From positions 40,789,949 through 40,853,948 of the forward strand of contig OX387182.1 of NCBI GenBank assembly GCA_947561395.2: a stretch of DNA of 64,000 nucleotides. The letters are read 5' to 3'. Positions 1-64,000 of the stretch are shown here, in pieces (positions within the stretch are counted from its first letter, which is position 1; each line of letters starts with the position of its first letter). The stretch is from Buxus sempervirens (lineage: Eukaryota; Streptophyta; Magnoliopsida; Buxales; Buxaceae). Position numbers and translations under genes: made by a program. The notes under the pieces are model-generated. The model worked only from the letters and a program-made list of their open reading frames with translations, did no database searches and was not told the DNA's origin.

Positions 1-492
1 TTCGTCCTCTCATGCTTCCTAATCCAAGGAACCAATCAAAACAAGGTAAATTTACTTAAATCTTCCTTAATTTAACCCTTAGATTATCATCAAAACCTCC
101 ACTTCTTTATTCTTTAAAATCTTTAAATTTTCTTCTCCAACAACCAACCAAGGGTGTTATACATAATCATCTCCCCTTTGATTAAATATTTCTTCAAGTT
201 ATTGAATTTGATCTCCTTTCTTCACTTGCAATTCGAAATAAATTTCAAATTAACAATGATGATACTTCCAGCATTCTAGGAAGATGCCTATTGATCAGTT
301 GTTTTGGTCCAAAGCCCTTGTGTGTGTGTGTGGTCGGCCCGGCGGGGGGTGTGCGGGGTGGGTGTGTGGAAGAGCAATGGTAGCTTCCTTCTGCCCCCTT
401 ATCTTAATTAGTTCTTACCGCATACCATTTGAGGTGTTTTGTGTATGTATCTGGAATGGTAGCTACTAACTTTTTGAATTTTAACTGTTCAG
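1..492 (+). other. Probable intron upstream of first visible GT47 exon
   Basis: AT-rich sequence ending in a pyrimidine stretch and AG immediately before the exon at 493. I found no convincing upstream GT47 exon. Short GT- and G-rich tracts lie near 318-365. Confidence 0.4.
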
Positions 493-3400
493 GGAGGGAA
501 AATACGTGCAAAAATATTTGGAGAGCTGCATGGTGCTCATGGTGTTGTTATAGAAGAAGGAACTACTGGAGAAAGAGGGAAAGAAGCTGCCCAGAATGGG
601 ATGCGCAGGTGAAATATGGGATAAGCTGTTTGACCTTCTTTTTTTTTTTTATAATTATTATTATTACTATGGAGTTTTTATTAATGTAGATGATTTGCTT
701 CCATGGACTCCAGATCTGTCTTTTGCCTTAGTCCGGCTGGTGACACTCCATCATCTGCTAGACTGTTTGATGCCATTGTCAGTGGGTGTATCCCTGTTAT
801 AGTTAGTGATGAACTTGAGCTTCCATTTGAGGGTATAATTGATTACCGTAAGGTATGTATCTCGAGGCTTTTACTTTTTTATTATGGATTAAGTTTGTGC
901 GTATATGTCCCCTGCTTTTACTCGCTTCTTGGAAGGAATAAAAAAGGAAAGAACCTGTAATACCTATCTCTATGATTTTCAGCTTCACATGTCAGACTCT
1001 TGTTGGCAGGTGTGTCAGGATGTGTTGACACACGTTGAACACTGTTAGATGTGTCCATGTTCACTTGCTCTAATATGTCTTGTGCAACACATAAATAGAC
1101 AATTTTTTTTTTGATTCTTGATTCACTAGGATTATTTTATTTTTGATAGTTAATGTTTTATTGGATTGTTATAAATAAAAGGAGAGTAGAAATACTACAG
1201 TATCCATGGTATATTATTTAAAACAGGATAGCAACAAAAGCCATAATTTTTTGAGAACCTCACTTGGCTTGAGAACCCAAAATGCACCTCTAGCGTAAGG
1301 GTGCACCTGTACCATCCATATGGTGGAGGTGATTATTATATGCACATGCAATGATACCCACTGCATTGTTATATATTTATATCAGATTGGGAAGCTAATC
1401 TCTTCATATACATCTGTCTGTATCTATGCATGTGAGTTCTTTTTTTTTTTTTAATGGATAATCAGAGAAAGATATTAAAATCAAGAATGGAATTACAAAG
1501 ACATCCATGAGAAGTGGATTTATCAGTTCTACCACTACTGGAAACTATAAGGAAACAGGAACACTAGCAGAATCACTGAATGCAGAAAGATCTATTTAGA
1601 CAGAGCGAACATAGTCTAATTCCTAACCACATCGGTACATGAAAACAATCTGAATTCCTTTCTTATGCACACCCATGTCGATGCAAGAACCAGTATATCC
1701 TCAAGAACGTTCTGCTTTTGGATGACCTTTTCCTAAAAATCAGACTATTTCAAACGGATGCCATAAAAACATCAGAATAAATTAGCTTGCCTTCTTTGCT
1801 AAGGAATGGAAACCTCCATTGTTGAAGCTAACTAGTTAGGCTCTTAGGGAGAAACCAACTTACACCAATTATGCCCAAGAGAGAATACTAGATAGATTGC
1901 CCAAGCTCACAGCGTAGCAGAAGATCTATGGATTCTCCATCTTTGAGAGAAATTACACACCTATTAGGAGAGATTTCTTCCGTTTCTAGATATTGTAAAG
2001 GGTGTTAATGCCATTGAGAAAGGCAGTCCACAAAGAGCACTCTAAAGGAAAGAAGGGGAAAAAGGCACCAACTCAATGACGGGATGATAGCTCAGGTGAG
2101 AAAAAAAAAGAGCTGGTAAAGGAGCCATGAGGAGACAGACCAAGAATGGAAATTAGGCTGAGAGGGATTGAGGAAAACATTTTTAAGCTTCTCAAACAAT
2201 TTAGCAAGTTCCTGCACTTCGGCCGGATAAAGATCATGCTGAAAGCGGGGATGCCAATTCAAAATTGTTTTATGCATGTGCATTTCTATGTTCGTGTGTG
2301 TATGTGTGTTTTTTTTTGAAATAATGTTTTCTTGGGTTTTATTTTATTATTATTCTTTTTTTGGGGGGGGGGGGGGGGATTTGTAGGGGTATCAAGTTGC
2401 TTGGTTTAAACCGAGAAGTGAACAAACCCAAAAAAAAAAAAATCAGTTTGTTTTGGTTTTCTTTTTTTTTTTTTCTTCTAATTTGGTTTGGCTATGATTT
2501 GAAGAGTGAAAAGGCAAACTAGTTTGTTTTCGTTCATGGGGAAGATTAAGCAGAACCAAAACCTGAAACTGGACTGAATTAGATTAAATATAAATATATT
2601 CTTGAAATAATGTTTTCTTGGGTTTTATTTTATTATTATTATTTTTTTTTGGGGGTTTGGTGGGGTATCAAGTTGCTTGGTTTAAACCGAGAAGTGAACA
2701 AACCCAAAAAAAAAAAAAATCAGTTTGTTTTGGTTTTTTTTTTCTAATTTGGTTTGGTTATGATCTGAAGAGTGAAAAGGCAAACTACTATGTTTTGGTT
2801 CATGGGGAAGATTAAGCAGAACCAAAACCTGAAACTGGACTGAATTAGATTAAATATGTATAAACCAAAAACCAATACAAAAACAGAATTAAAATCCAAG
2901 CAGAATTGAAACACATATATATAAAACCAAAACCAATTTTAACAACCCGGATTATATACAAGCATTCGGCATTGAATGCTTTTAATTAGTCCCACATTGG
3001 TTCAGGGAGAATGCGTTGTCCAAGTGGTGCCCTCTATAAGGAGCGAGCCTCCTTTGCTTGACTTAAATAAAATAGAAACGAATTCAAACTAAATTGAAGT
3101 TATAAATTCAGATTTCTTTTTGTTTTGCAGTTACACCAGTTAATTTTTGGTTTGGTAATTTTATTTCTAGGTTTTGGGTCTGGTCTGCTATAAATTGGTT
3201 TGGTCTTGGTTTGAACCAATAAGAACCAAATTTCACACCTAGTTTCTAGGTTTTCTTGTTTTGGTGGGAGGTGAGGTGCAGATTCTTTTTTTTTTCTGGT
3301 TGGTTTGGGTTGCACTTTATTTTGGTTATACTTTTGTGTTTAAACAAAAAAAAAAAAATTCTCATTGTAAACAGAAAATAGTTTCTAAATTATATTTTAA

Positions 3401-5528
3401 GCCAGATGGAAGCCCTAATATGGTTTTAAGGCTTGTGAAGGAGAGAGAGTGACTTGTAAGCATGATCTAGAAAGGTTTGTACTGTTCAATACTCTCACAA
3501 AAGCTTAAAAGGATATGTGGAATAATGATGCAACAGAACTTTTTAAGATACCAAATAGGTTGTATCAGATATGCTTCCAGCATAAATTTTTGTGCTTCAC
3601 ATCATACAAGGTCTCATCAGTCTCTGTGCATATTTCTTTGTAATATATTATTTTCCCATTGTTATATATTTGTTTGTGCGTATAATACATGAGTGGTTAC
3701 TGATAGCACCTTCATTTCATTTTTTCCATCTGTGCAGATAGCATTATTTGTGTCTTCAAGTGATGCAGTGCAACCGGGCTGGCTTGTTTCATTTTTGAAG
3801 AGCATTCGTCCAGGGCAAATAACTGAAATTCGTGCAAACCTTGCAAAGGTTTTGATTGCTGAACAGAAGCTATGCTCTTGGTTATGGTTTGATTAATTTT
3901 TTGGGAGCTGTTCTTAATTTCATATATTTTTAAATGATATAGTGCATTTACTAAATTTAAGAAATATATACCTTAAAGGTATGCAGTTATTGCTGGTGCC
4001 CTGAGCTGGAAACTATTGGTTTGGAGGAGGCATTTCATTGCTATTGTGGTTAACAGTAGCTTGAAACCTTTTTTCCTGGAAAAAGGAAATTTTGGATTAC
4101 AATTAGTGAAGTAAGAACATGTTCTTACTATGAGGGTCAGTAGCTCTAGCTGTATAGAACTATTAATCTGATGCGGCATCACTGAACTGTTCATTTGGTT
4201 ATTTAGTTCTCCCTTTAACCATTTGCCATTTTGGATCCTAATGAGTTACTGCCAAAATTTTGTTGAGGCTGTTGATGGTATGTTTTGCTTATTAATAACT
4301 TATTTCTTTGTGCGGACTAATTGAATTGGTTTGTCAAATTTTCAGTACTCGAGGCACTTCCTATATTCCAGTCCAGCTCAACCTCTGGGCCCGGAGGACC
4401 TCACTTGGAGAATGGTTAGTGATTCTCTTTCTTTTAGTAAAAATATCCTTGGATATATTTTAATCAGTTGCATAATTTCTGAAACTGTTTATGGAACTCC
4501 TGCTGAGCATAAGTGCTGCCCTGTAGTACCTAGGAGTGGTTGTTATTAGTGGTGTTGCCCCTTTTATTATATTCTGAAGGGTATAATTTTAATACAATAG
4601 GAGTGGCCTTGGTTTCTAGTATGGAAATAATGGTCTTCAGATGCCAGCTCATGGGTGGTTTTTTTTAGGCTTGTTCTGTTTGACTTGCATATTTACCTAC
4701 TGCGAAAAAGCTAAGATATCCTTTTGTTAAGTCAAAGAAATTGTGATTTGAATACAGATTTTATTTTAGCAGGATGTTTTTATGTCTTGCATTTATCCAC
4801 TTCATTTCCTTTCAAATGACCCAACGTGCAGCTGTGAAGGAGCCAAATCAGGCTGTGCTGCCCTCATCTCTGCTTTTGCTCATAAACCGTGAGTGAGGCG
4901 CAGACTCTGGCTCCATTAGGATTAGGCTGGTTGGATATTTTTGTCCTTAGTCTTGGCACAGGACTGAAAACCATTTTGAGGCATTTTTTGGCTCATTCCC
5001 TGAATGTTATTTGGCAGCACGAGTCTGAAGTCAATTAAATACAATTATATGAGAGTTCATGTATTTTTGTATATATGTATATGTATATCTTATATAAAAG
5101 TAATTATCTGAACTTTAGTTATGTTAACACACCCAATTTAGTCTCCAAGTTCAGGATGTTGGCTTGGGAGGGTAGTTATTGGGCTTAAGGCTTAATTATT
5201 GAGCACAAGTGCAACTTATGTGAGTCAAGTGAGAGTCTCAACCCACAGTTTTTTGAGAGCCCTGTCAAAATACAATGCCTTGGCGTGGTTCTCACAGTTG
5301 ACTCCTTTGTGCTTCCCGTTTGCATGGAAATTATCATGATCTTTGAGTAAACTCTTCCAACTTTATCTCATTTTAATTTCAATTTATTTGTGCATGTGGG
5401 CACAGATTGCGAGTAAGTTGGTCAACATCAAGCTGCACATACGACGATCACAGCGTGTTGTAAAAGAGTCGAGAAGCCTGTGCACCTGTGAGTGCAAGCG
5501 CGCAAACGTCACAAGCCACACACCATGA
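493..5528 (+). CDS. Exostosin-family (GT47) glycosyltransferase, 3' part, five exons
   Basis: Five exons with consensus splice sites keep one frame: 493-608, 714-852, 3738-3848, 4346-4414 and 5406-5528, ending in TGA. The translation shows GT47 C-terminal landmarks: [18 protein letters not shown], then [69 protein letters not shown], and a basic, cysteine-containing tail with [13 protein letters not shown]. Known plant members are type II membrane proteins of the Golgi that transfer sugars to cell-wall or glycoprotein glycans. The N-terminal exons, including the membrane anchor, lie left of the window or are absent. I see no stop or frameshift in these exons, so the 3' half looks functional. 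The substrate cannot be assigned from this part. The 2.9-kb intron between exons 2 and 3 is loaded with repeats. Exons 3 and 4 have a broken second copy near 29.6-30.2 kb. Confidence 0.8.
2317..2857. repeat. Direct tandem duplication, two units of about 260-270 bp
   Basis: Unit 1 (2317-about 2590) and unit 2 (2602-about 2857) share the same order of blocks: TTGAAATAATGTTTTCTTGG, a G-run, a GTATCAAGTTGCTTGG block, an A-run, and a tail reading CTGAATTAGATTAAATAT. They differ mainly in homopolymer lengths, so the duplication looks recent. It is intronic. Confidence 0.8.
2989..3040 (+). promoter_or_regulatory. snRNA-promoter-like USE plus TATA
   Basis: GTCCCACATTG at 2989-2999 differs by one base from the plant snRNA upstream sequence element (RTCCCACATCG). 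TATAAG follows at 3035, about 35 bp further on, close to the USE-TATA spacing of Pol II-type plant snRNA genes. I recognise no snRNA downstream, so this may be a promoter relic inside a repeat. Confidence 0.35.
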
Positions 5529-6130
5529 CTGATGGCTGACGGCTTGTGTATGCATTCGTGTTTGTATACAAGTTTCTTTGCTCTTATGAATCTTTAAATA
5601 TCTGTCGGTTATTTTTTTGGTCTATAGCTAAATAATTTGGGTGATAGATTTTTGTAAAATGTAGTCAAATGACCATGTTCCCAGTTTCTTGATGAGCCTA
5701 ACAGGAGTTACGCTTGGGTTTGAACTTCAATGTAGATTGTTGATAGTCATAAATTGAATAGAACTCAAGAAAAACATTTTTTGGTTCATAAAAATGACAG
5801 ATACGATCAATATATTCAGATTAAATATAGAATAAAAAATTATTTTTTCTGTATTTTTTAAACGTATCTAATAAATTCTTATAGATTTCTCATAATTATA
5901 GAGAATTTAATAAAAAAAAAAAAATTGGGATCCTTCCATTCATGAAATTAATTAAGACTGATAGGCCTAAGAGTTTATCATAGAATTGATAAAAATTGTA
6001 GGGTTGACATGTATTTCTAGATCTAGAAGTTCGACAGACATAGATTTATAGGTATATTTACACCATGTAATTACATTGAAAGTTAAGTACTAAAATCAAA
6101 CGAAAACATAGAATCAACCAAAATACTTAA
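5529..6130. other. 3' flank of the GT47 gene
   Basis: AT-rich sequence after the TGA at 5526-5528, presumably the 3' UTR and downstream region. No further gene or clear repeat is visible before the inverted-repeat element at 6131. Confidence 0.4.
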
Positions 6131-7469
6131 GCTCCGTTTGTCCTGATGTAAAATATAATACGGAAAATGTTTTCAGAGTAAAATGAGGTTTTTCAAGTGT
6201 TTGTTTCCATGTAAAATATAAGATTGTGTAAAACTGTTTTCCTAAAAGAGACATGTTTTCCGGAAAGTGACTTATCTTTGAATATCTCATATGTTGTTTT
6301 CCAGAAAGTGAATCATGCTAGATATCACGCAAAAAAAAAAAAAAAAAGATCATCACGACTAGATGAAGCTTTTGTACCAAAAGCTCCGATCGTCCAACCC
6401 TTTATTTTTCTTCTTCTTTCTTCTCCCGGTGCGAGTGCATGTATGATCAGTTGCCACAAGCCAAAGACAGTTGAACGAACTTCTCTTTTTGCACTTACTG
6501 TGAACTTTGAACACCTCTTGGCAAGAGACGAACAGCTTTTGAAGCGCCATTGACACTCTGTCTTTGTACAGGGAGAGGCTTTGCCCTTCTGCATCTTCTC
6601 TTCCTGATCATCTTAATTACTCACGCGTTCGATTGTGTTCCCTTCTTGCTCGCCCAAGCTATCGATTTCGATTGTCATCCAGAAATCATCGACATGGCTC
6701 CAATAGAAAACCCAAATGCCTCGAAATGTTTCAAAAGTCCACTTTGTCATCCAGAAATCATCGAATTTTCTAGGTTTGTTCGCTTCTGGGTATCTATCCT
6801 TGCCAATTCGTTGGAGGCTTTACCCTTCTGTTTATTTCTGTTCATGACTTCATCTTTTGGGGAATTGAATTCTGATGTTTTTCTTCAAGTGCACACAACT
6901 CGTTGGAGGCTTTAATTATTTTCTTTGCCCTTTTGTTTATCTCCATTCACGACTTCATCTTTTGGGAATTGAATCCTGTTGTTTTCTTCAAGTGCCATAT
7001 GGCCTTTTGTAAGTGGGGTATCTATTTTTTGATTGAAGTTGTGATGTTGCTTATGGTTAAGATTTAGTGAACAATTAGAAAACAATTAAGAGTTGGGACT
7101 TGGGTTATGTTACTCTATTTTTTGCCAACACCGTGATGGTTTCCCAGACGCCTTAAACTGCAAAAGCTCCTGCTCTTTATGTGATTCAGATGCACCCATT
7201 TAACCCAAGCCAAGCTGTGGAAAAAGCCAATTTGCCACACATACTTTAACATTGGTGCTTTGTTCTAAATTTTTTGAACCAATAGGTTATAGCAAGCTTC
7301 AGGTCATTTTCCTTGATTATTTTCATTTGTTCCAAACATAAGAAAATGAAAAATTCTCATTTTCACGTCTATTTTCCAATGTCCATCCAAACACTTGAAA
7401 ACCTTTGATTTTCCTGAAAACATTTTTCAATGTAAAATGTAAAACATTCTACATTAAAACAAATGGAGC
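6131..7469. mobile_element. Non-autonomous MULE-like element with terminal inverted repeats
   Basis: The left end reads GCTCCGTTTGTCCTGATGTA. The reverse complement of the right end reads GCTCCATTTGTTTTAATGTA, and similarity continues inward as AAAATGTTTTC and TTTTCAAGTGTTTG blocks. Such ends occur on plant Mutator-like elements. The inside has no transposase; it holds a partial direct duplication of about 100 bp near 6800-7000 and a repeated GTCATCCAGAAATCATCGA. I could not identify a clean target-site duplication, so the class is tentative. Confidence 0.5.
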
Positions 7470-7714
7470 CTTACAATATCTGCCCCTGTGCACTCAGTTG
7501 AAGCTTTGGTAGAATGGGAGGGAAGAATGGCCGGCGATACTTTGTAAGGTTGAAAAGTTTCCATTTTGAAAGATCCAACTCTCTCTGTTTCTCTCTTTCT
7601 TTATTTTTATTTTTAATTTTCTTAAATGTTTTTGGTAAGAAGATAATAATTTTATTCAACAGAAGTCTAGAAACAGCACTCCCACTTGCATCAGCAAATA
7701 GGAGGAAGTAGATT

Positions 7715-8215
7715 TTGTAACCGGGGAATAGTTTCAAAAAAAACAAAGGAGAATCAACTCTATGTGATGGACCATGTTTGGGATTCCTATGGAGGTTGTT
7801 TATGGTGTGCATTAATGATCTGTATCGTAGCTTTTGAGTCTCCTTCAAGTTGAAGTCCTTCCAATGCTGCATATGTTTTTGCTTCTAGTGCTGTGGCTGT
7901 TCCCATTTGTGCTACGTTTCACTCCACCAACTGCCATTCTTGGACATCCTTTGGCTGTGCCACCAACGTTTATATTCATATACTGTGTCGGTGGAGTAAC
8001 CCATATGATATGAACAACTTGTGCTTGATAAACACTGGGTCTAGTATGCAGTTTCCTAACAGTGATTGGTAGGTGAATCAACAACAGTGATCCTCCACTA
8101 TGGGTGCTTTTCCTTTGAAGAAAGCAGCGTTTCTCGTTTTCCACATTGGCCCAAAGAATAATTTGCTCACTTGTAAGAGGGGTCACATGATTGTCATTAA
8201 GCATTTGAGATCAAA
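7715..8215 (-). pseudogene. LINE RNase H-like fragment, copy 1
   Basis: Read on the minus strand, a stretch near 7830-7910 gives an RNase H-like signature (TALEAKTYAALEGLQLEGDS), as in the RVT_3/RNase H domain at the C-terminus of plant L1-type LINEs. The frame is broken repeatedly. A second copy follows directly at 8220-8730. Confidence 0.5.
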
Positions 8216-8219
8216 GAAT

Positions 8220-8730
8220 TTTGTAACCAGGGAATGGTTGCTGAGAGCAAAATTTGCCAAATAATCAACAATTTTATTGGCTTCTCTATAGACATGTGAA
8301 ACTTGAAAATCCTCAAAAATAGAGAGAAACAACTCTATTGGATAGACCATGTTTGAGATTCCTATGGATGTTGTTTATGATGTGCATTAATGATCTTTAT
8401 CATAGCTTTTGAGTCTCCTTCAAGCTATATTCTTCTATATCTCATCTTATGTTCAAGCTGAAGTCCTTCCAATGCTGCATATGCTTCTGCTTCTAGTGCT
8501 GTGGTTGTTCCCATATGTGCTGCAAATCCACAAAGAAAGTCTTTATATACTGTGTCGGTGGAGTAGCCCACATGAATCACGTAGGTGATTCATCAACACT
8601 GATCCTCCATTATGGTGCTTTTCTTTTGACGAAAGAAACGTTTCTTGTTTTTTAAATTGCCCAAGTATAATTTGCTTATTTGTAAGAGGGGCCACATGAT
8701 TGTCATTAAGCATTTGAGATATGGTCTACC
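8220..8730 (-). pseudogene. LINE RNase H-like fragment, copy 2 (tandem)
   Basis: This repeats the 7715-8215 block in the same order: TTGTAACCAGGGAATGGTT, then the GACCATGTTTG, TGCATTAATGATC, CTTCCAATGCTGCATATG and GTCATTAAGCATTTGAGA blocks. It differs by indels. A third partial copy of the tail lies near 32530-32700. Function is lost. Confidence 0.5.
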
Positions 8731-9005
8731 CCCTCCAAAACCCAAACTTGAGTGATAAGCTCCACATACTTGTTTTGTGGTCTATCAGATCACTGACCTC
8801 GGAGAGATTACTCAAATAAATGGTCGAACCTAGGCGCCGATATTCTGGCTTGTGCGTAATCTATGAGTCCAACAGTGTGATCGTTTTGTTAGATATGATT
8901 TAGGTCTCTCTAGAAGAGCTCAACTTAATTAAAGACACAATCCTAAACAGTGAATTGAACCCCACCCATAGCTAACTCCATGGATTTTTAGGAAAGTTGG
9001 GAGAA

Positions 9006-9188
9006 TGTTGAATCACTTATCAAAACTGGATGCCATTAGAGAGGACACAGTGGAATGGAAATGGGGAAAATTCACTATTAGAAGCTGCTATGAAGTAATA
9101 AGATCAAAGGGAGAACTAGCAGTTTGGTTGAGATTAGCTTGGTTTCCATGGTGCATAAATAGGCAAGCTTTCATTCTTTAGCATAATG
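9006..9188 (+). pseudogene. LINE zf-RVT domain fragment
   Basis: The + strand translation contains EDTVEWKWGKFTIRSCYEV, then a LAWFPWCINRQAFIL block. This pattern is typical of the zf-RVT (zinc-binding reverse transcriptase) region C-terminal to the RT of plant non-LTR elements. A stop follows at IL*HN. It is on the opposite strand from the RNase H-like pieces at 7.7-8.7 kb, so either two insertions or a rearrangement is involved. Confidence 0.55.
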
Positions 9189-9189
9189 T

Positions 9190-10330
9190 TAAAAAACACT
9201 GTTGCACCTAAAAGCTTAAGCTGATAAGTGAAGGTGTAATAATATATGTATAAGAGGAAGGGCCTAAATAGAATAGTTCAACATTCTCTCACACATGATT
9301 TCATATTGGACATACATGGAAAGGACAAACATAGGACGCTATATATCTTGGATACAAATAAATGCCAAATCAACTTACCTCTCTGGGAGTCAAACATAAG
9401 ACATTCGGCTCTGATGCCGTGTTAAATAGCTATTGCATCTAAAAGCTTAAGCTGGTAAATGAAGGTGTAATTATGCATATAAGAGGGTCGAAATATGATA
9501 CCTCAATACATGGATTCCTCAAGAAGCTACTTACACAAGGAAAGCTCATTGAACTGATTATCAATCAATCCAAATGCATTTTCCTACTACTTATAAAAGT
9601 GGATTGGTTTTTCTTTGGTTCGTCCCTAATTAGGGAAACTTTTTTTAAAAAAAAAAAATCAATATTAATTGCAAACAAAAGGCAACATTTTCTTTGGTCC
9701 TCCCCCTCTCGTTTACCTGTGATGGTACTTCAAGTTGCATTGATTGCAAACAAAAGGCAATAAGTAATCTTATATTGGTTCAAACAAGTTATCGGGTAAT
9801 ATTCCTTATGGTCTAAAACGGGTGAAAACAAAACGTTTTCTCATTAAAAAAAGGGTGGATTACTTCCAAGGGTTGAAACCCATTCTTCTTCTTGAAAACA
9901 AAACAGTTTTTCATTTTTTTTTGGTAAACAAAAGGGTTTTTCATTGAAAACAAAACGTTTTATTGATTGCATTGATTGCAAACAAAAAGCAACATTTTCT
10001 TTGGTCCTCCCCTCTCTTTTACCTGTGATAGTACTTCAAGTGGCATTGATTGCAAACAAAAGGCAATAAGTAATTTTATATTGGTTCAAACAAGTTACTG
10101 GGTAATATTCTTTATGGTATGTTTTTTTTCCTTAGAAATACTAGGTTACAGGAGTCATCCAACAATAAGAATGAAAATGATAGAAACAGAAAACACTATG
10201 AAAATGAGGAAACAAATCCTATCCTATCCTATCCTACTCCTACTACTTATAAAAGTGGATTGGTTTTTCTTTGGTCGTCCCTAATTAGGGAATTTTTTTA
10301 AAAAAAAAAAAAAATCAATATCGATTGCAT
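9190..10330. repeat. Short duplicated repeat blocks
   Basis: The AAAAGTGGATTGGTTTTTCT block, followed by CCCTAATTAGGGAA and poly-A, occurs near 9597 and near 10251. The ATTGATTGCAAACAAAAGGC block with TTGGTTCAAACAAGTTA occurs near 9739 and near 10045. A CCTAAAAGCTTAAGCTG block occurs near 9207 and 9439. No gene is visible. Confidence 0.6.
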
Positions 10331-11207
10331 TGATGTGATCAAATTTGGTTGATAGCTTTGTTTTATGTACCTTTTCCTTTTTAGGGGGCATGATCTGTTA
10401 TGTCGTTATTCTCACTGTTGAATTTTGCTGAATTGGAGCTATAGATTGATGCGAGATGTGGATTTGAAGGGTTAGAATTTCTTCACTGCCTATTTTGGGC
10501 ACCATAGAAAGTCAGAGGGCTGATTTGGAGGGTCTTTGGAAGTTTGTATGAGACTTTGTTGGATTTCTAGGGATGAAAAAACCAAAAAGTGATCCTGATG
10601 GTAAGAGGTTAATTCAAAATGTCTCATTTCTGTTGAGGATTGCATCACCATACCTGTTTTTTTTTTAATTTCTCTTAGGTTCCCTCAAGTTACATTTTAT
10701 TATTGGAATCTATAGGAACAAAATTTGAACAATCATAGTTCATTGAGCAGTTTTTTAAATTGGAAGATCATTAAAGAGAGCCATTTCATACATATGTAGT
10801 ATCTGCTCTTCCTGAAAATATTAATTCTCTTCACTTGAAAAGAAGAATTTAAATAATTAAACCCGAACCGGAATTTTAGACTAATTGCTTCTTTACCCCC
10901 AATACATACAGTGTAGATAGGATCGTCAGAACTCCAACTTTAGGCAACAATGATCCTGTGAATCCCATGTATGACAAAATTCTAAAAAAAAGGCATTACT
11001 GTATTAAGGTTGTTACGTAATCCACTGCAAAGCAAATGGACAATACTTACTTGATTTAATAAATATAAAGGCAACAGAAATCAGTCTCTAATTTCTATAT
11101 CATGTTTAAAATAACAGGAAAAGAGCATCAGATAATAACTCGCAGAGAAATAACATTATTGTTAGAGTTATAATTGACATTAGACTAAGTGCATGGATTA
11201 ACAAGAT
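10331..11207. other. No recognisable feature
   Basis: AT-rich sequence with no convincing coding frame, RNA gene or repeat structure. It would be 3' flank for the putative minus-strand exon that ends at 11208. Confidence 0.4.
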
Positions 11208-11225
11208 TTGTATTCCAATCTAACA

Positions 11226-11230
11226 GCTGG
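11226..11230. repeat. Target-site duplication GCTGG, left
   Basis: GCTGG directly precedes the TG of the solo LTR and is repeated exactly at 13704-13708 after its CA end. Confidence 0.85.
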
Positions 11231-12018
11231 TGTGCGCACCCCGATTTCGGGCCGCACGTACGAGGTGCATGCGAAGTGATGCTCGCCTCGGGACTGTTTT
11301 GGAGTCGCCACTGCCTGAGAGGTGCAGGCAGACACAAATGGGCACCTATTCGGGCCTAATTTTCTGGTCTGCGGCTTTTTAGAGTTCTGAGCAAGTTCTC
11401 GGTTACGTCTAGGGAAGTCCAAAGACAACCTAGCCCGCCCCGTCGATTGACAGGTCCCGTGGGTCTCCTTGGTTTTGAGCCAACTTAATTCTCACCCTTC
11501 CTAAACCAGCATGCACACTTATTTGGTCTGAGTGGGGACCCTTTGGTGGTGTGGGCCCCTTTTTTATTTTATCTTTTTATCAATTAGTGAGGCGGGTCTG
11601 ATATGGGCCCTGTTGGAAGGCCCAGAGGAATCCAAGTTGGGCTAAAGTCAAGCCCAAGGCCCAAATCGGGTTATTGGGTAACCCTTATTGGATTTTGGCT
11701 ATTTGGTTTAAAGATTCAATTATATTTACACAATTTAGTGGGTTGATGTCTTTTAGGGCCCAATGGGCTGGGATTTGGCCCATGGGCTGTTAATTAAGTG
11801 GCCTTAGCCCATTTGTGAAAATGGGCCTTGGTTAGGCTAGTCGGGATGTGGGCCCCATTGGAGGGCCCACGAAGCCTTGGTGGGCCCAATTAGGCCCACA
11901 GTCTCAAGAATTTGCTTGGAATTATCCAAGAAGCCCAATCAGTCGGGTCAAGTTTAAATGGATCGGATTGGGTCCAACCGGGTTAGAAAAATTACTTTTT
12001 TAAGTTACCTTATCGAGT

Positions 12019-12123
12019 GACCGTATTTAATTCACGGTCTGGTCAGAACCGTAAATTTAATACGGTTCAGGCCAGACCGTAGATTAATTACAGGCACGCC
12101 TGAACCGCTCTGAGTTTACGGTT
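12019..12123. repeat. Palindrome array, four 21-bp units, 28-bp period
   Basis: Units start at 12019, 12047, 12075 and 12103, exactly 28 bp apart. The arms follow ACCGTA and TACGGT, for example ACCGTAAATTTAATACGGT in the second unit. Spacers are 7 bp. It lies inside the solo LTR, downstream of the presumed minus-strand start site. Confidence 0.8.
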
Positions 12124-12884
12124 TTCATCCGAACTTGCATTTTTGTGCCAATTTTGACCGGAATCAATTCTGTGGCCTTCTCAGGTATTCTGGTAGCTTC
12201 AGTTGGGATTCTAGATTCTTCAAAGTCCTTCCTCTTTCTTCTTTTGGCCTAAAAGGCCTTCTTCTTCTTTCTTCCTCTTTTAACATGAAAACCAACTTCT
12301 TTTGGATGATCCATGATCATCTTTTAGAGGGGGAAAGTGGGAAATTACAGGGAATATCAGAAATTTGAAGAAGTTCCAGAATTATAACCAAATTAAGTAG
12401 TGTATCATTCTTTTAATAACCCTTGGTTATTCTTTACTCCTTGCCATGGAAATGACCACTTTGGGTTAAGTTGCTCATCACATACAGCAGCCAAAACATG
12501 TTAGAAGTGACATAATAAAAACAAAACAGATAAGAACTTTAGGAGATAGCCAAAAGTAATAGAAATTTACTTAAAATTGTAGAGATGCTTACAGTGCAAC
12601 CTTTGGATTATTCTTGATGTGTGTTAGTTCTTCCGGACGATTTCGGCAGCGCTTCCGCACCTCTGTTGGATTTCACGGATTGGTTTGAACAGGGGTTCAC
12701 TGGGTTTCCTATGCTAAAAGGGAGAAACAGGAAGTTGAGCAGCACTCCAGGGGCAAAATGGGTATTTTTGGGTTAGGTATTGGGGTGGCGAGGCTTGGGC
12801 AGAGTTTGGACGTGGAGAAGACAAGGAAAGAGAGGGGGGCCGGCAAGGAGGACCAGCTTGTTCAAATGAGGGGGGTGGCCTCTC

Positions 12885-12892
12885 TATTTATA
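12885..12892 (-). promoter_or_regulatory. TATA box of the solo LTR
   Basis: The + strand CTCTATTTATAGGC reads TATAAATAGAG on the minus strand. The same sequence and context occurs in LTRs A, B and C. The palindrome array at 12907 starts 15 bp upstream of it. Confidence 0.6.
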
Positions 12893-12906
12893 GGCAAAAT
12901 TTTCGT

Positions 12907-13120
12907 GCCCGTATTTGAACTACGGGCATGCCTTGCCCGTACTTTAAGTACGGGCGTGCCTTGCCCGTACTTCAAGTACGGGCGAAAAACGCACATTTTC
13001 AAATCTCGCAAAATCGGCCGTATGGGACGCGTGTCCCGCCGTACAGCGACACGCGTCCCTTTCTAGAAGCTTGCCCGTATTTGAAATACGGGCATGCCTC
13101 GCCCGTACTTCAAATACGGT
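12907..13120. repeat. Palindrome array upstream of the LTR TATA, 3 + 2 units
   Basis: Units of the form GCCCGTA-n7-TACGGGC start at 12907, 12935 and 12963 (28-bp period), and again at 13073 and 13101 (28 bp). Spacers resemble ATGCCTT. Between the two groups lies a perfect 12-bp inverted repeat, GGGACGCGTGTC at 13024-13035 and GACACGCGTCCC at 13048-13059. Confidence 0.85.
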
Positions 13121-13792
13121 CCAGCACGTTTTTAAAATGCTGGATTTCAAATGCTTTATTAAATTTGACTTATTTAAAGATTTTTATCCTATTTTTTGAT
13201 TATTTTATTATAAAAAACGAGATTCTTTTATTAAAATATTATTAAAAAATAAAGATATTTTTATTAAATGATTATTTTATTTATTTAACTCATTTATTCT
13301 GCTTTTTGCTGCTGTTTTGCCACATGGGCAGCTTTATTTGAAATTTCAACTGCCCATAACTTTTCCGTTCGATGTCCGATTTTAGCAAATTTGGTGTCGT
13401 TGGAATCAGCTCGGAACACACTATCCATTGTGATTAAGTTTGGCAGCTGAATTGGGGTCGAGCAAAAAGTCAACTTTCGCTTCCCCAAAAGTTTGACCAG
13501 CGCACAACTTCCTCATCCGGACCTCGATTCTGGCAAACTCAGTTGCGTTAGAACCGTGTCGAAATGCTCTTTTCAATGAAAGGAAGTTTGATGGCCAATT
13601 TTCTTTGGATCAAAAAGTCAAATTTCGGTCCCCTCAGGGTTTGACTTTTTAATTAAAATTTCATTTTTTGCATTTTTTGGGGTGTAAAAATCAGGTGCTA
13701 ACAGCTGGTTCGCAGAAGCATTCAATGAAATCCTCAATGCCCAAAGTGCATCTCCTAGGGAGAAACTTGAGATTATCTAGCATCTCATAGAA

Positions 13793-14800
13793 CTGTGAAA
13801 CGAAAAAATAGCCAACTAACATTTGCAAAGAACCAAAAGGACAGAAAAAAAAAGTTGTTGGAAGAGAATAGATAAAATAAAATAAACGTAAAAAAATGTT
13901 CTTGGAGAGAATACCAAATTTTATCTCAAAAGATTTACTTGATGCCCAACACCATGTCTTTATCAAATTTCCAAAGGAGACACAAATGGGGAAGAAGGGG
14001 TAGGTGGGTGGGTGGGTTAGGGAGGAGGGGAGTGGTGGTTTGAAAACTCACTTTTGTGAGATAGAACATCAAATATCTTAATTTTGTTCTTTCCCTTCAC
14101 TATTCTTTTACATTTTGATTTTGAATTTTATGGATGTAAAATAATTATGAGTTTAAGTCTGCTAAAAGATTATAAATATGCTAAATTCTGATGCCGTCAA
14201 TGGTTCTCCAACCTGCACAGTTTTTCTTTCCTTTTTTTTTTTTGGTTAATGGGAACATACATCATAAAACCATAACCATAGAGATTGAGAGGATGTTTGG
14301 GGTTGAGGTTTATTTTTAAACATGAATATAGTTGTATGGATGAAACTGTTGGTCCTTTCAAGGGCATGCTTGGAAATGAGCATTGCAAATTCATTTTCAC
14401 TCATGCAGCTTAGACTAATAACACTTGCCGGGGCGTTTGGTGGGGTGTTTTGGGGGGGGGGGGGGGGGGTGTGTGTGGTTGGGCGCACAGGAAGGGATTG
14501 TTTTACCACTGTGATGATCCACATCTCACCTGTGGATATGTCAATCTTTTAATAATTCTTTATATCAACAATAATGAATTAAGGGATTAGGGCCTAGGGA
14601 CTCAAGTGACAAATAGGTTGGATCACAACTTAGGCCCAAGTAGTCTACTGCGTAGTCCATTATGGAGCCTAGAGTATATTGCTATATACATTAAATGAAA
14701 TAAACCCTAACTATAACATAAGTCATGTTATTAATTTATCTTTTAATATTTTTAAATTTAGAGAGCTGGATGTGTGACATTGAAAAAAGAAAAGGCTTAC
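13793..14800. other. Presumed intron or intergenic stretch with G-runs
   Basis: No coding feature is supported. It contains a G-quadruplex-type motif (GGG runs at 14006, 14010, 14014 and 14020), a run of about 17 G near 14453, and simple AT-rich DNA. Confidence 0.4.
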
Positions 14801-14898
14801 TAGAAAATTTTGGAAATCTTGCATTTGTAAAGATGCATTTGTAAAGATCAAATGCAACAGACCTTCTGCGATAAAGGGAGGTGGATCTACATCATTGC
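14801..14898 (-). CDS. Candidate internal exon of an unidentified minus-strand gene
   Basis: The minus-strand frame gives NDVDPPPFIAEGLLHLIFTN and continues open to a GTAAGC donor; an AAATAG acceptor precedes it. It reads like an ordinary protein, but I do not recognise the family. It could belong with the terminal exon at 13704-13792. A short repeat (GCATTTGTAAAGAT twice) lies inside. Confidence 0.3.
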
Positions 14899-16181
14899 CT
14901 ATTTGCCTTCTGTTTGGCAACCTTAGATTGGATTTTCATGCTTCAACTGTATTTTCTATGTCTTATTGGATGGAATACTACTATTGATCATTGTGCTTAC
15001 ATATGTTTTTCATGAAAGATATCATGTTGAAGCCCTGTATGAATTGTGGAATAGATATAGATGCATGTTAAATAGCTTTAAATGCTTATAGTGTTTTATA
15101 ACCATATGATTACCACCATAGATCAAGTATATATTGAAATGAACATGTGAAAACATGAGGATATAATCTAGGCATTATATTTATATGTTTGAGTGTATTG
15201 ATTGTATAAAATCGTGTAGGATGTTATTTTGTACGTTTTAATGTTTATTATGATGAATGGTTTACATACACATATAAGAATTACAAAGATAGAAAATTTA
15301 TAAAATTGAAAAAAAATAAAAATTTGTTGCATATTTCACAACATCGATAAATCAAGGAAGTCTCCTCAATTACTGAGGAAATTCTAGAGTAAAAATGCAC
15401 TTTTAGAAAATTCAATTGAGGGAACCTCAAGTAATTAGCAAAATTAATCAAGGGAACCTGACTGCAAAAACCCATTCTCAAGTTTTGTAATTGAAGTTGA
15501 TCAATTAATCAAATGACTAGTTTTAATTAAAGAAATTATTATTGTTGTACTTTCATTATTAGGCTCTCTAAATATGGCACACAAGATGGTACGTCAACTT
15601 CAAAACTCTTCTAATTCAAATATAACTCAAAATCTAATTGATCCAATCATACTTTAACACAAAGCAAACTATCTAAACCTAATTTTGGCATAAAATTAAG
15701 CCAACAAAATTACCTAAAACCTAAAAAATTTGGTTCTCTACTTTTTATTTAAACCCTTCATCAACATATATATACATTGTACTTACCTCTTGCTAATCTA
15801 GATCAAAGGTTTGGTTGCCATATGAGAAGCTAGCTTTGAACTCTCCTAAGGACGACTCTGGTCTTGGCGTTGGGGAGTCACTAGGAGGTTAATGTAAAAC
15901 ATGAGGACCACAAGGGATGCTTTCCCCATGTGATGCTCGAGTCCTGCAAAGCTGCAACTCTGTTTTTTTTGTTCTGTTTGATAAAAAGGCAAATGAAATT
16001 AAATAGAACTTAGACAGATACAATGCGAACTGTAGCACAACCATAGAATTTATCAAAAAAGTACAGGCTTTAAGAACTGAGGAGGAACCGAATGTCAATA
16101 ACATGAAAAGCTAATAAGAGCAGAGCTCGCCAAATGAACTATACGTGGTTTGCTCTGTTAACTATGAATCCTATTCAATAC
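14899..16181. other. Non-coding stretch between candidate exons
   Basis: Mostly AT-rich sequence. A short minus-strand open stretch near 15890-15959 (VAALQDSSITWGKHPLWSS) follows an acceptor-like run and may be another exon piece. Nothing else is supported. Confidence 0.3.
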
Positions 16182-16269
16182 CAGCAAATAGTGTTGCTGC
16201 TTCCGCAATGACGTCTGACGAGATTCCATTTCCAAGCAGAGTGCAGCAATGAGATGTCCACTTGAGTTC
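16182..16269 (-). CDS. Candidate internal exon of an unidentified minus-strand gene
   Basis: A GATTGCAG acceptor on the minus strand is followed by the open frame ELKWTSHCCTLLGNGISSDV then IAEAATLFAG, with a GTATTG donor at 16181. Splice-site geometry and composition suggest a real exon of unknown family, near the other candidates at 14801 and 16804. Confidence 0.3.
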
Positions 16270-16803
16270 CTGCAATCAACTAGCAGCAGCTTCTCACCTA
16301 GATTTGGCCACACCAAAAATGCATCCAAAGTAATTAGAAAAATTAAGCTCATAGTGGAGGCAATTAATTAATAGATTGGATGCAAACACAAATTTTCATC
16401 CTATAATGAAGCCTTTAATTACTTTCAAGAACATTGTCTATCATTTTGTTAACACAGTGCTCCATTCCTACTTTGGTAAAACGGTTCTTAGATGAATTTT
16501 GTTTACTATCAAAATTCATCAGTTAGAGGGAAAAAGGCTGGTCCTCATACACATTTTTCATCTCTACATCCATACCTATATATAAACGAAGAAGCCAAAA
16601 TTATCGAGCAATTCCATGGGCTAACAGAAAAAGAACATTTATCCAAATGCCAAAATAATGTAATATTGAAAGGGAATAACCACCCCAGAACAATAAGATA
16701 ATTCTTACCATTTTTAGGTAAAAGGGAAATTTATATTAATTGCTTCATGAAAAGAACTAAAAAATGAATAAAAAGTCTATTGTAATACCAGTACGACACG
16801 CAC

Positions 16804-16895
16804 CTAGTTACTTGACGATTTGTTGCTGCTTCAATTGCCAGGCAATCAATGTGGACAAGGCCAAAAGAGAGATCAGCCAACATATATGGGTGCCC
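16804..16895 (-). CDS. Candidate exon abutting the NLR stop codon
   Basis: The minus-strand frame reads EHGHPYMLADLSFGLVHIDC, then LAIEAATNRQVT, with a CTAG|GTGCGT donor at 16803. Its upstream edge lies only a few bases below the NLR stop at 16900-16902. I do not recognise the family. It might be an exon of a gene whose upstream part was displaced by the NLR, or it may simply be NLR 3' UTR. Confidence 0.3.
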
Positions 16896-16899
16896 ATGC

Positions 16900-19671
16900 T
16901 CACAAGATTTTTAAATCCCAATCCCCGTTTCTCAAAAATGTAATACAGACATTTGGGATGTGAGAAACTTTGGAGTGATCTTCACCTTCATCTGGATCTA
17001 GCCTTCTTACAAATTCATCCGACATGTCAGACAACTGAAGTACGTTGAGATTGAGAAGTTCTTCAATTCCAAATGGCAGCTTCTCTAGCAACTTACAACG
17101 TGCAATTGTTAATTCTTCAAGCACAGGCATTGTTCCCTTTTCCATTGTTACCGACTCTAATCCATTTAATTTGTCAAGACTTAAGCACTTAAGTCTTTGA
17201 AACCCTCTTGTCTTAAAACACAATGACTCCGCATCGTAAGCCCCAAGTAGTTCAAGATCTACTAGATTTGGCAAAGTTCCAAGGACTTCAAGTGGATCAT
17301 TTCTCAAGTTACTCCACCTTAGTCTTAGCTTGACCAAGTTATCGAGTGAGGGAATCCAATGCGGTAACTTCTCTAAACACCCGTATAGGTATAACCTCTG
17401 AAGAAAAGGTGGAGGTGAACAGAGAGACTGCAGATCAAGAGCCTCCTCCTCTTCTATTGAAGCTAGAGTGAGCGCACGAAGTTTGGTCATCTTTTCAATA
17501 GAACAGCACAGATCCATTCCATATTCTCTTCTCAACTTTTGAATGCCAAATCTCTTCAATTGGCTTAACCTTCCTAGCTCTCTTATCATGTCACCACTAT
17601 CATTGCATTGTTCTTTTGGTTCTATAAAACAAAGCTTTTGTAGGCTTGCCAAGTTTCCTATTTCCCTTCCTACCTTCACTCCTTGGACGGTTTCCAAAGT
17701 TGGGTAAGGTTGTTTATTGTAAGAATAAACGAGAAGATGGCGTAACTTTTGGAGCTTAAAGATCCCCATAGGCAACTCAGATATGCAGGCATGTTTAAGA
17801 TCTAAAGTTTCTATGTTGTGGAGCCTCTCGATCGAGTTGGGAATCATTGTTATCTTGCTTCTCCTCAAACATAGATACCTTAAATGGAATAAATTTGTGA
17901 ATTCGATGGGGAACACCTCCAAAGGCACACTTCTTAAATCTAACACTTTCAATAGCTTTAAACCACCAATGAATTTAGTGTTGAAGGGTTTAGGTACCTT
18001 CATGAACATCAAAGAGCGAAGGCCAGACAAGCACTTGGTTGGTGGTATGTTGTCACAACTCTTAAGGACTGATAAACGTCGGATTCTTTCAGTGTGACCG
18101 GTCGTCCTTTCGTTTGTTTCTGTTCCAAAGTTCTGGTCCTTGGACTTCGAAAGAATGATTTCACGAATGAGATCATGGACACGGTACCTTTTGATCCTTC
18201 CAACAGTATCTATTTTTGCAACTTGGATTAGGCTTCTACCGACGAGCTCATCGAGGTAGCTTTCTCCAACCTCTTCCGAGGTCCTTCCTGCTTGTTCTTC
18301 TATGAACCCTTCAGCGATCCAAAAGCGAATCAGCCTCATTGGCTTAAACATGTAGTCCTCTGGAAAAAGGCCCAAATAAAGGAAACAATGTTTGAGGTGG
18401 TATGGTAAATGATTATAACTAAGTGACAATATCTTCATCATGCTTCTTAGCTTGTCATTTTTGTTCAATTCAGATCCAAGGCTTCGATTGACGATGTCCC
18501 AATCATCTATTTTGGTACTCCATTTTGCCAATAGTCCTCCAACTGCCACAATTGCAAGTGGCAATCCCTGGCATCTCCCCAAGATACTCTCCGAAAGTTG
18601 CTTCAAGTGTGGAGGACAAGTGTTTTCCCCGAATACCTTCTTGCAAAATAAAGTCCAAGACTTTTTTGGATCCAAGGGTTCCAGATCATAAACATGACCA
18701 AAACCAGAGGATAATTTGCAAGAGGAAGCTATATCATGAGAACGTGTTGTAACCAGGACTCGACTACAGCAATTACTATTGGGAAGAACATATTCGAAAG
18801 CTTCCCATGCGTCTATGCTCCAAATATCATCGAAAACTATGACATACCTCTTTTTCTGCAGAAATTGTTTGAGCGTCTCCTTGAGCCTGACATTTGTCAT
18901 GGTGTCTAGATCTTGAGGAGTTGATTGCTTATTTTCATTGAAGAGTTGTTGTACCAAGTCCTTCAGGAGCTTCTCGATTTTAAATGATTGTGAGACAGTG
19001 ATCCAAGCATGGCTCTGAAATTCTCCCTTCACTTGCGGATGATCGTAGACTTTTTTGACGAGGGTGGTTTTGCCTAACCCACCCATACCCGCTACCGAAA
19101 TTACTCCACATTGGGATTCACTACCCAAGAGCAATCCAATCAGAGTTTCTATAGGTTTTTCAAAGCCCACAAGTTCAGCCTCCTCCATTAGAAGAGCATC
19201 GTCTCGACGATCATGCCAGGTTGGCGTTGCTGTAATGGAACGTGTTAAGCCTCGTTCAAGGCTGTTGAAATGGTATCTTTGGCTTCCCTCAGAAGTGTCT
19301 TGGATCCTCCTCTTTATGTCCTTTATGCTTGACGCTATCTGATGGCGTGCTTGGAGGTTTGTAACCCAACCAACCATCTGACAAAGAAGACCCAAGCACC
19401 CATCCCTGTGGTCATCTTGTGCAAGATAAACCCTGAATTCTTCGAGAACATCTTCAGTGTCATAAGCAACGTCCCTCACTTGCTTAACACAGGTCCGAAC
19501 TCTCTCTTCGATCTCGTCACTTGCATCCGCATCTCGTAAGAAGGCTTGCATCTGCTCCAGTTTATCTCTAATGTATCGAACTTCGGTGCTAACTCCACCC
19601 AAAGATACCAATTCTTCTTCAAGCGAAGGAAAAAGCTTATCAATGACAGTGGTTATAGCTTTCTCGGCCAT
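16900..19671 (-). CDS. RPM1-like CC-NBS-LRR disease resistance protein, 923 aa
   Basis: An intracellular immune receptor of the plant CNL class. The single open exon encodes 923 aa from MAEKAITTVID. An upstream in-frame Met at 19749 lies above the TATA-like box at 19730, so the start at 19671 is preferred. Domains: Rx-type coiled coil, residues 1-130, with the EDVID-type motif TEDVLEEF (72-79); NB-ARC with P-loop GMGGLGKTT (195-203), kinase-2 YVIVFDDIW (276-284), RNBS-B RVLVTTR (304-310), GLPL (369-372), RNBS-D CFLYLGLFPEDY (429-440) and MHD-position VHD (498-500); LRRs from about 550 to 890. All key nucleotide-binding residues are present and length is normal for the family. The Met of the MHD motif is Val, which is common in this group. 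Looks functional; pathogen specificity cannot be inferred. Confidence 0.93.
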   Translation of the reverse strand: MAEKAITTVIDKLFPSLEEELVSLGGVSTEVRYIRDKLEQMQAFLRDADASDEIEERVRTCVKQVRDVAYDTEDVLEEFRVYLAQDDHRDGCLGLLCQMVGWVTNLQARHQIASSIKDIKRRIQDTSEGSQRYHFNSLERGLTRSITATPTWHDRRDDALLMEEAELVGFEKPIETLIGLLLGSESQCGVISVAGMGGLGKTTLVKKVYDHPQVKGEFQSHAWITVSQSFKIEKLLKDLVQQLFNENKQSTPQDLDTMTNVRLKETLKQFLQKKRYVIVFDDIWSIDAWEAFEYVLPNSNCCSRVLVTTRSHDIASSCKLSSGFGHVYDLEPLDPKKSWTLFCKKVFGENTCPPHLKQLSESILGRCQGLPLAIVAVGGLLAKWSTKIDDWDIVNRSLGSELNKNDKLRSMMKILSLSYNHLPYHLKHCFLYLGLFPEDYMFKPMRLIRFWIAEGFIEEQAGRTSEEVGESYLDELVGRSLIQVAKIDTVGRIKRYRVHDLIREIILSKSKDQNFGTETNERTTGHTERIRRLSVLKSCDNIPPTKCLSGLRSLMFMKVPKPFNTKFIGGLKLLKVLDLRSVPLEVFPIEFTNLFHLRYLCLRRSKITMIPNSIERLHNIETLDLKHACISELPMGIFKLQKLRHLLVYSYNKQPYPTLETVQGVKVGREIGNLASLQKLCFIEPKEQCNDSGDMIRELGRLSQLKRFGIQKLRREYGMDLCCSIEKMTKLRALTLASIEEEEALDLQSLCSPPPFLQRLYLYGCLEKLPHWIPSLDNLVKLRLRWSNLRNDPLEVLGTLPNLVDLELLGAYDAESLCFKTRGFQRLKCLSLDKLNGLESVTMEKGTMPVLEELTIARCKLLEKLPFGIEELLNLNVLQLSDMSDEFVRRLDPDEGEDHSKVSHIPNVCITFLRNGDWDLKIL

Positions 19672-19729
19672 TGCGGTACAACTTTCGTTCTTCAAAATGG
19701 AGCTAAGGATGATTTTTACTGTAAATCTG

Positions 19730-19737
19730 TTTATATA
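19730..19737 (-). promoter_or_regulatory. TATA-like box of the NLR gene
   Basis: The + strand TTTATATA reads TATATAAA on the minus strand, 59 bp upstream of the chosen ATG. That implies a short 5' UTR and supports 19671 rather than 19749 as the start. Confidence 0.45.
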
Positions 19738-19794
19738 CAAGACTCTCAACTATGATAGTTGACAGAGTCGGTGATTGCTATGTCTGAATGATTA

Positions 19795-21200
19795 AAGAAA
19801 TCCTCACAATACTAGTATCCAAAACAAACTTTTTGAAAGAGGACTTAATTAGGTCTCCCAGCGCCACAGTACTTGATTAAAGAAATCCTCACAATATTTG
19901 AAAGAGGACTTAAGTCTCTTTACAGCGGCATATTCCAAATTGTTGTTATACAAATTATACCGAATCTCTCAACTCCACTTGATTATATGATAACTAATGA
20001 AACTTAAGTAACGTGATTAGACTTTTATTTCTTTGTTATTTTAACTAAAGTTCATGTTCTCTCAAACCGACTACCAAGAAAAATAAAAACATGAGAACAG
20101 AGGAATTCTAGGTTCACACTTGAGCAAGACAGTCTACAGTCACGCATGGCCCCCAACCTTGTATTAATTGATTACAACTGATGAAGCTTCAGTAAAATGA
20201 TTAATATTTTAGTAAAAGAAGAAAATAAATTGCATAATTAATATGCTTATCGTTTGCTTATTAGTTTAACTGGAATTAACATGCTGAGGTGATTAAATAT
20301 AATCAGCTTAGGAAACGTAATGAACTTGAAAAGAGCCCACATGCGTTTGTTACTACCAATTTGCTTGTACTTATTTTTTTTTTTTTTAATCTGGTTGCTT
20401 ATATTTAATAATGAACCGTTCAAAAGGTCACAGACCCCATCTTGTATTGTCTGATTGATTTGCTTTGATTGATTCTCTTGACTTGGATGCATGATCTTCA
20501 AAAATTTATTTATGAAGAAAAATAGAGGAAAAAAGAAAAAAAGTCACATACCCCACCTTGTATTGTTTGATTTGTTTGCTTTCAATGTTTATCTTGACTT
20601 CGGAGGTCATCCAATAAATGCCATCTGTTTTTGTAGTGAAATTAAAATTAATAATAGACTTTTCAACAAAAAAAAAAATAATAATAGACTTAACTTTGAG
20701 GGATTTTGACGTTAAAGTTGATGTAATGTCTTATTTTTTTAGTAAGTGAAAAGATTTTTATGTTTTTTTTTGAGATTGTTTCATCTGGAGCCACTCAGTG
20801 GTTCTAGCGTAAAACGTGCGGATGGATGGCCTTTTTCAATAGTGGGGCCCACACCCCAAAATGCATACCAACTGGTGGTTTCACTGAACCACCGGATTTT
20901 AGTTTCAAAAGAAACGCTCACTTTTTTCTTTTTTTTTTTTTTTTTTTTTTCCAGTAATCGGAAAGATTTTTATGCTGAAGTTGGCGTGGTGTACCATCTC
21001 AATTGTTAACATCGAAAAATTAAAAGTGGCAGAGGGGTGGGTGGGTGGGTAGTGGGTAATAATGATAGGTGGACCGGACGCGGGGGTGGATGGGTCCAGG
21101 AATCTCGAGGTAATAATGGCAGTTGGACAGTATTAACTTTGTGTGATTTACTTGCTTTGAACGATTCTCTTGACTTGGTTGCATACTAAAAAAAAACAAA
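19795..21200. repeat. NLR 5' flank, present in a second copy at 32.7-33.6 kb
   Basis: Blocks such as CGAATCTCTCAACTCCACTT, GAGGAATTCTAGGTTCACAC and AACATGCTGAGGTGATTAAA recur in the same order and orientation near 32705-33345. A shorter piece recurs at 28420-28730. A phrase like GACCCCACCTTGTATTGTCT recurs near 20430, 20550, 28700, 28860, 33285, 33400 and 33668. No gene is seen. A G-quadruplex-type run lies at 21034-21056. Confidence 0.7.
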
Positions 21201-21760
21201 GTCTTTCTGTAACGGTATTTCAAAAATACCCTTATAATATGAGAAAATGACGCTATAACATATAATGGCATTTTGGTAAAATGTTGTTTCAAGTGATGTT
21301 GCATTATATTATAATGACAACTTATAACAATACTTTGAAATATGCCGTTATAAGAAGACTTTTCGTGGCATTTAAAAATTTCATTATAATATGAGCTTAC
21401 GACAGTTTTTTAAAGTGCCATTATAAAGTTTTCGACAGTTATTGTATAAAATACGAGCACTTGAAGGCTTTAGCGATTGTCACCAAGTGCCGCTAAAATT
21501 ATATTAATTTAAAATAAATAATATATACCCTAAAAACAATGTCTAAACATGCACGCATGTTCAAGGACCTCGGGCAGTCGGGTCAATGAAGCTTGTGAAT
21601 CCAATTTCATGTTTTGTGTACATGGCTGGACATGCGGTTTCACAGTAATACTTTGGATGCATATTAGAAATCTAGTCATCCTCATAATGAAAGTTAACTT
21701 TATACAAGAATTCAGAGGAACCAAATGCTCTGTTCATATTGACTAGAAAACTTGCATAGA
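21200..21760. repeat. Duplicated block, second copy at 30520-31080
   Basis: It contains many variants of GGCATTTTAAAAATGCCGTTATAA on both strands, resembling transposon subterminal repeats. It then has a block starting CATGCACGCATGTTCAAGGA that recurs at about 30835 in the same orientation. It is non-coding in both copies. Confidence 0.6.
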
Positions 21761-21869
21761 CCCCCAACCTGAGACAATGCTAATTTCTTGCCAAAAAACA
21801 GTTAGGAAAAACATGTGGTTTCATACTAATTTCAATAACGGTGCATTTGTACAAGGATGCATATCATCA

Positions 21870-22088
21870 GTGGCGGAACCGCCTTAGAGTTGCCCCCTTC
21901 TAAAATATTATTTTTTAATTTAAAATATATATTTTTTCTATATGTTTTAATTGAAATTTATGTTTTGCCCCCTCTAAAATTTCTGGTTTGCCCCCCTAAC
22001 TCATTAAAATTTCTATATTTTATGAGAAGTGTTAATTGAAAATTTTTTTTTGCCCTCTCAGATTTGGAGTCCTGGTTCTGCGATCACC
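21870..22088. mobile_element. Possible hAT-type MITE
   Basis: The left edge CAGTGGCGGAACC and an imperfect inverse at the right edge (GGTTCTGCGATCAC) flank an AT-rich core with repeated TGCCCCCTCTAAAATT blocks. These are features of small plant hAT-derived elements. The ends are degenerate and no 8-bp duplication was confirmed. Confidence 0.35.
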
Positions 22089-22539
22089 ACCTGTACAGAT
22101 AAAAGACTGATGCTTTGGATTTTTTATATATATCTGGAACTGGATGTGCCCATGCTACTCGTCTTTGACTGGCCAGAACAAAGCAAATTCTCACAAAGTT
22201 TAAAATTTACACAAAGGATCGATGTGTGCTGCTCGTCAAATGGGAGAGACCGAAAGATCATTTCCTAGAGACGAACATAAAAGGAAAAATAAATATAAAT
22301 CTTTAAAATGAAATTTGTAGAACTCTTCATTTATGGAACTCGGGTAAACTTTAAAACAAAAAACAAACATAAATCTACAGGTATGAGAAGCTATCCACTT
22401 GAATTTATATTGTTGATTAAATTTCAAAATGCGAAGCCATTTATGATCTGGATTCATTTGAATTTATCACACTCGGGATCTAAGTTGAAGGCATTTCATT
22501 ATATTGTTTTTTTCTTCAATAATTACAAAAGAACTACTA

Positions 22540-22900
22540 AAAACCGCAACTGATTACAGACCACTTAACTAGATTATTCCCACAGAAACAAAACCTAGAT
22601 TGAGAATCAAAACAAGAAAAGATCATGACTGTTTTACCTGTGTAATATCTGCATATGTAACCCAGATGAACACATAGATTCCAATTAAGTATAACCCAGC
22701 CTTGTAATTGCAACCCATGATCGAACAACACAAGAAACCCATAAAAATCCTGTTAGGAAAATTTTCTGTGTTCTCAATATCCTCTGTTCTTCCAAGAACA
22801 AAATTAGATATATTTATCACAAAGGGGCTCTGTCTCTTCTTTTTTTCCACAATATATCCATCACGATCGAAGAACTTCAAAATTTAAGCATAAGATTCTG
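22540..22900 (-). repeat. Block duplicated at 31925-32225, possible exon relic
   Basis: The two copies share blocks such as GCAACCCATGATCGAACAAC and CACAAAGGGG(C/T)TCTGTCTC in the same orientation. On the minus strand the 22.6-kb copy has an open stretch with a hydrophobic segment (AGLYLIGIYVFIWVTYADIT) followed by a GTAAAA donor-like site. The other copy is frame-broken. I do not recognise a protein. Confidence 0.4.
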
Positions 22901-23937
22901 ATAATTTTATTTGACTGTAAATTTTAATTGCACAGTGACTCTTAGATTTAAATCATTTCATTTGGTTAAAATATCCATCTTAGATTGTTTGTTATGATGC
23001 TAATTTAAAGCCCCAAACATCAGTCCTGAAATTTTTGTTCAAGCTCCAATAAACTTTTTTCAATGGGCAGAGCTTCAATCAACTTCAATCCTGTTTGCGT
23101 TATTACACCATGGAGTTGGGTTCTCATGAAACAAAGAGACCTCAACGTTTTAAATACTAAAAAGTGGCAATGAACATAACTCTCAACATTTTAAAACAAA
23201 AACACAACTCCAAAGCTTCCGGGACTCTGTCGAAAAAGAGAAAAATAAAGAGATGAAGACAAAATAGCATGGATATAAGTGACGTCTATAAAATAGCATT
23301 TGTGGAGAGAAAAGAAGTGAAATAAAAATTATAAGGAGACACAGACAAATTAGCATTTGTGGATAATTATTTTGATCCATATCATATTTTTATATAATTT
23401 AAGTTGTAATGATACTTTTCATTATAATTTACACATATTTCTATCCTATACACGTATTAACCTCTTTTAAATATGTACCCACATAACGTAAATTAATTGA
23501 GATTATTATTAAATGATTAACAAATGACAACTAAATATGATTAGAGCTTTACAATAACATGCATATAGATGTTACACATTTTCTCTGTGTTGACATGCAT
23601 CACGCGTGCCTTTCTCCTAATTAAATGCCGTTCAAGGGAGAATAATCCCCAAAGGAATCATCACACCAAACAAAGTTGATTATGTGGTGCACTTAAAAAT
23701 AAGCTTAAGAAAAGTCAATTAAGAAAGAATCTAGAGAGGCAACGACTTCTACTTACTAGGTTTTAGTAGCACAAAATATAAAGTGACAGATAAAAAATGG
23801 TTTATATCATACCTATACACGTCTGTCACTAGCATTCCAAAAAAAATTACATTGACAAGAAGCCAAACTCTAACCAGCTTCCAACAAAAATTACCTGCAA
23901 ATAGAGGAGGTCATATTAGCTGGTCCATCACGTTGGA
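22901..23937. other. No recognisable feature
   Basis: AT-rich sequence with no convincing open frame, RNA gene or repeat. Confidence 0.4.
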
Positions 23938-24030
23938 AAATCTGTTGGTCCAACGGTGGAAGGGGTGTACACATAAGCTTCATGCACCTATGTGGACACA
24001 TACATCACCGTTGGACCAGCAAATCTTCCG
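23938..24030. repeat. Imperfect inverted repeat around TTGGTCCAACGGTG
   Basis: AATCTGTTGGTCCAACGGTG at about 23939 is mirrored by CACCGTTGGACCAGCAAATC at about 24007. A further palindromic centre lies around ATGCACCTATGTGGACAC. It could form a hairpin of roughly 90 bp and may be a MITE core. Confidence 0.5.
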
Positions 24031-24390
24031 GCCAAGGGCTCCAACAGATTTCAGGTCCAAATAGAGGAAGGAAATATATTTATACCTTCTCCACATCTCT
24101 AGAAATTAGAAAGTAGGTGACTTGATGACTACCTTAATGGAAAGCAAAATGGATAAAGGGAAAAGATGAGGTACCCAGCACGTATTCTATCTAACCGATC
24201 AAAACTCTTCCTTGCTCTTTCCAATTAGTGATCAATGCTAGCTTTTCCGAGACTTCTCAAGGCAGTTTATGCTTCTCCAAGACCTCTCCATTTGGTCAAA
24301 AGAGATTCTTAACTTTAAACCATATGTATATGAAATTGTTAAAAGAGGGAAAGGGAATAAAGAGGAGGGAAATTGTTAGTTCTAGTAGGT

Positions 24391-24667
24391 TATGTTGGCT
24401 TAATTCTGTGCCAAAAAGTGTGTTTAAAATTTTTAGATTGAGTTCAAGAAGTCATGGCTCAAACGATGTTGCAAACGAAGTTAAAATGAGCTTTTATGCT
24501 CAACGTTAGACAACATTTGATCCAGAGTTCGAACGATGGAATTAAAGCCTGCAGACAGTCAAACCTGAGAGTGGCGTTAGAGAACGTTTGATCTAGTGTT
24601 TGAACAGTGGTTCAACGTGAGACCCGCATGAGACCAATGTGAGACGCTGAATTGGATGTGAGACAAC
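24391..24667 (+). mobile_element. Possible Ty1/copia LTR fragment interrupted by element C
   Basis: It starts TGTTGGCTTAATTCTGTGCC, an end type seen in some copia (SIRE-like) LTRs, and runs to the boundary of LTR C at 24668. The remainder is not found on the other side of element C, so the assignment is weak. The last 60 bp contain repeated GTGAGAC words. Confidence 0.25.
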
Positions 24668-26059
24668 TGTGAGACATGAGAAAAATCAATTCAATGACTT
24701 CCTAATCATCACACGGGATTGGTTAAAAACACATAGTCGTCACCATTCTGTTTAGGTGTGAATTGGACACCAAAATATCAAATAAGCACAAAACGGCAAA
24801 TTTAGGGTAAAAATAACCCTCTAAAAAATAACCAGAGATAGGTAAGGGGATTAGGTTATGAACAGGGGAAGGTGTTAGGCACACCTATTCATCCACACAA
24901 GGTGGTTGCCAGGCATTGTTCATGTTAAAATAAAGGAAAAATGGCTTGCTACAAAAATCATGAAAAATCACAAAAAAGACAAAACTATACGGTTTTTTTT
25001 CATACGAATAGCCTGATTGATCCAGAACTTTCAAATATGATCATACCATTCCTAGGGTTTCATGATTAAAATAAAATTGAGATAAAATCAAATAAAACCA
25101 AAATAAAGTGAAAACTTCAAAAATCTGGCTTCAAGTTAAATTCTAGAAATCTAGAAAAATATGATTGTTATAAAATATTGCAGAATTAAACTTGAACAAT
25201 CCAAGACATAGGTATAGCCCATATTTCACATTAGATCAAGAAATCAAAACCAAAAATATCCACGTTGATGAAGAACATCAAAATGGGAGAACTTAGACCG
25301 TAGGGTCTTCTCTTAAACATGAAAAACGACTCAAAAACCACTTCATGAAACCCTAGAAGTTACTTTCAGGCTTTTGAATCCAGATCTATCATATAGATCA
25401 TGATAGATCCAAGATCTTAGCCTAATATCACAAAATCACGAAAACAGTGCCTTAGGTGCAAAAGTGGTGAAAATCTCAATTTTAGGAGAAAAAGAGGATT
25501 TCATGCTATAAACATCATAGACATCATAGATTCATTCAGATTCAATCAAAATATCATTAAAACCTAATCATGATATTCAAAGCAGCCATATCTCACAGAT
25601 TAGAGCACATGGGGGTCTACCCTACGGATCCACCTGTTCTCTTTTCCCCTAGCTCTCTCTTCACGTTTTACGGCTAGAGAGACTCTTGAGGTACTTGGAG
25701 ATAGGTTTGGGTATACAAACACAATCAAAGGCCTTATTCTAGAAAAAAAGAAGAAAAACAGATATGGGGTTCTATTCTAAGGATCCACCTGTTCCCCTTT
25801 CCCCTAGCTCTCTTTTCACGTTTTACGGCTAGAGAGGATTCTTGAGGTACTTAGAGACAAGTTTAGGAATACAGAATAAAAGAAGGCCTTATTCTACAGC
25901 AATGGAGAAGATCCTATTATCTCTAGAATTGAAGACAGAAAATAAAAGAGAAAAGGGACTTACCTGGATTGAGCAAGCAGAGTAGGAGGGATTCCTCTCT
26001 TCTCTTGGAGCTCCTTGGACTTCAAATTTTCATGGCCCCTTGCTTAAGGATCTCCTCTC

Positions 26060-26067
26060 TATTTATA
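26060..26067 (-). promoter_or_regulatory. TATA box of LTR C
   Basis: TATTTATA on the + strand, with the TATAAATAGAG context on the minus strand as in the other LTRs. The palindrome array starts 202 bp upstream, the same distance as in LTR B. Confidence 0.6.
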
Positions 26068-26268
26068 GGCAAACCCAGGGGTAAGGCTGGTCCAGAAGGA
26101 TATACCAAGATCCCACCAGATTGGGTTAAAAATAGGGATAATGCCCATCCATAGCCAACAAAGATATTTCGAACGAATAAAAGAGATAATTCGCTCATTT
26201 AAAGAGATATTTGACTGAAGATAAGGCTCTGAAATCAAGAAAGGATAAAATTCTCACAAAAACATAGC

Positions 26269-26372
26269 GCCCGTATATATATTGCGGGCAAATGTGCCCT
26301 TATTCTTATTACGGGCACTGTGTGCCTGTATACAAATTTTGGGCGCGGCCAGCCCGCAGATATAATACGGGC
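26269..26372. repeat. Palindrome array 1 of copy C (U3)
   Basis: Four 21-bp units start at 26269, 26296, 26324 and 26352 (27, 28, 28 bp apart). Each is a variant of GCCCGTA-n7-TACGGGC. Copy B has its array at the matching place. Confidence 0.8.
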
Positions 26373-26475
26373 ACTGCCTAAATTATTGAATTTTATGCAT
26401 TTTTGGCCTGTTTTAAATCCCTATTACATGTTTTCATTATTTTCTCATTTTGTAGTGCAATTTGGGGTGTCTACA

Positions 26476-26490
26476 ACTACCCCCTCTTTT
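26476..26490 (-). other. Polypurine tract of copy C
   Basis: The minus strand reads AAAAGAGGGGGTAGT directly before the LTR start TGTAGACACC, as required for plus-strand priming. This fixes 24668-26475 as a 3' LTR and the element as minus-oriented. Confidence 0.7.
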
Positions 26491-26822
26491 CTGGTAATTG
26501 AAATCAATTACAAGCAGAGAGCAAAAAGACCCACCAATTGCACTTTTTGAGATTTTTGTCTAACTAATTGCATTTTGCAAGGATTAAATGGATGATTTTG
26601 GAAAAAGAATTTATGTGGAAGATTTGCGGAAAAGTCCCTAACCTTAAGGGGCAAATCCTCCTCTCTAGTCTCACTGAGCACTCGTGGCTATAAAGTGAGA
26701 TTTGAGACAAAATTTTTAAACAAAAGTGGGTAAGGTGGCAATCCTTGCAACTTACAACTAATATAAACATTAATCTTCTAAAAAGTGTGGAGAAAATAAT
26801 GAAAAATGCAATTTTCTGTTTT

Positions 26823-26926
26823 GCCCGTATTTGCATTGCGGGCTTATGAAGCCCGTAATTTGAATACGGGCGCAAATGACCGTAATACCTTTGCGGGCGC
26901 CTATTGCCCGTATTGCTTTCACGGAT
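26823..26926. repeat. Palindrome array 2 of copy C (PMD leader)
   Basis: Four 21-bp units start at 26823, 26851, 26878 and 26906 (28, 27, 28 bp apart). The second is near-perfect: GCCCGTA-n7-TACGGGC. The PMD leader (AACCGCGGCCGCGAAC) follows directly. Confidence 0.85.
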
Positions 26927-28257
26927 TTTGGCTTCCTTCTTAACCGCGGCCGCGAACTCCTTTCCTTCTTGCTCGCATTTTGCCCTAACTTCTCTGCGAC
27001 CGTAATCTCTTCTCCGGTCTCCAATTTCTTCCGACCGCACTTGTCTTCATCTTCTCCGGCAACTCCTACCATCTCCGATGACCATCTTCGACGACTCAAA
27101 TTTCCGGTGACGTCTTTTGTTCTCCTTCGCACTTTGCTCCCTGTTGCGATTGAGGATCTTCTTCAAGCACCAATCCTCTGTTCTTTGTAAGTCCAACTTC
27201 TGATTTCTTTTGCAAGCTTTTCCTCCTTCGACTGGAGTCTGGAACAGGTATGCTCGCCCTTTGTTTTCAGTTTTCATATTAACCATGTCCCGAATCCATG
27301 ACTGAGCGAATGCAACTATAGTTGGTATGATTTTGATTGTTTTGCTTGGTTTACAGAGTTCCCCAATTAGCATCTTATCCGAAAATATAAAATTGGATGA
27401 TTTGTGCCTCATGAACCAATCTCTTGTGCTGTTAATTCCTGTCTGAATATGATTGCAATTCTCTTAATGAACGCACTAGATTGTTAGTACTTGAATGGTC
27501 AAAAATCCCTCAAATGTTGGCTTGTTCATCATTATAGGCTGCCAATTTTCCTTGCCGATGACACCTCTGAGAATGTAATGCTTCTGGATTCATGTTTGAC
27601 CCATAACTGTATTGTTAGGTTCTTGAGATGATACATTCTTAATCACCTGCCATGCTTTCATCGAATTTCTGATTCCTCTTTGCCATGTAAGCACTTTAAT
27701 TACAAATACTGAACCCCAAAATTTCTGTATCTATTCATGGCTTGTATTGTTTTGATTTGACTGCCAGTTAATGAATCTTCAATTAGATCCTTGCTTCTTC
27801 AAATTTTAATTTTGCTGCCTTGTTCAACACTGACTGATTCTCTGATTCTGAATGATGCTCAAATTGTTGTATGACTCATGCTTCTTCATGGTTTTTTATG
27901 CTTTTTGACACACTGATGTCCTCTACTTGCAATGTTCGAGATCCTTTTGCTGATTCCTTGAAATAACATAAAATTAGCAATTAGAGAATTCAAGCATTCT
28001 ACAAAATCAATTAGAGATAAATCGAGGACTTTTAGGCATTTAGGAAATTCATTCATTTTTTCCTTATAAGAAGTCTGCACTCCCTATATTTTCATAATTT
28101 CCTGGTTAGAGCAAAGACAGCCCAATAGAATAATCATGATTTGGAATTCCTACAACATTTCCATTCCTTTTTCCTGCAAATGATCTTAATTAAAATGAAA
28201 ATCAAGCAATAAAAGTTTGAACAAGAATAATGAACATCTCCCTGATTTGAACCGTAG

Positions 28258-28419
28258 ATGGCTCGTGTTCGATCAGCCTCCAGGGATCCTACAGATGAGC
28301 CCTCCTCCTCGAGGGTTCGGCGGGATCATGCTAATGTGGCCTCGTCTTCGAGGGCCGAGAGGAATTCTGATTCAGACATCCCTAATCTTCCTTCTGGGGA
28401 TTCGCGTGAGGCGACCCCA
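28258..28419 (+). pseudogene. PMD accessory gene of copy C, exon 1 only
   Basis: ATG follows an acceptor AG at 28256-28257. The 5' UTR intron would run from the GTATG donor at 28248-1000 (27248) to there, as in copies A and B. The frame starts MARVRSASRDPTDEPSSSR, nearly the same as copy B, and is cut at the junction with unrelated sequence at 28415-28420. No downstream exon exists here. Confidence 0.7.
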
Positions 28420-29560
28420 ACCTTGTACAAGTTGATTACAACTGATGAAGCTTCATTAAAATGATTAATATTTTAGTAAAACGAGAAAATAAATTGCATA
28501 ATTAATAAGCTTATTGTCGTTTCCTTATTATTTTAACTGGAATTAACATGCTGAGGTGATTAAATTTAATCAGCTAAGGAAACGTAATGAACTTGAAAAG
28601 AGCCCACTTGTGCTTGTTACTACCAATTTGCTTATACTTATTATTATTTTTTTTAATCTGGTTGCTTATATTTAATAATGCACCGTCCAAAAGGTCACAG
28701 ACCCCACCTTTGTATTGTCTGATTTATTTGCAGGTAGCCCATGTGAAGGCATCCCCAGATAACAGAAGCATCCAAAGCGAATATACGGAGCATATGCTTT
28801 GGCGAGGATCACGAGGGTGGGGAGGGACCTAAAATAATGCACCATGAAAAAGCCACGAACCCCACCTGGTATTGTCTAATTTATTTGCTTTCAATGATCC
28901 TCTTGAAAGCAAATAAATGTGTCGTTACATTACCAAAAAAAAAATAAATAAATAAATGTGTCGTTACTGTAGCACCCTCATTTCTTTTTTGGGAAAATTA
29001 CTGTACACACTATCTTTTAAAATATTATTCCAAAATACACTACCTTCATAATTAAATGCCAAGTTTACACTTATTTTATAAACAATATGACATAATGCCC
29101 TACTGCATATATCATAAGACAAAAAATACCCCTTTTACCCCCGATTTACAACTCACAAACCGATCTAAACAATAAAACTGTTGAACCTTACTCCTTTATT
29201 TTGGTTGTTCCAAACCAAAAAAAAAAAAAAAAATTCAATCAAAACCTTTCGTCTACCTTCTTCTATGGCTAAAAGATTAACAGAACATGGATTGGTGCTA
29301 CTACTGCGATTGGTGCTTTTGTTGTGTTTTCTTCTTACCTGACATGCTGAACCACAAGTATAAAAACTGGTTTATGAGTTGTAAACCGGGGGTAAAATGG
29401 GCAATTTTTGTCTCTTGACACATGCAGGAGGGCATTTTGTCATTTTGTTTATAAAACTAGTGTAAATTTGGCAATTAGTTATGAAGATAGTGTATTTTGG
29501 AATAAAAGTTTTAAAATACAGGGTGTATAGTAATTTTCCCTTCTTTTTTTCCATCTCTGC
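28420..29560. repeat. Mosaic of NLR-flank and other repeat pieces
   Basis: 28420-28730 repeats the flank sequence also found at about 20155 and 33005. A block of roughly 105 bp beginning GTAGCCCATGTGAAGGCATC at 28735 recurs at 30413. The rest is AT-rich with no gene. Confidence 0.6.
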
Positions 29561-29562
29561 AG

Positions 29563-30243
29563 ATAGCATTATTTGTGTCTTCAAGTGATGCCATACAACT
29601 GGGCTGGCTTCTTTCATTTCTGAAGAGCATCCGTCCAGGGCAATTCATTGAAATGCGTGCAAACCTTGGAAAGGTTTTTGACCACTGAACAGAAACTATG
29701 CTCTTGGCTATGGTTTGATTAATTTTTTGGGAGCTATTGTTCTTCATTTTGTGTATTTTTAAACGATGTATAGTGCATTTACTAAAGTTGAGAAATATAC
29801 ACCATAAAGGTATGCAGTTATTGCCGGTGCCCTGAGCTGAAAACTATTGGTTTGGAGAAGCCATTTCATTGTTATTGTGGTTAACTTTGAAACCTTTTTT
29901 CCCGGAAAAAGGAAATGTTGGATTACAATTAGTGAAGTAAGAAAAGGTTCTTACCATGAGGGTCAGTAGCACTATTTTTATAGAGCTATTAATCTGTTGT
30001 GGCATCACTGAACTGTTCATCTGGTATTTAATTCTCCATTTAACCATTTGCCTTTTTAGATCCTAATGAGTTACTATCGGAATTTTGTTGAGGCTGTTAA
30101 TGGTATGTTTTGCTTATTGATAACTTATTTCTTTGTGTGGACTAATTGAATTGGTTTTTCAAATTTTCAGTACTCAAGGTCCTTCCTATATTCCACTCCA
30201 GCTCAACCTCTGGGCCCGGAGGACTTCGATCACTTGGAGAATG
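29563..30243 (+). pseudogene. Duplicated GT47 exons 3 and 4, frameshifted
   Basis: 29563-29673 matches exon 3 at 3738-3848 (same 111 nt, with several amino-acid changes). 30171-30243 matches exon 4 at 4346-4414 but is 73 nt rather than 69. The extra four bases near GAGGACTTCGATC shift the frame. Intron and flanks also match (about 29540-30400 to 3710-4560), so this is a genomic segment copy, not a retrocopy. Neighbouring exons are missing. Confidence 0.85.
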
Positions 30244-32225
30244 GTTAGTGATTCTCTTTGTTTTAGTAAAAATATCCTTGGATATATTTTAATCAGTTGC
30301 ATAGTTTGTGAAACTGTTTATGGAACTCCTGCTGTGCATGAGTGCTGCCCTGTAATACCAATGAGCGGTTCTTATTCATTTTTTGCCAATTGTTGTTATT
30401 CATTATTTGCAGGTAGCCCATGTGAAGGCATCCCCAGATAGCAGAAGCATATAGGGAGCATATGCTTTGGCGAGGATCACGAGGGTGGGGAGGGACCTAA
30501 AATAATGCACCATGAAAAAAAAACTTTAGAATATGTCGCTATAACAAGAAGTCAACACTTTAGAATATGTCGCTATAAAAAACCTTTTTGCGGCATTTAA
30601 AAATTCCATTATAATGTGAGCTATTATGGCAGTTTTTTAAAATGCCGTTATAAAGTTTTCCACATACACCGAATTTTAGAGGATTTCAATCTGTTTGTTA
30701 GAACATCACTATTAATTACAACAGTTACTTTATAAAATACGATCACTTGAAGGCTTTAGTAATGGTCACCAAGTGCGGCTAAAAGAATATTAATTTAAAA
30801 TAAATAATATACATCCCCAAAACAATGTATAAACATGCATGCATGTTCAAGGACCTCAGACAGTCGGGTAAATGAAGCTTGTGAATCCAATTTCATGTTT
30901 TGTGTACATGGCAACATGCGGTTTCACACTAATACTTTCGATGCATATTGGAAATCTAGTCATCCTCATAATGAAGCTAACATTAATCTAGTCCTCCTCA
31001 TAATGAATTTAACTTTATACAAGAATTCAGAGGAACCAAATGCTCTCTTCATATAGACTAGAAAACCTGCATAGACCCCCATTCTTCCTTCCAGAACAAA
31101 TTAATCACCGATCGAGTTCTCTGAATAACCAGGCCGAGCTATCAATTTAAAAAAGTTAAAACCAATACCTAGTTGAGTAAACCAGGAGAAGAAGCAGTTG
31201 GAAATATGACCAATTCGACTAAATCGTCCAAGCTTTATCCAATTTTGTAAAAATTCTTTCCCGCCATGTAATTAAAATAATGCAAATGCAATATACTTTG
31301 TCTTATATCATGAACGGTATCTGTCTTGGTCCAACTATCCTTTTTGATCTTATCTATTGACTGTCGATTGTATTGAAAGAGAAGCCCCAAAAGCGATTGT
31401 TGATAATATAATAGCAGGTCTCAGTGCCACCTCTCACCCAAAAAAAAAAAATTAAAAAAACCTAAAGAAGGTAGAGCTCTGTCCTGATCTTTTTAAAAGG
31501 ATATCCCTGTGGCTCCTCTTTATGATTCCGATGAGAAATGATAAGAACAGAAGTATACGTTATTGATATATCTGCAATGTGTAGGACAGAGATAAGAACT
31601 TCTAATTTGACCTGTTGGAAAAAAAAGAAAAACCAAATTAAGGAAGGATATTCATATTCTAGTGGCAAATAACATTTTTCAGTTTCTATTTGTTGTGAAA
31701 CATTATATTTTGTTTTCAAAAAATAAAAAATAAAAAGGTGGAAGTAGACTACTATCAGGTCACAAAATTTGATGGAATTGATAGGACTCATTTATTTGAA
31801 TTATCGACATGGCCCATCCATGGATTGTCACCACTTGATCTCTGCAAGGGCCATAAAAAAGAAAAAAAGAGAAAATAAATGTCTCAATAACAACTTTTAG
31901 ATTAATATTATATTACTTACTAAAAAAATAGGAAATCTCAATGTCTTACCACATAAAGGATCGATGCATGCTCTTCGAACAACACAGATGAACACATAGA
32001 AGCAGCCAATTAAGTACAACCCAGACATGTACTTGCAAGTTGCAACCCATGATCGAACAACACAAGAAACCCACACAAAATCCTGTTTAGGAAAATTGTC
32101 TGTGTTCTCACTATCCTCTGTTTTTCCAACAACAAAATTAGACATAGTTATCACAAAGGGGTTCTGTCTCTTCTTTTTTTCACTATATATCCATCACGAT
32201 CCAAGAACTATAAATTTAAGCATTC
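30244..32225. repeat. Second copies of 21.2-21.8 kb and 22.5-22.9 kb blocks
   Basis: About 30520-31080 corresponds to 21200-21760 and about 31925-32225 to 22540-22900, all in the same orientation. Between them is AT-rich DNA without a gene. At 30413-30517 lies the repeat that also occurs at 28735. Confidence 0.6.
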
Positions 32226-32529
32226 GCCTGGTCCCTAAAAATTCTAAAAGCGTTTGGGTGGTGCATGGCTATTGCATGGTCTCAGCCTCTAGAACTCTGC
32301 CAATACTTTGATTGCCTTAGAAACTTCAGCAAGTCAATCTGAAATCATAGCCAAACCATTTCAAGTCTAAGACAACCCATAGAAATGATGCACACAGAAG
32401 GAAATGTGAATATAAGGGTTGCTATCCTTTAACTGAATGGCCCAAACTGATCAAGCAGAGCTTTTGGCAGTATTCAGCTGGATCATCGATTCTAGACGAA
32501 CTTTTTGCAGAAAATTATTGGCTTTTAGC

Positions 32530-32700
32530 AATGCATATAAAGCAACGTTTCTTATTTTCTAAATTGCCCAAGTATAATTTGCTTACTTGTAAGAGGGGCC
32601 ACATGATTGTCATTAAGCATTTGAGACATGATCTTCTCCTCTCCACATACTTTTTTTGAGGTCTATCAGATCACTGACCTCGGAGAGATTATTCAAATAA
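32530..32700 (-). repeat. Partial third copy of LINE tail block
   Basis: The words AAATTGCCCAAGTATAATTT and GTCATTAAGCATTTGAGA match the 8.6-8.7 kb copy. It is too short and broken to code. Confidence 0.5.
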
Positions 32701-32704
32701 ATGG

Positions 32705-33682
32705 TCGATAAGAGGACTAATTAAGTCTCCCAGCCCCATAGTACTTGATTATAGCTAATAAGCAGAGAAAACAAAGGGATTGCCAATTGTTGTTATACAA
32801 ATTATATCGAATCTCTCAACGCCACTTGATTATATGATAACTAATGAAGCTTAAGTAACGTGATTAGACTTTTATTTCCTTGTTATTTTAACTAAAGTTC
32901 ATGTTCCCTCTCTCCGACTACCAAGAAAAATAAAAACATGTGAACAGAGGAATTCTAGGTTCACACTTGAGCAAGACAGAGTCTACAGTCACGCATGGCC
33001 CCAACCTTGTATTAGTTGATTACAACTGATGAAGCTTCAGTAAAATGATTAATATTTTAGTAAAATAAGAAAATAAATTGCATAATTAATAAGCTTATTG
33101 TCGTTTCCTTATTATTTTAACTGGAATTAACATGCTGAGGTGATTAAATTTAATCAGCTTAGGAAACGTAATGAACTTGAAAAGAGCCCACTTGTGTTTG
33201 TTACTACCAATTTGCTTGTACTTATTTTATTTTATTTTAATCTGGCTGCTTATATTTAATAATGCACCGTCCAAAAGGTTGACCTTACCTTGTATTGTCT
33301 GATTTATTTGCTTTGAATGATTCTCTTGACTTGGATGCATGATGCTCAAAAATTTATTTAAGAAGAAAAGAAGAGGGAAAAAGGAAAAAAAGGTCACAGA
33401 CCCCACCTTGTATTGTCTGATTTGTTTACTTTCAATGTTTATCTTGACTTGGAGGTCATCCACTAAATGCCATCTGTTTTTGTAGTGAAATTAATGATAG
33501 ACTTAACTTGGAGGGATTTTGATGCTGAAGTTGGTGTGATGTCCCCATTTCAATTGTTATCAACGAAAACTTAAAAAAGGTAGCTGAAAATTGGTCATAT
33601 TTTTTCTTTTTCCCTCTTTTTCTTTATAAATTTGGGGGACCTAAAATAATGCACCAAAAGGTCATAGACCCCACCTTGTATT
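32705..33682. repeat. Second copy of the NLR 5' flank
   Basis: It follows 19850-20640 closely in the same orientation, including AACATGCTGAGGTGATTAAA, the TTACTACCAATTTGCTTGTA block and the repeated GACCCCACCTTGTATTGTCT phrase. No NLR coding sequence lies next to it. Confidence 0.7.
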
Positions 33683-34742
33683 TGATGAAAACAGAAGATG
33701 ATGAAAATAGAAGAATTCAGATCTAGAGCAATAATCCTTGCTGTATATTTCATATCTTTCAAGGGAGTATTACTTTACAATTTATAGGATCTCTTCTAAC
33801 ATGAATAAAGAAAGAAGTTATACAATCTGAAAACATTCCAAAGAAGATCTACATCAGTCTCCCTACATTCCAAAGAAGATCTACATCAGTCTCCCTACAT
33901 TTATAGGATCATGCATAAATTGACTAACAATACTCAATGCATAAGCAAGATTCGGTCTTGTATGTGCTAAGTACATCAGTCTCCCTCCAAGTCTCTGGTA
34001 TCTCACTTTATCAGTTGGAACTTGGTCTGACTCAACATATAACTTCAAACCTTCTTCCACCGGTGTATTAGCTGGTTGACATGCTGACATTTCAGTTTCC
34101 TGTAATAGGTCCAAGGTATACTATCTCTGTGACAGAAATATCCCTTTCTTGGATCTAGATACTTCGATCCCAAGAAAATATTTTAAGGAACCAAGGTCCT
34201 TCATTTCGAATTCTTTGGATAAGTACTCTTGTAGTGCTTTCCTTTCTTTTGGATCATTCCCTGTGACTACCATATCATCTACATATATAATGAGTGCAGT
34301 GATCTTACCTTGTTGCTTTTTTAGAAACAATGTATGATCTGAATTGCTTTGATGGTAGCCAAAGCCTATCATGGCTTTTGAAAACCTTCCAAACCACTCT
34401 CTTGGGGATTGTTTCAATCCGTATAATGATTTCTTCAATCTGCACACCTTCTGACTATGTTTTGCTAGTTTCATGCAACCTAGTGGAAGATCCATATAAA
34501 CTTCTTCAAATAATTCTCCATGTAGAAAGGCATTCTTCACATCAAACTGTTGCAATGGCCACTCCAGGTTTGCAACTAAAGACAACAACACCCGAACAGT
34601 GTTGATTTTAGCTATAGGTACAAATGTCTATGTGTAGTCGATCCCATAGGTTTGGGTGTACCCTTTTGCCACAAGTCTTGCTTTATAATGTTCAACTATG
34701 CCATCTGCCTTGTACTTCACAGTGTAAATCCATCAACATCCC
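33683..34742 (-). pseudogene. Ty1/copia remnant with RT fragment
   Basis: The minus-strand translation from 34742 gives copia RT landmarks: [20 protein letters not shown], a stop, then LLSLVANLEWPLQQFDVKNA, the active-site YVDDM block (LIIYVDDMVVTG), KYFLGIEVSRSKKGIF, and GGRLMYLAHTRPNLAYALS. The internal stops and a break near 34118 show it is dead. The part upstream of RT is cut off by the LTR of element A at 34743. On the left the RT runs into a 32-bp tandem duplication (33836-33899) and LTR-like sequence starting TGATGAAAACAGAAG at 33683. Confidence 0.8.
33836..33899. repeat. 32-bp tandem duplication at the copia deletion junction
   Basis: Two adjacent units contain ATTCCAAAGAAGATCTACAT and CAGTCTCCCTAC. 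The second half copies the RT region near 33972 (CATCAGTCTCCCT), suggesting template slippage when the internal part was lost. Confidence 0.7.
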
Positions 34743-36651
34743 TGTGAGACATGGGAAAAATCACCGGGATGATTCCCCTCTGTCAACACACGGGTTCAAC
34801 ATAAAAATGGGAGAGTTGCCACCATTCAGATTTTGGGTGTGAATGGACACCAAAAGATTCAAAAATAATCAAAAGAGTTAAAAGACAAATTCTAGAGTAA
34901 AAATAACTCTACTTGAAAATCAAATCCAGAGATGGGTAAGGGGATTAGATTATGAACAGGGGAAGGTGTTAGGCACCCCCATTCACCCACACAAGGTGGT
35001 TGCCAAGTGTTTGTTCATGCAAAAAAAAAATAAGAAAGTTTGCTACAAATCATTAAAAACCTTGAAAAAGGACAAATGTATGATATCTTCACATGAAGAT
35101 CTAAATGGATTTCAGATCCTCTTTTATGTCAATATCATTTCTGGAACATCACCAATAATGGAAATCAAAGCAAAAATTGCACAAAACAAAGTTGAGTTAA
35201 ATCCGGAAAATTCGGTAAAAGCAAGAACCATTTGTCTTGAAATCATTCAAATCCAATTTTAAATTAAATCAAACCAAATCCATTTGAAAGATTATGGCAA
35301 ATAAGAGACTCATGCAAAATTTCAATTAAATCCGGTTGAAATCCTAGGAGTTATGCTCCTTTAAAATCTGCTGCTGGAGATGATTAAAAGTGACAAGTAG
35401 GCAAGTTTGGAAAATCACCTAGAAAAATTGGCTCCATATAAATTCATGAAATTTGGTGTGATTGAAGTCTGTATGGCCATCTTTCGAATGAAACTAGCCT
35501 CATACAAAAATTCATTCGGATGTGCCTTGGGTGGTCTCCTGAACAGGCCCCGAAGATCACAGATTTACCCAAAAAAGTACTGTTGAGCAGTTCTGAGTAA
35601 ATCTGTTACCAACAACACAAATGGAGTCAAAAAATTATGAAACTAACTGGATTTGAAAATAGACTCATCAAGGAGTGCCCAGAAACAAAATTCACTTGAA
35701 TCGGATTTAAAACAAGCAGATGGCGCCCATTCGAAGTGATAGGTTCAACAGTTTGACCTGAATTGACCTATCAACTTCGAATGAACGGTGTCAAACATCT
35801 GCTTGATAGAAATTAATGAAATTTGAACTAAACAGCCTCACCTTTCCCATGGTTCTGGAATCACTCCAAAATTCATCCGGATGATGAAGTTATGAGTGTC
35901 CGAAGTTGGGGTACAGTTGCTATCAAGTTAAGCCATATTTGGAGAAAATTAATTCGAAACAGTGACAAGAGGTGTGTGATCCGTGCAAGATAGATCAAAA
36001 TCACTTGAAAATCATTTAAAGACATTCCAGAATTGCTTGAGGCTATTTATTTCAGATTTATCACAATAAATGCAATAAACCCGAAATATGAGCCTATCCT
36101 GCCAACATCGCGTACTATGTATGTGTAAGTGTAAAAATCATTCCAACAACATAGCAAAGATAGCATGCATTCATATCAATCAAAATAGGGTTCTAAAAAC
36201 AACCTACGGTTCCGTTCCATTATCGTTTCCCTTAGTTCTCTCTCCCCGTTAAACACGGTTCTTCAAGATAATCTTGGGGTACTTTGAATATAGAACGGTC
36301 TTCACAGATTCAAAAGGCTTATTCAAAAGAGGTTCTAGCACTAGGATCAATCCCCAGTCTCGTTTCACCTAGATCCCACCTTCACGTTTTACGGCTAGGG
36401 GGAGTCTTGAGATACTTTGAGTAGGGGAAGGGTTTTCACACACATCAAGGCCTTATTCTACAGAAAGGTAGAAGAAGAGATCTAGATCTAGAATGTAAAA
36501 ACAGAAAATTAAAGAGAGGTTTGAGGCTTACCTGGATTCTGGAAGCAGTTCCGCAGCGGTTCCTCTCTTCACTCGGAGCTCTTCTTGGCAAAAGTTCTTG
36601 CCAAGAGTTGTTGGCAAGAGTTGTTGGCCATTTGCTTAAGGAGGAGCCTCC

Positions 36652-36659
36652 TATTTATA
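36652..36659 (-). promoter_or_regulatory. TATA box of LTR A
   Basis: TATTTATAGGC on the + strand, TATAAATAGGAG on the minus. The palindrome array begins 167 bp upstream. Confidence 0.55.
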
Positions 36660-36825
36660 GGCAAAGGCTAGGGTTAGGGTTGGTGAGATGGTAGACATAA
36701 CATAAGGTCCATAGCCCACCAACCTTAACCCTAAGGCTATTTCCGAGATTTCCACTCATTTAATGAGGGATATGATGGTAAAAGGTGAAAGCTCTCGGAA
36801 AACCCTAATTTTGAGCAAAACTAAT

Positions 36826-36967
36826 GTATCCGACATGTCAGGTTGGATACACAAGCACCTATGTGTATCCGGCATATGTTGCCGGATACATTAAGGGCGA
36901 TTTGTATCCGGTATTTTCCATCGGATACGAAGAAATATGCTTGTATTCGACCTGAGTTGTCGGATAC
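36826..36967. repeat. Palindrome array 1 of copy A (U3), 39-bp period
   Basis: Four 25-bp units start at 36826, 36865, 36904 and 36943, exactly 39 bp apart, with 14-bp spacers of unrelated sequence. The units fit GTATCCG-n11-CGGATAC with one or two mismatches. Confidence 0.9.
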
Positions 36968-37069
36968 AAGGAAAAAACTCATTTTCTCAAATTTTGTGCT
37001 GGTTTCCAAGGAGATAGTGATTTTTATTGATTATTGATCATTTTTACTATGCAATTTGGGGTGTCTACA

Positions 37070-37083
37070 ACTGCCCCTCTTTG
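37070..37083 (-). other. Polypurine tract of copy A
   Basis: The minus strand reads AAAGAGGGGCAGT immediately before TGTAGACACC. It corresponds to the tracts next to LTRs B and C. Confidence 0.6.
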
Positions 37084-37469
37084 TGGGAGTTGCGAAGCAA
37101 TGAGCTGCAAAGATTAGACAAGCCCAAATTGTACTCCCTTAACCATGATTTGCTTGGTTCAATTCAATTTATTAAAAATAATTTTTGGGTGAAGATTTGC
37201 CAAAAAGCCCTAACTTTAAGGGGGCATTTCTCTAAGAATTCTTAAATTCCACTGAGCTCTCGTGGCTATGAAGTGGATTTTAAGCCCAAAAATAAGATTT
37301 TTTGAAAACTGATTTTTTTATCAAACCAAGTTAAAAGTTGAGAATATCTTCCTTTTCGACCAACACATTTCCCCACGTTGTCCTAAACTCCACTGAGCTC
37401 TCGTTGCTATGAAGTGGATTTTAAGGCAAAATAGGGATTTTTTGTGAAAATAGCAGACTTTGCAGCTCA

Positions 37470-37632
37470 TTTCTTTTTGCTCCTCCTCTTTTCTTCTTTT
37501 TTTTTTCTTTTTCTCTTTTCTCCCTTTTTTCTTTTTTTTTGTTTTCTCCTTTTTTTCCCTTTTTTCCTTTTTTTCTTTTCTTTTTCTCTTTTCTCCCTTT
37601 TTTCTTCTTTTTTTTTTTCTGTTTTTTCTTTT
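37470..37632. repeat. Long polypyrimidine tract
   Basis: About 160 bp are almost pure T/C on the + strand, with only a few G residues, directly before palindrome array 2. The lysine-rich frames on the other strand are products of this composition, not genes. Confidence 0.8.
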
Positions 37633-37696
37633 GTATCCGACGTAGCATGTCGGATAAGAGAGAGCTCCCTTGTATCCGACATCGTATGTCGGATAC
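37633..37696. repeat. Palindrome array 2 of copy A, two units
   Basis: The 25-bp units start at 37633 and 37672, again exactly 39 bp apart. The second, GTATCCGACAT-n3-ATGTCGGATAC, is a near-perfect palindrome. A TTATTTAA box follows at 37702, and the PMD leader comes next. Confidence 0.9.
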
Positions 37697-39172
37697 ACCC
37701 TGTTATTTAAGTCGCGCGCGACCGCGACTTTCCCTCTTCCTTTCTTTCTTCCCCGATTGCAAACCCCGGCCACAAACATCCTCTCCTGTGTCGATTGTCG
37801 ACTTTCTTTTCCTCCGGCGACTTTTACTAGCTCCGTCGACTTCCGTTGTTGTCGGTGATAGCTATTCTCTCCGGCAACACTCTGGCGATCATCCATTCAC
37901 AATAGTGGCCGAGCCCTAGCCTGGTGTCTGATTTCCGGCGAACTCACCTCCTGGCGTTAGGGCACCATCCTCCGGCGATTGCTTCCTCATCACAGCGACC
38001 TGAGCAGCCCTCTTTCCCATTGTTCTTGCTTGCCACAGCGATTGGTTTGCTTTCTTCGGCAGCAAACTTCTTTTCCAACTTCAGGTAAGTCCTTTGAATT
38101 ACTTGCATTGATTGGGATTTCTGCTGAGGAGGAATTCTGGCCGAATTGCCTCATTTTCCATGTTCCTGATTACTTTTGAATGGTAAATTTGCCTTGACTG
38201 CCAATTCTTGAGTTGTCTGCCGATGGAGGCTATATTGCATGCTTTTCCGATTGATACCATGCTAACCTGATTACCTTGATGCTTTTCTGAATTGCTGATA
38301 TCGCACTGCCATTCACATTGGCTCTTTCCGGATCGGATTGCCAATTCTTGACTTGAATTCGGATTACTTGTTGGTGGTAATTCCCTGAATTGTTAATTGC
38401 ATGCTGGATTTTCTCTATAATTGGCTTGGACCTCCTAAAATTGATTCAATTTTCTGCAATTCTTTAAGATTGACCGACTGGTGGTCTTTTCCCATCAAAA
38501 TGTATGATTTTTCAGACGACACGCCGCTGATACCATGCTGTAATTTTCTTGAATTCTGATTTTCATACCATGCTGCAATTGAATCATGCTGCAATTTTTC
38601 TTGACTGGAATTTTGCTTCTTATACCATGCTGCAATTGAATTCCGATTCCTATACCATGCGGCAATTTTCCCTTGACTGGAATTCTGATGCTGCAATTTT
38701 TGTTGACTGGGAATGTATTTCACAATTTCAAATGCTCCTCTTCAAAGGTTGTGACTTATTCCTTTTTCTTAATTTGCCTTGGTGGTAGTATACTTCCGAT
38801 CAATGTGGTGCTCCAATTGTCAGAACCTTTCCATGATTGGCTATTGGAACTTCATTCCTTTTCCGCTTGCATGTAGGAGCCCTAAAATAGGTTAGTAGAT
38901 ATTAAGCCTTGTACATATCTTTTAGGACAAAATGCATTAGGACTAGAATAGAAATATTTCCTAAAAAACTTCGAACTAAAACAGAGAACAAAATTCCCTC
39001 AAGACATAATTCCTGATAATTTTGAAAAAGTCCTTTAAGATTCTTGAGGGAATAGCAGCTAAAGCCAGGCGAGATTCCTGATAAACTTGAATGGAAACCT
39101 AGACTAAAGGTAAGATTCTTGATAAGCAAAGTAGGATAAATTTGAACTGAAACACTTCCCTGTTACTTGTAG

Positions 39173-41978
39173 ATGGCTAGGAGTCGTTCCCGTGTTCGGG
39201 AGGAGGCTGACCCTGCTGATCAGCCCTCCATTTCACGGGCTCGGACAGAGGCGAGTTCTAGCGCCACCCAGTCAGAGCAGCTAGATGATTTCAGAGAGAG
39301 CTCTGCTGAGGGCTCTGCTGAGGTAGGCTTCCCAATCTTTTCTTCTTTCTTTCCCTGCTTCCTTTAGAATCAACTTCCCTTATTCAATTTTTTTGCTTTT
39401 AGCCTGTGGTTGATCCTGTTCAAGGCCGTGGTAGAGGCCGTGAGAGAGGCGGAGGCAGAGCTGGTGAGAGGGGTCGAGGCTGAGCTGGAGAGAGGCCGAG
39501 GCCGGGCCGGAGCTTCAGGCCAGGAGGGTGCTGCTTTACGCTTAGGGGTCTCTGCGGAGCTGAGAGCGTCTGTTCATGATACAGAGCTCCTTAGTGGTTT
39601 GGATAGCCACCCGTCCATGTGCATCCGGGCCAATGTGCCTCTTCCATATCCTCCTTCCCATCTACGAGGTAGTTAGGGGAGATTCAGTGAGTTGGCGCAG
39701 TCACTTTCCCCGGCACTTAGGCGTGAGTTTGGGAGGTGCCATCTGGATTATTTTCTTAGCATCCTGTCATTCCGAACCGACCGTTCCATCATCTTCGCTA
39801 TGATGGAGCGATATTTTCCGGAGACGCAGTCGTTCCATCTTCAGGATGTGGAGCTGGGGATCCGCCCTTCCGATTTTGTGATGATCACTGGCATTCCTCT
39901 GATGGGGCAGACTATTGTTTTGGATCAGCCTTTAGTGGAGGATATCGGCCTTCTCTTGGGATATCAGGACCTGCCTCCTGCTACTTGGGACGGGCGTAGT
40001 GGTCGCATCTCCATCAGTTGGCTACGGGAGAGCCTTGCTCATCATTATGAGGGGAGACACGCTACCATCACTGTGGAGGATGCAGCCTTCGCCCCTATTT
40101 TCCTGCACGTGTTTCTGCTGATGCTTGGGAGCTGCTTCTTCCAGGAGGACACGACCAGTGTTAGTCCTCTTTTCCTGGATGCTCTGCGAGATTTCCATCA
40201 GACCCGCCAGCTAGCATGGGGTCGGCTCATATATGGGACTATCTTGGCCGGGTTGTACCGAGTATTTCGGGGCTTGGCTGCTCCGAGAGGTGATGGAGTT
40301 AGCTGCAGGTTCTTCTAGCAGATTTTGCAGGTATTAAATTCATCTGTCTTGTCTTATTTCTTAGGCTTTATCTTCTTTATCTCTAACTGATTTTCTTTTG
40401 CCAGGTGTTTATGTACACCTACATGACTTTCTTCCACCCATCCCCAGTACCTGGTGTTGCGAAGTTCCCTGTTGCTTTACGGTGGTTGGCCCAGGTCCGA
40501 GATGCTGATAGGAGTCAGCCTCGCACTGCTTGGGTTCACTTGGACCGTGCCCGACGATCCGATGTAAATTCTTTCCCCTTTTTCCTTTTATTTCTTTTCC
40601 TACACCTTGACTGTATCTGACCATTTTTCTTCTTTGCAGCTCATCCTGGCACACTTTGACGATGTGGATGTTGGACTGGCCCGTGAGATAGTAGTACAGG
40701 ACGCCTTTGATAGAGATCTCCGACGTCAGCCCTACCAGTGCTTCCTTGGGAGGCTTGGTAGGGTGATGTATTTGGGAGAGCGCCTGTACTATCAGCACAC
40801 ATGCACACTTCGTATCCCCATTCCCCCTCCTCCTGTGGGTCCTGACACGTTCCAGTCTGGTTTTGATATTGGCCAGTTTGACCAGTATCAGGATGCGGAG
40901 GGGCTCACAGTAGCTAGGGATTACGACGAGTGGATCCAGAGAGTATCCATTGGGTGCTTTATGGATCGACCCACTCGTGTCGGGGTGACCGAGATTGGCG
41001 GGATCTATATCCGGGTCCACAATGATACGATGAGTTCTGTGATCTTCATTTTCATCCCCTTCCTTCAATCCTGTATTTCTGACTCTAATTCTGTGCTTAT
41101 TGGCAGGTACATGAGTTGAATGCTCTCCGGGATCGATTCCTGAGTCAGCAGGCCGCAGTGGATGATATGATCGCAGAGCATGATGCGGTCGTGGCCCAGA
41201 GGGTTGCCCAGATTAGAGAGCTGGAGGCTCTGGTTGCCGATCTTCAGGCTCGACAGGTATCTGGTTTATTTATAATTTCATCTCTTTTATTTCTATGTTT
41301 TTGCTATTCTAATATGCTTGTTTGACTTTTGCTGGGCCCGGTCCTAGATCAGGATGCTGCTTTTGAGCATGATTTCCCTGTACCTGATCCATCTCCGGCT
41401 CGGGTTGCTGATCCTGATGATGTCCCGGCTGCTGTTCCTGATCCTACTGCATCTCCTGCACGTGCTGCTCCTGCGGATCCTGGGGCTCCCGTGGACCCTG
41501 TAGACATTCCGGTTGCAGACCCGAATCTTACTGCTCCTGCCGGCGCTTCATCCCCTGTGGCGACTCCTGATCCTGCTCCTGAGGTCCTTGGTAAGTTTTC
41601 TTTAGTTTCATTTCCTTGGTTCATTTGGATACCTCAGTTTCTGATTTTTCTTCTGTTGGCCCAGCTATTTCTGTTCCTGGCCCCGCTTCTACTGCTGCTG
41701 GGCCTTCTAGATCTGCGGGAGCGGAGGCCACTGTGACGGAGGGTCCAGTCGAGCCTGTACATGCTGAGCCTGAGGCCTCTTCCCCAGATTCTGCTTCTGA
41801 TCCGCCTCCAGACCTTTCGGAGTATTTCTTGGAGTATTAGATCCAGTCGGTTGCGGGTCGGCTTCCTCGCCATGCTGCCGAGTGTATTCTGGCATACTCT
41901 AGGTGCCGATCACCTCGAGGTAGAGGTTGCAGAGGAGGATGGGGCAGAGGACGTCGAGGTGATCCTGCACAGGAGTAG
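39173..41978 (+). pseudogene. Plant mobile domain accessory gene of copy A, broken
   Basis: ATG follows the acceptor of a 5' UTR intron (38084-39172). Exons: 39173-39322, 39403-40330, 40405-40563, 40640-41038, 41107-41256, about 41348-41590 and 41665-41978. The protein has an R/S-rich start, an RG-rich stretch, the PMD (FHLQDVELGIRPSDFVMITG, then IFLHVFLLMLGSCFFQED and RQLAWGRLIYGTILAGLYR), a PMD C-terminal part in exons 3-4, a coiled coil in exon 5, a P/A/D-rich linker, and an RG-rich tail. PMD occurs in host proteins MAIN/MAIL1 and in many plant transposons. Damage: a frameshift in the RG stretch near 39470, TAG at 39674 and 40316, and TAG at 41838. Its longer exon set shows what copy B has lost. 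Confidence 0.75.
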
Positions 41979-42183
41979 TAGATTAGGATATTTATGTTTT
42001 TTTTTTCATCACACTTTGTAGAGAGAAGCTTACATATATATATGAAAGAAACTTTTTATTCATTCTCTTTTGTCTTGCCTTCTTTTCTTTTTAATTTCAT
42101 GCAATTATGACTTGTACACAGGAAAAACAGGTAAAAATTTTGGATTTTTCTCCATTTTCTCTTTTTTTTTGCATTTTTTCTTT

Positions 42184-42325
42184 GTATCCGACATATCAGA
42201 CCGGATACACTGACTCTGCTTTGTATCCGGTATGTTTTGTCGGATACACATGGTCCCTTTTGTATCCGGCATTGTTCATCGGATATGAATAAAATCCCTT
42301 GTATCCGATCTGATATGCCGGTTAC
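42184..42325. repeat. Palindrome array 3 of copy A, before the DUF7745-like gene
   Basis: Four 25-bp units start at 42184, 42223, 42262 and 42301, exactly 39 bp apart. They fit the same GTATCCG-n11-CGGATAC model as arrays 1 and 2. The array ends 12 bp before a TATA box. Confidence 0.92.
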
Positions 42326-42337
42326 ATTAAAAAGTGC

Positions 42338-42345
42338 TATAAATA
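42338..42345 (+). promoter_or_regulatory. TATA box of the DUF7745-like gene, copy A
   Basis: TATAAATA lies 107 bp upstream of the ATG at 42452 and just after the palindrome array, giving a short 5' UTR. Confidence 0.65.
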
Positions 42346-42451
42346 CGACTGGCCTCGGGATTTGAGTCGTTTTTACGACTTTTTGAGTTTAGAAAACCCC
42401 TTTTTCGCCCTTTTCATCCTCCCATTGATTCTTAGCTTGCTCCCATTGCCT

Positions 42452-44156
42452 CCAATGGATTCCAGATCATCCTTTGCCTTGCCATTGTCTGTCCATGCAG
42501 CCTCCCCTGCAAAACAGCATTTTAGATCTAAACCCCCTAACCTTACTAGGTATAATCCTGTGGACTCATTTTACACTAGATGGGTTAATTCTATGACCCT
42601 TGATGAAGAGAGGAGATGGGATTCCAACCATCTAGGCCACATTCTGCTCATCCCGAAGATTCCCTTCAAGTGGGAGATTATTGAAGTCATGATTGGTCAT
42701 TGGGTACCTGACTTAAACCTTTTTCATTTTGGGGACCATGAGATGACCCCAACCATTGAGGAGGTTGAAACTATCCTGGGTTTGAGGTTTGCAGAGAAGG
42801 TAGTGAACCCCCCCTTAGGCCCAGCTACAAGAAGGAGGCTTCTACTTTCCTGGGTATAGGGAAGAAGGATTTAGGGGATTCTGATACCCTTTTGACTTTG
42901 TCCAAGTATTTTTTGATTGAGAAGCTCTTGAGGGGGGAGATCAAGGAAGCCATGTTCAATGCCTTGACCCTGATAGTGGTTAACCAACTGCTTTTCCCAA
43001 GGGATGACGATGAGGTGGACTTGGCCCTAATCTCAGTTGTATGCCAGGTTAGGGAGCGGGAGAGATTGACTCCTATGATTTTGGCAGATATGTATCAGGC
43101 TTTGACTGACTGTTACTACAGGAAGGCAAAGCGCTTCCTGTCATGTGCCCCTATCCTGCAGGTAATTTTTTTCTTTTTTGCTATTTTTTTCTTTTTCATC
43201 TTTTTTGCTTTTTGCTTTTTTTTTTCCTTTGCAATACACTGAAATATCTCTCCTCCTTTGCAGCTTTGGCTACTTGACCACCTGAGTTAGATTGAGGAGA
43301 TCAATAGGCACTTCTTCCCAAGGTTGAAAGTTCTCATTTTGATGAGCAACCGGGGGTGTCCTGACATTCCAGGGGGTAAACAGGGCTGGTTTACTTTCTT
43401 GGCTACACTCTAGGACGATCAAGTGAGGTGGCCTGGTACTTATCAGCCCAATGTAGAGACTGTGATCAGTTTCCGAGACCGCAACTTTTTGGTTCTGGCT
43501 GGCTTGAAACATGCGGTGCTTTACCTTCCTTTGCGGGTTCTTCGTCAGTTCAGAGCAACCCAAGGGATTATCATCCCAAGTGGGTACGAGGACCATCTTG
43601 GGCCACTTTCACCAGCTACGATGAAGCTGAATGCTTGGTTGACGAGAGAGTGGTCCTATATTCGCTTTATGCGTGGCCCTGTCTTCTCAGAGTCCCATGT
43701 GAAGGACTATCTTTTCTGGATCAAGGAGCAGATACAGAGTCAGGCCCCAGTACCTGAAGATCCTCCTGCATCTTGGCTCCTACTTATGAGGACATCCTGG
43801 AGTATGAGAGAGCTTCTCACAAGAGACTTCAGCAGATATGGGTACGAGAGGCCCAGGAGCTTAGGATACTGGGCCTTGACATGGAGAGGCAACTTGCAGA
43901 GCAGGTATCCCGTCGTCTTGCTATGGAAAAGCAACTTGAGGAGCAGAGGCAGGCCCGCCGCTTTGAGGTTCGGATGATACGGCAGAAGTACCAGGATGCT
44001 TTAGCCAGCCTTAGGAGCATGTAGATTAGACAGACCCTTTCAGATGAGGTCATTTCCTTCTTGAGTGATTCTGCTGCAGAGGGGGCTTCTGGAGTCATTG
44101 CAGCTCAGGCAGCTTGGATTCGGGAGCTTGAGGAGCGCCTAGGAGACAGAGACTAG
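42452..44156 (+). pseudogene. DUF7745-like accessory gene of copy A, broken
   Basis: Exon 1 is 42452-43161 and exon 2 is 43264-44156, ending in TAG. Landmarks: NLTRYNPVDSFYTRWVNSMT, KWEIIEVMIGHWVPDLNLF, EMTPTIEEVETILGLRF (typical of DUF7745 proteins), RFLSCAPILQ at the exon end, FLVLAGLKHAVLYLPLRVLR, then a long coiled coil (MERQLAEQ, MEKQLEEQRQARRFEVR) ending in a short acidic/basic tail. DUF7745 proteins are known mostly from plant retroelements; their role is unknown. Damage compared with copy B: a one-base loss near 42830, TAG at 43288, TAG at 43411, a frameshift near 43770, and TAG at 44022. Stop context shows CAG-to-TAG changes. Transcribed toward pol, tail to tail. Confidence 0.7.
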
Positions 44157-45129
44157 TCTTATTTCCTGCACATTTTTTTTTCATACCTTTGTACGAAAGC
44201 CAACTCTAACAATGGAAAGACAAAGGATTTAATTCAAAAATAAATTTTTTATATTATTGGCCTCAGAATGCTCAGATGCTTGTAAAAACAAAGGTTTTAT
44301 AAAAAGTATTTGATTTATCATCACTGGCCAAAGTATAGTTTTTATTTTTTTATATATTTTTTATTTTTTTATTTTTATTTTTTTGAAATTTGGTCCATAT
44401 ACTTAATCACCCATAATTAAATGAATTAAAACTAGGTTAAATAATGAAGAGGGTAGTCCAAGTAATAATAAGGGACCAAAACCGTCCATCTTAGGACCTT
44501 TAGAGTCATCCCCAAATGCCTTTTTTTTCCAGAATTGACTGTGTTACCCCATCTACTCAGTCTCAGTATTTGTGCTGATTTCTCTTCAAGCTTGGACTAC
44601 ATGATCAACTCAACATTTGATTTTTTTTTCTTTTTTCTTCTTACCAATATTGCCCCTAGCGCCAGTTACGGTTTTCACTAGGACCGGCTTCTGCATTCCG
44701 TCATCACCAATTTCACTCTGAAATTTGAATGAACATACTAAGATCACCGAGGACTTAGAAATAGGACGAAATAAAGGCTAGGCTCGGTTTATGAAAGAAA
44801 AGGTATTAAAGGCCCAAAAATTTTCAAATGTGGAAATAGGTCAACCGGACTTACAGTCATGATGAATTTAATCCTTTTTTCCCCAATTTGCATTCTTATC
44901 ATTTTTTTTCACACTTGGCTTTCATTTGCCATTTTTCTTTGCTTTTTTCCTTTTTCCCTTATTTTTGCCCCAATTGGCCTTGCCCCAATTTGTTTTGCCC
45001 CAATATAAGACTGTAAGTCCAGTTTAGGTTTATCAAAGAAACGAACCGGCTCAACTTGGCTAGACTAGGGATGAAAATTTGAGGGAAATAAAGAAGGATG
45101 GCCTCAGATCATTTCCTAGTAATGTTCAA
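44157..45129. other. Convergent intergenic region of copy A, conserved in copy B
   Basis: It separates the 3' ends of the DUF7745-like gene (+) and pol (-). Blocks such as TTATTGGCCTCAGAAT, CTCAGATGCTTGTAAAAACA, TACGGTTTTCACTAGG, CTTCTGCATTCCGTCATCAC and TATAAGACTGTAAGTC recur in order at 63096-64000. It has long T-runs, probably 3' UTR and polyadenylation signals for both directions. Confidence 0.6.
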
Positions 45130-46217
45130 TCAAGGAAAATACCTTTTTACTGCATCAGAGTTAATCGGTTTAGGAAAGTCTGTCCCATCCATTTCTGTCA
45201 AGATGAGTGCACCCCCTGACAGGACCTTCTTGATGACATACGGCCCTTCCCAATTTGGCTTGAACTTACCACGAGGATCTTCCAAAAATGGTAGAATTTT
45301 CTTTAGAACTAGGTTTCCTTCCTGGAAAGTTCTAGGCTTTACCTTCTTATTGTAGGCCCGGGCCATTCTCCTCTGGTACAATTGGCCATGACACAGCGCC
45401 CTTAAACGCTTCTCTTCTATTAGGTTGAGTTGATCACTTCTTGACTGTATCCATTCAGCTTCTTCTAATTCAGCCTCCATGAGAACTCTGAGTGATGGGA
45501 TTTTTACTTCCACTGGCAAGACTGCTTCCATTCCATAGACTAGGGAATACGGGGTTGCCCCAGTTGAAGTCCGGATTGAGGTTCTGTAGGCATGTAGAGC
45601 AAGTGGCAGCATTTCATGCCAATCCTTGTAGCTTACTACCATCTTCTGAATGATTTTCTTTATATTCTTGTTTGCTGCTTCCACTGCCCCATTCATCTTT
45701 GGCCTGTACGGAACGGACTTGTGATGGGTAATCTGAAACTGCTCACACATCTTCTTCATGTCCTTGTTCTTAATATTTGAAGCGTTGTCTAATACTATGG
45801 CACTTGGCAGTCCATAGCGACAAATAATGTTGTGCTTCAAAAATTTAATAACATGGTTGCTTGTGATATTCGCATATGAGGCTGTTTACACCCACTTAGT
45901 GAAATAATCAATCGTTACCAGGATGAATCTGTGCCCGTTTCATGCCTTAGGGGAAATCATGCCGATGACATCTATGCCCCACATGGAAAAGGGCCACGGT
46001 GATGTCATGTTGTGCAACTCACTTGGGGGTGCGTGCTTGTTATCTGCATATATCTGACATTGGTGACACCTCTTGACATGTATACAGCAATCATGCTCCA
46101 TGGTCGACCAGTAGTATCCCAACCGCAGGATCTTCTTTGCCAACATGTGTCCGTTCATATGGGGTCCACAAACTCCTCCATGTACGGTCTCAATCAACCT
46201 TTCCGACTCTGCCTTAG
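45130..46217 (-). pseudogene. Integrase part of copy A pol
   Basis: The minus-strand frame from 46217 holds an H2C2 zinc-binding motif (GPHMNGHMLAKK, then HVKRCHQCQ), followed by the catalytic core with MWGIDVIGMI, VLDNASNIKNKDMKK and NGAVEAANKNIKK, which supply the D, D and E residues. A GPY-like segment (NWEGPYVIKKVLSGGALILT) lies near the end, with a stop at 45130. Internal stops follow SPKA near 45940 and KWV near 45885. The frame continues across the solo LTR insertion into the RNase H part. Confidence 0.8.
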
Positions 46218-49200
46218 TGTCAGCACCTCATTTTTGCGCACTGAAAATGTCGAAAATGAGAACCCTAATTGAAAAAGTCAAACCCAGAAGGGTCAAAAGT
46301 TGACTTTTTGATCTGGCATGAATTGATCACCAAGCTTCATACCATTGGATAGAGGATTCCGATACGATTCCAACAGCACCAAGATTGTCCAAATCGGAGT
46401 CCAAATGAAGAAGTTATGAGCTGGTCAAAACTGGGAATAGCAGAAATCAACTTTCTGCTAAAACCCAGATTAGTTGTCTGATCTGGCCCCAACAGAGAGA
46501 GCACGTTGACACGATTCCAACGCAACCAAGTTTGCTGGAATCGGGGTTTCGGATAAGAAATTATGAGTAAAATCGGTTCCCGGAGGGCAGTTTTGACTTT
46601 TTGCTAAAAGCTGAATCAACAGTTCAATTTTATACCTGTGGATAGAGATTTTCGACACGATCCTAACGCAACTGAATTTGCTAGAATCGGAGTCCGGATA
46701 AGGAAGTTATAGGCCGGTCAAACTTGGAAATAGCAGAAATTGGCTTTCTGCTAAACTTCTAATTAGCTGCTTAATTTCATACCAGCAGAAAGTGCACATC
46801 GACATGATTCCAACGCAACTGAGTTTGCTGGAATCGGAGTCCCGGGTAGAGAGATATGAGCAAAATCAGCTCTGGGACGCGATTTTGCACTTCTGCTAAA
46901 AATCTGAACTTGCTGCTAAACTCTGACTCAGTGGGTAGAGCATCTCGTACTGATTCCAATGCCACTAAATTTGCTGGAATCGGATACCAGATGAAAAAGT
47001 TATGAGCAATCAAAGTTTTGAAAAATCTGCACACGTGGCAAATGCTGAAGCAAGAGCAATAAAGTAAAAGTTCTGAATTAAAAAAATAATTAAAAATAAA
47101 TAAAAAAAATAAAAATGCAAAGGACGCATGTGCTCAAAACAAAAGAAAAAAATCTTAATAAAATAATCTTAAAATCAAACAATATCTCATAAATTAAATA
47201 ATTATAAAATAAAATAAAATGAAAAAAATAATAAAAAATTCTTTTTACCTCATGGGGGAATACGTGTCCCTTAGCTGTGATGTGATATCCGTAAGATGTG
47301 AATAATGGGAGAGAATATAATCATGAGTTTCCTTACAAAGACAACATGGAATCATAGAAATTTTAGGTTCTAGTTATAAGATAAAAATTATTTACATTTT
47401 AGTCAGTTTTGTTAATTGCCTATAAAAAAGGGGTCGACTTGTTCTTCCAGACACACCTGATCTCTCTCACTTCTCTCACACCCTGCCTTTGGCCTTACCC
47501 ATTTTTGGCTGCAACATTCATGCCTTCCTTCAACCTCCAAATCATCCTCTTGATCCCTATTTTACCCTTTGAGACATCTCCTTTATTCCTTTTGGTTCTT
47601 CTATTCTCCTAAGAACCAACAATAGATCATTCTTGGAACTAAGGGAAGCTCTAAAGTGGTTGTCAACGTCACTTGGAACTATCACATAACTGGTGGAGAA
47701 GGTAATCGTCAAGGTGAGGTTTCTTTGATTTTTTATTCAAAATATATCAAGATCAAATGAGATTAAGTAAGTTTCTTTCTATATATGGTATTGTTTATTT
47801 GTTGAAGTTGGTTTCTCGCTGTTTACCTTTCTTTTGCATGGTTCTTGGAGTTCCCACGGTAAAGGGGACTCTCCATATTAAAAATGAGAGAGAGAGATAA
47901 TCTCTAGTGGGTGAAGCAAAACAAAAGTAGAAGGGAGTTGTTATTTTTTTTAAATAGATCTATCCCTTGTCTCTACCGATTTCTTTTTTATCATTCAAGA
48001 GGGGTTGTGTCCTCTTTGTTCTTGATGTAACCTTAAAATGTTTTTTCCCCCCTTTCCCTTCTTTATTTCTGCTTTCGTTTATCTCAAAGTATAGTAGCAT
48101 GTTGATAAATGAGTTATATTATATGTATGTTTGTTTGTAGTTTTGATAGGATCTAAGTAGGAAGAAAGCATCACACACTCACTTTTTTTGTCTCATCTCA
48201 GTTTTTTTTTCTTTTACATCGTGTGATTAAACAAGTTTAAAATCTATTTCTACTTGTCTAGTCTTCTTAGATATTAGTAGGAAACTCTTTATTTTCTAAC
48301 TCACTTGTACATTCCTTTCATATCACCATCTTTGGTATGTTTTAATTTATTTTCAAAGACATATTTGATTTCTTAAAAATCCTCTTCACTTATCATTATA
48401 GGATGCTTTATCTTAAACAATGTATGTATTCTTGATTCCTTGTGAGGATGAGGTCAATGGTCATGCAACGAGCTCAGATGTGTGTGGCCTTTTTAAGCCA
48501 TACTCAATTTCTTTAATAAAAAAAAATGTGAACCTTTAAAAGACAAAGAATAAGGACTTCTATAGTCCCTATTTTGGACCCTTAAAGACCAATTTTGGAG
48601 GACGTGAGAAGTCCCCATCACTCTCCACTTCTTCTTTGTTAGAAAAGTTCCTTGAAAGTGAAGCTTTTAGTCAAAAATTGAGATGCTGGTATCACTGTGA
48701 GCACCTGGGAAACCCAGAAAAAGTCGGCGGATGTCCCAGGGAAGAAGCCGACGATCGGAGCTACACCGAAGATTCGGTCATTCTTGAATTCCGGGTCAAA
48801 CCGCCCTGGGTCTGCGGTTAGACCCAAACCGCAAAGAAAGTGCAGTCAATTCCAAAATCCCTAAAAAGCCGATTTTTTAGACCCGGGTCAACCTGATCCG
48901 ACCCGAATGACTTTAAAATGAACCAGGTAGGCTTTTGGGCTAACCCAAGCCCACTTTTAATAACCTGGGTCTACTTGGACCCACCAAGGCATTGTGGGTC
49001 TTCCAATGGAAATCCAGATTGACCCATACCAAGATCCATTTCATAAATGGGTCTCGGGTCACTTGATTAAAAACCCATGGGCCAAGTCAAAACCCAATGG
49101 GCCTTAAAAACTTAAACCCACTCAATTAAATTTCATGTTTAATTAACTTCAAAATTGAATAACCAATCCAACAAGGGTTACCCAATAACCCTAATGGGCC

Positions 49201-49619
49201 ATGGGTTTGACTTAAAACCCAACTCGGCAACCAATGGGTCTTCCAACAGGGCCCATATCCGACTCACTTCACATAAATGGCTAAAAAGATAAAAATAAGT
49301 AAAAGGACTTACACCTGAAGAAAGTCCCAACAGACTTAATTTGATATGTGCTGGAATAGGACAAGGGTGAATATAGTTCACTCAAATTAGGGTGACCCAA
49401 GGGACCCGCTGAACCGGCGGGGCGGACCGGGGTGTCTTTGGACTTCCCCGGACCGTAACTGAGCAATTATCTAGAATCTCAAGCCGTAGACCAAAATAGT
49501 CCCGGTTAGGTTACCTTGTGTCTGCCTGCACCTCTCAGGCAGTGGCGACTCCGGTATTCCATCTTTTAGGAGGCACACACCCGACACGTGCGCCCCGCCG
49601 TGCGATTTCACCGCGCACA
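46218..49619 (+). mobile_element. Solo LTR, 3402 bp, Tat-like, TSD CTTAG, inside pol of copy A
   Basis: It starts TGTCAGCACC, ends CCGCGCACA, and is flanked by perfect CTTAG repeats (46213-46217 and 49620-49624). No internal genes are present. Plus orientation is supported by a TATA box (CCTATAAAA) near 47420 and by GGCAGTGGCGACTCC near the 3' end. It is related to the LTR at 11231-13703. Five tandem units of about 148 bp lie in U3 (46358-47000). The palindrome arrays of its relative are not seen. Confidence 0.88.
46340..47010. repeat. Tandem repeat, about 148-bp period, five units, in U3
   Basis: A GATTCCAACGCAACTNANTT block followed by GCTGGAATCGGAGTCC and GTTATGAGC recurs near 46358, 46507, 46654, 46800 and 46949 (spacings 146-149 bp). 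The same unit occurs at least twice, inverted, in the solo LTR near 13393 and 13541, also 148 bp apart. Confidence 0.8.
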
Positions 49620-51499
49620 CTTAGCAACACATCTTAGTAGAATGTCATTATGTGACCTCTTGTACAAATGTCCACCACTTAGCAGAAACTGACCAGCTAA
49701 TCTCTGTATTGTCCTTTTCTCTGTAGAAGTGGCATTTTCTGGCAACTTCCGATCATTCAAGAAATTTTTGATATCTTGAAACCATGGTGCTTCTTCTTCG
49801 GGTGCTCCTTCTAGAACAAGACAATTAGCCGGTTCATCCCTGACCTCAATTTCTAGTGGTTTGATGTCTACCCCTTCTAGCATGCTGACCATTGGAGCCA
49901 ATGTTGCTAGAGCATCCGCAAACTGATTTTTGGCCCTCGGCATATATTTGAAGGAAATTCGAGTAAAATTTGTGCTTATTTTTTCCAAATACTGGTGATA
50001 GGGGATCAATTTGTGATCCTTGGTTTTCCATTCACCAGTTGTTTGGAAGATGATAAGACTCGAATCTCCGTATACATCAAGTTGCTCCACTTCATGATCT
50101 ATGGCGGCTTGCAACCCAATTATACTTGCTTCATACTCTGCAATATTATAGGTGCACTGGAATCTTAGCTTTGCTGCAATCGGGAAGTGTGAACCATCTG
50201 GTTTGACCAAGACTACCCCTATTCCGTTTCCATTCATGTTGATGGCCTCATCAAAGAACATTTGCCAAGAACTCTCACTTTCCTCTTCTTCAGTAAATAG
50301 AATTGCCTCATCGGGAAAGTTGGTCTTTAACGGTTGGTATTCTAGCAAAGGATGTGCAGCCAGGTGATTAGCAATGGCTTGCCCCTTGATCGCCTTCTGA
50401 GTGATGTACGTGAGGTCAAACTCGGACAGTAGTAGTTGCCATTTTGCCGTTCTGCCAGTCAGTGCCGGTTTCTCAAATAAATATTTCAGAGGGTCCATCC
50501 GAGATATCAATAGTGTGGAGTGACTAAGGAAGTAATGCCTTAGCCTTTGAGTTGCCCACACTAGAGCACAACAAGTCTTTTCCAATTGTGAGTATTTGGC
50601 TTCATATTCAGTGAATTTTTTACTCAGATAATAAATTGCCCTTTCTTTTCTACCAGTCTCATCATGCTGCCCCAAGATACATCCCATTGACGTTTCCACC
50701 ACTGACAAGTACAGGATCAGTGGTCTTCCTGGAGTTGGTGGCACTAGCACAGGTGGGTTCAGTAAATACTCCTTGATTGTGTGAAAGGCTTCTTGGCAAT
50801 CCTTATTCCAGACCGTCGAGTTATTCTTCCTTAGAAGTTTGAAAATTGGTTCACAGATAGCAGTGAGTTGTGCTATGAACCGGCTTATATATTGAATTCT
50901 TCCAAGAAAGCCCCTAACCTCCTTCTCTGTTCTGGGTGATGGCATTTCAATTATGGCCTTGGCTTTAGTCGGGTCAATTTCAATTCCTCTTCTGCTTACT
51001 ATAAATCTTAGCAACTTTCCTGATGTAGCCCCAAAGACGCATTTAGCCGGGTTGAGCCCTAGACTGTACTTCCTGAGACGGTCAAATACCTTCTTCAGAT
51101 TGATCAAATGGTCCTCTTCTTTGCACGATTTGGCAATCATATCGTCCACGTAGACCTCCATCTCCTTATGGATCATGTCATGAAATAGTGCGGTCATGGC
51201 CAGCTGGTATGTTGCCCCAGCGTTTTTAAGCCCAAATGGCATGACTGTATAGTGGAATGTGCCCAAGATGTGATGAACGCTGTTTCATTTTGATCTTCCT
51301 TAACCATTTTGATCTGATTATACCCAGAGAAACCATCCATGAAGGAGAATAGGCTATGCACTGTAGTATTATCGACCAGAATGTCGATGTGTGGAAGCAA
51401 AAAATCATCCTTTGGGCTTGCCTTGTTCAGATCTCTATAGTCTACACACATTCTGACTTTCCCGTCTTCTTCGGTACCGGCACTATGTTTGCGAGCCAT
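49620..51499 (-). pseudogene. RT-RNase H and archaeal-type RNase H of copy A
   Basis: The minus strand holds VRMCVDYRDLNKASPKDDF, FSGYNQIKM, HYTVMPFGLKNAGATYQ, the RT active site EVYVDDMIAKS, GFLGRIQYISRF, then the Ty3 RNase H (ILYLSVVETSMGCILGQHD, AIYYLSKKFTEYEAKYSQLE). A second RNase H-like domain follows (MFFDEAINMNGNGIGVVLV, YNIAEYEASIIGLQAAIDHE, VYGDSSLIIFQ, FADALATLA). This dual RNase H with a GNGIG/DSSL type second domain marks Tat-lineage elements. Frameshifts are near 51470 and 51265. The downstream end is cut by the solo LTR at 49619. Confidence 0.85.
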
Positions 51500-52536
51500 T
51501 CAGGATATGTAGAGATTGCCAAAAATCCGGCTTGAAATTGTTTGACCACTTCATCCTTGACCTTCAGGGTCCATTCAGGCTTCAATCTTCTCAGCTTCTG
51601 CTTAATCGGCTTAACCCCTAGCAAAATTGACAATTTGTGCACCACCATGTCAGTGTCCAATCCCGGCATGTTCCGATATGACCAAGCAAACACATCCTTA
51701 TAATCTGCCAAGAACTTTGTCATTTCAACACGCTGCACATTAGATAAACATGCCCTAATTTTCACTATTTTTGGGTCATCTTCGGTCCCAAGATTAATTG
51801 AAATGGTCTCCTCAATATTAGGTTGGACCCCCTTTTCATGACGTTCCAATTGATATTCAATTTCTTTTGGAACGTCTTCTTCTTCGACCTCGGTCTCTTC
51901 TTCGATGCCCATGAGATCAAAGTCGAGTTCAAAGTCGAAGTCATATTCAACCTGGTCCAATTCGGTTCGCTTATATTGTTCATAAGTGGTTTGGACCCTT
52001 TTGAAAAATTTAAGTTTCCTAGAAAAAATAGAAAAATCTTTTTGGGTTTTTTGTGAGCCTTTTAAACATAATTCCCCTGAAGACGAAGGCTCATTAGGAC
52101 TTTCAGGGAAATGGCATTCCACTATTGGAGTTTTTTTTTTGAACCCGCGTTAGTCTGCCTAACAAACGCTGCTTCAAAGGTAAGGGGAGTTTCCTCCCAA
52201 TTGTTCAAAAAATGTTTTTCAAGAGCGGGGGAAATAGGGAAATCCTGCTCCTCAAGCCCAGAATCCGATGCCATCATCACCGGGTGGGTATTGCCCTTTT
52301 CTGCTACGGGGCCCAGTCCAGATGTGACCTCATCTGGAATCTTTACTGCTGCCCAGTCAATGAATGGCAGCTCCATGTTTGCTTCAGTTTTATCGCCCTC
52401 AGTCATGGCGAAGAAAGCCCCAACCTCTTCGGAGAAGCCCACCTGCTGCTAGGGCTGTGGCCCAGGCCCGCCCAATGTTCCAAGCATAGAAGATGGGTTA
52501 TAGGGTTGCAGGGTCGGAACAGAAGGCCTCTGGTAT
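51442..52536 (-). pseudogene. gag-pol junction region and RT N-terminus of copy A
   Basis: From 52536 on the minus strand a proline/glycine-rich gag-like tail (YQRPSVPTLQPYNPSSMLG) runs to a stop near 52450. Linker segments follow with a very acidic stretch (FDFELDFDLMGIEEETEVEE). The RT N-terminus then appears: DVFAWSYRNMPGLDTDMVVH, KLRRLKPEW, VKQFQAGF and WLANIVPVPKK. I cannot point to a protease active site with confidence. The gag-like frame is cut at LTR B. Confidence 0.65.
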
Positions 52537-53907
52537 TGTGAGATATGGAAAAAATCAAATCCAATGACTTCCTCAATCATCACACGGGATTAAATTAAAC
52601 AAAGAGTCGCCACCATTCAATTTAGGTGTGAATGGACACCAAAATATTAAATAAGCTCAAAAAGGCAATTTTAGGGTAAAAATAACCCTCCTAAAAAACA
52701 ACCAGAGATGGGTAAGGGGATTAGGTTATGAACAGGGGAAGGTGTTAGACACCCTTATTCATCCACACGAGGTGGTTGCCAGGTATTGTTCATGTTTTTC
52801 AAAGAAAAAAAGGCTTGCTATAAAACTCATGAAAAATCACAAAAAAGACAAAAATATATGGTTTTTTCATATGAATAGTCTGATTGATCCAGAACTTTCA
52901 AATATGATCATACCATTCCTAGGGTTTCATGATTAAAATAAAATTGAGATAAAGTCAATTTAAAGTGAAAAATCCAAAAATCTGGCTTCAAGTCAAATTC
53001 TAGAAATCTAGAAAAATATGATTTTTATAAAATATTGCAGATTTGAACTTGAATAATCCAGGACATAGGTATAGCCCAAATTTCACATTAAATCAAAAAA
53101 TCAAAACCAAAAATACCCACGTTGATGAAGAACATCAAAAGGGGAGAACTTAGACCGTAGGGTCTTCTCTCAAAAGTGGAAAACAACTCAAAAACCACAT
53201 CATGAAACCATAGAGGTTACTTTCAGGCTTCTGGATCCAGATCTACCATATTGATCATGATAAATCCAGGATCTTAGCCTAAAATCACAAAAATCACGAA
53301 AACAGTGCTGTAGGTGCAAATATGTGGAAAATCCAAATTTTATCAAAAAAGTGGGGATCTCATGCTATAAACATCATGGATTCTTGTTATTCATTCAGAT
53401 TCATCATAAAAACAATTAAAACATGATCAGGATATTCAAAGCAGCCACATCTCACAGATTAGAGCACATGGGGGTCTACCCTACGGATCCACCTGTTCTC
53501 TTTTCCCCTAGCTCTCTTTTCACGTTTTATGGCTAGAGAGGATTCTTGAGGTACTTAGAGATAGGTTTGGTGATACAAACACAATCACAGGCTTTAAAGG
53601 AGAAAAACAGATATGGGTCCTATTCTAGGGATCCACCCGTTCTCTTTTCCCCTAGCTCTCTCTTCATGTTTTATGGCTAGAGAGACTCTTGAGGTACTTA
53701 GAGGCAAGTTTAGGAATACAAGTACAAAAGATGGCCTTATTCTACAAAAAAAGAGAAAATCCTATTGCTTCTAGAATTGAAGACAGAAAATAACAGGGAA
53801 AAGGGACTTACTTGGATTGAGCAAGCAGGGCAGCAGGGATTCCTCTCTTCTCTTGGAGCTTCTTAGACTTCAAATTTTCGTGGCCTTTTGCTTGAGGAAA
53901 GGCCCTC

Positions 53908-53915
53908 TATTTATA
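53908..53915 (-). promoter_or_regulatory. TATA box of LTR B
   Basis: Minus strand TATAAATAGAG, identical in context to LTR C. Confidence 0.6.
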
Positions 53916-54116
53916 GGCAAACAAAGGGGTATGGTTGGTCCAAGGTTTGGCAAGATAGACTTTCAGATTGAGTTAAACACAAGGATAATGCCACTCCTTT
54001 GTCTACAAAGATATTTCGCACGAATAAAATATATAATTCGCTCATTTAAAGGGATATTGGACTAAAGAAAAGGCTCAGAAATCGAGAGAAGAACAAAACT
54101 CGCACAAGTCTGATGT

Positions 54117-54221
54117 GCCCGTAAATGATTTACTGTCCAAAGGTGTCCGTATATGTATTACGGGCACTGCGTGCCTGTATATAAAATTCGGGCGCGCTTA
54201 GCCCATAGATACAATACGGGC
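54117..54221. repeat. Palindrome array 1 of copy B (U3)
   Basis: Four 21-bp units start at 54117, 54145, 54173 and 54201, exactly 28 bp apart. The arms are variants of GCCCGTA and TACGGGC, more decayed than in array 2. Confidence 0.8.
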
Positions 54222-54323
54222 AAGGCTCTAATTATTCATTTTCATGCATTTTTGGCCTGTTTTAAATTCCAATTAATGTTTTCATTATTTTCTCATTTTG
54301 TAGTGCAATTTGGGGTGTCTACA

Positions 54324-54337
54324 ACTGCCCCCTCTTT
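54324..54337 (-). other. Polypurine tract of copy B
   Basis: The minus strand reads AAAGAGGGGGCAGT next to TGTAGACACC. Confidence 0.65.
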
Positions 54338-54663
54338 GCTGGTAATTGGAACCAATTACAAGCAGAGAGAAAAAAGACCCACCAATTGCACTTTTTGAGA
54401 TCTTTGTCTAACTAATTGCATTTTGCAAGGATTAAATGGATAAAAAAGGATTTATTGTGGAAGATTTGCTAAAAGTCCCTCAGCTTAAGGGCCAAATCCT
54501 CCTCTCTCCTCTCACTGAGCTCTCGTGGCTATGAAGTGAGATTTGAGACAAAATTTTTAAACAAAAGAGGGTAAGATGGCAATCCTTGCAATGTACAACT
54601 AATATAAACATTGATCTCCTAAAAAGTGTGGAGAAAACGATAAAATATGGAATTTTCTACTTC

Positions 54664-54767
54664 GTCCATATTTGCATTACGGACAGATGCTGCCCGTAAT
54701 TTGAATACGGGCGAGGTGGACCGTATTACCTTTACGGGCGCCTGTAGCCCGCACTGTCTTTACGGAT
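54664..54767. repeat. Palindrome array 2 of copy B (PMD leader)
   Basis: Units start at 54664, 54692, 54719 and 54747 (28, 27, 28 bp). The shorter middle step is the same as in copy C, showing inheritance of the array as a block. The leader AACCGCGGCCGC follows. Confidence 0.85.
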
Positions 54768-56006
54768 TTTGGCTTCCTTTCTTAACCGCGGCCGCAACTT
54801 CTTTATTTCTGTCCGCACTTCAGCCCTAACTTCTTTGCCCATATTTTCTTCCTCGGTTTTCTTCTTCTTCTTTCAATCCCCGACGAACACTGTTCTTCTC
54901 CGGCGACTCTCCTATTTCCGGCAACGACTTGCTCATTTCGGCGAGTCCTTGTTCAGTTGCCGCTTGCTGCATTTCTGTGGTTGCGACATTACCTTTGTTG
55001 CCGTGGTGTCTCTTCAAGGCTTGAGTTGTTGCTTTGGATTTCTTTCTCCAGTAAGTGGATTTCCAGCTTCGATTTCTTTGCTTCTTACAGGTATGCCTAC
55101 AACCCATTTCATTTTTCTATCATTCTTTGACAGATTGTAAGCATGATTTTTGCTATGTTCCTTAGTCAACATTCATTATGCTTTATAATTTCTTTGAGCT
55201 GCCGAATATGACTAGGATTGTAGCTATTTACTGTCTTTGATATTCCATGATTATCCTGCCTGTATTGCTCCCCATGTTTGGCCGAAATCTGCTCTGTCTG
55301 TTCATTTGGCCGAGACTTGTTTATTCCTTTGACTCAAGAAGCTGTTTCATGCAATTTTCTGTCTTGAAATGTTAGCTTTGAATTGCTGTATTTTGCCTGA
55401 TTTGATCAGCCTTAGTGACTTCTTCTTGAATGCTACTCTATTAAACTGCTAGAGCATCTTTATTTTTAAGTCTCGAGTGCAATTGTGCTATCTCCATCTT
55501 GGCTTTTGGCCTGTGGTGCTGTTATGCTTGTTTAGACTTGAATTTTATTCCCTGGAGCTGAATACTTAACATAACTTGGCATGAGTCACTCCTTGATTCA
55601 AATGGCGTTTAAGCATCTTAGTATGGAATAGGTAATCTTCGTGCCAGCTTGAACATGCTTTGACTGTCCTGAAACCAAGTAAAACCCATGATCAGACATC
55701 TTTAGGAAATACAAAGGAATAAATTAAAATACCCACACATTTTTTTTATATATAAAGAGAACCTATAAGAAGCATGTACTTCTTATATAGTTTCTCTATA
55801 TTTTTAAAGCAAAGACAAATAAAATATTCCTAGAAAAAATAAACTCCTTCAGTTGATTCTTGATTTGATCGGGAGTATCTGAAGCACTTTCTTCCATTCT
55901 CCATTTTTTCCTTTTTCCTACCAATCAATTAAACTTGGTTAGAATAAAAATCAAGCAATAAAATTTTAACAAGAATAATTAAACATCTCCCTGGTTTGAA
56001 CCGTAG

Positions 56007-57884
56007 ATGGCCCGCCTTCGATCAGCTTCCAGGGATCCTGCAGATGAGCCTTCTTCCTCGAGGGCTAGGCGTGATCATGCTGATGTGGCCTCGTCTTCGA
56101 GGGCCGAGAGGGATTCTGATTCAGATGTCCCAGATCTCCCTTTTGGGGATTCTCGTGAGGCGACCCCAGAGGTATACTCTAACCTTTCTGAAATTTCATA
56201 TCCTTTCACAAAATACATCACCCTGATTCCTTCTTCCTTCTAATTGTTTCTTTAGCCGACAGTTGAGGCTTCGGGCAAAGACAGGAGTCGTAGCAGGCGC
56301 CGAGGTGGAGGCAGAGATGTAGGCCATGATGAGGGCCGTAGAGGAGGCCGCAGAGGAGGCCGTGGCAGAGATGGGGCCCGGTCCAGAGTTGAGGTCCTTG
56401 AGGCGATTGCTGCCCAGATTAGGGATACTGATCTTTTACATGGCTTGAGGACTCATCCCTCAGCGTGTATTAGAGCAGATATCCCTTTGGAGTATCCCAT
56501 GTCTCATTATCATGGGAGTTGGGCTAGCTTTATCAGATTCATTGGAGCTTGTAGTTTGGCCTACCTTCGGGAGTTAGGCTTGTATGGCTTTGGCCTATTC
56601 ATCACCATCCCTGATGTTCGCCTGGATCGGGCCCTTATTGCGGTGCTGCTTGAGAGATTCTTTCCCGAGACCCTGAGCTTCCATTTTCCGGATGTTGAGA
56701 TTGGGATCAGGCCGTCTGACTTCACGCTCATCACCGGGATTAGGATGATCGGTGATGTTATTCCTGAGATGGTGATGCCAGATGCTGATGAGATCGCCGC
56801 TTACCTTGGATACATTGTGCTGCCTCCTGAGGCATGGGATAGAGGGAGAGCGAGATTGTCTCTGACTTGGTTGAGAGAGACTTTCAGGGGGAGGCAGTTT
56901 GGCCAGCTTGCCGCCGGTGATCCAGTTTTCCCGTATGCCTTCCGATTCCTTTTTTTGTACATGATGGGCTCTTGCTTCTTCCTAGAGGACACGACTTTAG
57001 TTAGTCCCCACTTTTTGAGTTTATGGGGAGACTTGCAGCGAGTGAGGAGGTATGCATGGGGCCCACTCATTTTTGGTACTATTCTGGCCGGCCTGCGCCG
57101 ATCAGTGAGCGGCCTCTCTACTTCCAGAGGAGCTAGGGTTGGGTGCAGATTCTTCTGGCCCTTCTTGCAAGTGAAACAATTATTTCTCCTCTCTTTCTTT
57201 CTCTTTTTCTATTCTTTTTTGACCCTTTTTCTTCACCTGCTTCACCTGTGCCTATGCATCTTCGATGTGAGGTATTTTCTATGGCCCGGGTGGAGTTCGT
57301 GACTTCTTCCAGATCGGTAGAGGCTCCTGAAGCAGAGCCTGAGGTTGCTCCTACTGTGGTAGATGTGCCAGAGTCTGCTCCAGCACCTGAGACTGCTCCT
57401 GATGCTTCTGTGGATATGGACATGGAGCCGGCCAGGGATGCCGCTGTAGTGGAGCCTACCGTGGAGGCTGTGGTGATGGAGGAGGCTGCTGCTGCTGAGC
57501 CTGTGGAGCCTGAGGTAGAGACTGCTGCTTCCGATGCTGTGATAGACCCTCCATTTGTGATCGATGTTCCAGAGGTGCCAACTCCAGCTTCTGAGCCTGC
57601 TATTAGTACCGAACCTACAGTTGAGCCCGTTCCTGCAGAGCTTGATCTTGAGTCTGCTAGGGACGTAGATCTCCCGGGGTCTGCCCCTGCTTCTTCAGCT
57701 GACTCTAAGTATGTTTCTTCTATGCACTTGACTTCTATTCTTGTATTTGTATGATATTCAATCCATTTTGGGCTCCAGGAGGGAGCGTATCTCTGCTCGC
57801 GATAAAGTGCCGATAGTCTTTGGGCGTCGACGATCTCGAGGTAGAGGCCGTGGCAGAGGAGATGGACCTGCGGAGGCACAGTAG
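56007..57884 (+). CDS. Plant mobile domain accessory gene of copy B, open model
   Basis: ATG directly follows the acceptor of a 5' UTR intron (donor 55091). Exons 56007-56171, 56256-57170, 57272-57708 and 57779-57884 join in phase to 541 codons including the stop, with no internal stop. Order: R/S/D-rich N-terminus; RG-rich stretch (RRRGGGRDVGHDEGRRGGRR); PMD from about residue 105 to 350 (HGLRTHPSACIRADIPLEYP, FHFPDVEIGIRPSDFTLITG, FLFLYMMGSCFFLEDTT, RRYAWGPLIFGTILAGLRR); a P/E/A-rich linker; a basic RGRGRGRGDG tail. PMD proteins are linked to DNA and silencing-related functions in plants, and the basic tails suggest nucleic-acid contact; both are inference here. Copy A's exons 3-5 (PMD C-terminus and coiled coil) are missing. 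The exon 3 acceptor is my least certain boundary. Confidence 0.65.
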
Positions 57885-58089
57885 ATTAGGATTTTTTATG
57901 TACATGTATTTTGACAAACTGATGTATCCCTTTTTATATATAAAAGAAATTTGATTCATTTTTATTCATTTGTGCTCTTTTTCCCTTTATTTCCAGCTTT
58001 TCTTGCATAATATCTGTTAAAGCAGGGACATGTGAAGCCTACGAAACTATTGAAATCAAAATTTCCACTTTTTGGCATTTTTCCGAAGG

Positions 58090-58222
58090 GACCATAATTA
58101 GGTTACGAGTGAGCCGTGCCCGTAATATTAATGCAGGCGCACTCTACCCGTGAATGTTCCACGGTCACAGTGTGTCCGTATTCTTTATACGAGCATGCCT
58201 TGCTTGTATTCTAATTACGGAT
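58090..58222. repeat. Palindrome array 3 of copy B, before the DUF7745-like gene
   Basis: Five 21-bp units start at 58090, 58118, 58146, 58174 and 58202, exactly 28 bp apart. Arms such as CCGTA and TACG are eroded, but the phase is intact. TATA follows 22 bp later. Confidence 0.8.
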
Positions 58223-58244
58223 TTTACCGCCTTTTTGAATTTTC

Positions 58245-58252
58245 TATATAAA
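58245..58252 (+). promoter_or_regulatory. TATA box of the DUF7745-like gene, copy B
   Basis: TATATAAA lies 92 bp upstream of the ATG at 58344, in the same arrangement as in copy A. Confidence 0.6.
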
Positions 58253-59059
58253 CTCAAGGGGGACGTCATTGTGACACTTTTAAAAGTTTGAAAACTCACT
58301 GAGCCTTCCGTTTTCTGCTTTACTTGGCTTCTTTGGTACTTCCATGGCTTCCCTCGCCCCTTTCACTTCTATCGATGAATCTCCTTCTGCAAGACAACCT
58401 GTTAGATCAAAACCTCCTAATCTCACAAGGTACAATATTGTGGATTCCTTCTATGATAGGTGGGTTAACTCCATGGCCCTTGATGAGGAAATTCGTTGGG
58501 ATTCCATCCACTAAGGGCATATCCTACACATCCCTAAAATTCCCTTTAAGTGGGAAATCATTGAAGCTTTGATTGGACACTGGGTTCCTGAACTGAATCT
58601 CTTCCGTTTTGATGACAAAGAGATGACTCCTACCATAGAAGAAATTGAAACCATCCTTGGCCTAAGATTTTCTGAAAAGGTTGTGAACCCTCCCCTAAAG
58701 CCTAGCTACAAAAAGGAGGCCTCTACATTCTTGGGTATAGGGAAGAAGGACTTAGGAATTCTGATACCCTATTGACCTTGTCCAAGACCTTTTTGACTGA
58801 AAAACTTCTAAGGAGTGGGGACAAGGATGCTAGGTTTAATGCTTTGACTCTGATAGTGGTCAACCAGTTGCTCTTCCCATGGGGTGATGACCAGGTTGAC
58901 TTGGCTCTCATCTCAGTTATCTGTCAAGTTAGGAAACGTGAGAGATTGGCTCCTATGATCTTGGCAGAGATATACCAGGCTTTAACTGATTGCTATTTCA
59001 GAAAGAATAAATGCTTCCTTGCCTGCGCCCCTATCCTACAGGTAAAAAAGAAATAAAAA

Positions 59060-59200
59060 TAAACTTTTTTCTTCTTTTTTTTTCTTCTTCTTCTCTTTTT
59101 CTTTTCCTTATTTTTTTCTTTTCTCTCTTTTTTTTCTTCTTTTTTTTCCTTTCTTTTTTCTTTCTTTCTTTTTTTTTTTCTTCTTTTTTTCTTTTGAAAT
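59060..59200. repeat. Polypyrimidine tract in the intron of the copy B DUF7745-like gene
   Basis: About 140 bp are almost entirely T and C on the + strand. The lysine-rich opposite frames are composition artefacts. Confidence 0.8.
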
Positions 59201-59344
59201 AAATTGAAATTCTCCCCTTTTTTGCAGCTTTGGTTGCTTGACCACCTGAGTCAAGTTGAAGAGATAACTCGCCACTTCTTTCCAAGGTTGAAAGTTCATG
59301 TTCTGATGAGCCACAGGGGTTGTCCTAATATCTAAGGCGGCAAG

Positions 59345-62300
59345 TGTAACGCCCCGAACCCGGGTCAGTGCAAACCAGCACCCAACCCGAACCCGGTTCG
59401 CTACTGTAACAACCCAAGTCCGATTCAACAATCAAACTCGAGATGTTACCACGAAGCTGGGGTCAGATACATACCAAGATTCACAATAATTTTAAAACTT
59501 ATAAATCAATTACATCAGAGTTATGGTGGCCAAATAAAATAAACAATTCCTTAATCAATATATTCAATTCAATTTACAATTAAGTTTATCTAATCAACAT
59601 GTGACATTAATACCGATTATAATTCTACCCATCAAATTAAAACCCCATCTTCGCGATCTCTCCAAGCAACCTGAAAAATATAGGGGAAAACGGAGTGAAA
59701 TTTACATCTCAGCAAGTAGCAGGTGCATGCAATTTGAAACAGTCCAATATAAGCAAATAGTCATGAGGTATTCGATTAATCAACGATAAGACGAGAAATC
59801 CAAGTTATTCATGGCAATTCCAAATAAGACGATGAAACATATGATCATGTATAAATACCAGTCTCTTGATGTTAACGAGATAAAACCGACAAAGCGATAA
59901 AACACGTGCCATTGCAGGACTCACAAAGATGATAGGTATTTGAGATGACACTCGACTAAATGCTGTTCCACCGTGCGGCTTAGGGGCAGTGCTACTTGAT
60001 GATACTCAAGCCCCATGCAGCGCAGCTTAGGCAAGAGTCGTAGTCACCGACTTATTGCGCACGAACCCCGCAGAGTTGGACGTACCACCAGCATGCAGCA
60101 CCAGAATCAATACATGGAGTGTGGTCGCTTATCCACATGTACAGGGAATCACCAGCGGCTCACCGGGGTGTCCCTCCAGACATAGGACCCTCCCAGAGCA
60201 AACTAACTTGCAAAGGGAAGCGCGCTCGCATATAGGAGTAAATCAATCCAAACTAAATACCACTTAGCTAACCAGCCAAAACTATGGATCCATATACAGC
60301 TAAGCCCACTGACACAAACCACGATAAAACCACATATGGGAGGACACGCTAATGTAGGAGGCATACACACTTTTACCCGTAAAGGATTACACATCTCTAC
60401 ACAGAGGATTACCCATCTCTGCCGTAAAAGATAGTATCAACTCTACAACAGAAGCCGTATCACCCAACCGTAAAATTAAAGAGAACAATATCATACCACA
60501 TACCAATCCATACCAAAGTATTCCATTCCATGTGAAATCCATGATTCAATCATAACAAATCCAATTATAGGCATTTTCAGAATAACATATGCAATTCTTC
60601 CAATTATATTCAAAATAAAACTCAAGTATCATAAATCCGATAAAATCTGAGTTTAAGCAATTCCAGTAGCCAATATTCTTATATAAAGCTCAAATAAAAG
60701 TAAATCAAATCATGCTTGATCTTTTCCTTCTTAATCCCTTTATTAGAATCCAATTTCCTACCTTAGCACCTAAGCTAGTTTCTATTTGAATTTTCTGTAG
60801 TTTATTTTTCCAGCATGTTCTACAGACCTAGAATGAAGTTTAAAAGATGTTTATAAGCTATAAATTTCAGTAGTATTATTTCTAGCAATATCCATACCCT
60901 TTGACTCCTTTATAAATAATCCTTTCATTATAATTCTTCAATTTATTGCTTAATCTTTCCCAATTAATTTTATAATTTTTATAGCTTAATTAGGTCCTTA
61001 TAAAGATGCTAACATGCTTAACTAATCATAAGAATTATTGGGTATTTATTCGAATTACAAAATCCCCAAAATCTACAAATTTCACTTAGAGCGCCTACCT
61101 CTACAGGGCTGGGCGATCCTAGGCGATCTTAGGCACTCGTGCAATTTTTAACAGAATTTTCCAGATTTCTAAAGTTCTGATTTTTATGCCTTTGCCATAT
61201 GTTTCTTTGGTCTAAATTAATCTAATAACATTCTAAAACATTCCTAAAGCCTTCCAGATTAATTCTTGTTAATTAAATACCCTCCTACCTTTATTTACAT
61301 AATCAAACTAAGTTTCCTTCTTTAATTCAATAAATCCTTCAAGAATACAAATCACTAACATGTAAATAGTTTGATTCCATGTAAATACTATTCCGACTAA
61401 TCCGTTCAATCCATATGAAATCACAGAAATCAAAATCATGCAATTCCTCACGTTTTCCAAGGGTTACTACTTGCCTTATACGCTAAATCCTTTTTCCATT
61501 GCACCTTCTAATTCTGGACCAGAATGTTGCTCCCAACCGTACCAAGCTAGACTCTTCCAATTCAAATCTTCACCGTTCACAATGTAGTTTTATCAGTCAC
61601 GAACAAAACCTCAAAATTTGAAGGCGATCCACCGTACGGATTTTCCCCGATCGCATCTTGATGGTGGCTGGTCAGACACCTCCATTAGAGACCTCCTTCC
61701 TTTCTCTCCCTCCTTTCTCTCCATAAGAAACCCACGAAAATCCCCTCTCTTCTAACCTTAGTCTCCTATTTATACTAGGCTTTAGAAATCCTAAACAAAC
61801 CCTAATTGGCTAATTTAATTTGGGCTAACCCAACCATGGTCTAGTTAATGTCTAATCTTTCTAATTTAATTCCTATTTTTTTCTCCACCTTCTATTTTCT
61901 ACTTAAACAATACTAATTAAGTTTATTATTATCTAAACTCATATTTATAACCTATTTTCGTGCAAAATATTTAATTAAACATTTTTATCACTTGAAACCT
62001 TATTTTCTCCAAATTAAGACGTGAAATCTCCTAATTACCCTTTTTCCCACTTTTAGGCTTTTATTAATTTCTTTTAATTTCTAACTTGTCAAAATAATTT
62101 GTTTTCTTCTATTTTCTAATTCTAATTATTATTTGATGATCTATTTACTAATTACCCTTTTCTGGAAATTACCAAAATACCCTTTTTATTCTTTTAGGCT
62201 AATTTCATTAAAATTCTTTCTTTATCTTCAACTTAGAACTTATTTGAATTAATTATCCTCTAAATCTTCACTTTTTATTTTAACTAGGACTTAACTCATA

Positions 62301-62354
62301 TTTTCTTTCATTTATTATTTATTTATTTATTAGGTGAAAAATCGGGGTTTTACA
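59345..62354 (-). mobile_element. Solo LTR, 3010 bp, TSD GCAAG, inside the copy B accessory gene
   Basis: It begins TGTAACGCCCCGAACCCGG, ends GGGGTTTTACA, and is flanked by perfect GCAAG repeats (59340-59344 and 62355-62359). The flanking coding sequence aligns without gap to copy A at about 43370. No coding region lies inside. A TATA-like CTATTTATA at 61766-61774 (TATAAATAG on the minus strand) suggests minus orientation. Length and CCCCG-type ends resemble chromovirus (Tekay/Del) LTRs; that class call is tentative. Confidence 0.88.
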
Positions 62355-63095
62355 GCAAGCAGGGATGGTTCACTTTCTTGGGTACTCTCCAGGATGATCA
62401 AGTGAGATGGCTTGGCCAATCCAGAGACAGTGATCAGATTTAGAGATAGGAACTTTTTAGTCCTGGCAGGCTTGAAATCTGCTGTTCTCTATCTTCCTTT
62501 GAGGGTTCTTCAGCAGTTTGGAGCGACCCAGGGAATTATGATCCCAACTGGCTATGAGAGCCTTGTAGGGCCACTTACATCAGCCACCATGGGGCTAAAT
62601 GCTCAATTAATGAATGAGTGGTCCTATGTTCGCTTTCTGCGGAGTCCACTCTTTTCTGAGTCCCATGTGAAGGACTATCACTTCTGGATCAAAGAGCAGG
62701 TACAGAGTCATGCCCTAGTACTAGAGGATCCTCCTACAGTTCTTCCCCCTACTTATGAGGACATCCTGGAGTCTGAAAGGGCAACCCACAAGCGGCTTCA
62801 ACAAATTTGGGTACGATAGGCACAAAAGCTCAGGATAAAGGGTATTGATCTGGAGAGGCAACTTGAAGAGCAGAGGTCTTGCCGCATTGTCATGGAGAAG
62901 AAACTTGAAGAACAGAGGCCGGCTCGTCGCTTTGAAGTTCGAGCGATGCGGAAGAAATATCAGGATTCCTTGGCTACCCTTAGGGCGTTGAAGATCAAGC
63001 ATTCTCTTTTAGATGCAGAGGGAGCTTCTGGAATCATTGCAACTCAGGCAGCTAGGATTAGAGAGCTTGAGGAGCAGTTAGGGAGTAGAGATTAG

Positions 63096-64000
63096 ATTCT
63101 TTTATCCCTTTTTTTTCTTTTTCCTTTTTTTTCATACTTTTATACAAAAGCAAACTCCATTAGTGGAAAGATAATAGATTTAATTCAAAAATAAGTTTTA
63201 TATTATTGGCCTCAGAATTCTCAGATGCTTGTAAAAACAGAAGTTTTATAAAAGTATGTGATTTCTCATCATTGGCCAAAGTATAGTTTTTTTTTTCTCT
63301 CTTTGTTTCTTTTTTGAAAGCTGTTCCACAACACTTAATCACATATAATCAAAGGAATTAAAATCAAGTTGAATAATGAAAAGGGTAGTCCAAGCAATAG
63401 GGAGAGACCAAATCTGTCTACCCTGTGACCTTTAGAATCATCCCCTAATGGCTTTTTCTACATAATTGACCCTGCTAATCTGCTCAGTTTCTAGTGCTCA
63501 TGTTGATTAAATTTGGACCACATGATCAACTCAACCCTTTGATTTTTTTTTTCTTTTTCTCTTTTTTTTTCTTTTTCTAATTTTTTTTTCTTTTGCCCCT
63601 ATTGCCCCTAGTGCCAATTACGGTTTTCACTAGGGCCAGCTTCTGCATTCCGTCATCACCAATCTTACTCTGAAAGTTGAATGAATATACTAAAATCACC
63701 GAGGATTTAAGAATAGGACGAAACAAAGGCTAAGCTCGGTTTATGAAAGAAAAGGCATTAAAGGCTCAAAATTTTCTAAGTGTGAAAATGGGTCAACCAA
63801 ACTTACAGTCATAATGAATTCAATCCCATTCCTCTTCTTTTGTATTTGGTTTTCATTTGCCCCTAATTTTTTCTCTCTTTCTTTTTTCTTTTTTTCTTTT
63901 TGCCCCTATTGGCTTTGCCCCTAGTGGCCTTGCCCCAGTATAAGACTGTAAGTCTAGTTTAGGTTTAACAAAGAAGATGAACAGGCTCAAATTGGCTTGA
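63096..64000. other. Convergent region of copy B at the window edge
   Basis: It aligns in order with 44157-45063 of copy A: CTCAGATGCTTGTAAAAACA, TACGGTTTTCACTAGG and CTTCTGCATTCCGTCATCAC, ending at TATAAGACTGTAAGTCTAG. The integrase end would follow just outside. Confidence 0.6.

Follow-up and report, generated by a model that had tools for sequence, protein, structure and literature searches.

Phased palindrome arrays at promoters and leaders of Buxus sempervirens LTR retrotransposons: candidate family-specific operators of an element-encoded PMD protein

VANDAL elements of Arabidopsis are DNA transposons (MULEs) that encode VANC proteins. The VANC21 motif is nine nucleotides long, with its arrayed copies all in the same orientation, and both motif binding and demethylation by VANC were shown, according to the sections cited here (PMC5735166, PMC10398659). 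The retroelements of Buxus sempervirens described below resemble this system, as far as those sections describe it, in several respects (PMC5735166, PMC10398659). Their short-motif arrays are family-specific and lie in non-coding regions, a mechanism feature of the VANC/VANDAL type. The motifs differ between otherwise similar elements and appear matched to a diverging element-encoded protein, and the arrays turn over and evolve together. Unlike the VANC21 9-mer, the sites here are palindromic, have a common core and are strictly phased. Membership in the VANC/VANDAL family was rejected because the Buxus elements are class I LTR retrotransposons with pol and with PMD (plant mobile domain) and DUF7745 as extra proteins.

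About half of Retand elements contain tandem arrays between pol and the 3' LTR, and their TRP28 protein, which is predicted to bind DNA, was proposed to regulate the element (PMC11963269). The Buxus elements also have an antisense extra ORF between pol and the 3' LTR. It belongs, however, to another protein family, and the cited part of the Retand description does not present the arrays as phased palindromes at promoters. PMD proteins have been linked with a short promoter motif before: most genes that commonly lose expression in mutants of MAIN and MAIL1 have the short DOWN motif in their promoters, in the sections cited (PMC7156037). MAIN and MAIL1 are host genes, unlike the element PMD. That work gives direct recognition of the DOWN motif as only one of two hypotheses, and sequence-specific DNA binding by the PMD domain is not proven.

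The DNA studied is a 64,000-nt stretch of Buxus sempervirens (GCA_947561395.2, contig OX387182.1, 40,789,949-40,853,948, forward strand), called the window below; coordinates refer to it. Copy A is a Ty3/gypsy element with a 2.3-kb 3' LTR (34743..37069, minus strand; TG...CA) whose ends match those of the copy B and C LTRs by blastn. The TATA box of the LTR, recognized from the sequence, is TATAAATAG on the minus strand (36651..36659), and its region aligns with copies B (78.3%) and C (78.7%) by blastn. The PMD exon (39677..40315, plus strand; PF10536, E=3e-13) is antisense to pol. It is followed by a DUF7745-like gene (42455..43977, plus strand), which matches PF24924 in two pieces (E=3.5e-6 and 2.2e-11) and whose frame is interrupted as it stands. 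The pol of copy A (45133..51284, minus strand) includes an integrase (45133-45885) and an RT-RNaseH-second RNaseH part (49611-51284), with Pfam matches to RVT_1, RT_RNaseH and RVT_3; the rve match (E=2.3e-5) is below the cut-off.

The element is best read as an Ogre-type LTR retrotransposon. RVT_3 follows RT_RNaseH in the copy A pol, which corresponds to the second RNase H of Ogre/Tat, and in the copy B pol ORF the second RNase H lies between RNase H and integrase (RT_RNaseH 72-176, RVT_3 231-349, rve 516-613). The extra PMD ORF of that lineage is present antisense to pol in both copies; in copy B it occupies 56256..57155 (plus strand; PF10536, E=2e-14). Ogre/Tat elements have gag-protease and RT-RH-INT as two ORFs with a short gap between them; in one copy here (L073) the gag frame ends at 3631 and the RT frame starts at 3429 (minus strand), with a gap of about 200 nt and a frame break in the second ORF; no protease family was matched in this locus. 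The RNaseH-second RNaseH-integrase order and the PMD ORF, and possibly the separation of gag from the RT ORF, agree with the cited parts of the Ogre/Tat descriptions, where 57% of Ogre elements have a PMD and members of the PMD-A clades are Gypsy-encoded (PMC6317226, PMC5418596). In contrast, these parts mention no operator arrays or promoter wiring of the kind seen here.

The initial annotation of the window had reported ten palindromes in three arrays of copy A, each next to a promoter or leader. We scanned the window for GTATCCG-n11-CGGATAC with up to three mismatches and obtained 12 matches, compared with a mean of 0.56 in 100 shuffles, none of which reached 12. Ten of them, with 0 or 1 mismatch each, are the reported palindromes, at exactly the reported positions; the remaining two are isolated three-mismatch matches. 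Array A1 lies in the LTR U3 (36826..36967; units at 36826, 36865, 36904 and 36943), array A2 where the PMD leader begins (37633..37696; 37633 and 37672) and array A3 before the DUF7745-like gene (42184..42325; 42184, 42223, 42262 and 42301). Within the arrays, units follow each other at 39 bp in all seven cases, and the loop is 11 bp long in each of the ten palindromes. The placement was also borne out: A1 accompanies the minus-strand LTR TATA, and the last palindrome of A3 ends 12 bp before the TATA box of the DUF7745-like gene (TATAAATA, 42338..42345, plus strand), which is present in most rows of the DUF7745-promoter alignment. A TATA-like stretch follows A2 shortly past 37696.

The spacers had been called unrelated, and this is correct only within an array. 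Neighbouring units have as little as 0.33 (A1) and 0.38 (A3) of their non-arm positions in common, too little for a simple recent tandem duplication. Between A1 and A3, however, the spacers are related in register: 51 of 86 non-arm positions agree (0.59; the six alternative registers give 0.27-0.45), together with 52 of 56 arm positions. One of the two places therefore probably received its four units as a copy from the other, after which the arms and the phase outlasted the spacers.

Such palindromes are abundant in the 676.5-Mb genome. With loops of 9-13 allowed, there are 30,657 A-type palindromes versus 4 for a reversed-pattern control, and the loop is 11 in all 50 plus-strand sites among the matches listed, which are the first on C1 and include some repeated copies. 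Adjacent pairs CGGATAC-n(2-30)-GTATCCG number 18,603 versus 25 in the control; once 14 nested second matches are set aside from the 50 listed, the spacer is 14 bp in 34 of the remaining 36 and 13 bp in two.

Conservation was assessed in 29 other A-type copies picked by coding (protein) homology and not by motif. The array before the DUF7745-like gene is present in 28 of them, and the 39-bp step recurs in 159 of 165 cases (five are 38 and one is 64), so that other family members neither generally lack the arrays nor space them at random. Over 29 rows of the A3 region the arms, which are partly set by the motif definition itself (a bias favouring arm conservation), differ at 7.7% of positions, the loops at 20.1% and the spacers at 28.4%. 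The expectation that arms and phase are kept while spacers drift is thus supported by the family alignment. The surroundings in the same rows differ by 15.0% (5' flank) and 9.3% (first 60 bp of coding); the TATA side, at 8.4%, changes as slowly as the arms. For B-type copies the values over 20 rows are 11.0% in arms, 24.1% in loops, 23.9% in spacers, 22.3% in the 5' flank and 13.3% on the TATA side. The A1-type LTR array occurs in 12 further loci, with all steps 39 bp except one of 38; these loci were picked by motif, and over the 13 rows the mismatches are 3.9% in arms, 31.7% in loops, 35.2% in spacers and 23.5% in flanks. The two-unit A2-type array is found in four further aligned copies, each differing from the window at 1 of 28 arm, 18-20 of 22 loop and 8-10 of 14 spacer positions.

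These data bear on two explanations that leave out a DNA-binding regulator. One is that tandem-repeat turnover produced the arrays incidentally, or that they are host silencing targets, with no role in element transcription. Array turnover is indeed part of the story, since arrays recombine: A1 and A3 agree in register, a PMD-leader array stands at the DUF7745 promoter in L066, and there are gaps of 28 bp in L054 and L069 and of 55 bp in L051. The A2 loops also differ more than the flanks. We nevertheless consider this explanation very improbable, because the arms persist in two families while loops and spacers diverge, the phase is held in nearly all steps, and the arrays recur at four regulatory places, with no common spacers between neighbours in A1 and A3. 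The other is that the palindromes work by folding, as RNA hairpins or cruciforms, in packaging or processing. The arms are complementary and several arrays lie in transcribed leaders, but arrays are also found upstream of TATA boxes, and among 225 palindromes there are 153 one-sided arm changes against a single compensatory one. Even with 52 of the one-sided changes leaving a G.T pair, we give this explanation a negligible probability; the half-sites look conserved individually.

Beyond the initial annotation, palindrome arrays are present in copies B and C and in a solo LTR, copy D; their site is a different one, and their steps are 27-28 bp. The 3' LTR of copy B (52537..54323, minus strand) was delimited by blastn to the A and C LTRs, with its ends taken from sequence. 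It contains array B1 (54117..54221), four imperfect palindromes GCCCGTA-n7-TACGGGC with steps 28/28/28; arrays of this type have four units in L071 and L072 and three in L070, all with 28-bp steps. Array B2 in the PMD leader (54664..54767, four palindromes) has steps 28/27/28, repeated in copy C and in L070-L072. Array B3 (58090..58222; five palindromes with 2-4 of 14 arm mismatches, step 28) precedes the DUF7745-like gene (58344..62816, plus strand), which by alignment to copy A has an in-frame stop and is interrupted by an insert some 3 kb long (59345-62354). The copy C LTR (24668..26475, minus strand) is 85.7% identical to that of copy B and holds four palindromes in array C1 (26269..26372, steps 27/28/28), while array C2 in the PMD leader has four more (26823..26926, steps 28/27/28). 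Copy D (11231..13703, minus strand; TG...CA ends, 5-bp duplication GCTGG) belongs to another family: by blastn its LTR has no match to A and matches B and C only in array or TATA pieces. It carries array D1 with four ACCGTA-type palindromes (12019..12123, step 28), and arrays D2 and D3 with three and two GCCCGTA-n7-TACGGGC palindromes (12907..13121, step 28 within each), which adjoin its TATA (12884-12892).

Family B (copies B and C) thus has arrays in the same places as A with a different site and a 28-bp step, which differs from 39 by 11 bp, about one helical turn. Each of the 20 B-type loci examined has 2-5 arrayed palindromes at the DUF7745 promoter; in one locus the array is of the leader type. 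The codes are not mixed at this promoter: none of 30 A-type loci has a B-code site (up to three mismatches), and none of the 20 B-type loci has an A-code array, isolated three-mismatch matches occurring in six. A third family, represented by two loci, has AACCG-n11-CGGTT before a DUF7745 gene, with non-uniform steps of 28/41/28. The sites of all three families have CCG-N11-CGG in common. This core was noticed after the fact; it occurs 30 times in the window, compared with 0-6 times for each other gap of 5-19, and both of its halves are intact in only 11 of 20 B/C palindromes. A fourth array place is the gag leader, at the far end of the element, in A-code loci and in copy B, where it lies outside the window and is known from one B copy (L073:8900/8928/8956). 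The LTR, gag leader, PMD leader and DUF7745 promoter, at both element ends, thus all use the family's own code. The same layout with a different site in a related family suggests that each family may encode its own matching DNA-binding regulator.

Divergence of the encoded proteins is uneven. Between A and B, pol is 89% and 90% identical and the DUF7745 pieces are 69-86% identical, but PMD is only 44-51% identical (46%, 99/213, for the exons of the two window copies). Within A-type copies, PMD (83-85%) is similar to DUF7745 (84-90%). Judged from these comparisons over two well-sampled families, it is PMD and not DUF7745 that diverges together with the site. The LTR, PMD-leader and DUF7745-promoter arrays adjoin PMD in the 3' part, and linkage therefore explains part of the association between PMD and code. 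The gag-leader array is the only one distant from PMD. No sequence match pointed to a solved structure with a DNA-binding fold (the single match was weak, E=0.025), and in a heptad check for a dimerising coil the two pieces considered scored no better than shuffles.

Plant LTRs often have repeated boxes for host factors, and each family could have recruited a different host dimeric transcription factor to its promoters. The A half-site holds TATCC/GGATA, which we take to resemble I-box or TATCCA-type MYB-related sites, and the CGTA..TACG halves of the B site presumably recall NAC/VOZ sites. We regard such recruitment as unlikely on indirect grounds: the core common to three codes points to one protein family rather than to unrelated host factors, the PMD leader, DUF7745 promoter and gag leader are all written in the code of the LTR, and PMD diverges with the code when pol does not. 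It is still less probable that the sites are bound by the DUF7745-like protein, or by a heterodimer of it with PMD, instead of by PMD alone. The DUF7745-like protein is PMD-like (a piece of it in copy A also matches PMD below the cut-off, E=1.4e-4), it is encoded beside PMD with a large array at its own promoter, and the third-code arrays precede a DUF7745 gene. Its identity nevertheless stays high across families with different sites, and no array was found in the 521 bp upstream of either member (L074, L075) of a single-exon DUF7745 family.

We therefore favour, with moderate confidence, family-specific self-regulation, in which a dimer of the antisense-encoded PMD would act on phased operators at the promoters of its own family, site and protein changing together. 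The dimer would bind a palindromic operator with the fixed core CCG-N11-CGG, and the bases outside it would give family specificity (GTAT and ATAC in A, GC and GC in B, AA and TT in the third family). The operator step would be fixed at 28 bp, or at 39 bp by adding about one helical turn, which would place neighbouring dimers at a nearly equal rotational angle and enable them to bind cooperatively. With arrays at U3, the gag leader, the PMD leader and the DUF7745 TATA, one factor would serve all transcription units of its family, and PMD would switch these units on, or keep them unsilenced, its own gene included.

The chances are about even that this extends to a class of plant LTR retrotransposons which run themselves by a transcription factor/operator code of their own, in which PMD dimers would act on phased CCG-N11-CGG operators at promoters and leaders, specificity would lie in the outer bases, and new families would arise when PMD and all operators switch jointly. 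Host PMD proteins of the MAIN/MAIL kind and their promoter motif could descend from such element circuits or have common ancestry with them. To our knowledge, the role of antisense PMD and DUF7745 genes inside plant Gypsy elements is not established. The arrays offer a concrete answer that can be tested at little cost, namely that the element encodes a regulator specific to its own family, with candidate operators already mapped. A single genome offers several codes and sites by the tens of thousands, so that statistics alone can show how protein and site co-evolve. If the proposal is true, the VANC idea, in which an element counters silencing only at its own family, would reach beyond DNA transposons to LTR retrotransposons, which are abundant, and to a second family of proteins. 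It would likewise suggest a DNA code for PMD proteins, among them MAIN and MAIL1, which are silencing factors of the host.

The DNA of the window looks plant-like and contains nested Ty3/gypsy elements (the source assembly comprises 676.5 Mb in 247 contigs). Copy A is a minus-strand element. Its 3' LTR (34743-37069) is followed by a plant mobile domain (PMD) gene on the plus strand (PF10536, E=3e-13), a DUF7745-like gene on the plus strand (PF24924, best piece E=2.2e-11) and pol on the minus strand. Copy B starts at 52537 and runs rightwards past the window edge, continuing in locus L073; copy C (24668-28419) is truncated, and D (11231-13703) is a solo LTR of a family other than those of A, B and C. 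The gag and RT ORFs in the continuation of copy B appear to be separate, with a gap of about 200 nt, and the pol domain order is RNaseH, second RNaseH, integrase. The domain order, the PMD gene and the apparent gag/RT ORF split point to membership in the Ogre/Tat lineage by the criteria of PMC6317226. A 3.0-kb insertion (59345-62354), bounded by TG...CA (TGTAAC...TTTTACA) and accompanied by the 5-bp duplication GCAAG, splits the DUF7745 gene of copy B and resembles a solo LTR from a different element. By eye, a Ty1/copia-like reverse transcriptase fragment (34121-34627, minus strand) lies directly left of copy A, and an open frame of 949 aa (16900-19749, minus strand) resembles an NBS-LRR resistance gene.

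Ten palindromes GTATCCG-n11-CGGATAC (the A code) had been described in copy A: four in the LTR U3 (36826, 36865, 36904, 36943), two in the PMD leader (37633, 37672) and four before the DUF7745-like gene (42184, 42223, 42262, 42301). All ten were recovered; each has no more than one arm mismatch and a loop of 11 bp, and every step within an array is 39 bp. The column counts indicate the strongest constraint on the 7-bp arms, with weaker purine/pyrimidine positions inside. At the tolerance used (up to 3 mismatches of 14 arm positions) chance would give 0.56 matches per whole window, and the genome contains 30,657 exact-arm A palindromes (loops of 9-13 bp) compared with 4 for the control; these counts rule out a chance origin. 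A comparison of units within each array rules out recent tandem duplication in the LTR and DUF7745 arrays. The initial annotation regarded the spacers as unrelated, which does not hold between arrays: the LTR and DUF7745 arrays match unit by unit at 51 of 86 non-arm positions in register, against fractions of 0.27-0.45 out of register. Their arms agree at 52 of 56 positions. Probably the two arrays descend from one copied array, whose arms outlived the spacers.

The same layout (LTR arrays, two-unit PMD-leader arrays and four-unit DUF7745 arrays) is repeated in 15 genomic regions, L005-L019, which were chosen for an exact A palindrome, so that their figures are biased to conserved sites. Six of them carry an additional array 1.4-1.6 kb beyond the LTR end. 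The LTR arrays of L009 and L010 are identical at 142/142 positions, as are those of L014 and L015, which is what one would expect if each pair marked the two ends of one element. B-code sites (see below) occur in four regions (L006, L009, L011, L017), apart from the A-code arrays and partly adjoining other LTR matches; we take them for neighbouring B-type copies. L008 has LTR, PMD-leader and gag-leader arrays and gag, with no match between them to the PMD, DUF7745 or pol queries. It may be a shortened derivative and could rely on a factor that other copies supply.

Two further sets, L020-L049 and L050-L069, were chosen by protein homology. For a motif-free sample of A-type loci we used the N-terminal piece of DUF7745 as a query (4,740 candidates, 150 scored) and took the best 30 of the 150 scored matches, the window itself included. 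Among the 29 non-window loci, the array before the DUF7745 gene has four palindromes in 27, three in one and none in one (L048), where the alignment suggests a deletion. With L048 left out, mismatch over 29 rows is 7.7% in arms, 20.1% in loops and 28.4% in spacers; the 5' flank differs at 15.0%, the TATA side at 8.4% and the first 60 coding bases at 9.3%. The expectation that arms and phase are kept while spacers drift is thus borne out in copies chosen by protein. The motif-picked LTR set (n=13, without the irregular array of L007) shows 3.9% in arms, 31.7% in loops, 35.2% in spacers and 23.5% in the flank. The contrast is weaker in the gag-leader set (n=6: 5.7%, 13.1%, 8.8% and 9.6%, respectively). 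At the PMD leader, comparison of copy A with each of four other copies shows differences at 1 of 28 positions in the arms and at 18-20 of 22 in the loops; the two-unit leader array of L008 was left out of the leader alignment.

The spacing is not random either: among 225 array palindromes (duplicates L001-L004 and L020 excluded), a step of 39 bp occurs in 159 of 165 cases, one of 38 bp in five and one of 64 bp once. Among 50 listed places where A palindromes adjoin, 14 are nested second matches, and 34 of the remaining 36 have a 14-bp spacer. An RNA hairpin or cruciform is rejected on the arm-pair changes in these palindromes, of which one is compensatory and 153 are one-sided (52 of the latter leave a G.T pair). 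Each half-site therefore seems to be kept for itself.

Copy A is not the sole carrier of arrays. Arrays in B, C and D were missed by the A-motif scan and detected by an open palindrome scan. Copies B and C have GCCCGTA-n7-TACGGGC (the B code) with steps of 27-28 bp in the LTR and at the PMD leader, and copy B also has it before the DUF7745 TATA. A aligns with B/C at 66-80% in LTR pieces, TATA regions and coding parts, at 96-100% in the 28-bp LTR end and at 81-86% in a leader piece, and blastn joined no A array to any B or C array. Of 5,033 B-type candidates, 150 were scored and 20 of these fetched; every one of the 20 has 2-5 palindromes in the DUF7745 promoter (up to 4 arm mismatches of 14), with steps of 28 bp in 67 of 72 cases, 27 in four and 56 in one. 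Mismatch over 20 rows, with L066 and its leader-type array left out, is 11.0% in arms, 24.1% in loops, 23.9% in spacers, 22.3% in the 5' flank and 13.3% on the TATA side. Three of the 20 were extended upstream: their LTR and PMD-leader arrays are both B code, with no A-code sites at up to 2 mismatches. The 30 A-type loci contain no B-code sites, and the 20 B-type loci contain no A-code array, only lone 3-mismatch matches in six. No match to either code was found in the viral contigs scanned.

The 28/27/28 steps of the B-type PMD-leader array are kept in five copies (54664-54767, 26823-26926 and L070-L072). In both A and B a GC-rich leader start comes directly after the PMD-leader array, CGCGCGCGACCGCGACTT in A (about 37710-37990) and CCGCGGCCGC in B (about 54785-54945), and behind it several CCGGCGA-like repeats can be made out by eye. 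Solo LTR D holds two codes in one LTR: GCCCGTA sites (12907-13121) adjoin the TATA, and ACCGTA sites (12019-12123) follow some 0.8 kb further on in the direction of transcription.

The code differs at both ends of the element. In L073 a B-code array (8900, 8928 and 8956; 28-bp steps) stands about 2 kb before gag of copy B; the equivalent position in A-code loci is occupied by arrays in the A code. Because pol, at 89% and 90% identity between A and B, lies between the switched ends, one exchange confined to the 3' part does not account for the switch. Between the B-code array and gag, just right of the window (L073:7520-8760), a 30-50-bp unit is repeated imperfectly in tandem about 30 times (30 matches of a short unit piece), outside the operator code.

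Five further 521-bp upstream stretches came from searching for DUF7745 across Pfam, where 118 of 5,752 candidates were scored. One has the B code, and two (L077 and L078, of another family) have palindromes AACCG-n11-CGGTT; this third code is known from these two loci only. Its steps are 28 and 41 in L077 and 69 and 28 in L078, that is, places 28/41/28 apart. No array was found in the 521 bp upstream of the other two, members of a single-exon family. All codes align on a core CCG-N11-CGG and differ in the outer bases GTAT, GC and AA. The core occurs 30 times in the window, compared with 0-6 times for each other gap of 5-19. Both core halves are intact in 8/10 sites of A, 11/20 of B/C, 5/5 of D2/D3 and 3/4 of D1 (D1 was left out of the B/C/D column count). 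The two steps, 39 bp and 28 bp, are 11 bp or roughly one helical turn apart, which leaves adjacent sites in almost the same rotational setting. Such shared geometry speaks for a single family of dimeric binders. The initial interpretation, selection on spacing as for cooperative binding of a dimeric protein, is supported and extends to further codes.

Which protein would bind is suggested by divergence. A-type and B-type copies share 69-86% identity in the DUF7745 pieces and 44-51% in PMD; within the A type, PMD (83-85%) does not diverge faster than DUF7745 (84-90%). Of the genes compared, PMD is thus the one that shifts along with the code. The main rivals are binding by DUF7745, the better conserved of the two between types, and binding by host factors. 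The PMD domain is spread over several exons; protein database searches with it found no relatives, and solved structures offered no useful one. A heptad check for a dimerising coil did no better than shuffles in two pieces.

Arrays also appear to recombine. The DUF7745 promoter of L066 (G000:C4:26205929-26206469) has an array of the B-family PMD-leader type, as though leader and promoter arrays had undergone recombination, and array gaps of 28 bp (L054 and L069) and 55 bp (L051), together with the relation between the LTR and DUF7745 arrays of copy A, speak for the same process.

The nearest known system is VANC/VANDAL (PMC5735166, PMC10398659). It is alike in its short-motif arrays, matching element-encoded protein and co-divergence, but belongs to another class of element, with a different protein and a different geometry of the sites. 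Excerpts of other papers propose DNA binding and regulation for antisense TRP28 ORFs of Retand (PMC11963269), tie the DOWN promoter motif to the host PMD proteins MAIN/MAIL1 (PMC7156037) and treat PMD proteins in genes and in Gypsy elements (PMC5418596). Literature titles and abstracts, with bioRxiv preprints and most subscription work outside the search, contained no phased palindromic arrays in PMD-bearing retroelements. A preprint reportedly describes PMD protein-DNA motif modules in Arabidopsis.

We propose that PMD dimers would bind the operators cooperatively, and that bound PMD would activate the transcription units of its own family or shield them from silencing. Each half-site contains a CpG, so methylation could gate the binding; within the core, transitions at CpG rank among the most frequent arm changes. 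Exchange between arrays would allow a new site to spread to every place in the element.
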